Source: Bradyrhizobium cosmicum (GTDB lineage Bacteria > Pseudomonadota > Alphaproteobacteria > Rhizobiales > Xanthobacteraceae). From it: a stretch of DNA of 64,000 bases. The position numbers and the translations under genes were made by a program. A model generated the notes under the pieces. That model was not told the origin of the DNA and ran no database searches. It worked only from the letters and a program-made list of their open reading frames with translations. The stretch's first letter is position 1; each line of letters starts with the position of its first letter. Below are positions 1-64,000 of this stretch, one piece after another. The stretch covers positions 1,922,001 through 1,986,000 of the forward strand of contig NZ_CP041656.2 in assembly GCF_007290395.2 (NCBI RefSeq). Reading direction: 5' to 3'.

Positions 1-651
1 CTAAGGCACTTTTACCCGGAACGCTGGGACGGCGCTGGCACCGACTTTTCGGTCGAACAGCACGCTCAGGATGTTGCTGCGCTGATCAAGAGATTGAACC
101 TCGGGAAGGTGCACCTCGTCGGGCATTCGCGGGGAGGCGCGGTTGCAGTCGAGGTAGCGAAATCGCACGCCGACCTCATTCGAACACTGGTGCTGCCGGA
201 TGCCAGCATCGAGATGTTGGTGCCTGAGACTGCCGAGGGCAAAGCAGCCGGAGATTTCACAAAAAAGGTGATTGGGACCCTCCAGAAAAACCTGGAAGCA
301 GGAGAACCAGCCAACGCTGCGGAGGTGTTCGTTGATATGTTGAATGGCCCTGGCACATGGCAAAAGTTTCCCGAACCAACGAAGCAGATGTTTCTGGCAA
401 ATATTTACACGGCTTTGGGGGACAAAGACCGCCCGATCAGCGCATGCGCCGACGTCACGAAATTTGATTTTCCAGTGCTGTTCATGACGGGGGACAAGAG
501 TCCAAAGAAATTCGAATTTTTTTACAATGAAATGCGCAAGTGTCGGGAGTTTCCTGCAACGGTGGTTATACCAAATGCAGGGCACGGTATGCAGAGACAG
601 AATGCTGACGTCTTTAATAAGGTCATGTTGGATTTCCTGTCGAAGCATTGA
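1..651 (+). CDS. alpha/beta hydrolase, 5' end outside the window
   Basis: The frame is open from base 1, so the true start lies upstream; 216 codons are visible. The nucleophile elbow GHSRGG (Ser codon at 127-129) and a late NAGHGMQ motif carrying the likely catalytic His fit the alpha/beta-hydrolase fold. An Asp in FMTGDKSP near residue 165 of the visible part is the expected acid. The C-terminus (LDFLSKH) is complete, with TGA at 649-651. The substrate cannot be told; esterases, epoxide hydrolases and C-C hydrolases share this pattern. The neighbouring genes are fragments and give no functional hint. Confidence 0.85.
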   Translation, partial: LRHFYPERWDGAGTDFSVEQHAQDVAALIKRLNLGKVHLVGHSRGGAVAVEVAKSHADLIRTLVLPDASIEMLVPETAEGKAAGDFTKKVIGTLQKNLEAGEPANAAEVFVDMLNGPGTWQKFPEPTKQMFLANIYTALGDKDRPISACADVTKFDFPVLFMTGDKSPKKFEFFYNEMRKCREFPATVVIPNAGHGMQRQNADVFNKVMLDFLSKH

Positions 652-838
652 TGCCGCGTTGACCGATTTCCTCGAACCGAACAATGGCTGCTTCGGGTCA
701 TGAGCGCCCCTCGGAGTGCTGGTCGGCTGTTTCCGGTTACCTTATGAGCCGATCACCCGGGACGCTGCACAGACTTCGCATTCGCGCCAACAGGAGACGT
801 CGCCCATTCGCTTCGCGGTCAAATACAAATAAGAGGCG

Positions 839-1274
839 CTAATCTATTACCTGATCTGCGCGAGCAAGGAAGGATGGTGATAGGTCGGGGCTGAGGGCTT
901 TGGCAGTCTTCGCATTGATGACCAATTCAAATTTAGTTGGCTGGTACACTCGGTTTCTTACCCTTCAAAATGTCAGCAACTTGTCCAGCCATAAGCCGAA
1001 AGAGATCTCCAAGATCGACTGAGTAAGACATAACACCTCCGGCTTCGACGAAATCGCGAAAGGGATAGCTTGCAGGAAGGCGGCGGGCGGCGATCAAATT
1101 GACCAAGACCTGACGCAGCGCAAGATGTTCACCCTCGTCGGAGACGACTACCGCGCTCTGCTCGTCGGATCGCAACGAGAGTAAGACGTCTTCATAGGCA
1201 CGTTGCGAGACGCTCCGGCCCAATGCGGACGCCGGATTGGAAGGGCTCCGGACTGAAGAAATGACCAGCCTCAC
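839..1274 (-). pseudogene. solute-binding protein remnant (ABC_sub_bind / TrpX type), truncated and frameshifted
   Basis: The reading frame from 1274 down to the stop at 933-935 holds the C-terminal half of an ABC_sub_bind protein (LPASYPFRDFVEAGGVMSYS, then [19 protein letters not shown]). It stops where the family normally continues. A neighbouring minus-strand frame picks up the missing end immediately: [16 protein letters not shown], then LARADQVID and a stop at 839-841. A small indel near 936-950 therefore breaks the gene. The N-terminal lobe and signal peptide are absent. It was probably a periplasmic binding protein and is now inactive. Confidence 0.8.
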
Positions 1275-1280
1275 TAGCTG

Positions 1281-1288
1281 AGGAGGTC
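1281..1288 (+). promoter_or_regulatory. strong Shine-Dalgarno site before the integrase fragment
   Basis: AGGAGGTC lies four bases before the ATG at 1292. It is a near-perfect match to the anti-SD sequence and fixes the start of the downstream fragment. Confidence 0.6.
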
Positions 1289-1291
1289 AAC

Positions 1292-1630
1292 ATGACCATT
1301 GTTCGAAATACTGTCCCTGCCGTCTCGAAGCACGCTCCTTGGAACAAGGGGAAGATCGTCGGCGCAAAACCGCCGTTCCGTCCAAAGCACGTTTGGTCAA
1401 TCCGAACCAAGCTGCAGGTCGAAGGCCGAACGCGCGATCTGGCAATGTTCAACGTCGCCATCGATAGCAAGCTGCGCGGCTGCGACGTCGTAGCCTTGAA
1501 AGTTGAAGACCTTGCGCCGAGCGGGTATTCGGCCGACCGCGCGACCGTCCGGCAGAAGAAGACCGGCCGACCAGTCAAGTTTGAACTGACGGAATCAGGG
1601 CCACAACCGGACTACGACCATTTAGCGTAG
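1292..1630 (+). pseudogene. tyrosine integrase N-terminal fragment
   Basis: The 112 residues include a stretch (RPKHVWSIRTKLQVEGRTRDLAMFN, then SKLRGCDVVALKVEDL and ATVRQKKTGRPVKFELTE) that matches the start of the catalytic domain of phage-type site-specific integrases as I remember them. The expected family length is about 200 residues or more, and the later catalytic His-x-x-Arg and Tyr boxes are missing. After FELTE the frame becomes unrelated and stops at 1630. It could still be translated from its strong ribosome binding site, but it cannot recombine DNA. It marks an old mobile-element junction next to the broken solute-binding-protein gene. Confidence 0.6.
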
Positions 1631-1706
1631 GACGAAGCGACGCCGCGACGGAAGGGGTTCCTTTTTGCTCGCCGCTGGTGTTTCCTCTGCACGGCGGAGA
1701 ACGGGC

Positions 1707-2519
1707 ATGCAGGGACCCCTGGGGGAAAAGATTGGTGAAGGTGCCTTCTCGGAAGCCTATGCTTGGGCGCCCGGTCAAGTGGTGAAGCTGTTCAAGGCCG
1801 GCGTCTCTCGTGAGTTCGGTCGGCATGAAATGCGCATGATCGGCGCTGTCTTCGCTGCCGGTCTTCCGGTGCCGGAGGTGTTCGGCGAGTTGACGCTGGA
1901 CGGGCGCTTCGGCATCGTGCTGGAGCGTCTTGACGGACCAACCCTGTTGCATCTCTCGCGGACCGGCACGGTCACGTTCGGACAGGCGGGCGCAATCGTC
2001 GCGGCTCTGGCCATGTCTCTTCATAAGACATCCGCGCCGCCTGAGATGCCTTCCATGCGCGACTATATGGAGACCGAGTTGCAGCACGACGACGGCAAGG
2101 TCCCGAAGCGCATCGCCGCGGATATCCTCGCCCTGATTGATCACCTGCCGATCGGTAACGGGCTTTGCCATTGCGACCTTAGCCCCGGCAACGTGATCAT
2201 GACGGCGGAAGGCCCAAAGCTCGTCGACTGGACTTTCGCGATGCGCGCGCCGGCCGCCCTCGATCTTGGTTTCTTGCATGTCATCCTTTCCGAACTCGCC
2301 CCGGAAATAGCTGACAATCCGGAGCGTCCGCGCGCGACCAATGCGGCGGCGCAATCCGAATACGCGCGGCTGTCCGGCATGTCGTTCGCGGAGCTTGCGG
2401 CGGCCATGGAGCCGTATTTGCCCATCGTCCGCACCTTCGTCGTCCTCGGCGACGTGGTGCCTTCCTTGCGGCCGCAGCTGATTCAACGCATCGAAACGGG
2501 GCTGCGCTCGAAAGACTGA
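1707..2519 (+). CDS. APH-family phosphotransferase / kinase-like protein
   Basis: This 270-residue protein has an aminoglycoside-phosphotransferase/choline-kinase fold. It has a nucleotide-binding N-lobe (GEGAFSEAYAW, then VVKLFKAG), a catalytic loop LCHCDLSPGNVIM (canonical HGDLHPGN), and a metal-binding LVDW. The second residue of the HGD triplet is Cys. I start at the ATG at 1707 because homology begins there; in-frame sequence runs back to 1665. Family members phosphorylate small molecules (aminoglycosides, choline, sugars, homoserine), and the substrate here is unknown. It is a single gene with no obvious operon partner. Confidence 0.75.
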   Translation: MQGPLGEKIGEGAFSEAYAWAPGQVVKLFKAGVSREFGRHEMRMIGAVFAAGLPVPEVFGELTLDGRFGIVLERLDGPTLLHLSRTGTVTFGQAGAIVAALAMSLHKTSAPPEMPSMRDYMETELQHDDGKVPKRIAADILALIDHLPIGNGLCHCDLSPGNVIMTAEGPKLVDWTFAMRAPAALDLGFLHVILSELAPEIADNPERPRATNAAAQSEYARLSGMSFAELAAAMEPYLPIVRTFVVLGDVVPSLRPQLIQRIETGLRSKD

Positions 2520-2746
2520 ACCGTTCTAGTCGCGCGCGCGAGCCAACAGGCCCTCCAAGCGGGGCAGTGTTTTCTTTGGGTCGTAAGCAGCAGTGGATGC
2601 GAAGTTGGATCAGCGTCGGGTCTACCCCCTGACAGCCGACATGACGCGCGCTCAATCGAGCTTCGGTTCAGGGGCCAACAGCGTACTTAAACGGTCTGCA
2701 AACCTTGTTCGTGGGCGGGCGCGAACCTAGGCGACGTTGTGCTACC

Positions 2747-3022
2747 ATGGTGAGCATGTTTCGCATCAAAATCCCGCCCACCGTGCTGCTCTTCCTTATC
2801 GTCGGCGGCGCGTCCTGCATTTTCGTGTTTTACGGCCTCTATCTACTGATCGCGCTGATTGCTTTAAACTTGGCCTGCCTGCTGTTGGCCCCGATTGCGA
2901 GGCGGCGCGGATGGGGCGCTGAAGGACGGCTCACGAGACATCTCAGTCGTCCCCGGATGGAAGACGAAAGCCGCAGAGTCATTGAGCGCGAGAGCGTACG
3001 TACCCTGAAGGAAGAGGGATGA
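2747..3022 (+). CDS. small membrane protein, hypothetical
   Basis: A 91-residue protein with a hydrophobic stretch of about 40 residues near the N-terminus, enough for two membrane helices, followed by a charged, Arg/Glu-rich tail. ATG 2747 is chosen; ATG 2756 is also possible. Its stop overlaps the ATG of the next gene (ATGA), which suggests translational coupling. I do not recognise a family. Confidence 0.5.
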   Translation: MVSMFRIKIPPTVLLFLIVGGASCIFVFYGLYLLIALIALNLACLLLAPIARRRGWGAEGRLTRHLSRPRMEDESRRVIERESVRTLKEEG

Positions 3023-3306
3023 CTGTTTCAGAGGGCGTCCGATTTTGGCGGCTTCGAGTGCGCGGCTTTACGGTTGCTGGAGCTGTATGTCTCGCCTTGA
3101 TTTTCGTGGTGAAGGCTCTCGATCCAATCGAGTTCGCGAAGAGCTTTATTAGTGCCCTTGTTCTGCTTTTCGCTTTCCTTTGGCTGTGCGGGCTATATTG
3201 CACCTATCGGTATTGGAGAGTTTTTAGAGAAGATGAAGTACGGCGCGGCGGATCAGCGGAAACCGCTCGTGCAAATTGGCATAAGCTGCACCCGCCCCCT
3301 GACTAG
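3019..3306 (+). CDS. small membrane protein, hypothetical, coupled to the upstream gene
   Basis: A 95-residue protein with two predicted transmembrane helices (about residues 18-33 and 42-62) and a basic/acidic C-terminal tail ending in HPPPD. The ATG overlaps the upstream stop by four bases, so the two small membrane proteins are probably made together and may form a pair. No family was recognised. Coding status rests on the overlap and on hydrophobic patterning. Confidence 0.45.
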   Translation: MTVSEGVRFWRLRVRGFTVAGAVCLALIFVVKALDPIEFAKSFISALVLLFAFLWLCGLYCTYRYWRVFREDEVRRGGSAETARANWHKLHPPPD

Positions 3307-3411
3307 ATGCTGGTGGGCCGCTTTGGGTCAAAATGCGAAGAACTCAGGTTGAGCACAATTGGTCTGCTGTGCTCCCGGAAGCAGACTTCCAGCCATCTAT
3401 GTGTACACGCC

Positions 3412-4578
3412 CTAGAGCCGATCGACCGCCTTGAACGTGCCGTCCTTCTGGATCACCGTCAGGAACACTTTCGGCGGCGCGTCGATCGCGCGAACGCCGA
3501 CGGTGACGATGCTGCCGCTGATGTCGAAGCGGCCGATATCGTTGATGGTACGCAAGAGGCTTACCCGCGTCGGTTTCGGTCCGGTCTTTTCCAGCGCAGA
3601 CGCCGCGAGGCGTCCGGATAGATAGCCCTCGAGCGACACGAAGTCCGGTGTCAGCGTCGGGTCGAGCGCCTTCTGCGCCGCCTGGTAGTCGCTGACGAGC
3701 TTGAGCGAACGATCCCAGGGAAACGGCACCACTTGCGCAACGACCACGCCTTCGCCATCGGACCCGAGTTCCCCGGCAAGCGCGGTGGCGCCGACGAAGG
3801 AGATGTTGGCGAAGGTTGGATGGGAGCCGCTGCGGTGCGCGAGCTTGATGAACTCCGCGCAGGGACCGTAGGTCCCGACCATGACGACGGCCTCGGGGTC
3901 GGCCCGCTTGATCATGCGCCAGGCCGAACCGACCGCGCGCGTGTTGCGCTCATAAGTGCCTTCGGCCGCAAGCTCGAGATTGCGCATCGCAAGCGCGCGC
4001 TTGACGCTGGCGAGAACGTCGCGACCGAAGGAATCGTCCTGGTAGAAGATGCCGATCCGGGTGAAGCCACGATCCTCGGTCAGGTGCTTGATGAACGATT
4101 CGGCTTCGGCGTCGTAGCTCGCGCGGATGTTCACGACGTTCGGCAGTTCGAGGTCACGCAGGAATTCGGCGCCGCTGAACGGGCCGATGAAAGGGACGTT
4201 CCTCGCGCTGGTGATCGGAATCGTCGCCATCGCAGTCGGGGTGCCGACCGCGCCGATCAGCGCGAACACCTTGTCCTCGTCGATCAGCCGCAGCGTCTGC
4301 GCCACCGAGCGGTCGGGGTCGTAGCCGTCGTCGCGGCTGATCAGCTGAAGCCTGCGACCGTGGACGCCGCCCTTGGCGTTGATCTCGGTGAACGCCGTGA
4401 CGATGCCTTGCCGCAGGCGCTGCCCGAGCACCGCGGAGGGGCCTTCGAGGGCGGCGGCCTGGCCGAACAGGATCGCGTCGTCGCTGACGCCGGCCTCGTC
4501 GCTTTTCGCGGAGGGCGGCGACAGGGCGAGCAGTGCGAGGATCAAGGCGAGGTAGGTCGCGGGTCGCGATCGTGTCAT
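3412..4578 (-). CDS. periplasmic binding protein, branched-chain amino-acid type
   Basis: This 388-residue protein is a Peripla_BP_6 (LivJ/LivK-like) solute receptor. A signal peptide covers about residues 1-26 (MTRSRPATYLALILALLAL, then a cleavable SAKSDEA region). The mature part shows the family start (ILFGQAAALEGPSAVLGQ), INAKGGVHGR and RDDGYDPDR. No permease or ATPase genes are adjacent, so it must use a transporter encoded elsewhere or act as a sensor domain. The gene downstream on the opposite strand, a CHASE-GGDEF-EAL protein, is divergent. The ligand is unknown; this family binds amino acids, amides, urea and aromatic acids. Confidence 0.85.
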   Translation of the reverse strand: MTRSRPATYLALILALLALSPPSAKSDEAGVSDDAILFGQAAALEGPSAVLGQRLRQGIVTAFTEINAKGGVHGRRLQLISRDDGYDPDRSVAQTLRLIDEDKVFALIGAVGTPTAMATIPITSARNVPFIGPFSGAEFLRDLELPNVVNIRASYDAEAESFIKHLTEDRGFTRIGIFYQDDSFGRDVLASVKRALAMRNLELAAEGTYERNTRAVGSAWRMIKRADPEAVVMVGTYGPCAEFIKLAHRSGSHPTFANISFVGATALAGELGSDGEGVVVAQVVPFPWDRSLKLVSDYQAAQKALDPTLTPDFVSLEGYLSGRLAASALEKTGPKPTRVSLLRTINDIGRFDISGSIVTVGVRAIDAPPKVFLTVIQKDGTFKAVDRL

Positions 4579-4863
4579 GCGGGCGCCGGCCAGATGCAGG
4601 ACGAATTGCGGAAAGGATAGCTCTGCGCGCTGAACAGGCCGCTAATCCGCCCGGCAACGATGGCCCGTAGAACTCCGGGGAAGACCGGCAAGTTGCTGCC
4701 AGACTGACGCAACTTGTGGGTCAATCGTTAACTAAGCCGCGCATTGTGAGGCGGCCGGGTTCCGAAATTTTGCAGTTCTTAACCGCGATCCTTGACCGAT
4801 AGCAGTTGCGGCATCTCAACCAGAAGTTCGGCCGGCCGGGCCAAGGGGAACGTGCGGATCACG

Positions 4864-7293
4864 ATGGGCGATCACGATCAGAAGGATCAGGATCGGAAGG
4901 GTGTAGCGGCGTGGTGGCGTGCCTCGCCGTTGCTCGGACTCTATCGCCCTGCGCTCGTCGCGGCTGGCGTCGGCCTGCTGTTCTCGATCGCGGGCGCGGC
5001 CGCCGTGGCGCGATGGGAAGATCGGGTCAACAAGATCGAGTTCGAGAACGCGGCCGAAACCGAAGCAATCGTCATGCAGAACGGCATGGGCGAGTACATC
5101 AGCAGGCTCGTCGCGCTGCGTACGCTGTTCGAATCGACCAACGAGGAGATCACCCGCAGCGAATTCGAGACCTTCAGCACGCGCCTGTTCGAGCGCCATC
5201 CCGGCATGCTGCGCGTCGCCTGGCTGCCGCGCGTCAACCGCAAGGAGCGCGCCGAATACGAAGCCGCTGCGATCACGGACGGGGTGTCCGGCTATCGCAT
5301 CAAGTCGCTGCAAGGCGACGACTTTGCACCGGCGCCGCAGGGCGACGAATATTTCCCGATCTTCTACTCGACGCAGCCGAAGACCTCACCGGTCTACGGC
5401 ATGGACTATGCGAGCATTCCCGAACGCCGCGTGGCACTCGAGCGCGCGCGCGACAGCGACCGGATTACCGCAATCCGTGGGCGACTCTACGAGCCGCGCG
5501 AAAGCAGCCGCTTGCCCAACGTCATCGTCGGCGTCCCCGTCTATGCCAAGGGAACCTCGCGCGAGACCATCGCGGACCGGCGCCGCAATCTCGCGGGCTA
5601 CGTCGTCGGGGTGTTCGACCTGCCGCTGCTGATGCAATCGATTCGCGTGACGACAGGAGCGAGCCCGGCGGTCAGCGTGAACATCTATCCGCCCTTCACC
5701 GGGCGGATCGTCAGCATGGCGCATGCGCTGCCGGATTTCGCGTCCTCGGCCTCCGCTCCCCAGTCGATGCGCGACGTCGCGCAAGGCCGGCACTGGTCCG
5801 GCATTCTCAGGATCGGGGACGCCGATTGGCAGGTGCGCGCGGTGCCCGCGGCCGGCGGTTCGCTGGAGACGGTCTACGACCGCGCCGTTGCCGTCATCAT
5901 CGTCGGCATGCTGCTCACGTTGTCGCTTGCAACCTATCTCATGCTGGCAAGCCGCAATTCGCGCCGGCTGTCGCTGGCGAACCGGCGCGTGCTCGAGCTC
6001 GCGCAGACCGACGTCCTGACCGGGCTGCCGAACCGTGCGTTCTTCCTCGCCCGGCTCGACATGATGAACAGCCAGTTGAGCGTGAAGGGCCTGCCGTTCT
6101 CGATCCTGATGCTCGATCTCGACCGCTTCAAGAACGTCAACGACTCCCTCGGTCACGGCGCCGGGGATGCGCTGCTGCGCCAGGTGGCGTTGCGCCTGAA
6201 ATCCGCGCTGCGCGCCACCGCCGTGCTGGCGCGGCTCGGAGGCGACGAGTTCGCCATCATCCAGGAAGCCTGCGAGAATCAGCGCGGCAGCGCGACCGAG
6301 CTCGCGGCGCGGATCGCCAAGCTTGTGGCCGAGCCGTTCCTGCTGCCCGGCCATCGCGTCGAGATTGGGACCAGCATCGGCATCGCGATCGCGCCGGACC
6401 ACGGCAGCGACCAGGAGCAACTGCTGAAGAAGGCGGATCTTGCGCTCTATCGCTCGAAATCGGCCGGCCGCAACTGTTTCACCGTCTACGACGAGGTGAT
6501 GTCGGCCGAGCTCGAGGCGCGCAACACGCTGGAAGGGGATTTGCGCGACGCCATCGCGCTGTGCCAGCTGGAGGTGCACTATCAGCCGTTCGTGGACGTC
6601 GCCAGCGGCGGTCGTCGCGGCTTCGAGGCGCTGGTGCGCTGGCGGCATCCGAGCCGGGGCCTGATCCCGCCGGACCAGTTCATCGCGCTTGCGGAGGAGA
6701 CCGGGCTGATCGTGCCGCTCGGCGAGTTCGTGCTGCGACGCGCCTGCGCGGACGCCGCCGCCTGGCCGTCCGATCTGATGGTCGCCGTGAACCTGTCGCC
6801 GATCCAGTTCAAGGAAGCCGAGCTGTTCGAGACGATCTGCGCGGCACTGGCCGATTCCGGCCTGCCGCCGCAGCGGCTGGAGATCGAGATCACGGAATCG
6901 GTGCTGCTGGAACGCGGCGTCGAGAACCACGCCTTCATGGAGCGGCTGAAGCATATCGGCATCGAGCTTGCGCTCGACGATTTCGGCACCGGCTATTCGT
7001 CGCTGAGCTATCTCACCGCGTTCCCGTTCGACAAGATCAAGATCGACAAGTCGTTCATCCGCAGTCTCACGCATCAACCGCGCAGCTCCGCCATCATCTC
7101 CTCGATCGTGACGCTGGCGCGCGGGCTGGACATGTCGGTGACCGCCGAAGGCGTCGAGACAGCCGAGGAGTTCGAGCGGCTGACGGCACTCGGCGTCAAT
7201 TTCGCCCAAGGCTATCTGTTCGGGCGTCCGCAGCCGGTCGACCAGATCGCGTTCGACGCTCCCGCCCGGCGATCGCAGCGCGACGCGGCCTGA
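4864..7293 (+). CDS. membrane-anchored CHASE-GGDEF-EAL cyclic-di-GMP protein
   Basis: An 809-residue protein: an N-terminal transmembrane helix (about 20-45), a periplasmic CHASE-type sensor domain to about residue 330, a second transmembrane helix, then GGDEF (DLDRFKNVNDSLGH; RLGGDEFAII) and EAL (GFEALVRWRHP; ALDDFGTGYSS). Both catalytic signatures are intact, so diguanylate cyclase and phosphodiesterase activity are both possible. The product-inhibition I-site (RxxD five residues before GGDEF) reads RATA, so the Asp is lost. ATG 4864 is preferred; a GTG at 4852 and an earlier in-frame start at 4792 are alternatives. Ligand sensing probably sets c-di-GMP output. Confidence 0.9.
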   Translation: MGDHDQKDQDRKGVAAWWRASPLLGLYRPALVAAGVGLLFSIAGAAAVARWEDRVNKIEFENAAETEAIVMQNGMGEYISRLVALRTLFESTNEEITRSEFETFSTRLFERHPGMLRVAWLPRVNRKERAEYEAAAITDGVSGYRIKSLQGDDFAPAPQGDEYFPIFYSTQPKTSPVYGMDYASIPERRVALERARDSDRITAIRGRLYEPRESSRLPNVIVGVPVYAKGTSRETIADRRRNLAGYVVGVFDLPLLMQSIRVTTGASPAVSVNIYPPFTGRIVSMAHALPDFASSASAPQSMRDVAQGRHWSGILRIGDADWQVRAVPAAGGSLETVYDRAVAVIIVGMLLTLSLATYLMLASRNSRRLSLANRRVLELAQTDVLTGLPNRAFFLARLDMMNSQLSVKGLPFSILMLDLDRFKNVNDSLGHGAGDALLRQVALRLKSALRATAVLARLGGDEFAIIQEACENQRGSATELAARIAKLVAEPFLLPGHRVEIGTSIGIAIAPDHGSDQEQLLKKADLALYRSKSAGRNCFTVYDEVMSAELEARNTLEGDLRDAIALCQLEVHYQPFVDVASGGRRGFEALVRWRHPSRGLIPPDQFIALAEETGLIVPLGEFVLRRACADAAAWPSDLMVAVNLSPIQFKEAELFETICAALADSGLPPQRLEIEITESVLLERGVENHAFMERLKHIGIELALDDFGTGYSSLSYLTAFPFDKIKIDKSFIRSLTHQPRSSAIISSIVTLARGLDMSVTAEGVETAEEFERLTALGVNFAQGYLFGRPQPVDQIAFDAPARRSQRDAA

Positions 7294-7383
7294 GCATCCC
7301 GCCCAAACGCGGCCACGAAAATCACTTGACCCGGGCGGCTCCGGATGGTCGTTAGCACCATCTAGGGATGAAACAATCACATC

Positions 7384-8679
7384 ATGCGTCTTCCGTTCTT
7401 CTACGGCTGGGTCGTGGTCGCCGTGACGTTCGTCACCATGGCCATCGGGGTCAACGCGCGCACCGCCTTTTCATTGTTCTTTCCTCCCATCATTTCCGAG
7501 TTCGGCTGGGAGCGCGGCGTCACCGCGGGCGCCTTTTCCTTTGGTTTCGTGGTGTCGGGCATCGTCAGCCCGTTGATCGGCCGCCTGATGGATCGCGCCG
7601 GGCCGCGCGCGGTGATGGAGCTCGGCGTGGTGCTGATGGCCGGCGGACTGCTGCTCGCCCCGCTCACCAGCGCGCCCTGGCATCTCTACGTGACCATCGG
7701 CGTCATGGTCGGCGCGGGCAGCGTTTGTCTCGGCTATTCCGGCCAGTCGCTGTTCCTGCCGAACTGGTTCATCCGCAAGCGCGGCTTTGCCATCGGCATC
7801 GCCTTTGCCGGCGTCGGCATCGGCTCGGTGACATTGCTGCCATGGGTGCAGCACATGATCGAGCAGACCGGCTGGCGTACCGCCTGTACCGCGATGGGCC
7901 TGCTCATCCTGGTCGTGCTGGCGCCGATCAATCTGTTCCTGCACAGGCGGCCGGAGGACATCGGCCTTCAACCCGACGGCGACGCCGCGCCTTCGGCAGG
8001 TGCGGCAAAGCCGGTTTCCAACATCGTCGATCCCGTCTGGGTCGGTACCGACTGGACGCTGAGGCGGGCGGTTGCGACGGCGCGGTTCTGGTGGATCGCG
8101 CTCGGTTATTTCTGCGGCCTGTATATCTGGTACGCGGTGCAGGTGCACCAGACCAAATTCCTGCTCGACATCGGCTTCAGCCCAAATGTTGCGGTGTGGG
8201 CGCTCGGCACCGTCAGCCTGCTCGGCATTCCCGGCCAGATCGTGCTGGGCCATGTCTCCGACCGGATCGGACGGGAGTGGGTGTGGGCGATCAGCTGCGC
8301 GGGTTTTGTCATCTGCTTCGCGGCGCTGATGGCGCTGAAGTATCACCCCTCGCTCTGGCTCGTCTATCTGATGGTGCTCACGCAGGGCGCGCTCGGCTAC
8401 GGGCTCACCTCGATCATGGGCGCGGTGGTGTTCGAGATCTTTCAGGGCAAGCACCAGGGCAGCATCTTCGGCACGATCATGCTGGCGGCGCTGGCCGGCG
8501 GCGCGGCCGGGCCCTGGCTGACCGGCTTCCTCTATGATCGCACCGGCGATTACACGCTCGCCTTCGTCATCGCGATGGTCGTGAGCGGCTTGTCGGCGCT
8601 GTCGATCTGGCAGGCCTCGCCCCGCAAGGTGCGGGCCGTGGCCGGCCGGCTGCACACGCTCAAAGCCGGAGCTGACTAG
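7384..8679 (+). CDS. MFS transporter
   Basis: A 431-residue major-facilitator protein with about 12 hydrophobic helices. The N-terminal sequence FFYGWVVVAVTFVTMAIGVNAR and the later FLPNWFIRKRGFAIGIAFAG resemble the monocarboxylate/oxalate-formate antiporter branch. The motif between helices 2 and 3 reads GRLMDRAGPR. It starts 90 bases after the GGDEF-EAL gene on the same strand and could share its transcript. The substrate is probably a small carboxylate, but this is inferred from subfamily resemblance only. Confidence 0.85.
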   Translation: MRLPFFYGWVVVAVTFVTMAIGVNARTAFSLFFPPIISEFGWERGVTAGAFSFGFVVSGIVSPLIGRLMDRAGPRAVMELGVVLMAGGLLLAPLTSAPWHLYVTIGVMVGAGSVCLGYSGQSLFLPNWFIRKRGFAIGIAFAGVGIGSVTLLPWVQHMIEQTGWRTACTAMGLLILVVLAPINLFLHRRPEDIGLQPDGDAAPSAGAAKPVSNIVDPVWVGTDWTLRRAVATARFWWIALGYFCGLYIWYAVQVHQTKFLLDIGFSPNVAVWALGTVSLLGIPGQIVLGHVSDRIGREWVWAISCAGFVICFAALMALKYHPSLWLVYLMVLTQGALGYGLTSIMGAVVFEIFQGKHQGSIFGTIMLAALAGGAAGPWLTGFLYDRTGDYTLAFVIAMVVSGLSALSIWQASPRKVRAVAGRLHTLKAGAD

Positions 8680-8818
8680 GTCTCGCGTGCATCAAAATAC
8701 CTTCGCTTCTTTCGCGGAATGTTAAGCATGTCGCGTCTTGGCAGGGCGTAACCCGGTTGCAAAAACGTCTTGGACACCATCGGACCGTTAGCGTCGGAGC
8801 GATTGCCGCTTCTTCCCG

Positions 8819-11422
8819 ATGCTGCCGGGTCTACCGATGTTTGCTTCCGATTACCCAGTGACCGAAATTCCGGATGTGCTGCGCGCTGCGCTCGAATGCG
8901 CCGACGATGGTATCGTCGTCGTCGATGACGCACGCCGCATCACGCATTTCAATGCGAGCGCCGAGAGGATATGGAAGCTTGCGCGCGCCGAGGTGCTCGG
9001 CCGCGACGCAGGCGTCCTCGGCCTCGCATTCCTTCAGGCCGATCCGGTCGCGGATTTCCGCGACGAGATCAGCCTCGTGCGGCCCGACGGCAGCCGGATC
9101 AGGGCGTCGGTGTCGCTGTCGTCCACGACCGTCGGCGGTGCGACCCATCACATCCTGTTCGCGCGCGACGTCACCGCTGAAGCCGAGCGCCGCGTCAGGA
9201 TCGGGCTTCTCAACGCGGTCTCGGACCAGACCAACCGCGCGGTGATCATCACCGATACCGAGCAGAACATCCGCTACGTCAACGCGTCTTTCACGGCGCT
9301 GTTCGGCTATACCAGCGAGGAAGCGGAGGGGCGGCGTGCGGGAGAGCTCATCGCCGGGTGCCATACCAACCGCACGGCCATCGCCAAGCTCTTCAAACGC
9401 CTGATCGACGGCGGTCGCCGCGGCAAGGTGGAGACGCTGGTCTACAACAAGGACGGCGAGGAGATCTGGGTCTGTGCCAGGATCGACGCCTTCCGCGACA
9501 AGAAGGGCCGCGCCAGACACATCTTTGCGCTGATCGAGGACATCACCGAAACGCGGCAGCTGCATTCGCTCCAGCAGCTCATCATGAGCGCGCTCGCTGA
9601 TGAAATTCCGATCGCCGAGATCGCCGACCGGCTGTGCCGCCGGGTCGAGGAGATCGCGCCCGACGTCGTCTGCTCGCTGCTCCATATCGATTCCGCCGGA
9701 CTGATCCATCCGCTCGGTGGCCCCAGCCTGCCCGAAGACTATTCCCGCGCACTGGACGGCGTTGCGATCGGCCCCAATGTCGGCTCCTGCGGCACTGCCG
9801 CCTTCTACGGCATACCGGTGCTGGCGACCGATCTCGACACCGATCCACGCTGGCAGCCTTACAAGGCTGGTCCACTTGGGGTTGGTCTACGCGCCTGCTG
9901 GTCGACGCCGATCAAGGCCAAGGACGGCCGGGTCATCGCCACCTTCGCCTTCTATTTCCGCGAGCCGCGTGCGCCGAGCAACTGGCACCGGCGCATCGTC
10001 GAGGCCTGCGTCAACCTCGGCGCCTTCGCGATCGAGCGCAAGGAGGCGCGCGCCGAGATCGCGCGGCTCGCCTATCACGACATCCTCACCGGCCTGCCGA
10101 ACCGCGCGCAGCTGCGGCACCTGATCACCACGGCGATCGATGCCTGTCCGAACGGCAGCCATGTCGCGCTGGCCTTCCTCGACGTCGACCATTTCAAGGA
10201 CGTCAACGACACGCTCGGTCACGCCGCCGGCGACGAGTTGCTGGTCCAGCTGGCGCAGCGCCTGCGCGAGCATATCGGTCCCGAGGACATGCTGGGCCGG
10301 CTCGGCGGCGACGAATTCGTCATCCTGCTGCCGCAGCGTAACGCCGAGAGCGCCGAGCGCGTCGCGGCCGGGATCATGGAGGCGCTCGCCGCACCTTTAC
10401 GGCTCGGATCGAAGCTGATGCCGATGTCGGCCAGCATCGGCATCAGCCTCTATCCAGATCATGCCACCGACATCGACACGCTGATGCAGCAGGCCGATGC
10501 CGCCATGTACATGGCCAAGCAGGCGGGGCGTTCGACACATCGCATCTTCAGCGCCGAGATGAACGGGCTCGCCGAGCAGCGGCTGGCGCTGATCGCGGCG
10601 CTCCGCCGCGCCGTCGCCGAGGGCGCGCTGACGCTGAACTACCAGCCGCAGATCCGCAGCTGCGACGGCGCGATCCACGGCGTCGAGGCGCTGGCGCGCT
10701 GGCACGATGCCGCGCTCGGCGATGTCTCGCCGGCAAAATTCATCCCGCTCGCCGAGGAGTGCGGCCTGATCGAGCAGATCGGCCTTTGGTCGGTGCGCGA
10801 GGCCTGCCGCCAGATGGCGAGCTGGCGCTCTGCCGGGCTCAACATCCACAGCGTGTCGGTGAACCTGTCGCCGATCAATTTCCGCAACGTCACGCTCGCC
10901 GCGCGGCTCAAGGACATCCTCGCCGAAAACGCGCTGCCCCCGGACGCGCTGATGCTCGAGATTACCGAAGGCACCTTCATGCAGGACGGCGCCGCCGCGC
11001 TGGAGACGATGCATGCGATCCGCGCGCTCGGCGTCGGCCTGTCCGTTGACGATTTCGGCACCGGCTATTCCAGCCTCAGCCGGCTCGCCCATCTGCCGAT
11101 CCGCGAGCTCAAGATCGACCGCAGTTTCATGCGCGACATCGAGCGTGACGCCGGCGCCGTTGCGATCGCCACCGCCGTGGTGCGCGTCGGCCAAGGCCTC
11201 GGCATGACCGTCGTCGCCGAAGGCGTCGAGACGGAAGGTCAGCGCAAGGTGCTGGCCGAGCTCGGCTGCGACGTCGTCCAGGGTTTCCTCTACGCCCCCG
11301 CGCTTCCCCCCGTCGCGTTCGAGCGCTGGCTGATCGAGCATTGCGCCGAGCAGGCGAGGGCGATGCTGGCGCGGCTGGATATGGGGACGGCGGGGCGCGA
11401 CGAGGTGAAGCGGTCGGCCTGA
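8819..11422 (+). CDS. PAS-PAS-GAF-GGDEF-EAL cyclic-di-GMP protein
   Basis: An 867-residue soluble protein: PAS (about 12-125), a second PAS (about 130-255, ending in the PAC-like DITETRQ), GAF (about 270-410, containing SCGTAAFYG), GGDEF (DVDHFKDVNDTLGH; RLGGDEFVIL) and EAL (GVEALARWHD; SVDDFGTGYSS). It lacks transmembrane segments and so senses cytoplasmic cues. The I-site position reads GPED, with the Arg replaced by Gly. The start at 8819 is ATG, with ATG 8837 as an alternative. Only an MFS gene separates it from another GGDEF-EAL gene. Confidence 0.9.
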   Translation: MLPGLPMFASDYPVTEIPDVLRAALECADDGIVVVDDARRITHFNASAERIWKLARAEVLGRDAGVLGLAFLQADPVADFRDEISLVRPDGSRIRASVSLSSTTVGGATHHILFARDVTAEAERRVRIGLLNAVSDQTNRAVIITDTEQNIRYVNASFTALFGYTSEEAEGRRAGELIAGCHTNRTAIAKLFKRLIDGGRRGKVETLVYNKDGEEIWVCARIDAFRDKKGRARHIFALIEDITETRQLHSLQQLIMSALADEIPIAEIADRLCRRVEEIAPDVVCSLLHIDSAGLIHPLGGPSLPEDYSRALDGVAIGPNVGSCGTAAFYGIPVLATDLDTDPRWQPYKAGPLGVGLRACWSTPIKAKDGRVIATFAFYFREPRAPSNWHRRIVEACVNLGAFAIERKEARAEIARLAYHDILTGLPNRAQLRHLITTAIDACPNGSHVALAFLDVDHFKDVNDTLGHAAGDELLVQLAQRLREHIGPEDMLGRLGGDEFVILLPQRNAESAERVAAGIMEALAAPLRLGSKLMPMSASIGISLYPDHATDIDTLMQQADAAMYMAKQAGRSTHRIFSAEMNGLAEQRLALIAALRRAVAEGALTLNYQPQIRSCDGAIHGVEALARWHDAALGDVSPAKFIPLAEECGLIEQIGLWSVREACRQMASWRSAGLNIHSVSVNLSPINFRNVTLAARLKDILAENALPPDALMLEITEGTFMQDGAAALETMHAIRALGVGLSVDDFGTGYSSLSRLAHLPIRELKIDRSFMRDIERDAGAVAIATAVVRVGQGLGMTVVAEGVETEGQRKVLAELGCDVVQGFLYAPALPPVAFERWLIEHCAEQARAMLARLDMGTAGRDEVKRSA

Positions 11423-11438
11423 GGCCGATGCATGGCGG

Positions 11439-12215
11439 CTATTTCCCGGTCTGCTCGCTGCGATACCAGGGGAACAGCCGATACAGCAACTGCACGAAGA
11501 GCGTATCGGCGATGAAGCCAAGGATGGCGAGCACGACGACGCCGACGAAGATGGTATCGACGCGGAACGACAGCGCCGACATCTGGATCAGGTAGCCGAG
11601 GCCGGCGAGCGCCCCGGCCAATTCCGCGGCCACCAGCACCGTGAACGACATCGACAGGGCCACCCGCATTCCCGAGAATATCGGCGCGAGCGCCGCGGGA
11701 ATGACGACTTTCAGCAGCAGCGTGGCGCGTCGCGCGCCTAGGCTTTGCCCTGCGCGAATGAACAACGGATTGACGCCTTTCACACCGAGCAGCGTGTTGA
11801 TCCAGACCGGAAAGAATGTCGCCCATCCGATCAGGGATATCTTGGCTCCCTCGTTGACGCCGAACCAGAAGATGATCAGCGGCACCAGCGCGAGCGGAGG
11901 GATCGCGCGCGCCATCTGGAGGATGGGCCCGACCAGCGATTCCAGGAACGTGCTGCGGCCGAGCAGGACGCCCATGAGAATCCCGAGGCTCGATCCGGCG
12001 GCGTAGCCGAGCGCCATCCGGAAGATGCTGGCGCGGATGTGGTCCTGCAGCTCCCCGGTCCTGGCGATGGCCAAGGCAGACCAGAACACCTCGGCAGGCG
12101 AGGGCAGCATGACCCGGTCGACCAGGCCGCTGACGGCGATCAGATGCCAGAGCAGGAAGAAGCCGCCGATGCCGAGGACGCTGATGACGGCGCTTCTGAC
12201 CCGCCTGGTGTCCAT
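11439..12215 (-). CDS. ABC transporter permease, NitT/TauT type
   Basis: A 258-residue inner-membrane permease of the nitrate/sulfonate/taurine (SsuC/TauC) family. It has about six helices and the cytoplasmic EAA-type loop (AGQSLGARRATLLLKVVIPAALAPIFSGMR in meaning; key residues Gly, Ala and Pro). I start at ATG 12215, seven bases after the ATPase stop, where MDTRRV begins; longer versions would overlap the ATPase gene. It is the last gene of the operon that also encodes the ATPase and binding protein. The substrate class is organic nitrogen or sulfur compounds, not resolvable here. Confidence 0.9.
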   Translation of the reverse strand: MDTRRVRSAVISVLGIGGFFLLWHLIAVSGLVDRVMLPSPAEVFWSALAIARTGELQDHIRASIFRMALGYAAGSSLGILMGVLLGRSTFLESLVGPILQMARAIPPLALVPLIIFWFGVNEGAKISLIGWATFFPVWINTLLGVKGVNPLFIRAGQSLGARRATLLLKVVIPAALAPIFSGMRVALSMSFTVLVAAELAGALAGLGYLIQMSALSFRVDTIFVGVVVLAILGFIADTLFVQLLYRLFPWYRSEQTGK

Positions 12216-12222
12216 CCTGATC

Positions 12223-13008
12223 CTAGGAACTCTCAAGACCGATTTCGGCTTCGAAACGGTCGTAGAGGCGAGAGAACTCGACGGAGGTGCGAGCACGAGG
12301 CTTCTCCATATCAATCGTCACGTCGGACACGACGCGGCCCGGGTTGGGTGACATCACGAGGACGCGGTCGGCGAGCCTGATCGCCTCGTCGATATTGTGC
12401 GTTACGAACAGGATCGTGGGCCGCTCGAGCTCGTGGATGCGGATCAGTTCGAGCTGGAGCTTGCTTCGCGTCATGGCGTCGAGTGCGGCGAAAGGCTCGT
12501 CCATCAGCAGCACTTTCGGCCCGGCTGCGAGGGCGCGGGCGATCGCGACGCGTTGCTTCATGCCGCCCGACAATTGCGTCGGATAGCTGTCGGCAATATG
12601 TCCGAGATTGACCAGATCGAGATAGTGCATGGCGCGCTCGCGGCGTGCGGACGCGCGCATGCCGGCGATATCGGGACCGAACTCGATATTCTTGAGCACC
12701 GTGAGCCAGGGAAACAGCGAGTAGTCCTGGAACACCATGCCGCGATCGGGGCCGGGGCCGTCCACCACCTTGCCGTTGACGAAGACATAGCCGTCGGTCG
12801 GCGCCAGAAAGCCGGCGATCAGGTTGAGCAGCGTGGTCTTGCCGCATCCGCTCGGGCCCAGCAGGCAGACGAACTGGCCGAGCGGAATCGTCAGCTTGAC
12901 GTTGCCCAGCGCCAATTGCCTTGCGTCGAACCGGAACGAGACGGAATCGACGTTGATGAAATCGGGAATCGGGACGAAGCCCTGTCTCTGGAGCGCTTGC
13001 CCAATCAT
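12223..13008 (-). CDS. ABC transporter ATP-binding protein, NitT/TauT type
   Basis: A 261-residue ATPase with Walker A GPSGCGKTT, Q-loop MVFQDYSLFPW, signature LSGGMKQR, Walker B VLLMDEP and H-loop VTHN, all intact. It drives the permease encoded downstream and is fed by the binding protein upstream. Its start overlaps the binding-protein stop by four bases, so the genes are translationally coupled. The sequence is typical of SsuB/TauB ATPases. Confidence 0.93.
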   Translation of the reverse strand: MIGQALQRQGFVPIPDFINVDSVSFRFDARQLALGNVKLTIPLGQFVCLLGPSGCGKTTLLNLIAGFLAPTDGYVFVNGKVVDGPGPDRGMVFQDYSLFPWLTVLKNIEFGPDIAGMRASARRERAMHYLDLVNLGHIADSYPTQLSGGMKQRVAIARALAAGPKVLLMDEPFAALDAMTRSKLQLELIRIHELERPTILFVTHNIDEAIRLADRVLVMSPNPGRVVSDVTIDMEKPRARTSVEFSRLYDRFEAEIGLESS

Positions 13009-13976
13009 GATCGCCTCGCGTCGGCCAGCACGGTGGGATCGAGATAACTGGCGTAGTCGGGTATGGGGGAGCCCGGCCGCGCGATGCCTTCGGCAAGCGC
13101 CCAGTTGGCCTCATCGGTCATCTTGGCGATCATCACTTGCGGGTCCAGCGACAGGCCGATCTGCATGCGGCCGATCGCATCGGCTGCGACCGCCGCATCC
13201 ATCTGCGAGAACTGCGCCCCGATGCGCACCGCTTCCTCGCCATTCCCGCGAATGAAGGCGCAGGCCTGGTCCAGCGCCCTCAGCGCCTTCACCAGGGCAG
13301 GTCGCCGTTCCTGCAAGGTCTTTTCGTTGACGATGATCGAGGCGAAGATCTTGTTGAGGCCGGGCTCGCTGAGGCGGTGGAATTTGTTCCCTGGGAGCTT
13401 GGTCGCCTGGGTCAGAAACGGCTCCTGCCAGACGAAGCCGTCGATCGAGCCGCCGCTCAGGGCCGACATCATTTCCGCCGGGCCCAGCCGCACGATGGAA
13501 AGATCGGACGGACCGAGATTGTATTTCTTCAGCAGCAACGAGAAGTAATATTGCGACGGGTTCGCCTGAACCACCGCGATCCGCTTCCCCTTCAGATCTG
13601 CCGGGGTCTTGATCGCGGTCGAGCAGACGAGCTCCATGTTCTCGACCTGATTGAACGCCGCGATGATCTTGACCGGCGTCTTGCTGAAGGCCCCGACGCA
13701 GACCGACATCTCGGTCGACACGCCGATATCCGCAGCGCCGCCCGAGACCGAGATGAGGGTTGCAGTTCCGTGGGGTGACGGGATGGTGGTCGGTGCGATG
13801 CCTTCGGCCTGCCACAGCTTGCGCTCGTAGGCGACGTAAAGCGGCAGCCACGCGATCGGCAGATCATGAACAATGCGCAGCGGCGCAGGATCGTCGGCGT
13901 GAGCGGAGCGAAGGCCGCTTCCGAGCGCGGCGATCAGCATTGCGGTCGCATGACGTCGTGTGATGTTCAGGTTCAT
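13005..13976 (-). CDS. periplasmic binding protein, NitT/TauT (SsuA/THI5-like) type
   Basis: A 323-residue NMT1/SsuA-like solute receptor. The export signal contains ITRRHATAM followed by a hydrophobic run and AHADD, a possible twin-arginine signal. The mature part has LRIVHDLPIAWLPLYVAYE, typical of the fold, then GTATLISVSGGAADIG. I start at ATG 13976 rather than the longer 14024 version because the signal peptide begins there. It is encoded 63 bases after the MOSC/reductase gene and presumably imports that enzyme's substrate or the nitrilase's. The ligand is unknown. Confidence 0.88.
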   Translation of the reverse strand: MNLNITRRHATAMLIAALGSGLRSAHADDPAPLRIVHDLPIAWLPLYVAYERKLWQAEGIAPTTIPSPHGTATLISVSGGAADIGVSTEMSVCVGAFSKTPVKIIAAFNQVENMELVCSTAIKTPADLKGKRIAVVQANPSQYYFSLLLKKYNLGPSDLSIVRLGPAEMMSALSGGSIDGFVWQEPFLTQATKLPGNKFHRLSEPGLNKIFASIIVNEKTLQERRPALVKALRALDQACAFIRGNGEEAVRIGAQFSQMDAAVAADAIGRMQIGLSLDPQVMIAKMTDEANWALAEGIARPGSPIPDYASYLDPTVLADARRS

Positions 13977-14039
13977 GGTGCATCCCTTGACAAGCAGAAA
14001 TCCGGCCGGCATCGCGCGCGTCATTGATGGCCGCGCGAC

Positions 14040-15740
14040 CTAGAGATCGAGAACGAGGTCTTCGGTGAGAGGAAAACCACAGCATAGAAGCGCTTCTCCT
14101 TCGGCCAGCGCGGCGACCGGCTCGAATTCGTAACCGACCTCGCCGGAGATCACCTTTGCAACGCAGGCGCCGCAGACACCGGAACGGCAGTCGCTATTCA
14201 CAGGCACGTTTTCCGCTTCCGCCAGTTCGAGCAGCGAGCCGATGCTGTTCATCTGCAAGGATCGTTCCGACCGTGCGAACACGACGCGCGAATGCCGGGG
14301 CCTTTTTGGCGGTCCTGCGGCCGGCGTTTTTCCAGCCGCAGGCCCGAAAACCTCAGTCATCACGCGAATACCGGGCGCCCCGATGTCGTTGATCCAGCTG
14401 GAAACGTCGGACATGAAGGCGAGGGGGCCGCAGACATAGACATTGCACGCGCCGAGCGGAGCGACGATCTTGCGGATCAGGTCCTTGTCGATCCGGCCGA
14501 CGCTATCATGCGTGACACCGATCCGATCGGTCGCCAGCGGCCGGCTGAAGCGCGTGTGAAACCGGACCGAGGGATGCCTCGCGCCGATGTCGGACAATGG
14601 CGTCTTGAACGCCTGGTGATGGGAGTTCCTGGTGCAATGGACGAACGACACGCTGGCCGGGACGATTCTCGCTCCATTGTTGGTCGTCGCTGCCTGCAGC
14701 ATCGCCATAACGGGCGTAATGCCGACACCTGCTGAGATCAGGACAAGCGGCGCATCGCTCGATGTGTCCAGCCTGAACGAGCCGCGCGGGCCGAGCACGC
14801 TGAGCCGGTCGCCGGCCTTGACGGAGTCATGCAGCCATTCCGAGAAGCCGCCGGTCTCGCGCTTCACGCTGATCTGAAGAACTGTTGCGGCAATGGCGGA
14901 GATCGAATAGGGCCGCGATGTGCTCTGTCCGCTGCGAACGACGAGATGCTGGCCGGGCACCGCAACGGGAGTTCCGTTGCCGTCGGCGGGAGCGAGTTCG
15001 AACGAGCGGATCTGCGCTGTCTCGTCCCGGACCCCGACGACGGTGAACTCCCGGAACGCGTTCTGCTTGGCCACGGCTTCCCTCGCAAGGGCTGCCGCCT
15101 GGACCTGGGCGCGCCAGTTGCCGGCAAGCTCCGGCAAGCCCGCGAGCTCGCGCAAATCGGCGAGGTCGGCGTCCGGGGCGATGCTCAGGTCGTTGACGCG
15201 GCGGATGCTCCAGTCCGGATACAGCCGGCGCACCAGGATTGCGTCATCGCCTGTGGCGATCGAACCGCTCTTCAGGACGCGATAGTACCATCCGCACCGG
15301 CCGGCCTCGACCAGCCGGCGCGGCAAACGCAGATCGTTGAATCGCAATGCGAGCTTGAAGCACGGTTTCCGGGGGCGCGTGACCTGAAGCAGCGTCTGGC
15401 CGATCTGAACGATATCGCCGATACAGACGTTGGTCTCTTCCCAGCCGTCCATCGCGAGATTTTCGCCCAATGCTCCCGCATCCCAGAGCCCGGCATGCTC
15501 CGGAAATTCTGTCGTCCAATCCCGGTAGTGCGACAGCGCATAGGCGTAGATCGCCATGTCAGGGCCGCCGTGAACCCGCAGGTCTGCCTGTTCGTCGCCG
15601 GTGAAGCCCGAAACGCCTGCTTCGATTGCGCCGGACACGCGCGTCTTCACGAACGCACTGGGCACACTGCCCTTGCCCAGCGGCGCAGAGCGGCCGACGA
15701 AAATTCCATCGATTCGAGCGTTAATCACAGGCCTATCCAT
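14040..15740 (-). CDS. YiiM-type MOSC domain fused to ferredoxin-NADP reductase and [2Fe-2S] ferredoxin
   Basis: A 566-residue, three-part redox enzyme. Residues about 1-160 are a MOSC domain of the YiiM type (GFTGDEQADLRVHGGPDMAIYAY; GENLAMDG), with the expected molybdenum-cofactor Cys in RPRKPC at about 127. A three-helix YiiM segment follows (WSIRRVNDL to about 205). Residues about 225-460 are an FAD/NAD(P)H reductase (RPYSISA; GVGITPVMAML), and the C-terminus is a plant-type ferredoxin with Cys at DCRSGVCGACVA and a later LLCCG. The known relative YiiM reduces N-hydroxylated bases, so this is probably a self-sufficient reductase of N-hydroxy compounds; that is inference. It starts 32 bases after the nitrilase stop. 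Confidence 0.85.
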   Translation of the reverse strand: MDRPVINARIDGIFVGRSAPLGKGSVPSAFVKTRVSGAIEAGVSGFTGDEQADLRVHGGPDMAIYAYALSHYRDWTTEFPEHAGLWDAGALGENLAMDGWEETNVCIGDIVQIGQTLLQVTRPRKPCFKLALRFNDLRLPRRLVEAGRCGWYYRVLKSGSIATGDDAILVRRLYPDWSIRRVNDLSIAPDADLADLRELAGLPELAGNWRAQVQAAALAREAVAKQNAFREFTVVGVRDETAQIRSFELAPADGNGTPVAVPGQHLVVRSGQSTSRPYSISAIAATVLQISVKRETGGFSEWLHDSVKAGDRLSVLGPRGSFRLDTSSDAPLVLISAGVGITPVMAMLQAATTNNGARIVPASVSFVHCTRNSHHQAFKTPLSDIGARHPSVRFHTRFSRPLATDRIGVTHDSVGRIDKDLIRKIVAPLGACNVYVCGPLAFMSDVSSWINDIGAPGIRVMTEVFGPAAGKTPAAGPPKRPRHSRVVFARSERSLQMNSIGSLLELAEAENVPVNSDCRSGVCGACVAKVISGEVGYEFEPVAALAEGEALLCCGFPLTEDLVLDL

Positions 15741-15772
15741 TGCCTAGTCGCCGCGCGGCGGTCCGGACGTCT

Positions 15773-16819
15773 TCATTCCGCCGCTTGGGGCGCGCGCGAC
15801 CAGGCACCCGCCGGATCCTCGGTGAGATCGAGGTCCAGATGCTCGCGCCGGCCGCGGGCAGGCGCGAACGTCACGGGATCGTTGGTGGAGCGATCGACCG
15901 TCAGGTTGAAGATGTCGAAGCGGTTCATGTAGCCGGCGAGGTCGTGGAATTGCTTCTGCACGATGCAATCGTTGATATCGATATCGGCGTAGAGAATGCC
16001 TTCCTCGTCCCTTAGCACCGGAGCCTTCAGCTCGGCGCTCGGCCCCATGATCATGGTCGGGTTGCGTTCGCCCGCATCCATTCTGGCGCGGAGCTCCTTG
16101 TCGCCTTCCGCGAGGATGTCCTTCGCGGTCTCCGTGAGGAACATCGAGGCGGCGATCGTGAATACCTTGGCCTCGGTGCAATGGGCCTCGGTGCGGATGC
16201 GCACGCCTTCCGCAAGGCTCATGTTACCGCCGTTCAGCCATGTCGAGGGATAGGTCGCGATGTGAACTTGCTCGCCTTGCGCCATCAGCGCATGACGGGC
16301 CAGCGGGTTGCAGTTCTCCGCGCAGATGAGCGCACCGATACGTCCAAGCGGCGTGTCGACGACGCGCAGGCCCGCGCCATCGCCGTTCGCCCAGGTGAGC
16401 TTCTCCATGTAGGTCGGAACGATCTTGCGATGGTGATTGAGCAGCCGGCCGTCGCTTCCGATCAGGATGTTCGTGTTCCAGAGGCAGCCGATGCTGGCCG
16501 TCGTACCCTCGTTGATCCCCATCGAGATCACGATTTCGCGTCGCTTGGCAAGCTCGGCGAGACGACGCACTTCGGGGCCCGGGACGTGCACGGCCGCAGC
16601 CGCGAGACGGCGGAAATAGTCGTGGTTGAAGCCCGGAGCCCGCAGCGAGTGCCAGATCGGGAAGCACGGAATGAACGCCTCGGGGAACACGACCATGCTG
16701 GCGCCGTTGCTGGCAGCCTCCTCGATCAGGGAGCAGGCCTTGTCCACGGTCTTCGCAGTGTCGAGGAAGACCGGGCTCGCATGCATGGCCGCGACTTTGA
16801 ACTTGGGGTAGGTCCGCAT
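15773..16819 (-). CDS. nitrilase / carbon-nitrogen hydrolase
   Basis: A 348-residue nitrilase-superfamily enzyme with a Glu-Lys-Cys triad visible: E47 in VVFPEAF, K132 in NHHRKIVPT and C166 in LICAENCNPLAR. The usual Trp after the catalytic Cys (CWE) is Ala here. Length and motifs fit branch-1 nitrilases or cyanide-hydrolysing relatives, which turn a nitrile into carboxylate plus ammonia. It is the first gene of a run that continues with the MOSC/reductase and the ABC importer, and a LysR regulator is encoded upstream on the same strand. Amidase activity is an alternative. Confidence 0.85.
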   Translation of the reverse strand: MRTYPKFKVAAMHASPVFLDTAKTVDKACSLIEEAASNGASMVVFPEAFIPCFPIWHSLRAPGFNHDYFRRLAAAAVHVPGPEVRRLAELAKRREIVISMGINEGTTASIGCLWNTNILIGSDGRLLNHHRKIVPTYMEKLTWANGDGAGLRVVDTPLGRIGALICAENCNPLARHALMAQGEQVHIATYPSTWLNGGNMSLAEGVRIRTEAHCTEAKVFTIAASMFLTETAKDILAEGDKELRARMDAGERNPTMIMGPSAELKAPVLRDEEGILYADIDINDCIVQKQFHDLAGYMNRFDIFNLTVDRSTNDPVTFAPARGRREHLDLDLTEDPAGAWSRAPQAAE

Positions 16820-16993
16820 CGCGACGCTTCCTTTTCCATTGAAGATGCGTCCTTATCGAGGGAACGGAGGCGGACTCTCAAGTCCAAATAGTTCACTGGC
16901 CGGGCGGCTTTGTTGGGCACAAACGCCTTATGACGCGGTCAATTTTGCTTATCAGCCGACGGCTCGCCGGCCGGGAAGACCTGCGACAATCGG

Positions 16994-17935
16994 TCAGGTT
17001 CGGTAGCGGTCGAGCTGCTTTCCGATCAGTGCCTCTTGCGCGACCTCGACGAACGCCCGGACGTTCGGCGAGATCGGGTCACGCTCGTGAATTACGAGAC
17101 CGATCGTCGCGGTGGTCGCGGGATTGACGATCGGGATGGAGCGGATGAACAGCCAGTCGCCGAGCAGGTAGAAATAGGAATGTGGCACGATGGTCAGCCA
17201 ATTGCCGGTCCGCATGTGGGCGAACAATCCCAGGCTGCAATTGGTCTCGATCACAGCCTTTGGCGTGACGCCGACGCTCGAAAAGATCCGGTCGATGATG
17301 ATCCTGTTGTGCAGGTTCGGGCTGAGCAGACATAGCGGCAGCTCGCCGACCTCGGCCCAGTCGATCGATGTCCTGTCGCTCAGGAAGTGATCCTTCGGGA
17401 CCAGCAGATAATAATTTTCGTCGTAGAGCGTGTAGGGTCTCAGGCCGCCGAGGGTGATCCCGTCGAGATAGGTCACGCCCACGTCGTATTCGAACTCCTT
17501 CAGGCCGCGTTCGATCTCCGGCATCGTCTTGCAGAGTACGGAGATCGTGATGCCCGGATAGCGTTCGGCGAACGGCGCCGTCAGCAGCGACGTGATCGAC
17601 ATCGCGACCGGCGACAGAGCGAGGCGCAGGCTGCCCTTCAATTCGGTGTCGTTGTCGTGCTGGCTCGCGTTCAGCAGCCGGTCATGGTCGGCAAGCGATT
17701 GCCTCGCCCAGCTGAGGATTGCCTCTCCCTCCCGCGTGAACCCCTGAAATCCGCTCTGGTGCCGGAGCACGATGGGCGTGCTGAAATGCTTTTCGAGATG
17801 CTGGATAGCCTGCGAAAGCGCAGACTGGCTGATCGCCAGGGCACTCGCCGCACGGCCGAAATGCCGCTCTTTCGCCAAAGTGACCAGATATTGAAGGTGC
17901 TTGAGTTGCACGCCGATCTCCGAAAAGCCCGGCAT
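16994..17935 (-). CDS. LysR-family transcriptional regulator
   Basis: A 313-residue LysR regulator: an N-terminal winged helix (VQLKHLQYLVTLAKERHFGRAASALAIS in meaning, with SQSALSQAIQHLEKHF as the recognition part) and a C-terminal ligand-binding domain. ATG 17935 is used; the upstream 15 codons are not conserved-looking. The gene sits 174 bases upstream of the nitrilase on the same strand and diverges from the MFS gene at 18136, so it probably regulates one or both. The inducer is unknown. Confidence 0.88.
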   Translation of the reverse strand: MPGFSEIGVQLKHLQYLVTLAKERHFGRAASALAISQSALSQAIQHLEKHFSTPIVLRHQSGFQGFTREGEAILSWARQSLADHDRLLNASQHDNDTELKGSLRLALSPVAMSITSLLTAPFAERYPGITISVLCKTMPEIERGLKEFEYDVGVTYLDGITLGGLRPYTLYDENYYLLVPKDHFLSDRTSIDWAEVGELPLCLLSPNLHNRIIIDRIFSSVGVTPKAVIETNCSLGLFAHMRTGNWLTIVPHSYFYLLGDWLFIRSIPIVNPATTATIGLVIHERDPISPNVRAFVEVAQEALIGKQLDRYRT

Positions 17936-18135
17936 AGTCTGGCGACGATCGATGCGGCGATCAAGTAGGCGTTCGGCCACGCTCTGCCCGATCCCCCGGC
18001 AGCGGACATTCGCCGATTGGAGGACTTGGTCCGGCCGCGCCCGGGAAGCAATTATCAGGGGCGCCTCAGCGACAAATCAAGGTTTTCTCAAAGTCTTCTG
18101 CCGCGCGCGTGTCATCATTGCGCGAAACCGGACCC

Positions 18136-19353
18136 ATGAGGCAGAAAGCTCGTCAGATGTTGCGATATCGCGCCTGGTACACGACGGGATCCGCGGCGCT
18201 GATGCTCGCGATGATCATGGGCACCCTGGTCAACGGTCTCACGGCGTTTTTTGTCGCAATGGAGGCGGCCGAAGGTTGGGGCCGCTCTGAAATAGCCGCG
18301 ATCAACAGCTTCGGACTGCTCGGTATCGCGGCCGGAAGCGTGATCATGGGATTCGTCTCCGACCGTCTTGGCATCAGGCCGATCTGTCTGATCGCAGTGG
18401 CCGTCATGGGCGCCTGTCTGCTCCTGACCGCCTATGCCGATGCGCCCTGGCAGCTTTATGTAATCTTCTTTCTGGCCGGAGCACTCAGTGGAGGCGCGCT
18501 CTTCGCCCCGATCTTTGCGACGGTAGGAAACTGGTTCCCGACGTCAGCCGGCCTCGCCATCGGGGTCGCCGCCGCAGGGCAGGCCGTTGGCCAGGGTGGT
18601 GTGCCCTTCCTCTCCGCCTATCTCATCGAGCGCTTCGGCTGGCGCGGCGCGATGATCGCATTGGGAACGGCGATCCTTGTGACGCTGCTGCCATTGGCTG
18701 CGTTCATGCGCGACGCGCCGGCGGCCACCGCCAGCGGTGCAGCAGCACAGATCCCTCAGATCCGACCGAGCGTCGCCGTTCCCATCCTCAGTGTCGCGGT
18801 CTTCTTCTGCTGCGCCTGTATGGCGGTCCCACTCATGCACCTGATGCCGATGATTCAGGGCCTCTGCATCCCCGCGACCGATGCGGGCGGCGTCATGCTC
18901 GCCATGCTGCTTGCCGCCATCGTCGGCCGGATCGCATACGGAAAGCTGTGCGACATGATCGGCCCGCTTTCATCGTGGGCGGTGGCGTCGTCGCTCCAGA
19001 CCGCCGGAGTCCTGGCATTCACGCAATTCGCATCGTTTCGCGGGTTCTTGATCTTCTCCATCGTGTACGGGTTCGCTTACGCCGGGGTCATGACCAGCGT
19101 GCTGGTCTCTGCGCGGGCTCTGACTCCGCCCGCGCGCCGCGGAGCGCTGATGGGAATCATCCTGGCCTTTGCCTGGATCGGCCACGCATTCGGCGGATAT
19201 CAGGGCGCCGCGACGTTCGATCTGACCGGCAGCTATACGACGGCTTTCGCGATCGGCTCTGCGGCCGGTGTTCTGAATTTGGCTCTTGTGATGACGCTGC
19301 TGGTGCTCTCGCATCGTCGCAATCTGCCGGCTGCTGCGAGTGCGTTGACCTGA
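18136..19353 (+). CDS. MFS transporter
   Basis: A 405-residue major-facilitator protein with 12 hydrophobic helices and the loop motif GFVSDRLGIR between helices 2 and 3. It diverges from the LysR gene with about 200 bases between starts, an arrangement that suggests LysR control. I start at ATG 18136; a GTG nine codons earlier is possible. The substrate is unknown, but its position suggests import or export connected with the nitrilase cluster. It ends 15 bases from the convergent TetR gene. Confidence 0.82.
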   Translation: MRQKARQMLRYRAWYTTGSAALMLAMIMGTLVNGLTAFFVAMEAAEGWGRSEIAAINSFGLLGIAAGSVIMGFVSDRLGIRPICLIAVAVMGACLLLTAYADAPWQLYVIFFLAGALSGGALFAPIFATVGNWFPTSAGLAIGVAAAGQAVGQGGVPFLSAYLIERFGWRGAMIALGTAILVTLLPLAAFMRDAPAATASGAAAQIPQIRPSVAVPILSVAVFFCCACMAVPLMHLMPMIQGLCIPATDAGGVMLAMLLAAIVGRIAYGKLCDMIGPLSSWAVASSLQTAGVLAFTQFASFRGFLIFSIVYGFAYAGVMTSVLVSARALTPPARRGALMGIILAFAWIGHAFGGYQGAATFDLTGSYTTAFAIGSAAGVLNLALVMTLLVLSHRRNLPAAASALT

Positions 19354-19368
19354 AGCTTCAGGTGCCGT

Positions 19369-19980
19369 TCACTCCGCCGCCAGCCCCGTCCTCCGCCGCA
19401 AATCCGTGATCGCGCGCAGAAAGCTGTCCGCCGGCGTGGTCTCCGGATCGATCAGCCGGTGCAGCCGAAAGCCGTCTTCCAGCGCCAGCACGACGGAGGC
19501 CATCCAGGGCGGGTTCAGCGAGCCGTTCTTGCCGTTGCCCTTCAACGTCGCCTCGACGATGTCGGCAATCAGCTTGCGCCGGGCGCGCAGGCGTTTTGCG
19601 AGTTCCGGGCGACGCTTCTCGGCGCGCGCGACGAACAGGATCATCTCCATGTGGAGCAGGGGCGAGCGGCCGAGCGGGTCCTGCCTGGTTCGGTCCATCG
19701 CCTTCAGCGCCGCGATGAAATCGTCGAGATTGTCGTGCTGCGCCAGGATGTCCATGTTGCGCCGGATCGACTGCTCGACATGGTCTTCGAGCATGGCGAT
19801 GATCAACTCGTCCTTGCTCCTGAAATTCGAATAGAACGCGCCGCGGGTGAACCCCGCGGCGGCCGCGATCGCCTCGATGCTGGCGCCGCCGATGCCGTCG
19901 GCCTCGAACACGTGCGCCGCGGCCTCGAACAGTCTGTCGCGTGTGTCGTCCCGTGTCGGTCTGGTTCTCACCCTTGACAT
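19369..19980 (-). CDS. TetR-family repressor, divergent from P450
   Basis: A 203-residue TetR-family protein. The N-terminal helix-turn-helix reads ASIEAIAAAAGFTRGAFYSNFRSKDEL, followed by a ligand-binding all-helical domain. It is divergent from the P450 gene, with 128 bases between start codons. A perfect inverted repeat lies in that gap (20008-20025). The likely role is repression of the P450 and possibly of itself, relieved by a hydrophobic ligand. The ligand is unknown. Confidence 0.9.
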   Translation of the reverse strand: MSRVRTRPTRDDTRDRLFEAAAHVFEADGIGGASIEAIAAAAGFTRGAFYSNFRSKDELIIAMLEDHVEQSIRRNMDILAQHDNLDDFIAALKAMDRTRQDPLGRSPLLHMEMILFVARAEKRRPELAKRLRARRKLIADIVEATLKGNGKNGSLNPPWMASVVLALEDGFRLHRLIDPETTPADSFLRAITDLRRRTGLAAE

Positions 19981-20004
19981 CGGCGCAGGCTAGGGCAGAA
20001 TGCA

Positions 20005-20028
20005 ACTCGATACAACAATGTATCGTGT
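20005..20028. promoter_or_regulatory. candidate TetR operator (inverted repeat)
   Basis: CGATAC (20008-20013), a six-base spacer and GTATCG (20020-20025) form a perfect inverted repeat. Two more pairs match outside after one mismatch (AC at 20005-20006 against GT at 20027-20028). It lies between the divergent TetR and P450 genes, about 25 bases from the TetR start and 80 from the P450 start, where a TetR repressor usually binds. Confidence 0.65.
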
Positions 20029-20108
20029 TGATAATTTCAGGGATGGTTACGCGGGCATCGGGGGCGGCCGGCGTATTCGTGTCATGCGGCAACCGATGTG
20101 AGGTCACC

Positions 20109-21341
20109 ATGAACGAGCAAGCGCAACCCGCAGGCGGCGATCCGCTGTTCAACCCGCTGGCGCCGGACTTCATCCGCGATCCCTATCCGCACTACGACCG
20201 GCTGCGCACGCTCGATCCGATCCATGTGACGCCGTTCGGCCAGTTCGTCGCCAGCCGCCATGCCGACGTCAGCCTCGTGATGCGCGACAGGCGCTTCGGC
20301 AAGGACTTCGTCGAGCGCTCCAAGCGCCGCTACAGCCCGGCCATCATGGACGAGCCGGTGTTCCGCAGCATGAGCCACTGGATGCTGCAGGCCGATCCGC
20401 CCGACCATACCCGCCTCCGCGGCCTCGTCGTCAAAGCTTTCACGGCGCGCCGGGTCGAGGACATGCGACCGCGCATCCAGGAGATCGTCGATCAGGCCAT
20501 CGATGCCGTGATCGATCGCGGCCACATGGACCTGATCGAGGATTTCGCCTTCCGCCTGCCCGTGACCATCATCTGCGACATGCTCGGCATCCCCGAGGAT
20601 CATCGCGAGGTCTTTTACAAGAGCTCGCGCGACGGCGGCCGGCTGCTCGATCCCGTGCCGCTCTCGAAGGAGGAGATCGCCAAGGGCAACGCCGGCAACA
20701 TGATGGCGCAGATGTACTTCCAGCAGCTGTTCGAGCTGCGCCGCAAGACTCCCGGGGACGACCTCATCACCCAACTGGTGCAGGCCGAGGAAGACGGCAA
20801 CAAGCTCAGCAACGAAGAGCTGACCGCCAACATCATCCTGCTGTTCGGCGCCGGCCACGAGACCACCGTCAACCTGATCGGCAACGGCTCCCTGGCGCTC
20901 CACCGCAATCCGGACCAGCTCGCGCTGCTGAAGGCGCGGCCGGAACTGATGGTCAGTGCCATCGAGGAGTTCCTGCGCTACGATTCCTCGGTGCAGATGA
21001 CCGGCCGCGTCGCGCTGGAGGACATCGACGATCTCGGCGGCAAGAAAATCCCGAAGGGCGAGACCGTGCTTTGCCTGCTGGGCTCGGCCAACCGGGATCC
21101 CGCGGTCTACCCCGATCACCCCGACAGGCTCGACGTCCTCAGGCAGAACGTCAGGCCGCTGTCATTCGGAGGCGGCATCCATTTCTGCCTGGGTGCCCAA
21201 TTAGCGCGCATCGAGGCCGAGATCGCCATTGCGACGCTGCTGCGGCGCCTGCCCGATCTGCGCATCGACGACGTCGAGAACCCCAAATGGCGGTCGACCT
21301 TCGTGCTGCGCGGCCTGACGGAGCTCCCCGCCAGCTGGTAG
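20109..21341 (+). CDS. cytochrome P450
   Basis: A 410-residue soluble bacterial P450. The I-helix oxygen-activation motif is LFGAGHETTVN, the K-helix ExxR is in EEFLRY, and the haem-ligand loop is LSFGGGIHFCLGAQLA with the thiolate Cys. The start MNEQAQPAGGDPLFNPLAPDF at ATG 20109 is typical of the class. No ferredoxin or ferredoxin reductase is adjacent, so electrons must come from partners elsewhere. The substrate is unknown; it is probably controlled by the divergent TetR. The next gene is 139 bases away. Confidence 0.95.
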   Translation: MNEQAQPAGGDPLFNPLAPDFIRDPYPHYDRLRTLDPIHVTPFGQFVASRHADVSLVMRDRRFGKDFVERSKRRYSPAIMDEPVFRSMSHWMLQADPPDHTRLRGLVVKAFTARRVEDMRPRIQEIVDQAIDAVIDRGHMDLIEDFAFRLPVTIICDMLGIPEDHREVFYKSSRDGGRLLDPVPLSKEEIAKGNAGNMMAQMYFQQLFELRRKTPGDDLITQLVQAEEDGNKLSNEELTANIILLFGAGHETTVNLIGNGSLALHRNPDQLALLKARPELMVSAIEEFLRYDSSVQMTGRVALEDIDDLGGKKIPKGETVLCLLGSANRDPAVYPDHPDRLDVLRQNVRPLSFGGGIHFCLGAQLARIEAEIAIATLLRRLPDLRIDDVENPKWRSTFVLRGLTELPASW

Positions 21342-21480
21342 GCCGGGGCCGTTAACCTCCGCGCGCAACAGTCGCTGTGACTTCGCCACACTTCCCCATA
21401 TATAAGGGGCTGTTCCGGCGCGCCTGAAACCTTCCAGGTCAAGGTTTGGCCCGGGTCACGGTTTGGCCGAGGGGAGACCC

Positions 21481-24400
21481 GTGCAGACGACGCTGCTCGG
21501 ACTGGCGATTGCCTTCATCTTGGCGCTGCTCGCAGCGCTGATCGGGCCTTACTACATCGACTGGAACCAGTTCAGGCCCCAGTTCGAAGCGGAGGCCGGC
21601 CGGATCATCGGCGTGCCGGTGCGGGTGGCGGGCGAGCTCGACGCGCGGCTGTTGCCGGCGCCGACCCTGCGGCTGCGCGCGGTTACCTTCGGCGGCAACA
21701 ACGATCTCGGCCGCCTGCGCGCCGACAAGCTCGACGTCGAGTTCAGCCTCAGCTCCCTGATGCGCGGCGAGTGGCGCGCCACCGAGCTGACCGTCAACGG
21801 CATGGCGGTGGATCTCGGCCTCGACGCCAGGGGCCGGGTCGATCTGCCGTCCACCGCGAGCGGCACCTTCAATCTGGCCTCGCTGGCCATCGAACGGCTC
21901 AACCTCACCGGCCGCATCGCCCTGCACGACGCCGCCAGCCGCTCGACGCTGGAGCTCAACGACATCGCCTTCTCCGGCGACGTGCGCTCGCTGGCGGGCT
22001 CGGTGCGCGGCGACGGTCGATTCACCGCCGCCGGGGTCCGCTACCCGTTTCGCGTCTCTTCCGGCCCGAGCGCCGACGGCAGCGCCACCCGTCTCCACCT
22101 CAACATCGATCCCGGCGAGCGCGCCATCCTCGCCGATGTCGAAGGCGTGCTCGCCTTCGACAACCGCCTGCCGAAATTCGACGGGGCGCTGACGCTCGCC
22201 GTGCCGGCGACCAGGAAGGCGGGTGAGGCGGGGCCGACGCCGTGGAAGCTCACGACAAAGCTCAAGGCCGATCCGGCCGGGGCCAAGTTCGATCAGGTCG
22301 ATGTGAGCTTCGGCGCGGATGACAACGCGTTGAAAGTCGGCGGCGTCGGCGATCTCAGGTTCGGCGCCTCGCCGCTGCTGCGCGCGGTGCTGTCGGCGCG
22401 CCAGGTCGACGCCGACAAGCTCGCCGGCAAGGGCGATGCCGAGCCGCTGCGGATCCTGCCGGCGCTGCGCGCGGGCCTCGCCGCGATCCCGCAGGCGCCG
22501 ATCCCGGCGCAGATCGAGTTCAACTCCGACCAAATCATGCTCGGTGGCCGTCCGCTCCAGAACATCACGACGGAGCTTCAGACCGACGGCCGGTCCTGGA
22601 CCTTCCAGCGGCTCGAGCTGCGCGCGCCCGGCATGACGCAGCTGTCGCTCAACGGCGCCACGCCCGGCGCCGACAGTTTCAGCGGCCGTCTCAGCGTGGA
22701 GTCGGCCGACCCGGATACGCTGGTGGCGTGGCTCCAGGGCCGCAGCGAGGTCAACCGCCGCAGCACGCGGCCGCTGCGGCTTGCGGGCGACGTGACGATC
22801 GCCGCCAACCATCTCGCCATCGACAAGCTGAAGGCCGATATCGAAGGCGGCGCGGTCGAGGGCCGCATCGCCTTCGTCCAGACCGGCGCAAGCAGAGGCT
22901 CGCGGATCGACGCCGAGCTCAAGGCCGACCGTCTGGATCTCGACGCCGCCGCGAGCTTTGTCCGTGCGCTCGGCGGCCCGCAAGGCGAATGGCCGGAGGA
23001 GGCAAAGCTGTCGCTCGATGTCGGCCGCGCGATCTCCGCGGGCCAGGAGCTGCGGCCGTTCACGGCAAAGCTCGGCTACGGCCCGGCGGCGCTGTCGCTG
23101 GAGCAGTTGCGCTTCGGCCAGGCCAGCGGCGTGACCACCGAGGCGAGCGGCGGCTTCGACCGCGTCAAGGCCACCGGCAGGCTCGCGCTGAAATCCTCCG
23201 CCGGTTCGCTGCGCGAGCTCACCGCGCTGCTCGAGCCGTTTGCGCCTGCGGTGCGCGCACGCTTCGATACCCTCCCTCCGCTGCCCGGCGCGACCCGCCT
23301 GAAGTTCGACCTCAGCCTCGACAGGAATGCGGAGCATGCCGATCGCAGCGACGCCCGCGCCGTGCTCGACCTCGACGCGCCGCAGCTCAAGGCCACCGCG
23401 ACGCTGGTCGCGCAAACGCCAGCCGCTGCCGTCGACGGCATCGACATCGACCGCTTGCGCAACAGCGACTTCACGCTGGAGTCGAAAGCCTCGACACCGC
23501 AGGCCGGTGCATTGCTGGCGCTGCTCGGGCTCGATCGGGTGGTGGCCGCAGGCGAGGGTGCCTCGCAGTTCGAAGGCAAGGTCACCGGCGCCTGGCGCCG
23601 GCCGCTGCAATTGACCGCGAAGCTCGGCGGCGGCGGCGGCCTGGATGCGGATGCGCAAGGCAGCGTCGATCTGTCCGCGCCGGAGCCAAAGGCCAGCGTG
23701 AACCTGCGCGTGCGCAACGCCAATCTGGCGCCGTTGTTCGGCACCAGCCCGACCGACAAATCGACCCGGAATGTCAGCCTGTCCTCGCGCGTCGGGCTGT
23801 CAGGCAACCGCCTGACCTTCGACGATCTCGACAGCAGCGCGGCCGGCTCTCATCTGCGCGGTCATCTGTCGGTAACGCTGGATCAGGAGAAGGGCGTTGA
23901 CGGCGAAGTCGGCCTCGACACGCTCGACCTGATGCCGGCGCTCGCGATGGCGATTGGCGCTGCCGGACATGATGCCGGCGAGGCGTTGAGTCCCGGGCTT
24001 CTCGGCGGTTGGCGCGGCCGCGTCGCATTCCAGGCGTTGCGCGGGACGCTGCCAGGCGGCATCGAGCTGCGCCCTGTCGGTGGGATTATCCGGAGCGACG
24101 GCCAGTCGCTCGCGCTCGATGCGCTCAAGGGCGGCATCGGCGGCGGCGAGATGTCGGCAAGCCTTGACGCGCGGAATGGCGCCAACGGCCTCGCGCTGAA
24201 TACGCGCATCGATCTCAGCAATGTCGATGCGACGACGCTGCGTTACCGCGATCTCGCGCTGCCCAAGGGACGCGCCTCGATCCAGATGGCGTTGACGAGC
24301 CAGGGCCGCAGCGTTGCGGCATTGACCGGCGCACTCGCCGGCAACGGCACGGTGACGCTGGAGTCCGCCGAGATCGCCGGCCTCAATCCGCGTGCTTTCG

Positions 24401-25161
24401 AGATCGCCATCCGCGCCAGCGACGGCGGCCAGGTCGCCGACGACAACCGACTGCGGCAACTGGTGGAGCCCGCGCTTGCCGCCGCGCCGATCGCGGTCGC
24501 CTCGGCACAGATCCCGTTCACGATCCGCGACGGACGCCTGCGCGTCGGTGCGACACCGCTCGAGGCGAAGAATGCCCGCGCCATCGTGTCCGGCGGCTAC
24601 GACATTCCCGCCGACCAGGCCGACATCCGTGCCAGCCTGACGCCGATCATGACCGGGCTGTCCGGCGCTCCGCCGGAGATCCAGCTATTCGCGGCGGGTC
24701 CCCCCGACAGGCTGAGCCGCACCGTCGATCTGTCGCCGCTGTCGTCATGGCTTGCGGTGCGCACGATCGATCGCGAGACCCGCCGGCTGGATGCGATCGA
24801 GCGCGGCGAGCCGCCGCCGGCGACCGCCGCGCTGCCGACGCTGGTCTCGCCGGACCCCGCGCCGGAGCCGTCGCTGACCGACGTGCCGCTGCCAGGCCGC
24901 GATCCGCGTCGCGCCCCGCCGAAGCCCAAAGCCGCGCCGACGCCGAAGGCGCCGCAAGCAGCCCCCGCCGCGCCAAGTCCTTCAATTACAAGTCCTTCAA
25001 TCGCAAGTCCTTCAATCACAAACCCTCCGCTGACGAATCCGCCGCTGGCAAGCCAGGTCGCGCCGCTGCCACCCCCGATCGAGGTGAGGCCTGCCCCCGG
25101 CCCGCCGCCGGCAAAGCCCAAGCCGAAACCGCCGCTGGTCCTGACGCCACAGAATCCGTAA
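21481..25161 (+). CDS. AsmA-family giant membrane-anchored protein
   Basis: A 1226-residue AsmA-like protein. An N-terminal transmembrane anchor (VQTTLLGLAIAFILALLAAL) is followed by YYIDWNQFRPQFEAEAGRIIG and VRVAGELDARLLPAPTLRL, the AsmA-domain start. The long repetitive beta-rich body is expected in the periplasm. Proteins of this class affect outer-membrane assembly or lipid transport. I start at GTG 21481, preceded by GAGGGGAG; the frame also opens at TTG 21463. The C-terminal 120 residues are Pro/Ala-rich and carry SPSIT/NPPLT-type pentapeptide repeats (about 24975-25055). Confidence 0.85.
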   Translation: MQTTLLGLAIAFILALLAALIGPYYIDWNQFRPQFEAEAGRIIGVPVRVAGELDARLLPAPTLRLRAVTFGGNNDLGRLRADKLDVEFSLSSLMRGEWRATELTVNGMAVDLGLDARGRVDLPSTASGTFNLASLAIERLNLTGRIALHDAASRSTLELNDIAFSGDVRSLAGSVRGDGRFTAAGVRYPFRVSSGPSADGSATRLHLNIDPGERAILADVEGVLAFDNRLPKFDGALTLAVPATRKAGEAGPTPWKLTTKLKADPAGAKFDQVDVSFGADDNALKVGGVGDLRFGASPLLRAVLSARQVDADKLAGKGDAEPLRILPALRAGLAAIPQAPIPAQIEFNSDQIMLGGRPLQNITTELQTDGRSWTFQRLELRAPGMTQLSLNGATPGADSFSGRLSVESADPDTLVAWLQGRSEVNRRSTRPLRLAGDVTIAANHLAIDKLKADIEGGAVEGRIAFVQTGASRGSRIDAELKADRLDLDAAASFVRALGGPQGEWPEEAKLSLDVGRAISAGQELRPFTAKLGYGPAALSLEQLRFGQASGVTTEASGGFDRVKATGRLALKSSAGSLRELTALLEPFAPAVRARFDTLPPLPGATRLKFDLSLDRNAEHADRSDARAVLDLDAPQLKATATLVAQTPAAAVDGIDIDRLRNSDFTLESKASTPQAGALLALLGLDRVVAAGEGASQFEGKVTGAWRRPLQLTAKLGGGGGLDADAQGSVDLSAPEPKASVNLRVRNANLAPLFGTSPTDKSTRNVSLSSRVGLSGNRLTFDDLDSSAAGSHLRGHLSVTLDQEKGVDGEVGLDTLDLMPALAMAIGAAGHDAGEALSPGLLGGWRGRVAFQALRGTLPGGIELRPVGGIIRSDGQSLALDALKGGIGGGEMSASLDARNGANGLALNTRIDLSNVDATTLRYRDLALPKGRASIQMALTSQGRSVAALTGALAGNGTVTLESAEIAGLNPRAFEIAIRASDGGQVADDNRLRQLVEPALAAAPIAVASAQIPFTIRDGRLRVGATPLEAKNARAIVSGGYDIPADQADIRASLTPIMTGLSGAPPEIQLFAAGPPDRLSRTVDLSPLSSWLAVRTIDRETRRLDAIERGEPPPATAALPTLVSPDPAPEPSLTDVPLPGRDPRRAPPKPKAAPTPKAPQAAPAAPSPSITSPSIASPSITNPPLTNPPLASQVAPLPPPIEVRPAPGPPPAKPKPKPPLVLTPQNP
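24972..25055 (+). repeat. short in-frame tandem repeats in the AsmA-like tail
   Basis: Near-identical 15-base units containing AAGTCCTTCAAT encode successive SPSIT, SPSIA and SPSIT, then NPPLT and NPPLA. They lie in the low-complexity Pro-rich C-terminus and could vary in copy number by slippage. Confidence 0.7.
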
Positions 25162-25173
25162 GGCAAATAGGTC

Positions 25174-25257
25174 GTCATGCCCGGGCTTGTCCCGGGCATC
25201 CACGTTCTTAGGCGCGTGCGGTGAGGCGTGGATGGCCGGGACGCGCCCGGCCATGAC
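25174..25257. repeat. cloverleaf-folding intergenic palindrome
   Basis: The outer arms GTCATG (25174) and CATGAC (25252) enclose three inner pairings: a CCCGGG/CCCGGG hairpin, CATCCACG with CGTGGATG, and a GCCGGG/CCCGGC hairpin. It starts 12 bases after the AsmA-like stop, in a gap of about 350 bases that otherwise shows nothing I can assign. The architecture resembles REP-like dispersed repeats of Bradyrhizobium genomes; copy number was not measured. Confidence 0.65.
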
Positions 25258-25513
25258 GCCGGGGAGGCGTCAGGGCCTCCAGCTTCATCGGCAGGCGGGA
25301 GAGGGAGCACGCCTCCCGTGCCGTTGCCTACGCTTACCCGCCGGTAAACCCATTCCCTCGCATTTGAATGAATTCTCGTCAGCAAAACTGATCTGCCGAC
25401 TTTACCGGATCCCAGCGTTTGTTCCGTAGTGTTTGTTCCCATAGGAATTCGGCATCCTGCCAGCACAAGCAGGATGGGCTCGCCAAGAACTGGGAAGAAC
25501 TGGGGTGAACGAC

Positions 25514-26632
25514 ATGAACGGGGCGAAATCGCTTCTACAGGATCTGGACGACGCGATCGCGCGCGGCACCGATGAGAGCCGGGTGAAGGCGTTGTGGCAT
25601 GCGACCGACATCCTGATCACCGGCCGCTACAGCGAAAACGAGATCAGCACGTTCGGCGAGGTCATCGGGCGTCTCGCCGACGAGATCGAGGTTGCCGCGC
25701 GGGCGCAGCTCTCCGAACTGATGGCGGGCTGTGATCACGCCCCGCTCAACGTCATCGCCAAGCTCGCCCTCGACGACGAGATCGATGTCGCCGGTCCCGT
25801 GCTGCGCGACTCCAATCGTATCGACGAGAAGATGCTGGTCGAGAGCGCCCTGACCAAGGGCCAGTCCCACCTGCTGGCGATCGCCCAGCGAAAGTCAATC
25901 GGCGAGGCCGTTACCGACGTGCTGGTCAAGCGCGGCGACCAGGAGGTCGTGACCTCCGTCGCCAGGAACGAGGGCGCGCGCTTTTCAGGCTCGGGCCTGC
26001 TTCACATGGTCAGGCGTGCCGAGGGCGATTCGATCCTCGCCGAGCAGCTCGGCCTGCGCAAGGACGTGCCGCGTCACGTCTTCCAGCAGCTCATCTCCAA
26101 GGCGTCGGAAGACGTCCGCCGCCGGCTCGAGAGCGAGCGCCCCGAGATGATGTCGCAGATCCAGAGCTCGGTGACCGAGGTCACGGGCGATCTGCAATCC
26201 AAGTTCGGTCCGTCCTCGCGCAGCTATTTCGTCGCCAAGCGCGTGGTGACGACGCAGTACCGGCAGGGCAACCTCAACCAGGATTCGATCTCGAATTATG
26301 CGCGCCAGCACCGTTTCGACGAGGTGCAGATCGGCCTGTCGCTGTTGTCGTCGCTGCCCGTCGACGTGATCGAGCGCGCGATGATGGACCGCAACCGCGA
26401 GATGATTCTGGTGCTGTGCAAGGCGCTCGATTTCTCGTGGGATACGACGATGTCGCTGCTGTTCCTCGGCGCCAAGGATCATCTGATCACGGCGCGCGAG
26501 CTCCACGACAGCGAGCGGGAGTTCGGCCGGCTCAAGATTGAGACCTCGCGCAGCGTCTTGAAATTCTACCAGTCCCGCAAGACGGCGGGTGCCGACGCGG
26601 GCCGTCAGCCCGAACTCCAACAGGTGCACTGA
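25514..26632 (+). CDS. DUF2336 domain-containing protein
   Basis: A 372-residue protein of the alphaproteobacterial DUF2336 family, all-helical and without a signal peptide or membrane segments. The N-terminus reads MNGAKSLLQDLDDAIARG. Repeated helical units (such as LAIAQRKSIGEAVTDVLVKRGD and VVTSVARNEGARFS) give a HEAT-like look. ATG 25514 follows GGGGTGA; GTG 25505 is an alternative. DUF2336 proteins have no firm function that I can state. A 77-residue gene follows on the same strand 34 bases later. Confidence 0.8.
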   Translation: MNGAKSLLQDLDDAIARGTDESRVKALWHATDILITGRYSENEISTFGEVIGRLADEIEVAARAQLSELMAGCDHAPLNVIAKLALDDEIDVAGPVLRDSNRIDEKMLVESALTKGQSHLLAIAQRKSIGEAVTDVLVKRGDQEVVTSVARNEGARFSGSGLLHMVRRAEGDSILAEQLGLRKDVPRHVFQQLISKASEDVRRRLESERPEMMSQIQSSVTEVTGDLQSKFGPSSRSYFVAKRVVTTQYRQGNLNQDSISNYARQHRFDEVQIGLSLLSSLPVDVIERAMMDRNREMILVLCKALDFSWDTTMSLLFLGAKDHLITARELHDSEREFGRLKIETSRSVLKFYQSRKTAGADAGRQPELQQVH

Positions 26633-26666
26633 GCATCATCCCGGAATTCGAAGGGGAGTATTTGCA

Positions 26667-26900
26667 ATGTTGCCTCAATTCGGCACCGCGGTTCGCAAGT
26701 CCAAAAGCCTCACCGCCGAGACGAGCGGGTCGGCTCCGGAGAAGGCCACGGTCGATGTCGCCTGGCTGGTGCTCGAAGCCGCCAACGATCTCGGCGACCA
26801 CGCCGCGATCGAAGCCTGCCGCCGCGTCATCGACGCCGAGCTGAACGGCACCGTCGCCGGCAGTTCGGATACCGATCTCGTGCTGGGCTATTTCAGGTAG
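26667..26900 (+). CDS. small conserved-looking protein downstream of DUF2336 gene
   Basis: A 77-residue acidic protein (MLPQFGTAV to VLGYFR) with a helical middle (WLVLEAANDLGDHAAIEACRRVIDAELNG). ATG 26667 is preceded by GGGGAG at good spacing, and the gene lies 34 bases after the DUF2336 gene, so the two are likely co-transcribed. I know no function. Clear codon bias and the ribosome binding site support it. Confidence 0.6.
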   Translation: MLPQFGTAVRKSKSLTAETSGSAPEKATVDVAWLVLEAANDLGDHAAIEACRRVIDAELNGTVAGSSDTDLVLGYFR

Positions 26901-27104
26901 GATTCCGTAAGGCCGGCAGGGCTCATTTGAGTCGTGCCTACAATCGATCTGCGTCGCGATCGCGGCGCAAACACGCGCGTTGCACGCAACTGTGATCGGT
27001 GGAGCCATCGCCCCCCACGTAACGACCAACCCTCCCTTACGTACAGCCCGTAGCGAACATTTCGTTCGCCAACAATTGCACGTGCAATCAGGGAGACACA
27101 TCCT

Positions 27105-27590
27105 ATGAGAGGCTTCAACGTCGCCGAGAATGGCGGCGGTTCTTATCGTCCGCTCGCCATACTCCGCTGGGTCATGGTGATCATCTTCATCTCGTTTGGA
27201 ATGCAGAAGTTCACTTTGCAATCCGCACAGGGCATCGCTCAGTTCATCAGCAACAGTCCGTTCGTCTCCTGGCTGTCGATATTCGGCTTGAGAGGAGAGG
27301 CCTATTTTCTCGGTGTTGCCGAGTTCTTGATTGCGGCGCTGCTGGCGGCGGGTGCATACAGCCCGGTCTTGTCGGCGCTGGGCTCACTGATGGGCATGGT
27401 GACCTTCGCGGTCACGTGGTCGTTCTTCTTCACGACACCGGGCGTCGTCAAATGGAGCCTTTCATCCGATCCCATGGCGTGGAATTTGACCGGCGAATTC
27501 CTGTTCAAGGACATCGTCCTGCTCGCTGTTTGCTCGGTGCTGTTTCTGGCGTCGTTGCCGCAATCGGTCATGCGGTTGCGCACTGGCTGA
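27105..27590 (+). CDS. DUF417-family membrane protein
   Basis: A 161-residue membrane protein with about four helices and the DUF417 (YkgB-like) signature: FGMQKFTLQSAQGIAQFISNSPFVSWL near the N-terminus, GVAEFLIAALL and a late helix. Members include the E. coli RclC protein of the reactive-chlorine response, but a role here is not shown. The start is ATG 27105. The region 26901-27104 upstream is free of genes and should hold its promoter. It ends 15 bases from the convergent methyltransferase. Confidence 0.8.
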   Translation: MRGFNVAENGGGSYRPLAILRWVMVIIFISFGMQKFTLQSAQGIAQFISNSPFVSWLSIFGLRGEAYFLGVAEFLIAALLAAGAYSPVLSALGSLMGMVTFAVTWSFFFTTPGVVKWSLSSDPMAWNLTGEFLFKDIVLLAVCSVLFLASLPQSVMRLRTG

Positions 27591-27605
27591 TCGCTCTGTT
27601 GCCGC

Positions 27606-28211
27606 TCACCGCCGCAACCGTCCGAGCCAGACGGTGAGCCGCCCGCATTCGGGGTCCTCGACCACATGATCGACGACGTCAAAACCGTTGCTGTCGAGCA
27701 ATTGGCGGTACTCGGTCGCGTCAAGACTGGCATGATAGAGCGCCTCGCCCTCGAAGCTCCCGATGGCTTCCCCAAAAGATGGGCCGCTGGTGAACATCAG
27801 CGCTGCGCCTGCAGCGGCATGCCGCCGGAAGACCGGAAACATCCGGCGCTGGTCCTCAGGGCTCAGATGGAAGAAGCTGTTCCAGGCGAGCAAGCCGTCG
27901 AACGTCGCGTTCAAGGTCAGTGAGCGCATGTCCGAAACGAGCCAGGTCGCGTCGGGAAAATAGCCTTTTGCGATGTCGATCATTTCGGGAGCGGCATCGA
28001 TCCCCGTGACGGCACACCCCGTTTCGAGCAAATAGCGCACGATCGGCTCGCCGGGGCCGCAACCGATATCGAGCACTTTCGGCTTGGCAGGCAGAAGCGC
28101 GACAAACCGGTCGAACCACTTGCGCTCCGTCAGATGCCGGCCCCGCTGGCGCAACCAGGCGGCCGCGTGCCGGCGATACAGTCCGACGATGTTATCCGCA
28201 TCAGAATTCAT
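27606..28211 (-). CDS. class I SAM-dependent methyltransferase
   Basis: A 201-residue Rossmann-fold methyltransferase. Motif I is VLDIGCGPGEPIVRYLL, followed by VTGIDAAPEMIDIA (motif II acid) and WLVSDMRSL. The C-terminus is short, consistent with small-molecule rather than nucleic-acid methylation. It is convergent with the DUF417 gene, and an acetyltransferase gene lies upstream on the same strand 29 bases away. The substrate is unknown. Confidence 0.85.
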   Translation of the reverse strand: MNSDADNIVGLYRRHAAAWLRQRGRHLTERKWFDRFVALLPAKPKVLDIGCGPGEPIVRYLLETGCAVTGIDAAPEMIDIAKGYFPDATWLVSDMRSLTLNATFDGLLAWNSFFHLSPEDQRRMFPVFRRHAAAGAALMFTSGPSFGEAIGSFEGEALYHASLDATEYRQLLDSNGFDVVDHVVEDPECGRLTVWLGRLRR

Positions 28212-28240
28212 TCGACATCAGTCCAGCCCGTCCTAAAGAC

Positions 28241-28747
28241 CTACGCCTCTCGTCTCCGGATGCGATAGATCACCACGTCCTCGCCATGACGCATCGTGCT
28301 TTTCTCGAGGGTGTAATTCGCCTTCTCCAGCACGCGGCGGGATGCGCCGTTATCGACATAGACGAGGCCGATGAGGGACGGCAGTTCGTGGTGCGACAGC
28401 CCGATGTCCGTCAGCGCGATTGCGACCTCGCTCGCTAATCCCCGGCCCCAGAACTCGCGCTTGAAGGCATAGGCGATCTCGATCTCGTCGATGTCGTCCA
28501 CGAGGATATGCCGGATGCCGGCCCGTCCGGCGAAAGTGCCGTCTTTCGTTCGCAGCACCCACAGCCCAAAACCATGCTGATCCCAATGCGCCATGTTGGT
28601 CGCGAGATAGGTCGTCGTGACCTCGGGTGCCCGCACGCCGCCGAGATAGCGAGAGACTTCCGGATCGAGGTGGAGCGCGACCAGGTCGGCGAGGTGGCTT
28701 TCGTTCAGCCTCTCGGCGGTCAGGCTCGTCGTGCCGAAGTGGTCCAT
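28241..28747 (-). CDS. GNAT-family acetyltransferase
   Basis: A 168-residue GNAT (Acetyltransf_3, RimJ/RimL-like). It shows LTAERLNESHLADLVALHLDPEVSRYLGG, GRAGIRH, YAFKREFWGRGLASEVAIAL (the acetyl-CoA loop) and YVDNGASRRVLEKANYT. The start at 28747 is chosen because the fold begins there; ATGs upstream at 28795 and 28813 overlap a dispersed repeat. It could acetylate a ribosomal protein N-terminus or a small amine; the target cannot be predicted. Confidence 0.8.
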   Translation of the reverse strand: MDHFGTTSLTAERLNESHLADLVALHLDPEVSRYLGGVRAPEVTTTYLATNMAHWDQHGFGLWVLRTKDGTFAGRAGIRHILVDDIDEIEIAYAFKREFWGRGLASEVAIALTDIGLSHHELPSLIGLVYVDNGASRRVLEKANYTLEKSTMRHGEDVVIYRIRRREA

Positions 28748-28796
28748 GGAGGCAGGCAGTCGCTCTGATCGCGATCTTGATGGCGCTGAGGTCATT

Positions 28797-28845
28797 GTGC
28801 CCGTGTTTTGCACGACGGGTCAACCGGGCGCAACCGCACGTCCGG
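28797..28845. repeat. dispersed intergenic repeat, copy 1
   Basis: Contains GTGTTTTGCACGACGGGTCAAC, shared with 39472-39495 apart from two mismatches. From memory, similar sequences are scattered through Bradyrhizobium genomes. It has no coding role. Confidence 0.45.
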
Positions 28846-28961
28846 TGGCTCCTCATGAGTTCTAACACAACCTAACGAGCAATTCGCGCGGCGTCCGCTA
28901 AATGTCGAGGCAGGAAAACGACCGCGATTTCCAGAAAAGCACGATATCAACGGGAGATGAT

Positions 28962-30233
28962 ATGACGTTCAAGGCGCCAGTCGAATTGTTGCCGCGGCCT
29001 GCGAACCTGTCGCGCCGTGGCTTCGTGGGAAGCCTCTCGGCAGGCATTCTTGGCGCGGTTGCGACCGAGGCGGCCGGCGCCGAGACGCTGGCCGATGTTC
29101 CCGATCGCGGGCCCGGCGCTGATCTTAGTGCGCACAGCGACCGTTCCCGTTTCGCCAGGATCGACCGCATTCCCGAGGCCACTCCGGGAAAGCGCAACGT
29201 CGATCCCGGCGATGCCATCAATTCCAAGACTCCGCACCAGAAGCTGGTGGGCAACATCACGCCGACCGATCTGCATTACGAGCGCAGCCATTCCGGCGTG
29301 CCCGATATCGATCCCGCGCAGCACCGGCTTCTCATCCATGGCATGGTTCGCAAGCCGCTGGTCTTCAGCGTCGACGATCTCAAGCGCATGCCGTCGATCA
29401 CGCGCGTGGTCTTCATCGAATGCACCGGCAACGGATGGGAGAACTGGAAGAAGGCCGATCCCGATCTCACGGTGCAGAACACGCATGGCCTCGTCAGCAC
29501 CAATGAATGGACTGGCGTGCCGCTCAAATTCCTGATCGACCTCGTCAGCAAGGACAAGGGCTCGAACTGGATGCTGGCAGAAGGCGGCGACGGCGCGGGC
29601 GTCGATCGCAGCATTCCCCTCACCGACGAGATCATGAACGAGGCTTTCGTCGCCTATGGGCAGAACGGTGAGCCGCTGCGGCCCGCGCATGGCTTTCCGA
29701 TGCGGCTGGTGATGCCGGGATTCGAGGGCAACCTAAACATCAAGTGGCTGCGCCGCCTCAAGTTCGGCAACGCGCCCTGGATGACGCGCTGGGAGACGGC
29801 GCGCTACACGCAACTGCTTGCGGACGGCAAGGCGCGGCAGTTCCAGTTGCGGATGGAGACCAACTCCGTCATCACCCAGCCCTCGGGCATGATGCAGATC
29901 CAGCCGGGCGACAACCGCATCTCGGGTCTGGCCTGGAGCGGCCACGGCAGGATCGCTAAGGTCGAGATCTCGACCGACGGCGCCAGGACATGGAAGCAGG
30001 CGCAATTGAGCCAGCCGGTGCTGTCCAAGGCGCAGGTGCGCTTCCAGATGGACTGGGTCTGGGACGGCAAGCCGACCAAAATCGTGAGCCGCTCGACTGA
30101 CGATCAGGGCAATGTTCAACCGGACCGGCAGTCCTTCATCGCCGCGATGGGGACCAATGCGCTGTTCCACTACAACGCCCAGCAGACCTGGAGCATCGAC
30201 GAGGCCGGGAGGGTCCGCAATGTCCTCGCATAG
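28962..30233 (+). CDS. soxC: SoxC-type sulfite dehydrogenase molybdenum subunit
   Basis: A 423-residue SoxC homolog (sulfane dehydrogenase subunit). A twin-arginine signal is at residues 15-30 (NLSRRGFVGSLSAG). The molybdopterin-ligating Cys is C154 in FIECTGNG. The C-terminal dimerisation domain has SGLAWSGHGRIAKVEISTDG. ATG 28962 is preceded by GGAGATGAT. The next gene, soxD, overlaps it by 14 bases. With SoxD it oxidises sulfur-bound intermediates in the periplasm in the Sox system, but soxAX, soxYZ and soxB are not in this window. Confidence 0.9.
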   Translation: MTFKAPVELLPRPANLSRRGFVGSLSAGILGAVATEAAGAETLADVPDRGPGADLSAHSDRSRFARIDRIPEATPGKRNVDPGDAINSKTPHQKLVGNITPTDLHYERSHSGVPDIDPAQHRLLIHGMVRKPLVFSVDDLKRMPSITRVVFIECTGNGWENWKKADPDLTVQNTHGLVSTNEWTGVPLKFLIDLVSKDKGSNWMLAEGGDGAGVDRSIPLTDEIMNEAFVAYGQNGEPLRPAHGFPMRLVMPGFEGNLNIKWLRRLKFGNAPWMTRWETARYTQLLADGKARQFQLRMETNSVITQPSGMMQIQPGDNRISGLAWSGHGRIAKVEISTDGARTWKQAQLSQPVLSKAQVRFQMDWVWDGKPTKIVSRSTDDQGNVQPDRQSFIAAMGTNALFHYNAQQTWSIDEAGRVRNVLA

Positions 30234-30768
30234 CAAGTTGTTTCTCACGGGCCTGTTCGTCGCCGGCCTGCTCGCTGCGCCCGCGCTGGCTTTCGATTTC
30301 GGGCGACCAGCGACGCTGGAGGAGATCAAGCTGTGGGACATCGACGTCGGGCCCGACGGCAAGGGCCTGCCAGACGGCAGCGGCACGGCCGTGCAGGGAA
30401 AGCAGGTCTTTTCCGACAATTGCGCGGTCTGTCACGGCGAGAACGGCCAGGGCGGCATCAAGGATCGTCTCGCCGGTGGTCAGGGCACGCTCGCATCCAG
30501 CATGCCGGTCAAGACCGTCGGCAGTTTCTGGCCCTATGCGACGACCTTGTACGACTACATTCATCGCGCGATGCCGTATCCGACGCCGGGCTCGCTCAGC
30601 ATCGACGAGACCTACGCCGTCACCGCCTACATCCTCAGTCTCAACGGCATCATTCCCGCCGACGGGAAGGTCGACAGGGAGTCCTTGCCGAGAATCAGGA
30701 TGCCCAATCGCGACGGCTTCATTCCGCAGCCGGAATTCGACCCGGCGAAGCTGTTCCGCAAGAAGTGA
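30220..30768 (+). CDS. soxD: SoxD-type c-type cytochrome
   Basis: A 182-residue secreted cytochrome c. A signal peptide ends at about residue 24 (APALAFDFG). The haem site CAVCH covers C68-H72, and a later AMPYP offers the Met ligand. Only one CxxCH is present, whereas some SoxD proteins are dihaem. The ATG overlaps the end of soxC by 14 bases, so the pair is translationally coupled. It passes electrons from SoxC to the respiratory chain. Confidence 0.88.
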   Translation: MSSHSKLFLTGLFVAGLLAAPALAFDFGRPATLEEIKLWDIDVGPDGKGLPDGSGTAVQGKQVFSDNCAVCHGENGQGGIKDRLAGGQGTLASSMPVKTVGSFWPYATTLYDYIHRAMPYPTPGSLSIDETYAVTAYILSLNGIIPADGKVDRESLPRIRMPNRDGFIPQPEFDPAKLFRKK

Positions 30769-30779
30769 GCGAGCGGGGC

Positions 30780-31250
30780 ATGAAGCTTTCGGTGCTGATC
30801 AAAATCCTCGCTGTGATTGCAGCGACATGTTCATGGGAGACACAGGCGATGGCCGCAGACGGACTCATCACCATCAAGAGCAGTTTCGGGCCGGAAGATA
30901 CGATGAAACGGCTGGAAGCCGAAGTGAAGTCCAAGGGCCTCACGGTGTTTGCCCATGTCGATCATGCCGCGGGTGCCAGCGCTGTCGGCCTCGCCTTGCG
31001 GCCGACCGATCTCATCATCTTCGGCAACGCCAAGGGCGGAACGCCGTTGATGCAGCAAGCGCAGACTGTCGGCATCGACTTGCCGTTGAAGGCGCTGGTC
31101 TGGCAGGACGAGCAAGGCGTAACCTGGCTCAGCTACAACGACCCCGCCTATCTCGCCGGGCGTCATGGTGTCGGTGAGCCGGCCAAGGTTGCCGTGACTG
31201 CGATGACCGGGGCCCTGCATGCGATCGCGACCAAGGCCACCGCACCGTGA
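30780..31250 (+). CDS. DUF302 secreted protein
   Basis: A 156-residue DUF302 protein. A signal peptide lies at about residues 1-25 (ending QAMAADG), and the mature part begins GLITIKSSFGPEDTMKRLEAEVKSKG. It also contains LRPTDLIIFGNAKGGTPLMQ, a conserved region of the family. It starts 12 bases after soxD and is probably in the same operon, which suggests a periplasmic accessory role. No function is established for it here. Confidence 0.85.
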   Translation: MKLSVLIKILAVIAATCSWETQAMAADGLITIKSSFGPEDTMKRLEAEVKSKGLTVFAHVDHAAGASAVGLALRPTDLIIFGNAKGGTPLMQQAQTVGIDLPLKALVWQDEQGVTWLSYNDPAYLAGRHGVGEPAKVAVTAMTGALHAIATKATAP

Positions 31251-31282
31251 GCGTGACGCGACGGCCGCCTGAGGAGAGCTCC

Positions 31283-31600
31283 ATGAACAGCACTGACGGA
31301 CAGCCGGCATCATCCGTGCCGCAAGGCGGCAGGCTCGCCAGATGGACTGTCATTGCGGTGCTCTGCGCGATGCTCGTCGCGGCGTGCGTTCTCGGCTATC
31401 TCGGCTGGACCAGCACCGATACCAGCGTGCCGGCGTCGGGCTATGTCGCGCTGGTGCTCGGCGTCGTGTTCTCCCTGGTCGTCGGCGTCGGCTTGATGGC
31501 GCTGGTGTTTTACAGCAGCCGCAAAGGCTATGACGAACCCGCCGTGCTGATCCCGGAGCCGGAGAGCGATCCGGACGACGGACGCGGCGACCAGCGCTGA
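31283..31600 (+). CDS. small two-helix membrane protein in the sox operon
   Basis: A 105-residue protein with two transmembrane helices (about 21-41 and 52-75) and an acidic, Pro-rich cytoplasmic tail (EPESDPDDGR). ATG 31283 follows GAGGAGAG; a GTG at 31247 overlaps the DUF302 stop and is an alternative. It completes the soxC-soxD-DUF302 row. I do not recognise it. Confidence 0.55.
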   Translation: MNSTDGQPASSVPQGGRLARWTVIAVLCAMLVAACVLGYLGWTSTDTSVPASGYVALVLGVVFSLVVGVGLMALVFYSSRKGYDEPAVLIPEPESDPDDGRGDQR

Positions 31601-32097
31601 CGGCGCGCGCGCATCTCGCCCTCTGATGCAGTCGAGCGCGACGTCTTCGTCGTGATCATTCGCGTTTCGCTTGAGCCCGTCATCGGTGTCTCGGGGGCGC
31701 GGTGTGATGCAGCATTTCCTGACACGGACGAGATCAACGCGCAGGCGAGAGCCGCCGGTCGCGAAGGTGCGACAGCTCGTCACCATAAAAATTAGACAAT
31801 TATTGTTTACGCGTCTGATTTATGAACTATAAGTCAAATTCATCCAATAAATGGATGGTTACTCGTGACTTGCGCAGGAAAAACAGGGCTCGTGGAACTC
31901 GAATCTGGCCGGTGGGCGGGACAAGAGAACTTTTGCAGGGATCCCAGGCCAGGGGAGCGATCATCCTCCGGATTTCAACGCATCTCGCCATCGCTTCGAT
32001 CCGTGCCCGCCGGGGCAGATACGCGCGCGGATATTTCATCACCACGCAGGCCGGGAATTTCGGCTGCGCCGATCGCGGCTTCATAAGGGGGTAGGCA
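31601..32097. other. gene-free region, AT-rich patch
   Basis: About 500 bases between the sox block and the Liv transporter. The part at 31788-31862 (AAAAATTAGACAATTATTG and after) is clearly lower in GC than its surroundings and probably contains the promoter and regulator site of the downstream operon. A 90-codon plus-strand frame at 31822-32094 shows no family features and I do not count it. No tRNA or terminator was seen. Confidence 0.4.
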
Positions 32098-33360
32098 ATG
32101 TCTAAGTCCAAGCATTACGCTTCGCGCCGAACGGTTCTCGGCCTTCTCGCGGCAGCGCCGGCGGTTCTGTCATCTCGCGTGGCCTTCGCGGAAGAGCCGA
32201 TCAAGATCGGCGGCATCTTTCCGCTGACTGGCGGCAATTCCGTCTTCGGCAATCAGAATTTCCAAGGCGTCGAAGCGGCGATCGATCTGGTGAACGACCG
32301 CGGCGGCATCAAGGGCCGCAAGATCCAGCTGTTCAAGGGCGATGGGAACAGCCCGCAAGCCGCCATCAGCGAGACCAATCGTCTTGCATCGCGTGAAGGC
32401 GTGCGCATCTTCACCGGCAGCTCGACCAGCGCCGTCGGCATGGTGGCGAGCCAGGAAGCGGAGCGCAACGGCGCGTTCTACTGGGAAGGCATGGCGGTCG
32501 CCAACAACTACACGGAACGTGACTTCAAGAGCGTGTTTCGCATGGGCCTCAGCGCGGCAGGACTCGGACAGCCTGCTCCGCTCTACGCCGCCGAAGTGAT
32601 CGCGCCGATGCTGAAGATCGAGCCGAAGAACCTCAAGGTCGCCGTCATTGCCGAAGATTCGGCGTTCGGTGTCGACGTCTCCAAGGCCGCCATCGACCAG
32701 GCCGAGAAGCTCGGCATCAAGATCGGACTACGCGAGCTCTATTCCGCCAAGTCCACCGATTTGTCGCCACTGGTGCTGAAGCTGCGCTCGCTCGACCCCG
32801 ACGTGATCATCGCGACCCAGTTCATCAACGACGCCATCCTGCTGCAGCGGCAGATGAAGGAGATGAACTACGGCCCCAGGGCGTTCGTGGGGACCAGTGC
32901 GGGCCACTCGACGCTGTCGCTGGCCGAGGCCATCGGCAAGGACGTCAACGGCATCTTCTCGTCGTCGTTCCCGCTCGAAGCCAACGTCAACTCTCTCTCC
33001 GCCGAGGCGCGCGCGGACCGCGATGAATTCGTCAAGCGCTACGAGGCAAAATACAAGGTGGCGCCGGCCGTCCAGGAATCGCTGGGGTTTGTCGTGGGCA
33101 TCGCGCTGGCCCGGGATATTCTTGCGAAGGCGGCGTCCGACAATGCCGCCGATCTCCGCGAGGCCTCGCTCAAGGCCGACGTTCCCGTCGGATCGTATAT
33201 CAACGGCTGGGGCCTGAAGTTCGACGACAAGGGCCAGAACCAGCGCGCCGTCGGTAGCGTCATCCAGTGGCAGGGCGAGAAGATGGTCTCGGTCTATCCG
33301 CAGGCCAACAAGGTCCGCGACGCCATCATGGTGCCGCTGCCCGCCTGGAATGCACGGTAA
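32098..33360 (+). CDS. branched-chain amino-acid type solute-binding protein
   Basis: A 420-residue Peripla_BP_6 receptor with a signal sequence containing SRRTVLGLLAAAPAV (twin-arginine-like). The mature N-terminus reads PIKIGGIFPLTGGNSVFGNQ and then VNDRGGIKGRKIQLF. It is the first gene of a five-gene importer (binding protein, two permeases, two ATPases) in order. The ligand is not readable; this family also carries aromatic acids and amides, which would suit the oxygenase genes downstream. Confidence 0.93.
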   Translation: MSKSKHYASRRTVLGLLAAAPAVLSSRVAFAEEPIKIGGIFPLTGGNSVFGNQNFQGVEAAIDLVNDRGGIKGRKIQLFKGDGNSPQAAISETNRLASREGVRIFTGSSTSAVGMVASQEAERNGAFYWEGMAVANNYTERDFKSVFRMGLSAAGLGQPAPLYAAEVIAPMLKIEPKNLKVAVIAEDSAFGVDVSKAAIDQAEKLGIKIGLRELYSAKSTDLSPLVLKLRSLDPDVIIATQFINDAILLQRQMKEMNYGPRAFVGTSAGHSTLSLAEAIGKDVNGIFSSSFPLEANVNSLSAEARADRDEFVKRYEAKYKVAPAVQESLGFVVGIALARDILAKAASDNAADLREASLKADVPVGSYINGWGLKFDDKGQNQRAVGSVIQWQGEKMVSVYPQANKVRDAIMVPLPAWNAR

Positions 33361-33389
33361 GGCCGGTCGGATTCGAGCGGACCAGAACC

Positions 33390-34274
33390 ATGGATATCAT
33401 TGTCCAGCTCGCGCTGTCGGGCCTGTTCATCGGCGGCGTATACGCGCTGATCAGCGTCGGCCTGACGCTGGTCTTCGGCGTCCTGCGCGTCGTGAACTTT
33501 GCCCATGGTGAGTATCTGACGATCGCGATGTACTTGACCTATTTCATGTTCCAGCGCGTCGGAATCGATCCGTTCGTCGCCAGCGTCGCCGTCGTACCGC
33601 TGATGTTCGGCCTCGGTCTCCTCACCGAGCGCTTGCTGATCCGCCCGACGCTCGAAGCCCCTCATGTGGTGCAGGTGTTCGTGACCTTCGCCCTGTCCCT
33701 GTTTCTGCAAAATCTCCTGCTGTCGCTGTTCACGTCCGACTTCCGCACGGTCAGGACGCCTTATGCGACGGCGGCCTTTCAGATCGGTCCCCTGTATGTG
33801 TCCTGGCTGCGCGTTGCAGTCTTCGTCGTGGCGCTGGCCCTGGCGGGGGGCTTGGCGGCGTTCCTGAAATATACCTATGTCGGAAGCGCGATCCGCGCGA
33901 CGGCGCAGGACCGCCGGTCGGCCCGTTTGGTCGGCATCAATGTCGACCGGGTCTATGCGGTCACATTTGCGCTCGGCTGTGCGCTGGTGGGGGCGGCGGG
34001 CATCCTTCTCTCGCCGCTGTTTCCGGTGAATCCCTACACCGGGGCCGACATGATCCTGATCTCCTTCGTCATCGTCGTCCTCGGCGGCATGGGCAGCATC
34101 GCCGGCGCGGTGACGGCGGGTTTGCTGATCGGCCTGGTGGAGTCGTTCACCGGATATTTCGCCGGCGGAGAGTTGAAGCAGCTCGTCTATTTCGTGCTGT
34201 TCATGATCGTCCTTGCCGTGCGTCCCAACGGTCTCTTCGGTCGGAAGGGCGCAGAAGTGATGGACGTCACCTGA
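33390..34274 (+). CDS. LivH-type permease
   Basis: A 294-residue inner-membrane permease of the branched-chain amino-acid family with about eight helices. It shows ALISVGLTLVFGVLRVVNFAHGEYLTIAMY, typical of LivH N-termini, and IVVLGGMGSIAGAV near the C-terminus. The start is ATG 33390. Its stop overlaps the next ATG by one base (TGATG). It pairs with the LivM-type permease. Confidence 0.92.
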   Translation: MDIIVQLALSGLFIGGVYALISVGLTLVFGVLRVVNFAHGEYLTIAMYLTYFMFQRVGIDPFVASVAVVPLMFGLGLLTERLLIRPTLEAPHVVQVFVTFALSLFLQNLLLSLFTSDFRTVRTPYATAAFQIGPLYVSWLRVAVFVVALALAGGLAAFLKYTYVGSAIRATAQDRRSARLVGINVDRVYAVTFALGCALVGAAGILLSPLFPVNPYTGADMILISFVIVVLGGMGSIAGAVTAGLLIGLVESFTGYFAGGELKQLVYFVLFMIVLAVRPNGLFGRKGAEVMDVT

Positions 34275-35248
34275 TGAAAAACTCTTCCGCGCTTCGTCTT
34301 GGGTTGCCGATTGCCGGATTTGTCGTCCTGGCCGCGCTGCCATTGATATTCTCCGACGCGTTCGTCGTCGCGGCCGTCACGCTCGCGTTCCTCGGCGCCG
34401 CGGCATCGCTCGCCTGGAACCTGAGCGGAGGCTATGCGGGCCAGCTGTCGCTCGGACATGCGGCCTTCTACGGCATCGGCGCCTATGTCTCGACCATCCT
34501 GTTCCTGAAGGCCGGGATCAGTCCGCTCATCGGCATGTGGCTGGGCGCCCTTCTCAGTGCGGTGCTTGCGGTGCTGCTTGGCGCCGTCACGATGCGGCTG
34601 AAGGGCTCGTTCTTCGTGATGTCGACTCTTGCCTTCGGTGCCGTCGTTCACATCAGCGCCATCAATCTGCGGGACGTCACCGGCGGATCGTCGGGCCTCG
34701 CGATTCCGCTGCGGCCAAGCCCCGAAAATCTGATCTTCGCCAAGAAGCTGGTCTACACTTATCTCGCGCTCGGCCTCGTCGTTCTCTTCTACGTCATCAC
34801 GCGGGTCATCGCCGCGAGCAAGGTCGGTTACGCGCTGGTGGCCTTCCGGGAGAACCACGACGCCGCACGTGCGCTGGGCATTCGTACCTTGCCGTTGCGC
34901 ATCGGCGTGTTCGCGCTGTCCGCCGGCCTCGTCAGCATCTGCGGAACGCTGCACGCGCAGTACTATCTCTATATCGACCCCGACAGTGTCATGGGTCTGA
35001 ACCTGTCGCTCAATTTCGCACTGATGGCGATCCTCGGAGGGCTCGGCACGGCCTATGGTCCAATTGTCGGCGCACTGCTGGTGTCGGTCGTATCCGTCGT
35101 CATGCAGGTCTACCTCGGTGACCAGATCTCCGGCCTGACGCAACTCGCCTACGCCGTCATCGTGATTTTGGTGCTGCTTGCCGCCCCGACGGGCATCGGA
35201 CCGTCGACCCACGCGTTCCTGAAACGGAGGCTGGCATGGCGGTCCTGA
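34274..35248 (+). CDS. LivM-type permease
   Basis: A 324-residue permease with nine to ten helices and the family landmarks LSLGHAAFYGIGAYVS and MAILGGLGTAYGPIVGALL. It starts within the stop of the LivH gene and overlaps the ATPase gene downstream by 13 bases, so the cassette is tightly coupled. It forms the membrane channel with the LivH partner. Confidence 0.92.
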   Translation: MKNSSALRLGLPIAGFVVLAALPLIFSDAFVVAAVTLAFLGAAASLAWNLSGGYAGQLSLGHAAFYGIGAYVSTILFLKAGISPLIGMWLGALLSAVLAVLLGAVTMRLKGSFFVMSTLAFGAVVHISAINLRDVTGGSSGLAIPLRPSPENLIFAKKLVYTYLALGLVVLFYVITRVIAASKVGYALVAFRENHDAARALGIRTLPLRIGVFALSAGLVSICGTLHAQYYLYIDPDSVMGLNLSLNFALMAILGGLGTAYGPIVGALLVSVVSVVMQVYLGDQISGLTQLAYAVIVILVLLAAPTGIGPSTHAFLKRRLAWRS

Positions 35249-35967
35249 CCGCAACGGGCCTGACCAAGCGGTTCGGCGGCTTGACCGCGGTCAAGAACGT
35301 CAGCTTCACCGCGCGCCCGGGTGAGATATTGTCGATCATCGGCCCGAACGGGGCAGGCAAGACGACAGTCTTCAACCTGCTGACCGGATTCATCACGCCG
35401 GACGCCGGCTCGGTGTCGCTGGACGACGGCGATCTCGGCGGCATGTCGCCCGAGCGTAGGTGCCGGGTCGGTCTGGCGCGGACGTTTCAGATCGTGCAAC
35501 CCTTTCGCGGCCTGAGCGTGCTCGATAATGTGGTGATGGGAGCGATGCTTCGGGCGCGGTCGATCGAGATGGCGCGCGACGTCGCCCGCCAGGTGCTGAG
35601 CGACCTCGACATGTCCGCCCTTTGCGACGTCTCCGCCGGACAACTGCCGATCGGCGATCGCAAGCGCCTGGAGATGGCCAAGGTGCTCGCGACTGGTCCT
35701 CGCGCGCTTCTGCTCGACGAGGTCATGGGCGGTCTCATTCCGATCGAGGTGAAGCGGATGATCGGCTTCATCCAGCGGCTCAAGGAGCGGGGAATAGCCG
35801 TCGTGGTCATCGAGCATCACATGAGTGCGGTCATGCAGCTCTCCGATCACATCCTGGTTCTCCAGAACGGCGAGCCGATCGCGACGGGGACGCCCCAGGA
35901 GATCACGCGCAATCCGGTCGTCCTGTCGGCGTATCTCGGCGCCAATTTCGCGGCAGCGGGGACCTGA
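35236..35967 (+). CDS. LivG-type ATP-binding protein
   Basis: A 243-residue ATPase with Walker A GPNGAGKTT, Q-loop LARTFQIVQPF, Walker B ALLLDEVMGGL and H-loop VIEHHM. The signature reads SAGQLPIGDRK rather than the common SYGQQ/SGGQ, and the usual DEP is DEV; both substitutions are seen in this subfamily as I recall. It overlaps LivM and precedes LivF by three bases. Confidence 0.92.
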   Translation: MAVLTATGLTKRFGGLTAVKNVSFTARPGEILSIIGPNGAGKTTVFNLLTGFITPDAGSVSLDDGDLGGMSPERRCRVGLARTFQIVQPFRGLSVLDNVVMGAMLRARSIEMARDVARQVLSDLDMSALCDVSAGQLPIGDRKRLEMAKVLATGPRALLLDEVMGGLIPIEVKRMIGFIQRLKERGIAVVVIEHHMSAVMQLSDHILVLQNGEPIATGTPQEITRNPVVLSAYLGANFAAAGT

Positions 35968-35970
35968 CCG

Positions 35971-36675
35971 ATGCTGCGTGTCCGTGATCTCAGTGTTCGC
36001 TTCGGAGACGTGCAGGCCGTCGAGCAGCTCTCGTTCGATGTCGGCGAGAAGCAGATCGTCGGACTGGTGGGCAGCAATGGTGCCGGCAAGACCACGACGC
36101 TCTCGGCGATATCTGCGCTGGTGAAGAACCGCAGCGGGCGCATCGAGCTCGACGGCAAGGACATTTCGCGGCTGCCGCCGCACAAGGTCGTCGAGCTTGG
36201 TCTCATTCACGTGCCGGAGGGACGGCGGCTGTTTCCCTTCACGAGCGTGCTGGAGAATCTGGAAATCGGCGCCTATGGCAAGGCGGCACGCGGCCGGCGC
36301 AGGCAGCAGCTCGAATTCATCTTCGACCTCCTGCCGCGCCTGGCCGAACGCCGCGACCAGCTTGCCGGGACCCTGTCGGGCGGCGAGCAGCAGATGTGTG
36401 CGATTGGGCGGGGACTGATGTCCTGTCCGCGCCTGCTGATGCTGGACGAACCGACCCTCGGTCTCGCACCGATGCTGGTCGAGGAAGTCTTCAGGCTGGT
36501 GAAAGTGATCCGGGATCAGGGCGTCCCGATTCTGATCGTGGAGCAACAGGTCGTCCACGTGCTCGAGACGGCCGACTACGCTTATGTGCTGGAAAGCGGC
36601 AGGGGCGCCATGCATGGGCTTGGCGCCACCCTTCTGCGGGATGATGGATTGAGGCGTGCCTATCTTGGAATCTGA
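35971..36675 (+). CDS. LivF-type ATP-binding protein
   Basis: A 234-residue ATPase with Walker A GSNGAGKTT, the LivF hallmark IHVPEGRRLFP, signature LSGGEQQM, Walker B LLMLDEPTLGL and H-loop IVEQQV. It completes the importer. The TetR gene starts inside its last 20 bases, tying regulator and importer into one transcript. Confidence 0.92.
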   Translation: MLRVRDLSVRFGDVQAVEQLSFDVGEKQIVGLVGSNGAGKTTTLSAISALVKNRSGRIELDGKDISRLPPHKVVELGLIHVPEGRRLFPFTSVLENLEIGAYGKAARGRRRQQLEFIFDLLPRLAERRDQLAGTLSGGEQQMCAIGRGLMSCPRLLMLDEPTLGLAPMLVEEVFRLVKVIRDQGVPILIVEQQVVHVLETADYAYVLESGRGAMHGLGATLLRDDGLRRAYLGI

Positions 36676-37330
36676 CGGCAAACACGACCCGGAAGCGGTC
36701 AAGGAACGACGTCGCTCGAAGCGCATCGTGCGGAGGCGCGCCGAGATTCTCGACGCCGCGAAGACGATCTTTCTTGCCGGCGATTACGCGTCGGTGACGA
36801 TCGACGATATCGCCGATGTCGCGGGCATCTCGCGAGCGACGATCTACCTGTACTTCAAGAGCAAGCAGGAAGTGTACGAAGAACTGCTGTTCCGCGACCT
36901 CGACGAGATGATCACGGTGCTGACCACCTCGTTCGACCGAAACGACTCGGTTCGCAACAATCTGTTTCGGATGGCCACCGGCTATATGAACTTCTTCCGT
37001 GTCCACCCCGAATACTTCACGACGCTGTCGTTCTTCTTCATGCCCGGCCGCAAGGAAACGTTGCCCGCCGAGGCCGCCGCGAAGATCAGCTCGCGGCTGA
37101 ACGACGGCATTCTCGCGATCGAGGAAGCGATCAAGCTTGGAATCGCGCGCGGTGAAGCGAGGCCGATCGACGCGCGGGCCGCGACGCTCTCCCTGTGGGG
37201 GCAGTGGATGGGCAATGCGTATCTTGCCGTGGCCGGTCGCACGTCGTTCTACGAGCGCACGATCGAACAGGTTTACGCCGATGGTATCGATATCTTTCTC
37301 GAGGGTCTCACGATGCGCAATCCCACCTGA
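36656..37330 (+). CDS. TetR-family regulator in the Liv operon
   Basis: A 224-residue TetR-family protein whose helix-turn-helix is VTIDDIADVAGISRATIYLYFKSKQEVYEELL. The start is GTG 36656, overlapping livF by 20 bases. It is followed 110 bases later by the cupin gene. It probably senses an intermediate of the pathway and controls the importer/oxygenase set; the gene order is the only evidence for that. Confidence 0.85.
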   Translation: MPILESDGKHDPEAVKERRRSKRIVRRRAEILDAAKTIFLAGDYASVTIDDIADVAGISRATIYLYFKSKQEVYEELLFRDLDEMITVLTTSFDRNDSVRNNLFRMATGYMNFFRVHPEYFTTLSFFFMPGRKETLPAEAAAKISSRLNDGILAIEEAIKLGIARGEARPIDARAATLSLWGQWMGNAYLAVAGRTSFYERTIEQVYADGIDIFLEGLTMRNPT

Positions 37331-37440
37331 ACGACGCGACCGGTCCCGTTCGAAACGGAATGCGGTCGAGCCTGTCGATCCAGCAACGGACTTGCCGCAA
37401 GGCGCGAACGGCGCGCGAATGCTTTGGGAGAAATCCACCA

Positions 37441-37959
37441 ATGAAGATCGAAACACATGTGTTGAAGGGTAACGGGCGCATCCCGAATTCGCGCCTGCCG
37501 GTCCTGATCTATCGCCAAGCCTTCGACATGCGGCCCCTCGATATCGAGGACCTATTCCGCAGGAACGAATGGCCGACGGACTGGCACAGCTCGTTTGGCA
37601 TGTATCCGCGGCATCATTTTCACAGCGACACGCATGAATTGATCGCGGTGACCCGCGGCACACTGGTCGGCCGTTTCGGCGGGCCGGAGGGCGTATCCGT
37701 CACCATGACGAAGGGCGACTTCGTCGTGATCCCTGCGGGGGTCGGGCATTTCGGCGAGTCGATCACCGAAGATCTGCGCCTGACGGGTGCGTTTCCGCTC
37801 GGCCACGCCATTCACGACTTCAGGCTCGGCTATGTCGACGAATATGCGCGCATGGTCGAACGCAGCAGGCGCGTCGCCGTTCCTGTGTTCGATCCGCTCG
37901 AAGGTGCGTCGGGCTCGCTCCCGCAGATATGGCACGATGCGCTCGGAGGGATCCACTGA
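37441..37959 (+). CDS. cupin-domain protein
   Basis: A 172-residue single-domain cupin. The first motif is HHFHSDTHELIAVTRGTLVGRF (His/His/Glu metal ligands) and the second is DFVVIPAGVGHFGE. ATG 37441 is preceded by GGGAG. Its stop overlaps the ATG of the FAD monooxygenase, so they are coupled and probably act in the same pathway, as a dioxygenase, isomerase or binding protein. Enzyme class cannot be decided. Confidence 0.8.
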   Translation: MKIETHVLKGNGRIPNSRLPVLIYRQAFDMRPLDIEDLFRRNEWPTDWHSSFGMYPRHHFHSDTHELIAVTRGTLVGRFGGPEGVSVTMTKGDFVVIPAGVGHFGESITEDLRLTGAFPLGHAIHDFRLGYVDEYARMVERSRRVAVPVFDPLEGASGSLPQIWHDALGGIH

Positions 37960-39110
37960 TGCCCTCGGCTGAGATCGCAGGTGGCGGCATCGCGGGCCTT
38001 GTCGCGAGCATCCAGCTTGCCCGGAACGGTTGGTCCGTCAGATTGCACGAGCGTAGCGACGCCTTGCGCGCCGGTGGCAATGGACTGCCGATCTTCGAAA
38101 ACGGGTTGCGCGTCCTCGAAGCCATGGGGCTTGGCGACGTCATCAAGACGCGGGGACATCAACTCAACAAGTGGATCATCCGGCTGAGCACCGGCCAGAC
38201 GACGCATGAGTACGAGCCGTTTGCCGCAACGGGCGGCCGAATCGTGATGTTCCAGCGGCAGGCGCTGGTCGATCCTCTGGCTGAAGCGGCCGTCAAGGCG
38301 GGCGTGACCATCGAGGTCGGCTCGCGAGTCATCGGCGCCGAGCGTGACGGTGTGCTTCATCTGGACGGCGGGCGCCGGCTCGAGGCCGACCTCGTCGTCG
38401 CCGCCGACGGCATCCAGTCGGTCGTGAGAAAATCGGTGGCGGGCGTGCTTCCCCTCGGCAAGCACCGCAAGGGTGCGATCCGCCTGCTGATCCCGATCCA
38501 TCCGGGCGATTTCCCTGACGGCAACGACCGCGTCGCCATCGAGTACAACGATCCCGGCGGACGACGCATCGGGCTTCTGCCGTGCTCGTCACAGACCATG
38601 TACATGATCCTGGTGGGGCTGCTCTCGGATTCCGATGCATTGAAGATGCCGATCGATCCGGAGCTCTGGAAGGAGACCTTCCCGACGCTCGGCCGCTATA
38701 TCGACCGCGTCGGCACGGCCGGTCACTACGACGAATATCATTCCGTCTTCCCGCCGGCCTGGCACTACGGCAAATGCGTTCTGGTCGGCGACGCCGCGCA
38801 CGGCATGACGCCGGCGCTGGGGCAGGGCGCGAACTCGGCGATGATGACGGCCTATTCGCTTGGGTCGAGCGATCTCCTGAAGGGATCATTGTCGGATGCT
38901 CTCACTGCGTGGGAAGCGAAGATCCGTCCCCTCGTGCACTTCACCCAGAAGTTCGCCGAAGGGATCACCGAGGGACGGCTCGATCCCAGGAACGATATCT
39001 TCTTCAGCGATCCCGCGCTCCGCCCCTTGCTGAGCGCCGATATTCCCAACATGCGCTTCGACATGCCGGACATGAACGCAGTGAACGCTCCGTCGCGCGG
39101 CCTCGCCTGA
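37959..39110 (+). CDS. FAD-dependent monooxygenase (aromatic hydroxylase family)
   Basis: A 383-residue flavoprotein hydroxylase. The N-terminal dinucleotide fold reads AGGGIAGLVASIQLARNG and then LHERSDAL. The middle DLVVAADGIQSVVR is the DG motif, and the late GDAAHGMTPALGQGAN is the GD motif, all as in salicylate or 6-hydroxynicotinate hydroxylases. It overlaps the cupin stop (TGATG). The likely role is hydroxylation of an aromatic acid imported by the Liv-type transporter; the substrate is inferred from context only. Confidence 0.87.
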   Translation: MPSAEIAGGGIAGLVASIQLARNGWSVRLHERSDALRAGGNGLPIFENGLRVLEAMGLGDVIKTRGHQLNKWIIRLSTGQTTHEYEPFAATGGRIVMFQRQALVDPLAEAAVKAGVTIEVGSRVIGAERDGVLHLDGGRRLEADLVVAADGIQSVVRKSVAGVLPLGKHRKGAIRLLIPIHPGDFPDGNDRVAIEYNDPGGRRIGLLPCSSQTMYMILVGLLSDSDALKMPIDPELWKETFPTLGRYIDRVGTAGHYDEYHSVFPPAWHYGKCVLVGDAAHGMTPALGQGANSAMMTAYSLGSSDLLKGSLSDALTAWEAKIRPLVHFTQKFAEGITEGRLDPRNDIFFSDPALRPLLSADIPNMRFDMPDMNAVNAPSRGLA

Positions 39111-39140
39111 CGCCATCCAACTTCGACGAAAGGGTCACCC

Positions 39141-39425
39141 ATGTTTCAGAAACCGCCTGCTCCCGAACAATACGATACGCTGGCCGATACGTCCGGCTAC
39201 GCCAAGCCCACCGATGATTTCGGTGACGTGACGATCGGCGATCCGCTCGAAAACCTGCAGAAATTGCGGCAGATGCTGATCGACAAGCGCCGCTATCTGG
39301 CCCAGGACGCGATGGTCTATCCCGTCGTCTTCCTCGGTCGCGCGCAGGACATCGCGGATGTGCAGAACCTGCTCAATTCGCTGGAGCAGGCCGTCGCGCA
39401 CGAGCAGGCGCTACGGAGCTCGTGA
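39141..39425 (+). CDS. small protein downstream of FAD monooxygenase, unknown
   Basis: A 94-residue protein (MFQKPPAPEQYDT to EQALRSS) with an acidic N-terminus and a helical C-terminal half. It starts 30 bases after the monooxygenase stop, following GAAAGG, and so probably belongs to the operon. No family was recognised. Length and charge suggest an accessory or structural subunit rather than an enzyme. Confidence 0.55.
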   Translation: MFQKPPAPEQYDTLADTSGYAKPTDDFGDVTIGDPLENLQKLRQMLIDKRRYLAQDAMVYPVVFLGRAQDIADVQNLLNSLEQAVAHEQALRSS

Positions 39426-39459
39426 GGGGAGAAGCGGTGTCGTTGCTGATTTCGGGATG

Positions 39460-39530
39460 ATGCTATCATGCACCTGTTTTGCCCGACGGGTCAACGGATT
39501 TTCCGAAGTCTCATGGTGGGTGCGTGGCGA
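39460..39530. repeat. dispersed intergenic repeat, copy 2
   Basis: Contains CCTGTTTTGCCCGACGGGTCAAC, nearly the same as 28797-28845. It sits between the monooxygenase block and feoB, in a gap with no gene. Confidence 0.45.
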
Positions 39531-39661
39531 AACCCATCCTGCGAGCTGCGCTCCATCCGAGCTAAGGTCGGGTGATTTTCGCACGCACGTAAGCCATTGA
39601 TTTCACAACCCCCATCTACTGTGCATGGGGTTGTTTTGGAGGTCTTTGGTTCGGAGGAGCT

Positions 39662-41533
39662 TTACCCCGCCCCGAGCGCCACTGCGACATTGTATGTCAG
39701 GAAGCTCGCCGCATAGGCCAGCACCAGCATGTAGCCGAACGTCACCGCCATCCAGGTCCAGCTTCCGGTCTCGCGGCGGATCACCGCCAGCGTCGAGGCG
39801 CATTGCGGGGCGAAGATGTACCAGGCCAGCATCGACAGCGCGGTGGCGAGCGACCATTTCGTCGCCAGCACCTGTCCGATCTGCTCGGCCGCTTCCTTGC
39901 CGCCCTCGATCGCATAGACGGTGCCGAGAGCGGCGACCGCGACCTCGCGCGCCGCCATGCCCGGGATCAGCGCCACCGCGATCTGCCAGTTGAAGCCCAC
40001 GGGTGCGAGCAGCGGCTCGAGCGCCTTGCCGATGATGGCGGCGAGGCTGAAGTCGATGGCCGGCTCGGTCGCGCCCGCCGGGGGCTGCGGGAACGAGGCC
40101 AGGAACCAGATCAGCACCATCATCGAGAAGATCGTGGTGCCGGCGCGGTAAAGGAACATCTTGGCCCGCGTGTAGACGCCGATCGCGATCGATTTCAGCC
40201 GCGGCATCTTGTAGTCCGGCAGCTCCAGCATGAACGGCGCCGGCGCATAGTCGCGCAGCATGAAGAACTTGATCAGGAACGAGACGGCAAGCGCGCTGGT
40301 GATGCCCGCGGCGTAGAGGCCGAACATCACGAGGCCCTGGAGGTTGATGAAGCCCCAGATCTCCTTCGCCGGAATGAAGGCGGAGATGATCAGCGTGTAG
40401 ACCGGAATGCGCGCCGAGCAGGTCATCAGCGGCGCGATCAGGATCGTGGTCAGCCGGTCGCGCTTGTTGTCGATCACGCGCGTCGCCATGATGCCGGGAA
40501 TGGCGCAGGCAAAGCTCGACAGCAGCGGAATGAAGGCGCGGCCGTGCAGGCCGGCGCCGCCCATGATGCGGTCCATCAGGAACGCGGCGCGCGCCATGTA
40601 GCCGAAATCTTCCAGCAGCAGGATGAACAGGAAGATGATGATGATCTGCGGCAGGAACACGATGACGCTGCCGACGCCCGAGATGACGCCGTTCTGCAGG
40701 AAGCTCTGCAGCAGGCCGGCGGGCAGGGTAGCGTGCACCAGTTCGCCGAGCGCATCGAAGCCGGAGTTGAGCAGCTCCATCAGCGGCTGCGCCCAGGCGA
40801 ACACCGCCTGGAACATCACGAACAGGATCAGCGCGAGCACGATCAGCCCGCCGACGGGGTGCAGCACCACGGCGTCGATCCGCGCGGTCCATGTGTCGGG
40901 CCGGCTTGGCAGGCTGACGCAATCGGCGATGATGCGGTCGGCCTCGCGCTGGGTGGCGCGCAGTTCGGCGACGCTGAGCGCGCGCCAGCTGTTCTCCTGC
41001 GGCTCGGCGGCGAGCTTTGCCGCGATCTCGTCGGTCAGCGCCAGCAGGTCGGCCGTGCCGCCCTTGCGCACCGCGATCGAGGTGACCACGGGCACGCCGA
41101 GCTCCCTGGCGAGCCGCTCGACGTCGACAGTGACGCCGCGGCGGGCGGCGATGTCGAACATGTTGAGCACCAGGATCATCGGCCGGCCGGTGCGCTTGAG
41201 CTCCAGCAGCAGGCGGATGGTCAGGCGCAGATTGGTGGAGTCCGCCACGCACAGCACGAGGTCGGGCACCGTCTCGCCGCTGGCCTTGCCGAGCACGAAG
41301 TCGCGGGTGATCTCCTCGTCCGGGCTGCGGCCGCGCAGCGAATAGGTGCCGGGCAGGTCGACCACGGAGACCTGGCGTCCGAGCGGCGTGACGAAGAAGC
41401 CTTCCTTGCGCTCGACGGTGACGCCCGGATAGTTCGCGACCTTTTGCCGGCTGCCGGTCAGGGCATTGAACAGCGACGTCTTGCCGCTGTTTGGCGTGCC
41501 GACCAGGGCGAGATGCAGCAGGGGCAGTTCCAT
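39662..41533 (-). CDS. feoB: ferrous iron transporter B
   Basis: A 623-residue FeoB. The N-terminal G-domain shows G1 GTPNSGKTS, G3 DLPGTYSLRG and G4 NMFD. It is followed by the membrane domain with the gating motif LSSFACAIPGIMATR and about eight helices. It is shorter than the ~770-residue E. coli protein. It imports Fe2+ across the inner membrane and lies 21 bases after feoA. No feoC was seen. Confidence 0.97.
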   Translation of the reverse strand: MELPLLHLALVGTPNSGKTSLFNALTGSRQKVANYPGVTVERKEGFFVTPLGRQVSVVDLPGTYSLRGRSPDEEITRDFVLGKASGETVPDLVLCVADSTNLRLTIRLLLELKRTGRPMILVLNMFDIAARRGVTVDVERLARELGVPVVTSIAVRKGGTADLLALTDEIAAKLAAEPQENSWRALSVAELRATQREADRIIADCVSLPSRPDTWTARIDAVVLHPVGGLIVLALILFVMFQAVFAWAQPLMELLNSGFDALGELVHATLPAGLLQSFLQNGVISGVGSVIVFLPQIIIIFLFILLLEDFGYMARAAFLMDRIMGGAGLHGRAFIPLLSSFACAIPGIMATRVIDNKRDRLTTILIAPLMTCSARIPVYTLIISAFIPAKEIWGFINLQGLVMFGLYAAGITSALAVSFLIKFFMLRDYAPAPFMLELPDYKMPRLKSIAIGVYTRAKMFLYRAGTTIFSMMVLIWFLASFPQPPAGATEPAIDFSLAAIIGKALEPLLAPVGFNWQIAVALIPGMAAREVAVAALGTVYAIEGGKEAAEQIGQVLATKWSLATALSMLAWYIFAPQCASTLAVIRRETGSWTWMAVTFGYMLVLAYAASFLTYNVAVALGAG

Positions 41534-41554
41534 GGAATCAAATATCCGGTCGCG

Positions 41555-41830
41555 TCAGGCGACGATGATGGCCATGGCTTCACGACGGCGGACCGCGATC
41601 GTGATGTTGTCGACCCGCACGGCAATCGGGTCGCGCCCGACCAGCCCCTCGTGCAGGACCTCGACCCGGGCCCCCTCGACGAAGCCGAGCTCGATCAGGC
41701 GGCTCTCCAGCTCGATGTCGGAGAGGGCCGAACCCGCATCCCCAGCGGAGAGGTGCTGAATGACACCGGTATAGCCGCGCTGGGCCAGGCCCAGCGGCAT
41801 TTGCGAACGCGTATCATTGCTGTCGGTCAT
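41555..41830 (-). CDS. feoA: ferrous iron transport accessory protein A
   Basis: A 91-residue FeoA with an SH3-like fold (ESRLIELGFVEGARVEVLHEG, then DPIAVRVDNITIAVRRREAMAI). ATG 41830 is preferred; a TTG five codons upstream keeps the frame. The start codon sits inside an 8-bp inverted repeat (41829-41836 with 41848-41855). It stimulates FeoB. Confidence 0.92.
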   Translation of the reverse strand: MTDSNDTRSQMPLGLAQRGYTGVIQHLSAGDAGSALSDIELESRLIELGFVEGARVEVLHEGLVGRDPIAVRVDNITIAVRRREAMAIIVA

Positions 41831-41855
41831 GCCCTGTATTTTCAATGCAGGGCAT
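41829..41855 (-). promoter_or_regulatory. inverted repeat over the feoA start
   Basis: ATGCCCTG and CAGGGCAT pair perfectly around an 11-base loop. On the mRNA the downstream arm takes in the first two bases of the feoA AUG, so a hairpin could hide the start codon; on DNA it could be an operator. Neither is shown. Confidence 0.45.
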
Positions 41856-41890
41856 TGAGGTCAAGCTCGCTTCGCGCGCCGAGGCCGCAC

Positions 41891-41907
41891 CTTAGAGTGA
41901 TTTTAAA
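41891..41907. promoter_or_regulatory. candidate iron-control element upstream of feoA
   Basis: CTTAGAGTGATTTTAAA matches 11 of 14 fixed positions of TTTAGAA-N3-TTCTAAA, the Irr/ICE-type box as I recall it. It lies about 60 bases before feoA. The match is imperfect. Confidence 0.3.
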
Positions 41908-41946
41908 GTGCAGACGGCGGGGTGCTGCGGGAAAACGCCCCGGCGG

Positions 41947-42201
41947 CTACTGGGCCGGGACCTTTTCCGGCTGGATGGCGGCCATGGCGCGGCTCTTGAA
42001 GTAGTCGAGCACGAACAGGCGGATCGCCGAGGACAGGTTGCCCTGCTGGCGGTTGCCGTCGATTTCGCCGACGAGCTCGGACAGCGTCATGTTGCGCAGG
42101 CCCGAGATCTCCTTCATGCCGTTCCAGAATGCCTCTTCCAGGCTGACGCTGGTCTTGTGGCCTGCGACGACGATCGACCGTTTCACGACGGGCGATTTCA
42201 T
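41947..42201 (-). CDS. ribbon-helix-helix domain protein
   Basis: An 84-residue protein with a ribbon-helix-helix look: VVKRSIVVAGHKTSVSLEEAFWNGMKEISG and then TLSELVGEID. Proteins of this type bind DNA as dimers or regulate small targets. Its start ATG overlaps the stop of the DUF4169 gene by four bases, so the two are co-translated. Confidence 0.75.
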   Translation of the reverse strand: MKSPVVKRSIVVAGHKTSVSLEEAFWNGMKEISGLRNMTLSELVGEIDGNRQQGNLSSAIRLFVLDYFKSRAMAAIQPEKVPAQ

Positions 42202-42386
42202 GGCTGCTCCTCGCGATCGATCTGATGCTGGTCCAGGTGCTCCTTCGCCCTGTCCGCGCGGGTCTCCTCCGCCGACCGCTCCGCCTTGGTGCGGCCGAAC
42301 TTCGCCCGATTGGCGTCCGCCTGCTTCGCCGAGGTTTCCCGTTCGGCGCGCTTCCTGAAACGATTCAGGTTGATGACGTTCCCCAT
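42198..42386 (-). CDS. DUF4169 protein
   Basis: A 62-residue, highly charged protein beginning MGNVINLNRFRKRAER, the DUF4169 signature, with Ala/Arg/Glu-rich helices. It is co-translated with the ribbon-helix-helix gene downstream. Function unknown. The region to fumC (42387-42664) shows nothing else. Confidence 0.8.
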   Translation of the reverse strand: MGNVINLNRFRKRAERETSAKQADANRAKFGRTKAERSAEETRADRAKEHLDQHQIDREEQP

Positions 42387-42664
42387 GCCGCGTCTCCATC
42401 ATCCGCTCCTCTTCAGGCAGGATGAAACTTCCAGAAACAAGGCGCCGCGTTGCGCCCCACAAGACTTGATCGCCATTCGCTTGTCCTCGTCAATCGGCCC
42501 CTCGGGCCATCAAACGATGAATTTCGCCCCGTCAAGGGCGGATGGACCTGCGTAGCACGCCGTCCCGCCGCGACATTGACGGTAATCAAATCCTACCCCC
42601 CAGGCCTCACATTTGTGTGCCCCGGGGCTCCGTATCATTACGGATGGCTATCGGAATTCGGAGT

Positions 42665-44101
42665 TCACCCGGGCCGCGTCATTTTCTCCGGCTGCACCAG
42701 GCGGTCGAACTCCTCTGCGGAGACCAAGCCGAGACGGAGCGCCTCCTCCTTCAGCGTGGTCCCGTTGGCATGCGCGGTCTTGGCCACCTTGGCGGCGTTG
42801 TCGTAGCCGATCTTGGGGGCGAGCGCCGTCACCAGCATCAGCGAGCGCTGCATCAGCTCCTTGATGCGCTTCTCGTCGGCGCGGATGCCGCTGACGCAAT
42901 GCTCGGTGAAGGAGCGTGCGGCATCGGCCATCAGGCGGATCGAGTGCAGCATGTTGTAGGCCAGCACGGGCTTGTAGACGTTGAGCTCGAAATGGCCCTG
43001 GCTGCCGGCGACCGTGATGGCGGTGTGGTTGCCGAACACCTGGCAGCACACCATGGTCATTGCCTCGCACTGCGTCGGGTTGACCTTGCCCGGCATGATC
43101 GAGGAGCCCGGCTCGTTCTCCGGCAGGATCAACTCGCCGAGGCCCGAACGCGGGCCCGATCCGAGCAGGCGGATGTCGTTGGCGATCTTGAACAGGCCTG
43201 TCGCGACCGAGTTGATGGCGCCGTGCGCCAGCACATAGGCGTCGTTCGAGGCCAGCGCCTCGAATTTGTTGGCAGCGCTGGTGAAGGGGAGCTTCGTGAT
43301 CCCGGCAGCGTGCTTTGCGAACAGTTTTGCAAAGCGAGGGCTCGAATTGAGGCCGGTGCCGACGGCGGTGCCGCCCTGCGCCAGCGGATAGAGCTCCTTC
43401 ACCGCGACCTTGAGCCGGGCGATGCCGCTTTCGACCTGCGCGGCATAGCCGGAGAACTCCTGGCCGAGCGTCAGGGGCGTCGCGTCCTGGGTGTGGGTGC
43501 GGCCGATCTTGACGATCTTGGCGAACTCTTTCTCCTTCTTGCGCAGCGCGCGGAGCAGCTCGCCAAGGGCAGGGACGAGATCGGCATGGATGCGGCTTGC
43601 GGCCGCGATATGCATGGCGGTCGGGAACGAGTCGTTCGACGACTGGCTCATGTTGACGTGATCGTTGGGATGCACCGGCTTCTTGGCGCCGAGCTCGCCG
43701 CCGAGCAACTCGTTGGCGCGGTTGGCGATCACTTCGTTGAGGTTCATGTTGCTCTGCGTGCCCGAGCCGGTCTGCCACACCACGAGCGGAAAATGGTCGT
43801 CCAGCTTGCCCTCGATCACCTCGCGGGCGGCGCGGATGATGGCGTTGGCGCGGCGCTGGTCGAGCAGGCCGAGCTCGAGGTTCGACTGTGCGGCGGCGAG
43901 CTTGACGATGCCGAGCGCGTGCACGAGCGAGATCGGCATGCGGTCGATGCCGATGCGGAAATTCTGGCGCGAGCGCTCGGTCTGCGCCCCCCAATAGCGA
44001 TCGGCGGGGACCTCGATCGGACCAAAGCTGTCGGTCTCGATGCGGGTGGCGGGGCGGGCGGTCTTCGAGTTGGTCGGATTGGAGCGGGCAGCTTTGGCCA
44101 T
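42665..44101 (-). CDS. fumC: fumarate hydratase, class II
   Basis: A 478-residue class II (iron-free, heat-stable) fumarase. The signature [16 protein letters not shown] is intact, and [23 protein letters not shown] and [19 protein letters not shown] give the active-site regions. It interconverts fumarate and malate in the TCA cycle. ATG 44101 is chosen by typical family length; ATG 44113 is possible. It is monocistronic, with sspB and ssrA nearby. Confidence 0.97.
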
Positions 44102-44200
44102 GAGCACATCCATTCTGCCGCGCGAAACGCCACGGCCTGTTGATGTGCTCTTCTATATAGGCAGTTTGGCCGGGCGCGACGGCCTCGCGCCCAACCTAGA

Positions 44201-44719
44201 TCATTTCTTGCGGAAACGATCGAGCCGCACGACCTCGGCGCCGCCCTGGCTCGGGGCCGGCGGCTCTTCCGTGCTGTCAGCGGGATCGGTCGCAGTTGCG
44301 GGCACCGCCACGGCCGACGGCGCGGGAGCGGCCGGCAATGTCTCGGGCGCCACTTCGGCGACGTCGGAGGTGTCGAACTGGAGGCCGAATTTCACGGACG
44401 GGTCGAGAAAGCTCTTGATGGCGCTGAACGGCACGATCAGCCGCTCCGGAATGCCGCCGAAGGACAAGCCGACCTCGAAGCGGTCCTCGAGCACGGTCAG
44501 GTCCCAGAACTGGTGCTGAAGAATGATCGTCATCTCTTCCGGGTACTGTGCGAGCAGTCGCGGCGAGATCTTCACGCCGTCGGCCTTCGATACGAAGGTG
44601 ATGAAGAAATGATGCTCGCCCGGAAGCCCATGGGCCGCGGCATCGGTCAGTACCTTCCGCAGCACGCCGCGCAGCGCGTCGCGGGCCAGCACATCGTATC
44701 GGATATGATCGGTCGCCAT
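44201..44719 (-). CDS. sspB: SspB-family ClpXP adaptor
   Basis: A 172-residue SspB. The N-terminal substrate-binding fold reads IRYDVLARDALRGVLRKVLTD and HHFFITFVSKADGVKIS. An unstructured Pro/Ala linker follows, and the C-terminal VVRLDRFRKK fits the ClpX-binding module. It tethers ssrA-tagged proteins to ClpXP. ATG 44719 starts at MATDHIRYD. The tmRNA gene lies immediately upstream on the same strand. Confidence 0.9.
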   Translation of the reverse strand: MATDHIRYDVLARDALRGVLRKVLTDAAAHGLPGEHHFFITFVSKADGVKISPRLLAQYPEEMTIILQHQFWDLTVLEDRFEVGLSFGGIPERLIVPFSAIKSFLDPSVKFGLQFDTSDVAEVAPETLPAAPAPSAVAVPATATDPADSTEEPPAPSQGGAEVVRLDRFRKK

Positions 44720-44836
44720 GGTGGTCCTGTTGCATTCCAGGAGCTGGGCCCTGCCGGCCCGACTCGCCAAGCCGCAATAGTACCGCGCCTGACGGGTCAG
44801 CAGGAGTCCCCGCCGGGAATGAATTAAAAGGTAAGT

Positions 44837-44868
44837 GGAGGCTTCTGTTGCCAGGTGCCTCCGAACCC
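44837..44868 (-). terminator. terminator-like hairpin at the end of ssrA
   Basis: GGAGGC, a 14-base loop and GCCTCC, followed by ACTTACCTTTT. It may terminate ssrA, or be part of the last RNA helix of the coding piece. Confidence 0.45.
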
Positions 44869-45171
44869 CGCCTAACGGAGCTTAACCCGTTAGGACTTCA
44901 GAATGGTCTTTCAAACTGCGTTACGCAGCCTGAGCAACCGGAGCAAAGTTGTCGTTGGCAACTATTGCATAGCCCGATAACGGCGGAACAATACCGGGAA
45001 AAAGTTCGCCCTTTACGCCCTCGTCGATCCTATTTCGCCCCCGCCAAAACCCGCCTTGCGGCAGGCTGAAGCCCGAAGATCGGTGGGCTTTGGTGGAGGC
45101 GCCGGGTACCGCCCCCGGGTCCGAATGGTTTATTGCGACGACCGTTTATTTCCATAGCCGGCGAACCGGCA
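44837..45171 (-). ncRNA. ssrA: tmRNA (two-piece, circularly permuted)
   Basis: Read on the minus strand. An acceptor piece ends in CGCCTCCACCA (A at 45091), an intervening segment follows (45043-45090), and the coding piece begins GGGGGCG at 45042. GGGGGCG pairs with CGCCTCC as a 7-bp acceptor stem with a G.U wobble at position 3, the Ala identity element. The tag ORF (44921-44959) encodes ANDNFAPVAQAA and a TAA stop. The CCTAACGG/CCGTTAGG and GGAGGC/GCCTCC stems close the 3' region. The 5' end is approximate, from a -10 (TATATT, 45177-45182). It rescues stalled ribosomes. Confidence 0.93.
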
Positions 45172-45305
45172 CCCCCAATATAGGGGGCAAAGGTTTCAAA
45201 TGACAGGTGTTTCGAGCAGCCTTGGCGAGGTTCCCTTTGGATAGGTTCCGCACGGTCCTCGGTCTGATCTTGGCCCTGCAGCCGTCCGCGTTCTAAGCTC
45301 CTGAC

Positions 45306-45911
45306 ATGTCCACGGATTCAGCATCGGCCGCTCAAGAGCTGGGTATCCCCGCCATCCCAGCCCCACCACCTGGCTTGCCGGCACTGTTCCTGGCCTTTGC
45401 CCGGATGTCGCTGGCCGGTTTCGGCGGGGTCCTGGTGTTTGCCCGGCACGCCATCGTCGATCAGCATCGCTGGATGACGGCGGACGAGTTCAACGAGACC
45501 TTTGCGCTCTGCCATTTCCTGCCCGGGCCCAACATCGTCAATCTGTCGATGGTGTTCGGGTCGCGGCTGCGCGGGATTGCCGGCGGGGTTGCCGCCTTTA
45601 CCGGGCTGTTGCTGCCACCGACGCTGATCATGACCGTGCTCGCCATCGCCTATGCCCGGTTCGGCGACGTGGACGTCTTGCGCCGCATCCTCGCGGGCAT
45701 CTCCTGCGCGGCGGTCGGCCTCTTGATCGCGGTGGTCTTCCGCATGATGACGCCGCTGTTCAGGCGAATGGATGTCGTCGCGCTCATCCTGATGACCGGC
45801 GTATTCGCCGCCATCGGCGTGCTCCGCCTGCCGCTTCAGGCGGTGCTGCTGGTCGCGGTCCCCGTCAGTATCGGCGTGACCTTCCTGATGCGGCGGAAGG
45901 TAGCAGCATGA
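45306..45911 (+). CDS. chromate transporter, N-terminal-type half
   Basis: A 201-residue CHR-family membrane protein: FLAFARMSLAGFGGVLVFARHAIVDQHRWMTADEFNETFALCHFLPGPNIVNLSMVFG in meaning, with the key PGPN. It has about five helices. This family often has two short subunits; the second is encoded directly after with a four-base overlap. Together they export chromate or sulfate. The N-terminal PAPPPGLPA stretch is unusual but short. Confidence 0.85.
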   Translation: MSTDSASAAQELGIPAIPAPPPGLPALFLAFARMSLAGFGGVLVFARHAIVDQHRWMTADEFNETFALCHFLPGPNIVNLSMVFGSRLRGIAGGVAAFTGLLLPPTLIMTVLAIAYARFGDVDVLRRILAGISCAAVGLLIAVVFRMMTPLFRRMDVVALILMTGVFAAIGVLRLPLQAVLLVAVPVSIGVTFLMRRKVAA

Positions 45912-46438
45912 ACAACCAGAATCCGATCTGGGCGCTGATCTCCACCTTTGGTTTGATGTCGCTGTTCGCGGTCGGCGGCGCTGCGGCAGCCGTCCCCGAG
46001 ATGCACCGCATCGCGGTCGACGTGCACCACTGGATGACCGAGAAGCAGTTCGCCGACGCCTACGCGATCGCGCAACTCTCGCCAGGTCCAAACGTGCTTA
46101 TCGTTACGTTAATCGGCTATGCCGTCGCCGGCATCCCCGGAGCGCTGGCGGCAACGCTGGCGATGTGCCTGCCGACGGCGCTGCTTGCCTATTATGTCAG
46201 CCGTCTCCTGAACCGGCCGAGCCGATCACGCTGGCCCGGGCTGATTCAGGCTGCACTGGTTCCGCTCTCGATCGGATTGATGGCGGCGAGCGCCCTGATC
46301 CTGGCCCAGTCGACCGATCGCACCATTGCTGCACTGCTTCTGACCGCGACGGTTGCAGTGATCGCCTCGGTCTCGCGCATCAATCCACTATGGCTTTTGC
46401 TCGCCGGGGGGCTGTTGGGTTTTGCTGGCATTGTGTGA
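45908..46438 (+). CDS. chromate transporter, second half
   Basis: A 176-residue CHR-family half: AVGGAAAAVPEMHRIAVDVHHWM, FADAYAIAQLSPGPNVLIVTLIGY and hydrophobic C-terminal helices. The ATG overlaps the upstream stop (ATGA). The second member of the split pair is necessary for transport in characterised short-chain CHR systems. Confidence 0.85.
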   Translation: MNNQNPIWALISTFGLMSLFAVGGAAAAVPEMHRIAVDVHHWMTEKQFADAYAIAQLSPGPNVLIVTLIGYAVAGIPGALAATLAMCLPTALLAYYVSRLLNRPSRSRWPGLIQAALVPLSIGLMAASALILAQSTDRTIAALLLTATVAVIASVSRINPLWLLLAGGLLGFAGIV

Positions 46439-46534
46439 TGAAAATCGCTAGGCAGTGGTCCGGGCAAGGGGATCAACTTCCAAGCCGATTAGAACAACAG
46501 CGCTCGTGACTTAAGAGTCGCGGAGGAGACATGC

Positions 46535-47296
46535 ATGGCCGATACGATGGGCCACTCAGCGACAGCCACCCGAAACACCTCGGTGGCGATCAGCTTTTGT
46601 CTGCTGGCCGTAGCGCCGCAGGTTTTCGAATTCATCTGGTCAATCGGGACGATTTTCGGGTGGGGCACGGGACGCGGCCCGGCCACCGTCCTGATCAGCC
46701 ACGCTACCGCGCTGGTCGCGGGCGCCCCCGCGGTGCTGATCGGATCGATCGGCGGTGATACCAAGAAGGCGTCATCCGATGTGCTGCTGGCCCTGATCTA
46801 TTCCTATCCGATACTTGCCGTGGCGATCGTCACCCTGTTCATGACCATCCGGTCGGCGCAGGACTATGTCGGCGGGATCGTTCTGATGGCGCTCGCCTTG
46901 TTCGCGCTGTGGGCCTCCAGCGATCTGCAGGGGATGCGCGGCTTCTCCTTCGGCGCGGGCACGGCGCCCCGGATGTTCGGCGGGCTGCTCGTGGCGCTTG
47001 GCGCCGCCATCGCGTTGACGGGACTGCTGACCGACGGACCGTCGATGGCGCATTATTCCTGGCGTGGGCCGCTGTTCGTGATGGCGGCGATCGTCTTCTT
47101 CGCGCTGGCGATCCGGCCGCTCGGCGTCGTGGTTTCGGCCTTTGCCAGCTTCATGATCGCGGCGACGGGATCGCACGAGACGCGCTGGCTGGAGGCCGTG
47201 ATCGTCGGTGCCTGCCTGACGCTCGGCTGCGCGCTGCTGTTCCCTTACGTGCTCGGGCTGCCGATGCCGATGTTCCCGCGTTTCCTGATTCAGTGA
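46535..47296 (+). CDS. TctB-type small subunit with an extra N-terminal region
   Basis: A 253-residue protein. Residues from about 103 (MTIRSAQDYVGGIVLMALALFALWASSDL) match the TctB small membrane subunit of tripartite tricarboxylate transporters. The 102 residues before have at least two hydrophobic stretches and are not part of ordinary TctB (about 150 residues). ATG 46535 has GGAGGAG at good spacing; ATG 46841 would give a classic TctB. The region upstream has ordinary codon use, so it looks coding. tctA follows 7 bases later. Confidence 0.75.
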   Translation: MADTMGHSATATRNTSVAISFCLLAVAPQVFEFIWSIGTIFGWGTGRGPATVLISHATALVAGAPAVLIGSIGGDTKKASSDVLLALIYSYPILAVAIVTLFMTIRSAQDYVGGIVLMALALFALWASSDLQGMRGFSFGAGTAPRMFGGLLVALGAAIALTGLLTDGPSMAHYSWRGPLFVMAAIVFFALAIRPLGVVVSAFASFMIAATGSHETRWLEAVIVGACLTLGCALLFPYVLGLPMPMFPRFLIQ

Positions 47297-47303
47297 GGGC
47301 GTA

Positions 47304-48818
47304 ATGGATCTCTTTGCCAACCTCGCTCACGGCTTCGCCGTCGCGTTCTCCCCGATCAACCTCCTGATGTGCCTGATCGGTGCCCTCGTCGGCACGCTGG
47401 TCGGTGTTCTCCCGGGCATCGGCACCATCGCCACGGTCGCGATGCTGCTGCCGATCACTTTTGGTCTGCCGCCGGTCGGCGCGCTGATCATGCTCGCCGG
47501 CATCTATTATGGCGCCCAGTATGGCGGCTCGACCACGTCGATCCTGGTCAACATACCTGGTGAGGCGACATCGGTCGTCACCGCCATCGACGGTCACCAG
47601 ATGGCCAAGCAGGGCCGTGCAGGTCCGGCACTGGCGATCGCGGCGATCGGCTCGTTCTTCGCCGGCTGCGTTGCGACCGTGCTCATTGCCGTTCTCGGCG
47701 CGCCGCTCACCAAGCTGGCGCTGGCGTTCGGCCCGGCCGAATATTTCTCGCTGATGGTGCTCGGCCTGATCTTTGCGGTGGTGCTGGCCAAGGGCTCGGT
47801 GCTGAAGGCGATCGCGATGATCGTGTTCGGCCTGCTCTTGTCGATGGTCGGCTCGGACATCGAGACCGGTGCTTCGCGCATGGCCTTCAACATTCCGGAG
47901 CTTGCCGACGGTCTCGGCTTCGCGACGGTGGCGATGGGCGTGTTCGGCTTTGCCGAGATCATCCGCAATCTCGACGCCGGCGCCGAGATGAATCGCGATC
48001 TCGTGCAGCAGAAGATCACCGGCCTGATGCCGACCAGGAAGGACCTGAAGGACTCGGCGCCCGCGATCCTGCGCGGCACCGCGCTCGGTTCTATCCTCGG
48101 CATTCTGCCGGGCGGCGGCGCGGTGATCGCGTCGTTTGCGGCCTACACGCTCGAGAAGAAGCTCGCCAGGGACCCGTCGCGGTTCGGCCGCGGCGCAATC
48201 GAGGGCGTGGCGGGGCCGGAAAGCGCCAACAACGCGGCGGCGCAGACGTCCTTCATTCCCCTGCTGACGCTCGGCATCCCGCCGAACGCGGTGATGGCGC
48301 TGATGGTCGGTGCGATGACCATTCACGGCATCGTGCCGGGCCCACAGGTGATGCAGAAGCAGCCCGACCTCGTCTGGGGCATGATCGCCTCGATGTGGAT
48401 CGGCAACCTGATGCTGATCATCATCAACCTGCCGCTGGTCGGAATCTGGGTGCGACTGTTGCGCGTGCCTTACCGGCTGATGTTCCCCTCGATCGTGATC
48501 TTCTGCGCGATCGGCATCTACTCGGTGAACAACGCGCCGGTGGACGTCATTCTCGCAGGCGTGTTCGGTCTGGTCGGCTACTGGCTGATCAAGCACGATT
48601 TCGAGCCGGCTCCACTGCTGCTCGGCATGGTGCTGGGGCCGCTGATGGAAGAGAATCTGCGCCGCGCGCTGCTGATCTCGCGCGGCGACTGGAGCGTGTT
48701 CCTGACGCGTCCGCTGTCGGCGGTGCTGCTGGGGATCGCGGCCTTTCTTCTGGTGCTCACGGTGCTGCCCGCGTTGCGTTCCAAGCGCGACGAGGTGTTC
48801 ACCGAATCCGAGAACTGA
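47304..48818 (+). CDS. TctA-type large transporter subunit
   Basis: A 504-residue membrane protein with about 11 helices and family motifs: LVGTLVGVLPGIGTIATVAMLLPITFGLPP, YYGAQYGGSTTSILVNIPGE and GPESANNAAAQTSFIPLLTLGIP. It is the channel of a tripartite tricarboxylate transporter. It is followed by a terminator and then the TctC-type receptor gene. Confidence 0.93.
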   Translation: MDLFANLAHGFAVAFSPINLLMCLIGALVGTLVGVLPGIGTIATVAMLLPITFGLPPVGALIMLAGIYYGAQYGGSTTSILVNIPGEATSVVTAIDGHQMAKQGRAGPALAIAAIGSFFAGCVATVLIAVLGAPLTKLALAFGPAEYFSLMVLGLIFAVVLAKGSVLKAIAMIVFGLLLSMVGSDIETGASRMAFNIPELADGLGFATVAMGVFGFAEIIRNLDAGAEMNRDLVQQKITGLMPTRKDLKDSAPAILRGTALGSILGILPGGGAVIASFAAYTLEKKLARDPSRFGRGAIEGVAGPESANNAAAQTSFIPLLTLGIPPNAVMALMVGAMTIHGIVPGPQVMQKQPDLVWGMIASMWIGNLMLIIINLPLVGIWVRLLRVPYRLMFPSIVIFCAIGIYSVNNAPVDVILAGVFGLVGYWLIKHDFEPAPLLLGMVLGPLMEENLRRALLISRGDWSVFLTRPLSAVLLGIAAFLLVLTVLPALRSKRDEVFTESEN

Positions 48819-48885
48819 GCGCGCCTGCGTCGGCGCGCCGCATTCGGAAGTCGAATCGACTTGTGTGATGTCTTCGTGAAATGAA

Positions 48886-48917
48886 AATGCCGGCCTTTTT
48901 GGCCGGCATTTTTTTTC
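48886..48917 (+). terminator. rho-independent terminator after tctA
   Basis: AATGCCGGCC, a TTTTT loop, GGCCGGCATT and a run of T bases. This strong 10-bp stem lies between the channel gene and the receptor gene, so the receptor may be made by a separate or a read-through transcript. Confidence 0.85.
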
Positions 48918-48935
48918 GTGTCCGGGGGGATCGAG

Positions 48936-49919
48936 ATGACTTCCATTCGCACGCTTGCTGCGGGCGCATATGCAGCAGTGCTGGCGTCGCTGTGTTCCTT
49001 TGTCGCACCGGCAGAGGCGCAGACCTATCCGACGCGCGGCATCACCATGATCGTGCCGTTCGCCGCCGGCGGTCCGACCGACGTGATCTCGCGGATCGTC
49101 TCCTCGCATATGGCGCAGACGCTCGGGCAGAGCATCATCATCGAGAACGTCGTCGGCGCGGGCGGCACGACCGCGACCACGCGCGCCGCGCGGGCGGCCA
49201 ATGACGGCTATACGCTCATCACCGGGCATATGGGCACACATGCGGCGTCGGTGCCGCTCTATCCGAAGCTCGCCTATCATCCCGAAAAGGACTTCGAGCC
49301 GATCGCGCTGCTCGCGGGCACGCCGATCCTGATCCTGGCGCGCAAGGACTTTCCGCCGAAGGACCTCAAGGAGTTCGTGACCTACGTGAAGGCCAACGCC
49401 GAAAAGGTGAACGCGGCGCATGCCGGAATCGGCTCGGTCTCGCACGTGTCCTGCGAACTGCTGCACGCCATCCTCGACATCAAGCCGGTCGGCGTGCCCT
49501 TCAACGGCACCGGCCCTGCGATGAACGCGCTGGTGGCCGGGCAGGTCGACTACATGTGCGACCAGATCGTCAACGCGGTGCCGCAGATCAACGCCGGCAC
49601 CATCAAGGGCTATGCGATCGCAACGGCGGAGCGCAATCCGTCGCTGCCCAACGTTCCGACCACGGCGGAAGCCGGCCTGCCGGCGTTCCAGGCCCAGGCC
49701 TGGAACGCGATGTTCGCGCCGAAGGGAACTTCACCCGCGATCGTTGCAAGCCTGAACGCCGCGGCGATCAAGGCGCTCGACGACGACACCGTGAAGAAAC
49801 GCCTGCTCGAACTCGGGAGTGTCATCCCGGCCCCCGCGGAACGGACGCCGGAAGCGCTCGCCACCCTCGTCAAGAACGAGATCGCGAAGTGGACACCGGT
49901 GCTCAAGCCGGCAAGTTAG
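48936..49919 (+). CDS. TctC/Bug-type periplasmic receptor
   Basis: A 327-residue solute receptor of the Bug family. A signal peptide covers residues 1-29 or so (ending PAEAQTYPTRGI). Family hallmarks are ITMIVPFAAGGPTDVISRIV and IIENVVGAGGTTATTRAARAANDGYTL. ATG 48936 follows GGGGGATC. The ligand is a dicarboxylate or tricarboxylate, unknown. It lies 117 bases after the channel gene, separated by a terminator. Confidence 0.9.
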   Translation: MTSIRTLAAGAYAAVLASLCSFVAPAEAQTYPTRGITMIVPFAAGGPTDVISRIVSSHMAQTLGQSIIIENVVGAGGTTATTRAARAANDGYTLITGHMGTHAASVPLYPKLAYHPEKDFEPIALLAGTPILILARKDFPPKDLKEFVTYVKANAEKVNAAHAGIGSVSHVSCELLHAILDIKPVGVPFNGTGPAMNALVAGQVDYMCDQIVNAVPQINAGTIKGYAIATAERNPSLPNVPTTAEAGLPAFQAQAWNAMFAPKGTSPAIVASLNAAAIKALDDDTVKKRLLELGSVIPAPAERTPEALATLVKNEIAKWTPVLKPAS

Positions 49920-49942
49920 CAAGCAGGATCAAGCCGATAGCC

Positions 49943-49972
49943 AAGGGGCGGGACGCGGGTTCCGCCCCTTGT
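49943..49972 (+). terminator. terminator-like palindrome after TctC gene
   Basis: AAGGGGCGG, a 10-base loop and CCGCCCCTT, with a weak T tail. It could terminate the transporter gene before thyA. Confidence 0.5.
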
Positions 49973-50003
49973 CGTTTGCGCAGGAAACACTCATTTTTCC
50001 GGG

Positions 50004-50009
50004 TATAAT
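50004..50009 (+). promoter_or_regulatory. candidate -10 box upstream of thyA
   Basis: A perfect TATAAT lies about 80 bases before the chosen thyA ATG. No -35 box of good quality is seen at the usual distance. Confidence 0.35.
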
Positions 50010-50089
50010 CGATGCAGGCAGCGAATCGATGCTGTCGCAGCGCGGAGGTGGCCGTTAAGTTCGCCGCCTCCCCAAAGGCTCTATGGCAC

Positions 50090-50884
<795 letters not shown>

Positions 50885-50889
50885 CGCAG

Positions 50890-51375
50890 ATGTCGCTCAA
50901 CATCCGCCGCGTTCGCCCGGGCGAAGCCGGACTCGTTCTCGCCTTCATCCGCGAGCTCGCTGAATACGAAAAGCTCTCGCACGAGGTCGACGCGACCGAG
51001 GCGATGATCGGCGATGCGTTGTTCGGCGAGAGACCGCAACTCCATTGCGCCATCGCCGAGTGGAACGGCGAGCCGGTCGGCTTTGCCGTCTGGTTCGTCA
51101 ATTTCTCCACCTTCAGCGGCCGCCACGGCATCTATCTCGAAGATCTCTACGTGCGGCCATCCCACCGGGGCAGGGGGCTCGGCAAGGAGCTGCTGGTCTA
51201 TCTCGCGAAGGAATGCGTCGACAACGGCTGGTCGCGTTTGCAATGGGCGGTGCTCGACTGGAACGCGCCGTCGATCGCGTTCTACAAATCGCTCGGCGCC
51301 GTCATGATGGACGACTGGACGCTGTGCCGCGTCACTGGTCCTGCGTTGACGCGCCTCGCCGGGAGCGCGATCTGA
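50890..51375 (+). CDS. GNAT-family acetyltransferase
   Basis: A 161-residue GNAT with the acetyl-CoA loop VRPSHRGRGLGKELL and WAVLDWNAPSIAFYKSLGA. It resembles diamine/spermidine acetyltransferases (SAT-like), as in IRELAEYEKLSHEV. It lies 6 bases after thyA, and its stop overlaps the folA ATG by one base, so all three are co-transcribed. The substrate is unknown, and the link to folate is not obvious. Confidence 0.85.
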   Translation: MSLNIRRVRPGEAGLVLAFIRELAEYEKLSHEVDATEAMIGDALFGERPQLHCAIAEWNGEPVGFAVWFVNFSTFSGRHGIYLEDLYVRPSHRGRGLGKELLVYLAKECVDNGWSRLQWAVLDWNAPSIAFYKSLGAVMMDDWTLCRVTGPALTRLAGSAI

Positions 51376-51884
51376 TGGAGATCGTCTTCGTGGTGGCGGT
51401 CGCGGAGAACGGCGTCATCGGCGCCGGCAACGCGATCCCGTGGCGATTGAAATCCGACATGGCGCGCTTCAAGGCGCTCACGATCGGCAAGCCCATAATC
51501 ATGGGCCGCAAGACCTTCGAATCCCTGCGGCGTCCGCTGCCCAACCGCACCAACATCGTGATCACGCGCGATCCGGCTTATCGCGCCGCCGGCGCCGTCG
51601 TCACGACATCGTCCGCGGATGCGGGCGCGGTTGCGCTTGGCGATGCCCTGCGGCGTTCGGTCGCCGAGATCGCAGTGATCGGCGGCGCTGAGATCTATCG
51701 CCAATGGCTCGATCGCGCCGACCGCCTCGAAATCACCGAAGTGCATGCGCGGCCCGACGGCGACACGTATTTCGACATCGACAGGGCGGAATGGGATGAG
51801 GTCGGGCGCATTCGTCATTCTGCCGGACCCGAGGACAGCGCCGACTTCTCCTATGTGACATATCGTCGGCGGGCCTCCCATTAA
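51375..51884 (+). CDS. folA: dihydrofolate reductase
   Basis: A 169-residue DHFR: MEIVFVVAVAENGVIGAGNAIPWRLKSDMARFK, IIMGRKTFESL and VIGGAEIYRQWL (NADPH region), with the substrate Asp in KSDMARF. It regenerates tetrahydrofolate after ThyA. The start ATG overlaps the GNAT stop. Confidence 0.96.
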   Translation: MEIVFVVAVAENGVIGAGNAIPWRLKSDMARFKALTIGKPIIMGRKTFESLRRPLPNRTNIVITRDPAYRAAGAVVTTSSADAGAVALGDALRRSVAEIAVIGGAEIYRQWLDRADRLEITEVHARPDGDTYFDIDRAEWDEVGRIRHSAGPEDSADFSYVTYRRRASH

Positions 51885-52043
51885 CCGCATTTGCCAATGT
51901 TAACATTGACTTTTCCGGCCCCGAGCTTAGCTCGAAGGACGGCGAGGGCTGCGTTGTAAGGGACCTGCCGGTCCCCTATAAAGCCGGACCGGACAATGCG
52001 GACCGGATGAGTTCTAGTCCCGGTCTGCCGAGGAGAACGTCGA

Positions 52044-53180
52044 ATGCCGTGGAAGAATCAGGGCGGTGGCCCATGGGGCTCGGGTCCGAAGGGACCATGG
52101 GGCACAGGCCCGCAACCCGTCGGGCCGAGGCCGCCGGATCTGGAAGACCTTCTGCGGCGCAGCCAGGATCGCCTCCAGCAGATCATGCCCGGCGGTTATT
52201 TCTCCGGCATCGGCATCACGCTGATCATCCTGCTCATCATCGCATTCTGGCTGCTGTCGGGCTTCTTCCGGGTGCAGTCCGAAGAGCTCGGCGTCGTGCT
52301 GCGCTTCGGCAAGCACGTCCGCACCGTGCAGCCCGGCCTGAATTATCATCTGCCCTATCCGATCGAGACCGTGCTGCTGCCGAAGGCGCTGCGCGTCTCG
52401 ACCATCTCGATCGGCATGACGCTGATCGACGATCCGGCGCGGCGCGGCCGTTCCATCCGTGACGTGCCGGAAGAGAGTCTGATGCTGACTGGCGACGAGA
52501 ACATCGTCGATGTCGACTTCACCGTGCTCTGGCGCATCAAGCCGGACGGCGTCGGCGACTTCCTCTTCAACATCCAGAATCCCGAAGGCACCGTGAAGGC
52601 GGTCTCCGAGAGCGCGATGCGCGAAGTCATCGGCCGTTCGCAGATCCAGCCGATCCTGACGGGCGCACGCAACGTCACAGAACAGGGCGTGCAGGAGTTG
52701 ATCCAGAAGACCCTGGACAGCTACGGCGCCGGCATCGTCATCAGCCAGGTGCAGATGCAGAAGGTCGATCCGCCGGCGCAGGTGATCGACGCGTTCCGCG
52801 ACGTTCAGGCCGCGCGCGCCAACCTCGAGCAGTTGCAGAACGAGGCGCAGACCTACGCCAACCAGGTGGTGCCGCAGGCACGCGGACGTGCTGCGCAGAT
52901 CCTGCAGGCCGCGGAAGGCTACAGGGAGCAAACGGTCGCCGAGGCCAAGGGCCAGAGCTCGCGCTTCCTGAAGGTTTACGAGGAATACAAGAAGGCGCCC
53001 GACGTGACGCGTGAACGAATCTATCTGGAGACGATGGAGCGCGTGCTCGGCGGCGCGGACAAGCTCGTCTATGACGGCGGCCCCTCGGGCCAGGGCGTCG
53101 TGCCCTATCTGCCGCTGGGCGAACTGACGACGAAGCGGCCGCCTACCACCGGTCAGCAATCGAGCGGAGGTACCCGATGA
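52044..53180 (+). CDS. hflK: membrane protease modulator HflK
   Basis: A 378-residue SPFH/band-7 protein. The N-terminus is Gly/Pro-rich (MPWKNQGGGPWG), followed by a transmembrane helix (about 57-75), then the band-7 domain EELGVVLRFGKHVRTVQPGLNYHLPYPIE. With HflC it forms the periplasmic complex that controls FtsH. The stop overlaps the hflC ATG by four bases. Confidence 0.96.
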   Translation: MPWKNQGGGPWGSGPKGPWGTGPQPVGPRPPDLEDLLRRSQDRLQQIMPGGYFSGIGITLIILLIIAFWLLSGFFRVQSEELGVVLRFGKHVRTVQPGLNYHLPYPIETVLLPKALRVSTISIGMTLIDDPARRGRSIRDVPEESLMLTGDENIVDVDFTVLWRIKPDGVGDFLFNIQNPEGTVKAVSESAMREVIGRSQIQPILTGARNVTEQGVQELIQKTLDSYGAGIVISQVQMQKVDPPAQVIDAFRDVQAARANLEQLQNEAQTYANQVVPQARGRAAQILQAAEGYREQTVAEAKGQSSRFLKVYEEYKKAPDVTRERIYLETMERVLGGADKLVYDGGPSGQGVVPYLPLGELTTKRPPTTGQQSSGGTR

Positions 53181-54073
53181 GGTCTCCGGTCACAGGTATG
53201 GTCACGCTGCTCGGGCTCCTGCTCGTCGTGATCGTCGGCTACATGTCGCTGTTCACGGTGCAGCAGACCGAGCAGACCATCGTGCTGCAGTTCGGCCGCC
53301 CCGTCGACGTCGTCACCGACCCCGGTCTGCATTTCAAGGCGCCGTGGAATTCGGTGATCAACATCGACAAGCGGATCCTCGATCTGGAAAATCCGTCGCA
53401 GGAAGCGATCGCATCCGACCAGAAGCGGCTCGTGGTCGATGCCTTTGCGCGCTACCGCATCAAGGACGCGTTGCGCTTCTACCAGAGCATCGGTTCGATC
53501 CAGGCCGCCAACATCCAGCTCACCACGCTCCTGAACGCGGCGCTGCGCCGCGTGCTCGGCGAGGTCACCTTCATCAACGTGGTGCGCGACGACCGCGAGA
53601 AGCTGATGCAGCGCATCCGTGACCAACTCGACCGCGAGGCCGACGGCTACGGCATCCAGGTCGTCGACGTCCGGATCCGGCGCGCCGATCTGCCGGAGCA
53701 GAACAGCCAGGCGGTCTACCAGCGCATGAAGACGGAACGCGAGCGCGAGGCTGCCGAGTTCCGCGCGCAGGGTGGCCAGAAGGCACAGGAAATCCGCTCC
53801 AAGGCCGACCGCGAGGCGACCGTGATCGAGGCGGAAGCGAGGTCACAGGCCGAGCAGACTCGCGGTGTCGGCGATGCCGAGCGCAACCGCCTGTTTGCGG
53901 AAGCCTACGGCAAGGACGCCGACTTCTTTGCCTTCTACCGGTCGATGGCGGCCTATGAGACTGGGTTGAAGTCCAGCGATACCCGCTTCCTGCTCCGTCC
54001 GGACTCGGATTTCTTCCGGTTCTTTGGTAACCCGTCCGGCAGGATGCCCGCCGCGGCGCCTGCCAAGCCATAA
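53177..54073 (+). CDS. hflC: membrane protease modulator HflC
   Basis: A 298-residue SPFH protein with an N-terminal transmembrane helix (GMVTLLGLLLVVIVGYMSLF). It has TEQTIVLQFGRPVDVVTDPGLHFKAP and the long coiled-coil TEREREAAEFRAQGGQKAQEIRSKADREATVIEAEA in meaning. It is translationally coupled to hflK. A palindrome (54081-54106) follows. Confidence 0.96.
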   Translation: MRSPVTGMVTLLGLLLVVIVGYMSLFTVQQTEQTIVLQFGRPVDVVTDPGLHFKAPWNSVINIDKRILDLENPSQEAIASDQKRLVVDAFARYRIKDALRFYQSIGSIQAANIQLTTLLNAALRRVLGEVTFINVVRDDREKLMQRIRDQLDREADGYGIQVVDVRIRRADLPEQNSQAVYQRMKTEREREAAEFRAQGGQKAQEIRSKADREATVIEAEARSQAEQTRGVGDAERNRLFAEAYGKDADFFAFYRSMAAYETGLKSSDTRFLLRPDSDFFRFFGNPSGRMPAAAPAKP

Positions 54074-54080
54074 GCCTGAC

Positions 54081-54106
54081 AAGGGGCGGCAGGTCTGCCG
54101 CCCCTT
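54081..54106 (+). terminator. palindrome after hflC
   Basis: AAGGGGCGGCAG, GT and CTGCCGCCCCTT: 12-bp arms, a two-base loop and no strong T tail. It may weakly terminate the hfl transcript or protect its 3' end. Confidence 0.5.
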
Positions 54107-54145
54107 CGTCCAGACAAGAACAGCATAACGGGAGGTTCCCATCCG

Positions 54146-54352
54146 ATGAGGTCCATTGCGTTCGCCGACTTCCTCATCGGCCTAGGCATCCTGTTCGTGC
54201 TCGAAGGCTTGATGTTTGCGGCAAGTCCGGCCTGGATGCGCAAGGCCATGAAGAGCGCCATCGCCACGCCGGACAATATCCTGCGGGCGGTCGGGATCGG
54301 TTCGGCCGTGGCCGGCCTGGTCCTGATCTGGGTGATGCGGCGCCCGATTTAA
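54146..54352 (+). CDS. DUF2065 small membrane protein
   Basis: A 68-residue, two-helix membrane protein (DFLIGLGILFVLEGLMFAASPAWMRKAM) of the DUF2065 (YjeT-like) family. In many proteobacteria it neighbours hflKC, as here. It starts 73 bases after hflC. Function unknown. Confidence 0.8.
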   Translation: MRSIAFADFLIGLGILFVLEGLMFAASPAWMRKAMKSAIATPDNILRAVGIGSAVAGLVLIWVMRRPI

Positions 54353-54523
54353 CCGTCCCGCCAACGCCAAAGTGAAGGCGAGCGGCCGGTTTTCGCCGTA
54401 TTGTCCGGGTCTTGAGGCCCGTTAAGCTCCGTGCTTGCGCCGTCCCCCGGTTCGAGCGCAGTCTTGAAGTCGAAGGCTTCAAGTCGAAGGCTTGGAGCCG
54501 AATCCTTTTCTCTGGAGAACCCT

Positions 54524-56020
54524 ATGACCGCTGCCACCATTGCCCCGACCCGGTTGCGCTTAGGGCTGGCCGCGCTCGCCGTCAGTGCATTCAGCGCGTT
54601 TGGTACGCCGGCTCAGGCGCGCGGACCGGAGGGCATCGCCGACGTCGCCGAGAAGGTGATCGACGCGGTCGTCAACATCTCGACCTCGCAGACCGTCGAG
54701 GCAAAGGGCGGCGGCGGTAGCAACGCCATGCCGCAACTGCCGCCCGGCTCGCCGTTCGAGGAGTTCTTCGATGACTTCTTCAAGAACCGCAAGGGTCCCG
54801 GCGGCGGCAGCAAGGGCGGCGACAACGGCCCGCCACGCAAGACCAATTCGCTCGGAAGCGGCTTCATCATCGACACATCGGGCGTCGTCGTCACGAACAA
54901 CCATGTCATCGCGGATGCCGACGAGATCAACGTCATCCTCAACGACGGCACCAAGATCAAGGCCGAGCTGGTCGGCGTCGACAAGAAGACCGACCTTGCC
55001 GTGCTGAAGTTCAAGCCGCCGAAGCCGCTGGTGTCGGTGAAGTTCGGCGACTCCGACAAGCTGCGCCTCGGCGAATGGGTGGTCGCGATCGGCAATCCCT
55101 TCAGCCTCGGCGGCACGGTGACCGCCGGCATCGTCTCGGCCAAGAACCGTGACATCTCCTCAGGTCCCTACGACAGTTACATTCAGACCGACGCCTCCAT
55201 CAACCGCGGCAATTCCGGCGGTCCGCTGTTCAACCTCGATGGCGACGTCATTGGCGTCAATACACTGATCATCTCGCCCTCCGGCGGCTCGATCGGCATC
55301 GGCTTCGCCGTGCCGTCGAAGACGGTCGCTGGTGTCGTCGACCAGCTCCGTCAGTTCGGCGAGCTGCGCCGCGGCTGGCTGGGCGTGCGCATCCAGAGCG
55401 TCACCGACGAGATCGCCGAGAGCCTCAACATCAAGCCGCCGCGCGGCGCGCTGGTTGCCGGCGTGGACGACAAGGGCCCGGCCAAGCCCGCCGGCATCGA
55501 GCCGGGCGACGTCGTCGTCAAGTTCGACGGCAAGGACGTCAAGGACCCGAAGGACCTTTCCCGCGTCGTCGCCGATACCGCGGTCGGCAAGGAGGTCGAC
55601 GTCATCGTCATCCGCAAGGGCCAGGAGGAGACCAAGAAGGTCACGCTGGGCCGCTTGCAGGATCCCGACAAGGTGCAGGCCGCGGTGAAGACCGATGAGC
55701 CCGCGCCCGAGAAGCCGGTGACGCAAAAGGCGCTCGGTCTCGATCTCGCCGCGCTGAACAAGGATCTGCGCACGCGCTACAAGATCAAGGACAGCGTCAA
55801 GGGCGTGGTCGTCACGAGTGTCGACGCCAATTCCGACGCCGCCGAGAAGCGGCTTTCCGCCGGCGACGTCATCGTCGAGGTGGCGCAGGAGGCGGTATCG
55901 AGCGGGGCCGACATCCAGAAGCGCGTCGACCAGCTCAAGAAGGACGGCAAGAAGTCGGTGCTGCTGCTGGTCTCGAATGCCGACGGCGAGCTGCGCTTCG
56001 TGGCGCTGAGCGTGCAGTAA
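54524..56020 (+). CDS. degP: Do/DegP-type periplasmic serine protease
   Basis: A 498-residue HtrA protease. A signal peptide ends near residue 33 (TPAQARG). The catalytic triad is H127 (TNNHV), D157 (KKTDLAV) and S231 (RGNSGGP). Two PDZ domains follow (about 300-385 and 410-498). The loop at residues 61-105 is Gly/Pro-rich. ATG 54524 follows GGAGAACCC. It degrades or refolds misfolded envelope proteins. It follows hflKC, with which it shares quality-control work. Confidence 0.95.
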   Translation: MTAATIAPTRLRLGLAALAVSAFSAFGTPAQARGPEGIADVAEKVIDAVVNISTSQTVEAKGGGGSNAMPQLPPGSPFEEFFDDFFKNRKGPGGGSKGGDNGPPRKTNSLGSGFIIDTSGVVVTNNHVIADADEINVILNDGTKIKAELVGVDKKTDLAVLKFKPPKPLVSVKFGDSDKLRLGEWVVAIGNPFSLGGTVTAGIVSAKNRDISSGPYDSYIQTDASINRGNSGGPLFNLDGDVIGVNTLIISPSGGSIGIGFAVPSKTVAGVVDQLRQFGELRRGWLGVRIQSVTDEIAESLNIKPPRGALVAGVDDKGPAKPAGIEPGDVVVKFDGKDVKDPKDLSRVVADTAVGKEVDVIVIRKGQEETKKVTLGRLQDPDKVQAAVKTDEPAPEKPVTQKALGLDLAALNKDLRTRYKIKDSVKGVVVTSVDANSDAAEKRLSAGDVIVEVAQEAVSSGADIQKRVDQLKKDGKKSVLLLVSNADGELRFVALSVQ

Positions 56021-56027
56021 CTTCATC

Positions 56028-56109
56028 CGTCATTCCGGGGCGATGCGAAGCATCGAACCCGGAATCTCGAGCTTCCGGGTCTGGTGCTTCGCACCACCCC
56101 GGAACGACG
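56028..56109. repeat. cloverleaf-folding intergenic palindrome
   Basis: The outer arms CGTCATTCCGGGG and CCCCGGAACGACG enclose three hairpins: CGATGC/GCATCG, ACCCGGAA/TTCCGGGT and TGGTGC/GCACCA. It lies between the convergent degP and serB ends, where it could serve as a bidirectional terminator. The layout matches the element at 25174-25257. It resembles widespread Bradyrhizobium/Rhodopseudomonas intergenic repeats. Confidence 0.7.
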
Positions 56110-56115
56110 AATGAG

Positions 56116-57021
56116 TCAGTCCTCCACGAACTCGTCGCGCCGATACCCCTGCGCATACAGCAGCGCGGTGAGATCGCCATGATCGATCCGCGCCGCGGCC
56201 GCAGCCGCCACCGCCGGCTTGGCGTGGTACGCCACGCCCAGCCCCGCGGCCTGGATCATGGCGAGATCATTGGCACCGTCGCCGACGACGACCGAGTCGA
56301 TGTCGTCCAGATCGAACGATTCCATCAAATCCACCAGCGTCGCCAACTTCGCCGCGCGGCCCAGGATCGGCTCCTTCACTTCGCCGGTGAACTTGCCGTC
56401 GCGCACGACGAGTTCGTTGGCGCGGTTCTCCTGAAACCCGATCCTGGCGGCGACCGCGGTCGTGAACAGCGTGAAGCCGCCGGAGACGAGACAGGTATAG
56501 GCGCCGTGGGCGCGCATGGTCGCGACCAGTTCGCGGCCGCCCGGCGTCAGCGTGATGCGTTCGGCCAGCACCTTGTCGACGACGCTGGCGGGAAGGTCCT
56601 TCAGCAGCGCAACGCGTTCGCGTAGCGCCGGCTCGAACTCGATCTCGCCGCGCATCGCGCGTTCGGTGATGGCGGCCACATGCGCCTTCAAACCGGCGAA
56701 ATCGGCCAGCTCGTCGATGCATTCCTGGCCGATCATGGTGGAATCCATGTCGGCGAGAAAAAGCTTCTTGCGCCGGAAGCCGACTGGCTGCACCACGATG
56801 TCGATCGGCAGGTCGCCGCGAAGCTCGCGGAGCCGCTGTTCGATGGCGTGACGGTCGCCTTCGAGGTTACTGTCGGCGCCGAAGGGGATGTCGACCGCAA
56901 CCCCGTCGAACAGCCAGTGCGCGGGTAGCGCCTGGGGCAGCACAGTGCGGGCGCCGTCGACGATGGTGCTGTCGAGCGCGGGACTATCGGGATTGCAGAT
57001 CAGCGTGGCGACGAGGGACAT
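56116..57021 (-). CDS. serB: phosphoserine phosphatase
   Basis: A 301-residue SerB. The HAD nucleophile motif is [11 protein letters not shown] (D91, D93), and [30 protein letters not shown] and [27 protein letters not shown] give the rest of the active site. An N-terminal ACT-like region covers about residues 1-80. It makes serine from phosphoserine. The start codon is only 11 bases from the divergent miaA start. Confidence 0.95.
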
Positions 57022-57032
57022 TTGAGGTTTTC

Positions 57033-57989
57033 GTGAGCGAGGGGCAAGTCGGCAGAAGGCCTATTGGCAAGGCCGTGCTTATCGCAGGCCCGACCGCCAG
57101 CGGCAAGTCGGCGCTGGCGCTTGAACTTGCCCTCAGCGCGGGTGGCGCCATCATCAATGCCGATTCCATGCAGGTCTATCGTGACCTCCGCATCATCACG
57201 GCGCGTCCCACGCCGGCCGACGAAGCGCTCGTGCCCCATCATCTCTATGGCCATGTCGATGCGGCCGTGAACTTCTCGGCCGGCGCCTGGGTGAGCGACG
57301 CGGCGAAGGCGCTCGAAGCGGCGCAAGCCGAAGGCCGGCTGCCAATCTTCATCGGCGGCACCGGGCTCTATTTCAAGGCGCTGACGGCGGGGCTTTCCGT
57401 GGTGCCGCCAATCCCCGCGGAAGTACGCGAGGACGTTCGGGCGCGGCTGGAGCGGAACGGCGTCGAGGCGCTACATGCGGAACTTGCAATTCGCGACCCA
57501 CGGGCGGCCGAGCGATTGAATCTGCGCGACCGCACGCGCATCGCACGCGCGCTCGAGGTGATCGAAGCGACCGGCCGCTCGCTGCTCGATTGGCACCAGG
57601 AGGGCCAGCCGCCGCTGTTGCCCAAGGACAGTTTTCGCGCCGTGTTTCTCGCCCCCGAGCGCGACGAGCTCTATGCCCGCATCGATGCCCGCTTTGACGC
57701 CATGTTAGGTGCGGGCGCGCTGAATGAGGTCGCACGGCTTGCCGCCCGGCATCTCGATCCTCTGTTGCCGGCCATGAAGGCCCATGGCGTGCCGGCCCTG
57801 ATCCGGCATCTGCGCGGGGAGCTCAGCCTGGAGGACGCCGCTGCGATCGGCCGGGCCGACACCCGCCACTACGCCAAGCGGCAATTCACCTGGTTCCGGC
57901 ACCAATTGCCCGAATTCGAGTGGGTGAAACCGGAGGAGGCGAGGGGGCGGCTAGCGGCGGACGTAAGCGCACCCCGGGATCCCGGTTGA
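57033..57989 (+). CDS. miaA: tRNA dimethylallyltransferase
   Basis: A 318-residue MiaA. The P-loop is [16 protein letters not shown] at 18-33, with [25 protein letters not shown] and a C-terminal [15 protein letters not shown]. It adds dimethylallyl to A37 of tRNAs reading U-initial codons. The start is GTG 57033 with a TGAGG site. Its promoter must lie within serB because only 11 bases separate the two starts. Confidence 0.95.
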
Positions 57990-58083
57990 CGCGCTTTTGT
58001 GCCGGGGTTCCTGCATTTACCTCTCGCCGAACCCCGGGAACACCGCTAGACTGCCAAAATCGCGCAGGGACGGCCGCATCGCC

Positions 58084-58111
58084 TTGACATCCGGGCTTTG
58101 GCCGCTATGTT
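58084..58111 (+). promoter_or_regulatory. sigma-70-type promoter of the ilv operon
   Basis: TTGACA (58084-58089), a 16-base spacer and TATGTT (58106-58111). The leader ATG is 33 bases beyond the -10. It is a strong housekeeping-type match. Confidence 0.75.
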
Positions 58112-58143
58112 TCGCGCAACCTTTGGGAAGCCGAGCGCCTGCA

Positions 58144-58209
58144 ATGCGTAACATTATTACCAAACTCCTTATCGCCGTCGTACCCAGGCACACCGCCGGG
58201 GGTGGCTAG
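58144..58209 (+). CDS. ilv operon leader peptide
   Basis: A 21-codon ORF whose core is MRNIITKLLIAVVPRHT, a dense row of three Ile, two Leu and two Val codons, then a short Gly tail and TAG. It lies between a strong promoter and a terminator hairpin upstream of acetolactate synthase. Shortage of any charged branched-chain tRNA would stall the ribosome in it. Confidence 0.85.
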   Translation: MRNIITKLLIAVVPRHTAGGG

Positions 58210-58262
58210 CTGCCATCCACATGACAGGCGGTGTGCATGGGTCCCTCTTCGGGGCCTTTTTT
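58188..58262 (+). promoter_or_regulatory. ilv attenuator region with terminator
   Basis: GCACACCGCC (58188-58197) pairs perfectly over 10 bases with GGCGGTGTGC (58227-58236), and GGGTGGC with GCCATCC (58199-58217) gives an internal hairpin. A terminator follows: GGTCCC, TCTTC and GGGGCC (58240-58256), then TTTTTT. The arrangement fits transcription attenuation controlled by the leader peptide; which structure forms in each state was not computed. Confidence 0.75.
58240..58262 (+). terminator. attenuator terminator
   Basis: A 6-bp GC-rich stem with one G.U pair and a 5-base loop, followed by six T bases, 58 bases upstream of the acetolactate synthase ATG. Confidence 0.75.
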
Positions 58263-58319
58263 ATTTCCCGAACCAGACACGAACGAAGCCGCTGACAACA
58301 GCGCATCCGGAGCAAGCCA

Positions 58320-60095
<1,776 letters not shown>

Positions 60096-60104
60096 GGTTT
60101 CGAA

Positions 60105-61076
60105 GTGTTTGATCTCAAGGAGCTGGAAAGCGCCCACGAGATGGTCGGCACCGCCATGCAGCCGACGCCGGCGCACACCTGGCCGTTGCTTGGCCAGCGC
60201 TTGGGGACGCACGTCGTCGTCAAGCATGAGAACCACACGCCGACCGGGGCGTTCAAGGTGCGTGGCGGCATCGTGTACCTCGATCGGCTGAAACGCGAGC
60301 GGCCGAATGTGCCGGGCATCATCTCGGCCACCCGCGGCAATCACGGCCAGAGTCTTGCCTTCGCGGCGCGGCGTCACGGCGTGCCCGCGGTGATCTATGT
60401 GCCCAAAGGCAATTCGGCCGAGAAGAATCATGCCATGCGTGCATTCGGCGCCGATCTGGTCGAGCATGGCGACGATTTCCAGCTGGCGCGGGAGGAGGCC
60501 GGGCGCCGTGCGCAGTTCGACGGCTTGCACATGGTGCCGTCGTTCCACCCCGACCTCGTTCTGGGGGTGGCGACCTACGCGCTGGAGTTGTTCCGCGCGG
60601 CGCCTGATCTCGACGTCCTCTACGTTCCGATCGGGCAGGGCTCGGGCATCAGCGCCTGCATTCTGGTCCGCGATCTGCTCGGCCTGAAGACCGAGATCGT
60701 CGGCGTGCAGTCGACCGAAGCGCCGTCCTACGCACTGTCGTTCGCGGCAGGCCACGTCGTGACAACCGAGACCAGCAATACGCTGGCCGACGGCATGGCA
60801 ACGCGCTTTCCCGACGCGGAAGCCGTCGCGTTGATCCGGAAGGGCGCTGCGCGCATCGTGCAGGTCACCGATGATGAAGTGGCCGCGGCGATCCGCGCCT
60901 ACTGGACCGATACGCATAACCTCGCCGAAGGCGCCGGCGCAGCCGCGCTCGCCGCGGCCCTTCAGGAAAAGGCAAAACTGTCGGGCAAACGCGTCGGTCT
61001 CGTGCTGTCCGGTGGCAATATCGATTTCGATCTGTTCCGCAGTTGGGTCGGAATGGACACGCCAGCGACGGCGTAA
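60105..61076 (+). CDS. threonine dehydratase (PLP), ACT-less
   Basis: A 323-residue fold-type II PLP enzyme. The Schiff-base Lys is K51 in TPTGAFKVRGG, and the phosphate-binding Gly-rich loop is PIGQGSGISAC. It has no C-terminal ACT domain, so it would not be inhibited by isoleucine like IlvA; serine dehydratase or racemase activity is possible. It sits between the large and small subunits of acetolactate synthase, 9 bases after the first. Making 2-oxobutyrate for isoleucine is the simplest role. The start is GTG 60105. Confidence 0.85.
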   Translation: MFDLKELESAHEMVGTAMQPTPAHTWPLLGQRLGTHVVVKHENHTPTGAFKVRGGIVYLDRLKRERPNVPGIISATRGNHGQSLAFAARRHGVPAVIYVPKGNSAEKNHAMRAFGADLVEHGDDFQLAREEAGRRAQFDGLHMVPSFHPDLVLGVATYALELFRAAPDLDVLYVPIGQGSGISACILVRDLLGLKTEIVGVQSTEAPSYALSFAAGHVVTTETSNTLADGMATRFPDAEAVALIRKGAARIVQVTDDEVAAAIRAYWTDTHNLAEGAGAAALAAALQEKAKLSGKRVGLVLSGGNIDFDLFRSWVGMDTPATA

Positions 61077-61099
61077 CGACGAGAATAGAGGGGACGACA

Positions 61100-61642
61100 A
61101 TGAACCAGCCCGCATCCGCCTACTTCATCGAAGAGCGCCACGATCCCAACGAGACGCATACGCTTTCGGTGCTCGTGCAGAACGAGCCGGGCGTGCTCGC
61201 GCGCGTCATCGGCCTGTTCTCGGGGCGCGGCTACAACATCGAGAGCCTCACGGTCTCCGAGACCGAGAGCCAGAAACATCTGTCGCGTATCACCATCGTC
61301 ACCACGGGCACGCCGATGGTGATCGAGCAGATCAAGCATCAGCTCGATCGCATGATTCCGGTCTACCGCGTCGTCGACATGACGTTGACCAAGCGCTCGA
61401 TCGAGCGCGAGCTGGCGATGGTGAAGGTGCGCGGGCAGGGCGAGCACCGCGTCGAGGCGCTCAGGCTGGGGGACGCGTTCCGCGCCCGCGTGATCGACGC
61501 CACCACCGAAAGCTTCGTGTTCGAGATCACAGGCAATACCGACAAGATCAACCAGTTTATCGACCTGATGCGTCCGCTCGGCCTTGTCGAGGTCTCGCGC
61601 ACCGGCGTGGCCGCGATCGGTCGCGGGCCTGAAGGGATGTGA
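61100..61642 (+). CDS. ilvH: acetolactate synthase small (regulatory) subunit
   Basis: A 180-residue IlvH. The N-terminal ACT domain reads HTLSVLVQNEPGVLARVIGLFSGRGYNIESLTVS, the typical IlvH signature, and the C-terminal half is the second ferredoxin-like domain. It binds valine and activates and feedback-regulates the large subunit. ATG 61100 follows AGAGGGG. It is separated from its partner by the threonine dehydratase gene. Confidence 0.95.
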   Translation: MNQPASAYFIEERHDPNETHTLSVLVQNEPGVLARVIGLFSGRGYNIESLTVSETESQKHLSRITIVTTGTPMVIEQIKHQLDRMIPVYRVVDMTLTKRSIERELAMVKVRGQGEHRVEALRLGDAFRARVIDATTESFVFEITGNTDKINQFIDLMRPLGLVEVSRTGVAAIGRGPEGM

Positions 61643-61645
61643 ACC

Positions 61646-62335
61646 ATGCTGGCGCGCGACTGGTACTATAACGAGCGGAACCGGATGGGCATCGGGCCCA
61701 CGGTGGCGTCGATTTACGACTCCCACGACGATGCCGATCTGCGTGCGCGCGCCGCGCTGAAAATGTTGGGCGTCCAGCGGGGCTGGCGGATTGCCGATAT
61801 CGGCTGCGGCAACGGCGTGCTGGCGACGGAAGCCTCGCTGATGGGTGCGCAGGTCGACGCCATCGACATCTCGCCGGCGATGCTGGCGCTGGCGGAAATC
61901 TACGCGCGGGACCGCAAGGCCAAGGTCTCGACGCAGTCGGCGGGCCTGCTCAGCTTCGCCTACCAGCCGGAATCCTACGATCTGATCGTCAGCGAGTTCA
62001 CGCTGCATCACCTGCCGGATTTCTGGAAGGCTGTGGCGATGGCGCGGATCTATCGCGCGCTGAAGCCGGGTGCGACCTTCTATCTTCGCGACATCGTCTA
62101 CGCGTCGATGCCGGATGCCGTCGAACGCGACGTCGAGCAATGGGCCGACTGCCAGATCAAGAACCACGATTTCTCGCGCGAGAGCGTGGTGACGCATATG
62201 CGCGACGAATATTCCACCTTCGGCTGGGTAATGGAGCGGATGCTGACCGACGTCGGCTTCACGCTGGTCTCGGCCGACTACCACGCGCCGATGCACGGCA
62301 CTTATCTGCTGCGCAAACCCAATCCTTCGACGTAA
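61646..62335 (+). CDS. class I SAM-dependent methyltransferase
   Basis: A 229-residue methyltransferase with motif I IADIGCGNGVLATEAS, acid VDAIDISPAML and post-motif EFTLHHLPDFW. It starts 3 bases after the ilvH stop, so it is probably co-transcribed. The substrate is unknown; any link to branched-chain amino-acid synthesis is not evident from the sequence. Confidence 0.85.
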   Translation: MLARDWYYNERNRMGIGPTVASIYDSHDDADLRARAALKMLGVQRGWRIADIGCGNGVLATEASLMGAQVDAIDISPAMLALAEIYARDRKAKVSTQSAGLLSFAYQPESYDLIVSEFTLHHLPDFWKAVAMARIYRALKPGATFYLRDIVYASMPDAVERDVEQWADCQIKNHDFSRESVVTHMRDEYSTFGWVMERMLTDVGFTLVSADYHAPMHGTYLLRKPNPST

Positions 62336-62405
62336 TGGCCAGCGCGCAGGGGCTAGAGCGGAACAACAAGCAGGGCTGCACGACAGAGCAGAACCGGAAA
62401 CAACG

Positions 62406-63281
62406 ATGAAGCCGGCCGACGTCCTCATCGCCCTCATGGTGGCGATCATCTGGGGGCTTGCCTTCGTGGCGAGCCGGATCGCGCTCGACGAATTTTCGCC
62501 GGAGCTGATGACGGCGATGCGCTTCGCCATCGCCGCAGTGCCGTGCCTGTTCATCCGCAAGCCCAAGATTGCCTGGTCGCTTCTGATCGCAATCAGCTTC
62601 ACGCTGTTCCTCGGCCAGTTCCTGAGTCAGGCCTATGGCATCGCCCATGGTGTGCCGGTGGGCCTGACCTCGGTCGTCGTGCAGAGCCAGGCGCTGTTCA
62701 CCATTGGCTTTGCGGCGATCGCATTCGGCGAGCGGACGACGCCGGTGCAGACGCTCGGCGTCGTCATCGCAGCGGCGGGTCTGCTGATGATCTGCGGCAC
62801 CGTCGGATATGATTTCAGCATCGGCGCTTTCGCTGTGCTGATGATTGCTCCCGTGAGCTTTGCCGTCGGCAACGTTCTGTTGCGCGGCGCCCGCGGCGTG
62901 CCGATGTTCGATCTGTTTGCCTGGCTTTGCCTTGCCACCGCAGTGCCGCTGTTCGCGCTGGCGCTGCTCGTCAACGGGCCGGCGCCGACGTGGCATTCGC
63001 TGATCCACATGTCGCCGACGGGCCTCGTCTGCCTGCTGGTAATCGGCGCCCTCTCCACCAGCATCGCCTATTGGCTGTGGGGCCGGCTGTTGCGCGATTA
63101 TCCCGCTGCCCAGGTGGTGCCGTTCGCGTTGCTGGTGCCGTTCGTCGGCTCGGCCGCCTCCAGCATCGTATTCGGCGAGCGATTCGGGCCGCTGCGGTTC
63201 GCCGGCATGCTGACCGTGGTCGGCGGCATCGCCGTGATGGTGCTGGCGCGGCGCCCGCAGCCGCTGCCAAAGACGGCGTGA
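62406..63281 (+). CDS. EamA/DMT-family transporter
   Basis: A 291-residue protein with ten hydrophobic helices in two EamA repeats (ALMVAIIWGLAFVASRIALDEFSPELMTAMRF, and later AYWLWGRLLRDYPAAQVVPFALLVPFVG). Members export amino acids or metabolites. It starts 70 bases after the methyltransferase. Its substrate is unknown. Confidence 0.88.
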   Translation: MKPADVLIALMVAIIWGLAFVASRIALDEFSPELMTAMRFAIAAVPCLFIRKPKIAWSLLIAISFTLFLGQFLSQAYGIAHGVPVGLTSVVVQSQALFTIGFAAIAFGERTTPVQTLGVVIAAAGLLMICGTVGYDFSIGAFAVLMIAPVSFAVGNVLLRGARGVPMFDLFAWLCLATAVPLFALALLVNGPAPTWHSLIHMSPTGLVCLLVIGALSTSIAYWLWGRLLRDYPAAQVVPFALLVPFVGSAASSIVFGERFGPLRFAGMLTVVGGIAVMVLARRPQPLPKTA

Positions 63282-63307
63282 GGCGAGCATGACCCAGTTG
63301 CTGCTCG

Positions 63308-63526
63308 TTGCCTCCATCATGCCCGGCCAAGGCGGGCGAGGGGGACGGCCGGTTCCTCCAGACACTGGTCAGCCTGCTGGCGGGCACGGCCTCGACCGTG
63401 GTCCGGGCCTTCTTGGACACCGCACTGCGGCCGGTCCTGACCTCCGAGCGGCCGGTGCGGGCCTTCAATATGCTGATGGCGATCCTGCTGCGGGCGTCGC
63501 TCTACCCCATCTTCATGGATGCATGA
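63308..63526 (+). pseudogene. possible LysE/RhtB exporter C-terminal remnant
   Basis: The frame ends RAFNMLMAILLRASLYPIFMDA, which resembles the last helix of LysE/RhtB-family exporters (FNxxMAxLLxASLYP). Only about 40 C-terminal residues look family-like, and the part before does not align to anything I know. It occupies the 379-base gap before ilvC. No intact gene remains; the rest of the gap probably holds the ilvC promoter. Confidence 0.4.
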
Positions 63527-63660
63527 TGCCGCAGTTTTCCATGCAGAAACGGGTTTCCCAGGGGGCTGAAAATGCTCTAGACAGCCCCCGAAATCCGCAA
63601 ATTTCACCGTCCGAGACCTGACCAACGGCCGATTCTGGCCATCTGAACGAGGAAACGACC

Positions 63661-64000
63661 ATGCGTGTTTATTACGATCGCGACGCCGACCTAAACCTGA
63701 TCAAGGGCAAGAAGGTCGTCATCGTCGGCTATGGCAGCCAGGGCCACGCCCATGCGCTCAACCTGAAGGACTCCGGCGTCAAGGACGTCGCCATCGCGCT
63801 GCGCAAGGACTCAGGGTCGGTCAAGAAGGCCGAAGCCGCCGGCTTCAAGGTGATGGAAGTCGCCGAAGCCGCCAAATGGGGCGACCTCGTCATGATGCTG
63901 ACCCCGGACGAGCTCCAGGGCGACATCTACCGCGAGCACCTGCACGACAACATGAAGAAGGGCGCAGCGCTCGTCTTCGCGCACGGTCTCAACGTCCACT
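63661..64000 (+). CDS. ilvC: ketol-acid reductoisomerase, 3' end outside the window
   Basis: The first 113 residues of Ilv[20 protein letters not shown], the Rossmann motif [21 protein letters not shown], and [14 protein letters not shown]. It converts acetolactate or acetohydroxybutyrate to the dihydroxyacid. ATG 63661 has AGGAAACGACC before it. The rest of the gene continues beyond the window edge. Confidence 0.97.

Follow-up and report, generated by a model that had tools for sequence, protein, structure and literature searches.

The window, a stretch of 64,000 nucleotides from Bradyrhizobium cosmicum, carries six adjacent genes that point to a horizontally moved catabolic cassette with its own LysR regulator, in which a small nitrogen compound would be imported, reduced at an N–O bond and cleaved by a nitrilase; we hold this candidate function to be rather probable. 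In the proposed pathway, an ABC importer would bring into the cytosol a small, probably acidic compound that is N-oxygenated, nitrile-bearing or both; electrons would pass through a fusion protein from NAD(P)H to FAD, to a [2Fe-2S] cluster and on to a Cys-bound molybdenum cofactor, which would reduce or cleave the N–O bond; and the nitrilase would hydrolyse a C≡N group, either in that compound or in the product made from it, to a carboxylate and ammonia. The N–O chemistry of the fusion is suggested by analogy with YiiM, mARC and YcbX, and from the arrangement as a whole we infer the order of the steps, the control by LysR and the use of the compound as a nitrogen source. The substrate is likely to belong to the N–O or nitrile metabolites of plants and soil, with aldoximes, amidoximes, hydroxamates, isoxazolinones and cyano-acids as candidates. 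MOSC enzymes are widespread and their natural substrates mostly unknown, and the cassette ties one of them to an importer and a nitrilase; its linkage, shared upstream element and transfer as a block should make the physiological substrate of one MOSC enzyme findable, through the ligand of the binding protein, induction and deletion. In the literature, a nitrilase was not found linked with YiiM, nor with a MOSC domain in a gene cluster.

The six-gene row and its proteins

The row extends on the minus strand from the LysR gene to the permease gene (17935–11439), and its ORFs and Pfam domains match the description in the earlier note, with the checked catalytic motifs intact. The outermost gene, on the nitrilase side, encodes the LysR-type regulator (16994..17935; PF00126 and PF03466), whose top NCBIfam model is CynR (133.9 bits, under the cut-off of 277). 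After a spacing of 174 nt follows a branch-1 type nitrilase of 348 aa (15773..16819), with the Glu-Lys-Cys triad E47, K132 and C166 in its CN_hydrolase domain (PF00795, 142.1 bits, E=2.6e-41); these residues and E139 do not vary across 23 aligned sequences. In the PDB it is closest to nitrilases, cyanide dihydratase and NIT4, and it scores 227.9 bits against the Nit6803 model TIGR04048 (cut-off 502.6). Next come the fusion (14040..15740), the NitT/TauT-type periplasmic binding protein (SBP; 13005..14024, PF09084), the importer ATPase (12223..13008, PF00005) and the TauC/SsuC-like permease (11439..12314, PF00528), whose start codon is uncertain; given the ORF starts adopted here, the intergenic distances along the row, counted from the nitrilase gene to that of the permease, are 32, 15, -4 and -92 nt, the last depending on that permease start. 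An NMT1-type binding protein, an ATPase and a single permease thus stand in one tight row, as in NitT/TauT importers. The nearest folds of the SBP are TauA and SsuA at 17–20% identity, the SBP being far from binding proteins of known ligand, and the fold match points to no ligand; the top three models of the ATPase (SaoA, ntrCD and taurine ATPase) lie below cut-off, the permease reaches 156.7 bits against the TauC model (cut-off 342), and no ligand-specific model exceeds its cut-off among the importer matches listed. Across all six proteins, each of the NCBIfam models listed (the best 25 for LysR and the ATPase) likewise stays below its cut-off.

The fusion, of 566 aa, joins a YiiM-type MOSC domain to an FAD/NAD(P)H reductase and a [2Fe-2S] ferredoxin, with PF03473 (7e-33, 113.6 bits) and PF03475 (1.2e-7, 31.9 bits), both above cut-off, followed by PF00970 (1.1e-4), PF00175 (3.5e-14) and PF00111 (1.3e-9). 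Its cofactor motifs are present, namely C127 of the MOSC domain, which we take to be the molybdenum cofactor-binding Cys, RPYS, GVGITP, CGP and the ferredoxin cysteines C518/C523/C526/C553; an alignment of 48 fusions (47 of the best 120 of 152 relatives, plus the window copy) shows no variation at C127, R276, Y278, G338, G340, C437 or any of the four ferredoxin cysteines. The structure model has a mean pLDDT of 91, and the PDB relatives are YiiM for residues 14-185 and phthalate dioxygenase reductase or the CYP116B-type reductase. These features suggest that the fusion is probably a cytosolic molybdoenzyme with its own electron supply. The earlier note had stressed that electron donors, normally separate from YiiM, are here fused to it; the fused domains are confirmed, but their unusual status was overstated. 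YiiM reductases with fused flavin and [2Fe-2S] domains are already described (for example Q89NR8, in excerpts of PMC10637980), a second protein of the same genome aligns with fusion residues 25–566 at 37% identity, and 75 plasmid records match the fusion with E values no worse than 1e-40; of the 20 rows listed, 16 are annotated as 'MOSC and FAD-binding oxidoreductase domain-containing protein'. The idea that fused donors are unusual was rejected on these grounds; such a fused reductase is an architecture already known, and the novelty lies in its coupling to a nitrilase and an importer. According to the same excerpts, all MOSC proteins assayed in vitro had N-reductive activity (PMC10637980). 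Plasmid searches yielded no close relatives of the fusion at E 1e-80 and none of the SBP at E 1e-30.

Some 107 nt ahead of the start of the nitrilase gene lies TGATAAG-N14-TCATAAG (16927..16954, minus strand), two 7-base sites separated by an N14 spacer that precede the nitrilase gene in the window and in a genome of another genus of the same family (G840). At two mismatches or fewer it matches once in the window (0.03 expected on average by chance, with one match reached in 3 of 100 shuffles). Genome-wide, the same tolerance gives 6 matches and the reversed control 3, for which reason only the exact match, the sole one in the 7.27 Mb genome, is counted as meaningful; exact copies occur in 6 of 158 loci, each being the window site or the G840 site. 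It is probably an operator-like element, through which LysR control of the cassette may be envisaged. Promoter and terminator scans stayed near chance level, Rfam at gathering scores had no match over 8000–22000, and no repeat of at least 16 nt in 11300–18200 stands at both cassette ends and names a mobile element.

Transfer, recurrence and linkage of the cassette

In a sister genome (G454), both flanks are 86% identical to those of the window and the accessory interval 11423..18046, which contains the six genes, is absent (blastn of window positions 4001-24000 against locus L179; tblastn of the cassette proteins against this locus also gave no match). All six genes occur in G840, with the order nitrilase, fusion, SBP, ATPase and permease kept and LysR downstream of the permease, at identities of 87, 55, 65, 82, 74 and 76%, respectively; the SBP gene there is split over two frames, by pseudogenization or assembly error. 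Because of this recurrence, the linkage on public contigs, the shared element and the absence of the whole block in G454, the six genes are probably one transferable and co-regulated unit. The interpretation in the earlier note is partly supported. Its grouping of nitrilase, fusion and importer is upheld in this form, and the gene order that it proposed to look for in other genomes recurs, with five genes in order plus LysR in G840 and relatives of fusion, SBP and nitrilase together on public contigs; the lack of co-occurrence in related genomes that it named as telling against its reading does not hold outright, as the linkage recurs, though rarely.

The rarity is seen in several samples. Two samplings of 391 family genomes gave one other carrier of the cassette each, and draws of 397 order genomes and 265 genus genomes gave none; the fusion was in none of 20 genome stretches around related nitrilases. 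A profile search of genome contigs with the fusion alignment gave mostly generic MOSC genes among the matches listed, with nitrilase and fusion together in none of 80 loci, some of them short, and a search of viral contigs gave one partial MOSC match. In public contigs, 14 fusion–SBP pairs, 5 credible nitrilase–fusion pairs and 7 nitrilase–SBP pairs on 6 contigs were counted, same-contig placing being judged only by contigs of equal size; the pairs were drawn from the best 120 of 3484 nitrilases and the best 120 of 152 fusions, and the contig data appear restricted to cluster representatives. A sixth nitrilase–fusion pair (P0055/P0233, 2216 bp) was set aside as chance, given its short contig and a fusion 33% identical. 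In a tree of 65 rows, a clade of 43 (100/99) takes all 14 SBP-linked and all 5 nitrilase-linked labelled fusions, G840 and the window.

These counts bear on the possibility, which we consider unlikely, that reductase and nitrilase do not share a pathway, fusion and importer being the core and the nitrilase a passenger or variable accessory. The excess of fusion–SBP over nitrilase–fusion pairs, within the best 120 of each family, favors it, as does the far greater divergence of the fusion than of the nitrilase between the window and G840, which suggests that cassette parts may have been exchanged. However, a missing nitrilase means little with such sampling, and a statement that nitrilases are absent from fusion and SBP contigs was dropped for this reason; three public contigs, judged by equal size, combine relatives of all three, in one set (P0042/P0143/P0265) even at 53–61% identity, and the block absent in G454 covers all six genes.

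Candidate substrates and nitrilase pairings elsewhere

Under a reading of low probability in our estimate, the cassette serves the detoxification and use of aldoximes and nitriles: the fusion would turn an aldoxime into an imine, yielding aldehyde and ammonia, and the nitrilase would act on that compound, of plant or microbial origin, when it is present as a nitrile. In B. barranii, an aldoxime-dehydratase-family protein (PF13816; 212 bits against the OxdA model, below the cut-off of 600) takes the position of the molybdenum enzyme between an importer and a related nitrilase, an arrangement that fits the entry of an N–O compound and the release of nitrogen, and another genome (G097, locus L150) has a relative with 55% identity close to a nitrilase. 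Nevertheless, the importers there are of the Liv and not the NitT type, the B. barranii enzyme has no tblastn match in the window, and no heme aldoxime dehydratase was among nine scanned proteins.

A point missed by the earlier note is that related nitrilases on rhizobial plasmids are paired with a SUOX-family (sulfite oxidase) molybdoenzyme, at 5 kb or less in 55 of 59 plasmid records; no name for these pairs was found in the literature. Several pairs, with a SUOX-family or an aldoxime-dehydratase-family partner, come with importers. That nitrilases on symbiotic plasmids have a molybdoenzyme of another family as partner may point to a role of molybdenum in the nitrogen metabolism of the rhizosphere that has so far gone unrecognised. 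In the window, the PF00174 gene to which SUOX queries lead is a SoxC (28902–30233), and over 12 kb separate it from the nitrilase.

Among the candidates, the isoxazolinone and cyanoacetate chemistry of legumes is the boldest and is put forward by inference: an N-substituted isoxazolinone from exudates would be imported, the molybdenum enzyme would cut the N–O bond and/or the free ring would open to cyanoacetate, and the nitrilase would turn cyanoacetate into malonate and ammonia. This version is doubtful, and what favors it comes from relatives: in a legume-root Variovorax the nitrilase–SUOX pair has as neighbours an operon annotated as malonate decarboxylase and a PLP enzyme resembling cystathionine beta-lyase; in rhizobia it is accompanied by RidA and a class-V, cysteine-desulfurase-like PLP enzyme, and the pair of pRL8 (RL_RS25530/RL_RS25535) lies close to homoserine genes; and in a Bradyrhizobium from Acmispon by an NrtA-type importer, methylmalonate-semialdehyde dehydrogenase and nitronate monooxygenase. 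The isoxazolinone BIA is, moreover, secreted by pea roots (excerpts of PMC9935904). However, the six cassette genes belong to other families, RidA, class-V PLP and nitronate monooxygenase queries have no match in the whole window, and the SUOX-linked nitrilases fall in clades other than that of the window nitrilase. Free isoxazolinone rings can open to cyanoacetate. No nitrilase is named in the main text of the paper on pRL8 expression (PMC3333776), nor in the papers listed on pRL8 and the pea rhizosphere. A NodA query had no match in the cassette's own genome, but the control query likewise matched nowhere, which leaves this negative without weight. It is similarly doubtful that bacteria of soil and roots handle N–O and nitrile allelochemicals of the legume type with a modular system made of an importer, an interchangeable N–O enzyme and an ammonia-releasing nitrilase, with the window as its MOSC form; if so, the interchangeable enzymes would be YiiM-MOSC with reductase, the SUOX-family molybdoenzyme or aldoxime dehydratase, and the targets isoxazolin-5-ones, cyanoacetate and perhaps 3-nitropropionate.

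A protective role, in which the fusion would detoxify N-hydroxylated bases such as 6-hydroxylaminopurine like YiiM and YcbX of E. coli while the importer serves something else, is very improbable. In its favor, 6-hydroxyaminopurine reductase is the second-best NCBIfam model of the fusion (NF008577, 150.8 bits, below the cut-off of 294); against it, the fusion stands in a tight row with importer and nitrilase, and two other MOSC genes of the genome could serve.

Comparison with known systems

The putative import, reduction and nitrilase cassette resembles the rhizobial-plasmid SUOX pairs in having a nitrilase (about 45–53% identical) with a molybdoenzyme adjacent or near, in some cases with a NitT-type importer and LysR, and both the SUOX and MOSC families bind the molybdenum cofactor through Cys; it differs in that the plasmid molybdoenzyme is PF00174/PF03404, without a built-in reductase, and in the nitrilase clades. 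The aldoxime–nitrile pathway consists of clusters of aldoxime dehydratase and nitrilase, which share with the cassette an N–O enzyme adjoining the nitrilase, in B. barranii with an importer; the window, in contrast, has no heme dehydratase, and the N–O step would fall to a reductase. The nit1C cluster for cyanide assimilation in Pseudomonas likewise assimilates nitrogen by means of a nitrilase from the superfamily to which the cassette enzyme belongs, although its partners are radical SAM, GNAT and AIR-synthase-like proteins and a sigma-54 regulator (excerpts of PMC10138600), whereas the cassette neighbours are LysR, fusion and ABC genes. The YiiM-like flavin/[2Fe-2S] proteins have the same domain content as the fusion, judging from the plasmid annotations and from excerpts of a review, by whose description alone Q89NR8 is set beside it; the window fusion is distinguished by its place in the 43-row clade that holds every labelled importer- or nitrilase-linked member. 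Finally, self-sufficient P450s of the CYP116B type match the fusion in sequence and fold in their phthalate-dioxygenase-reductase-type flavin/[2Fe-2S] module fused to a catalytic domain, which is a P450 in those enzymes and a MOSC domain in the window.

The cassette and its enzymes

The minus-strand row that the earlier note had described, namely a LysR regulator (16994–17935), a nitrilase (15773–16819), a MOSC fusion (14040–15740) and the binding protein (13005–14024), ATPase (12223–13008) and permease (11439–12314) of an importer, was borne out with identical coordinates in a source genome that consists of one contig of 7.27 Mb. The five genes that begin with the nitrilase and end with the permease are tightly packed, with intergenic gaps of 32, 15, −4 and −92 nt; LysR lies 174 nt away from the nitrilase. 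On the opposite strand lie, downstream, an 867-aa ORF judged GGDEF-like from its motif (8819–11422) and, upstream, an MFS gene (18109–19353), which is 91% conserved in the cassette-free sister genome G454 and, on that conservation, is probably not a cassette member. The MFS transporter (+), a TetR regulator (−) and a cytochrome P450 (+) adjoin the cassette at 18109–21341. Since the G+C ranges of the cassette bins (0.61–0.66) and the flanks (0.63–0.72) overlap, composition says little.

Residues 14–185 of the 566-aa fusion match YiiM, and the rest matches the flavin–[2Fe-2S] module of the phthalate dioxygenase reductase/CYP116B type; the predicted model has a mean pLDDT of 91, and the MOSC Cys127, the flavin and nucleotide motifs and the four ferredoxin cysteines are intact. 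By its domains the protein looks like a self-supplied molybdenum reductase. According to PMC10637980, N-oxygenated compounds are reduced by the MOSC enzymes that have been examined in vitro, and databases already contain YiiM-like proteins that also bear flavin and [2Fe-2S] domains. The self-contained YiiM-MOSC with fused donors claimed earlier holds as to domains and motifs, but the architecture is not new, since the same genome encodes another such fusion (37% identity) and plasmid records with a match at E 1e-40 or better number 75.

The nitrilase carries Glu47, Lys132, Glu139 and Cys166, all invariant in an alignment of 23 sequences; its top relatives of solved structure are nitrilases and cyanide dihydratases, and it scores 227.9 bits against the Nit6803 model, under the cut-off of 502.6. 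A second nitrilase of the same genome (L123 7623–8642; C1:1115674–1116639), 56% identical, adjoins ABC importer genes, Liv-type in appearance. Elsewhere in the window, a SoxC-type sulfite dehydrogenase gene (482.8 bits against TIGR04555, over the cut-off of 420) precedes a cytochrome c gene at 28902–30768 (+), and the two resemble a common sulfite oxidation pair. At 32098–37330 (+), ABC importer genes of the branched-chain (Liv) type precede a TetR-type regulator ORF, and a tmRNA gene (44830–45186, −), labelled tmRNA* by ARAGORN, has the tag peptide ANDNFAPVAQAA.

Unity, recurrence and rarity

The six genes look like one unit, on which four lines of evidence agree. The gene order, which the earlier note had proposed to look for elsewhere, recurs in G840, a genome of another genus of the family, for the nitrilase (87% identity), fusion (55%), binding protein (65%), ATPase (82%) and permease (74%), with LysR (76%) placed there after the permease. 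The G840 binding protein matches in two different frames (L120 7726–8678), so that this copy may be broken or mis-assembled. On public contigs, where pairing was judged from identical contig size alone, there are at least 14 fusion–binding protein pairs, at least five credible nitrilase–fusion pairs and at least seven nitrilase–binding protein pairs on six contigs, all three genes occurring together on at least three (sizes 8131, 6616 and 64633); these lower bounds derive from the best 120 of 3484 nitrilases, 120 of 152 fusions and 42 of 42 binding proteins.

The element TGATAAG-N14-TCATAAG has a single exact match in the whole genome, some 107 nt ahead of the nitrilase start. An exact copy also precedes the G840 nitrilase, where LysR is located elsewhere; a LysR tetramer would fit the 21-nt spacing of the repeats. 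At up to two mismatches, 0.03 matches are expected by chance in the window; whole-genome matches with one or two mismatches differ little in number from the control (6 vs 3), which leaves the exact site as the only one that counts. Finally, G454 matches 4001–11422 and 18047–24000 of the window at 86% without the six-gene interval (11423–18046), and none of the cassette proteins has a match in the corresponding stretch. In its place stand 3.5 kb of other sequence including an HD-domain gene (L179 9230–12739), so that the site may be a variable one.

The cassette is real, recurring and mobile, and it is rare. Among 397 genomes drawn from the order, 19 have a nitrilase and nine a fusion (E 1e-60 or better); both occur in four (the source genome, G112, G340 and G352), and in the latter three they lie on different contigs. 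The fusion is absent from all 20 other nitrilase stretches examined. At E 1e-95, 265 genomes of the genus yield it only in the source genome, G431 (43%) and G436 (39%), the last two lacking a nitrilase in the 16.5 and 19.5 kb examined. The family was drawn twice, with overlap, at 391 genomes each; besides the source genome, G840 alone carries the fusion in one draw and the binding protein in the other. The co-occurrence of nitrilase and fusion in related genomes, whose lack the earlier note had named as a refutation, holds for G840; the order and genus draws show no linked pair besides that of the source genome.

In the fusion tree (65 rows), one 43-row clade (support 100/99) includes all 14 fusions labelled as binding protein-linked and the five labelled as nitrilase-linked, G840 and the window, the remaining 22 rows being without a link label in a search blind to distant binding proteins. 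The fusion-linked nitrilases likewise fall in one 16-row clade (99/96) of the 70-row nitrilase tree, among them P0042, a distant public-contig nitrilase (61% identical to that of the window) that shares its contig size with a fusion (57%) and with a binding protein (53%); as even so distant a copy keeps both partners, the association would be old, if the contig-size links are right.

Nitrilases beside a second molybdoenzyme on plasmids

The most unexpected result is the neighbourhood of nitrilases in named plasmid records, where those about 45–53% identical to that of the window adjoin a sulfite-oxidase-family molybdoenzyme (SUOX; PF00174, PF03404; 327–354 aa), 3 kb apart in Methylobacterium. 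The nitrilase lies within 5 kb of SUOX (E 1e-45 or better) in 55 of 59 records and within 200 nt in 49, and SUOX within 5 kb of a nitrilase in 45 of the 60 records listed (107 in total); many of these records are closely related, so the counts are not independent events.

What lies near the pair varies with the lineage: Bosea and Bradyrhizobium have an NrtA-type importer; Rhizobium, Neorhizobium and Sinorhizobium have RidA and a PLP enzyme resembling cysteine desulfurase (RidA of R. bangladeshense being found by tblastn only, in two pieces); legume-root Variovorax has a cystathionine β-lyase-like enzyme and an operon annotated as malonate decarboxylase; and Bradyrhizobium from Acmispon has nitronate monooxygenase and methylmalonate-semialdehyde dehydrogenase. 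A conserved set of class-V PLP enzyme, LysR, RidA, nitrilase and SUOX is seen on rhizobial plasmids (L165, L171, L172, L174), near homoserine genes on pRL8, and a DUF485/ActP symporter also adjoins the pair on the Variovorax EBFNA2 plasmid (L175). On a B. barranii plasmid (L136 1005–8029) an aldoxime-dehydratase-family gene is flanked in one row by a Liv-type importer and a nitrilase, and on plasmids of Klebsiella, Burkholderia glumae and Cupriavidus (L168, L169, L170) a related nitrilase lies directly behind an ActP-type symporter. In 20 genome stretches around related nitrilases SUOX is present in only one and the fusion in none, which cautions against over-reading the plasmid theme.

A candidate nitrogen-release pathway

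The importer, the molybdoenzyme, which carries its own electron chain and would reduce N–O bonds, and the nitrilase on balance probably make up one nitrogen-release pathway: the importer would take a compound in, the fusion would reduce its N–O bond, and the nitrilase would lead to release of nitrogen. Gene linkage, intact motifs, the common upstream element and block-wise absence are observed; the chemistry and the order of steps are inferred from the protein families.

Legume root chemistry is the boldest specific reading, and an unlikely one. A free isoxazolinone ring opens to cyanoacetate. A PLP β-lyase with RidA, a nitrilase and malonate decarboxylase would dismantle a compound like the isoxazolinone BIA via cyanoacetate and malonate. 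Pea roots secrete BIA, which is an N–O heterocycle bearing alanine as its side chain (PMC9935904), and many pRL8 genes are induced specifically in the pea rhizosphere, although the main text of that study mentions no nitrilase (PMC3333776). The window cassette, however, has no PLP β-lyase, RidA or malonate decarboxylase and its nitrilase belongs to another clade, so this reading stays a lead.

The literature searches made, in the text they covered, returned no publication pairing a nitrilase with YiiM or with a MOSC-domain gene cluster, and within that scope the cassette is unnamed. Its parts are known; their combination is new among clusters for nitrile and N–O utilisation.
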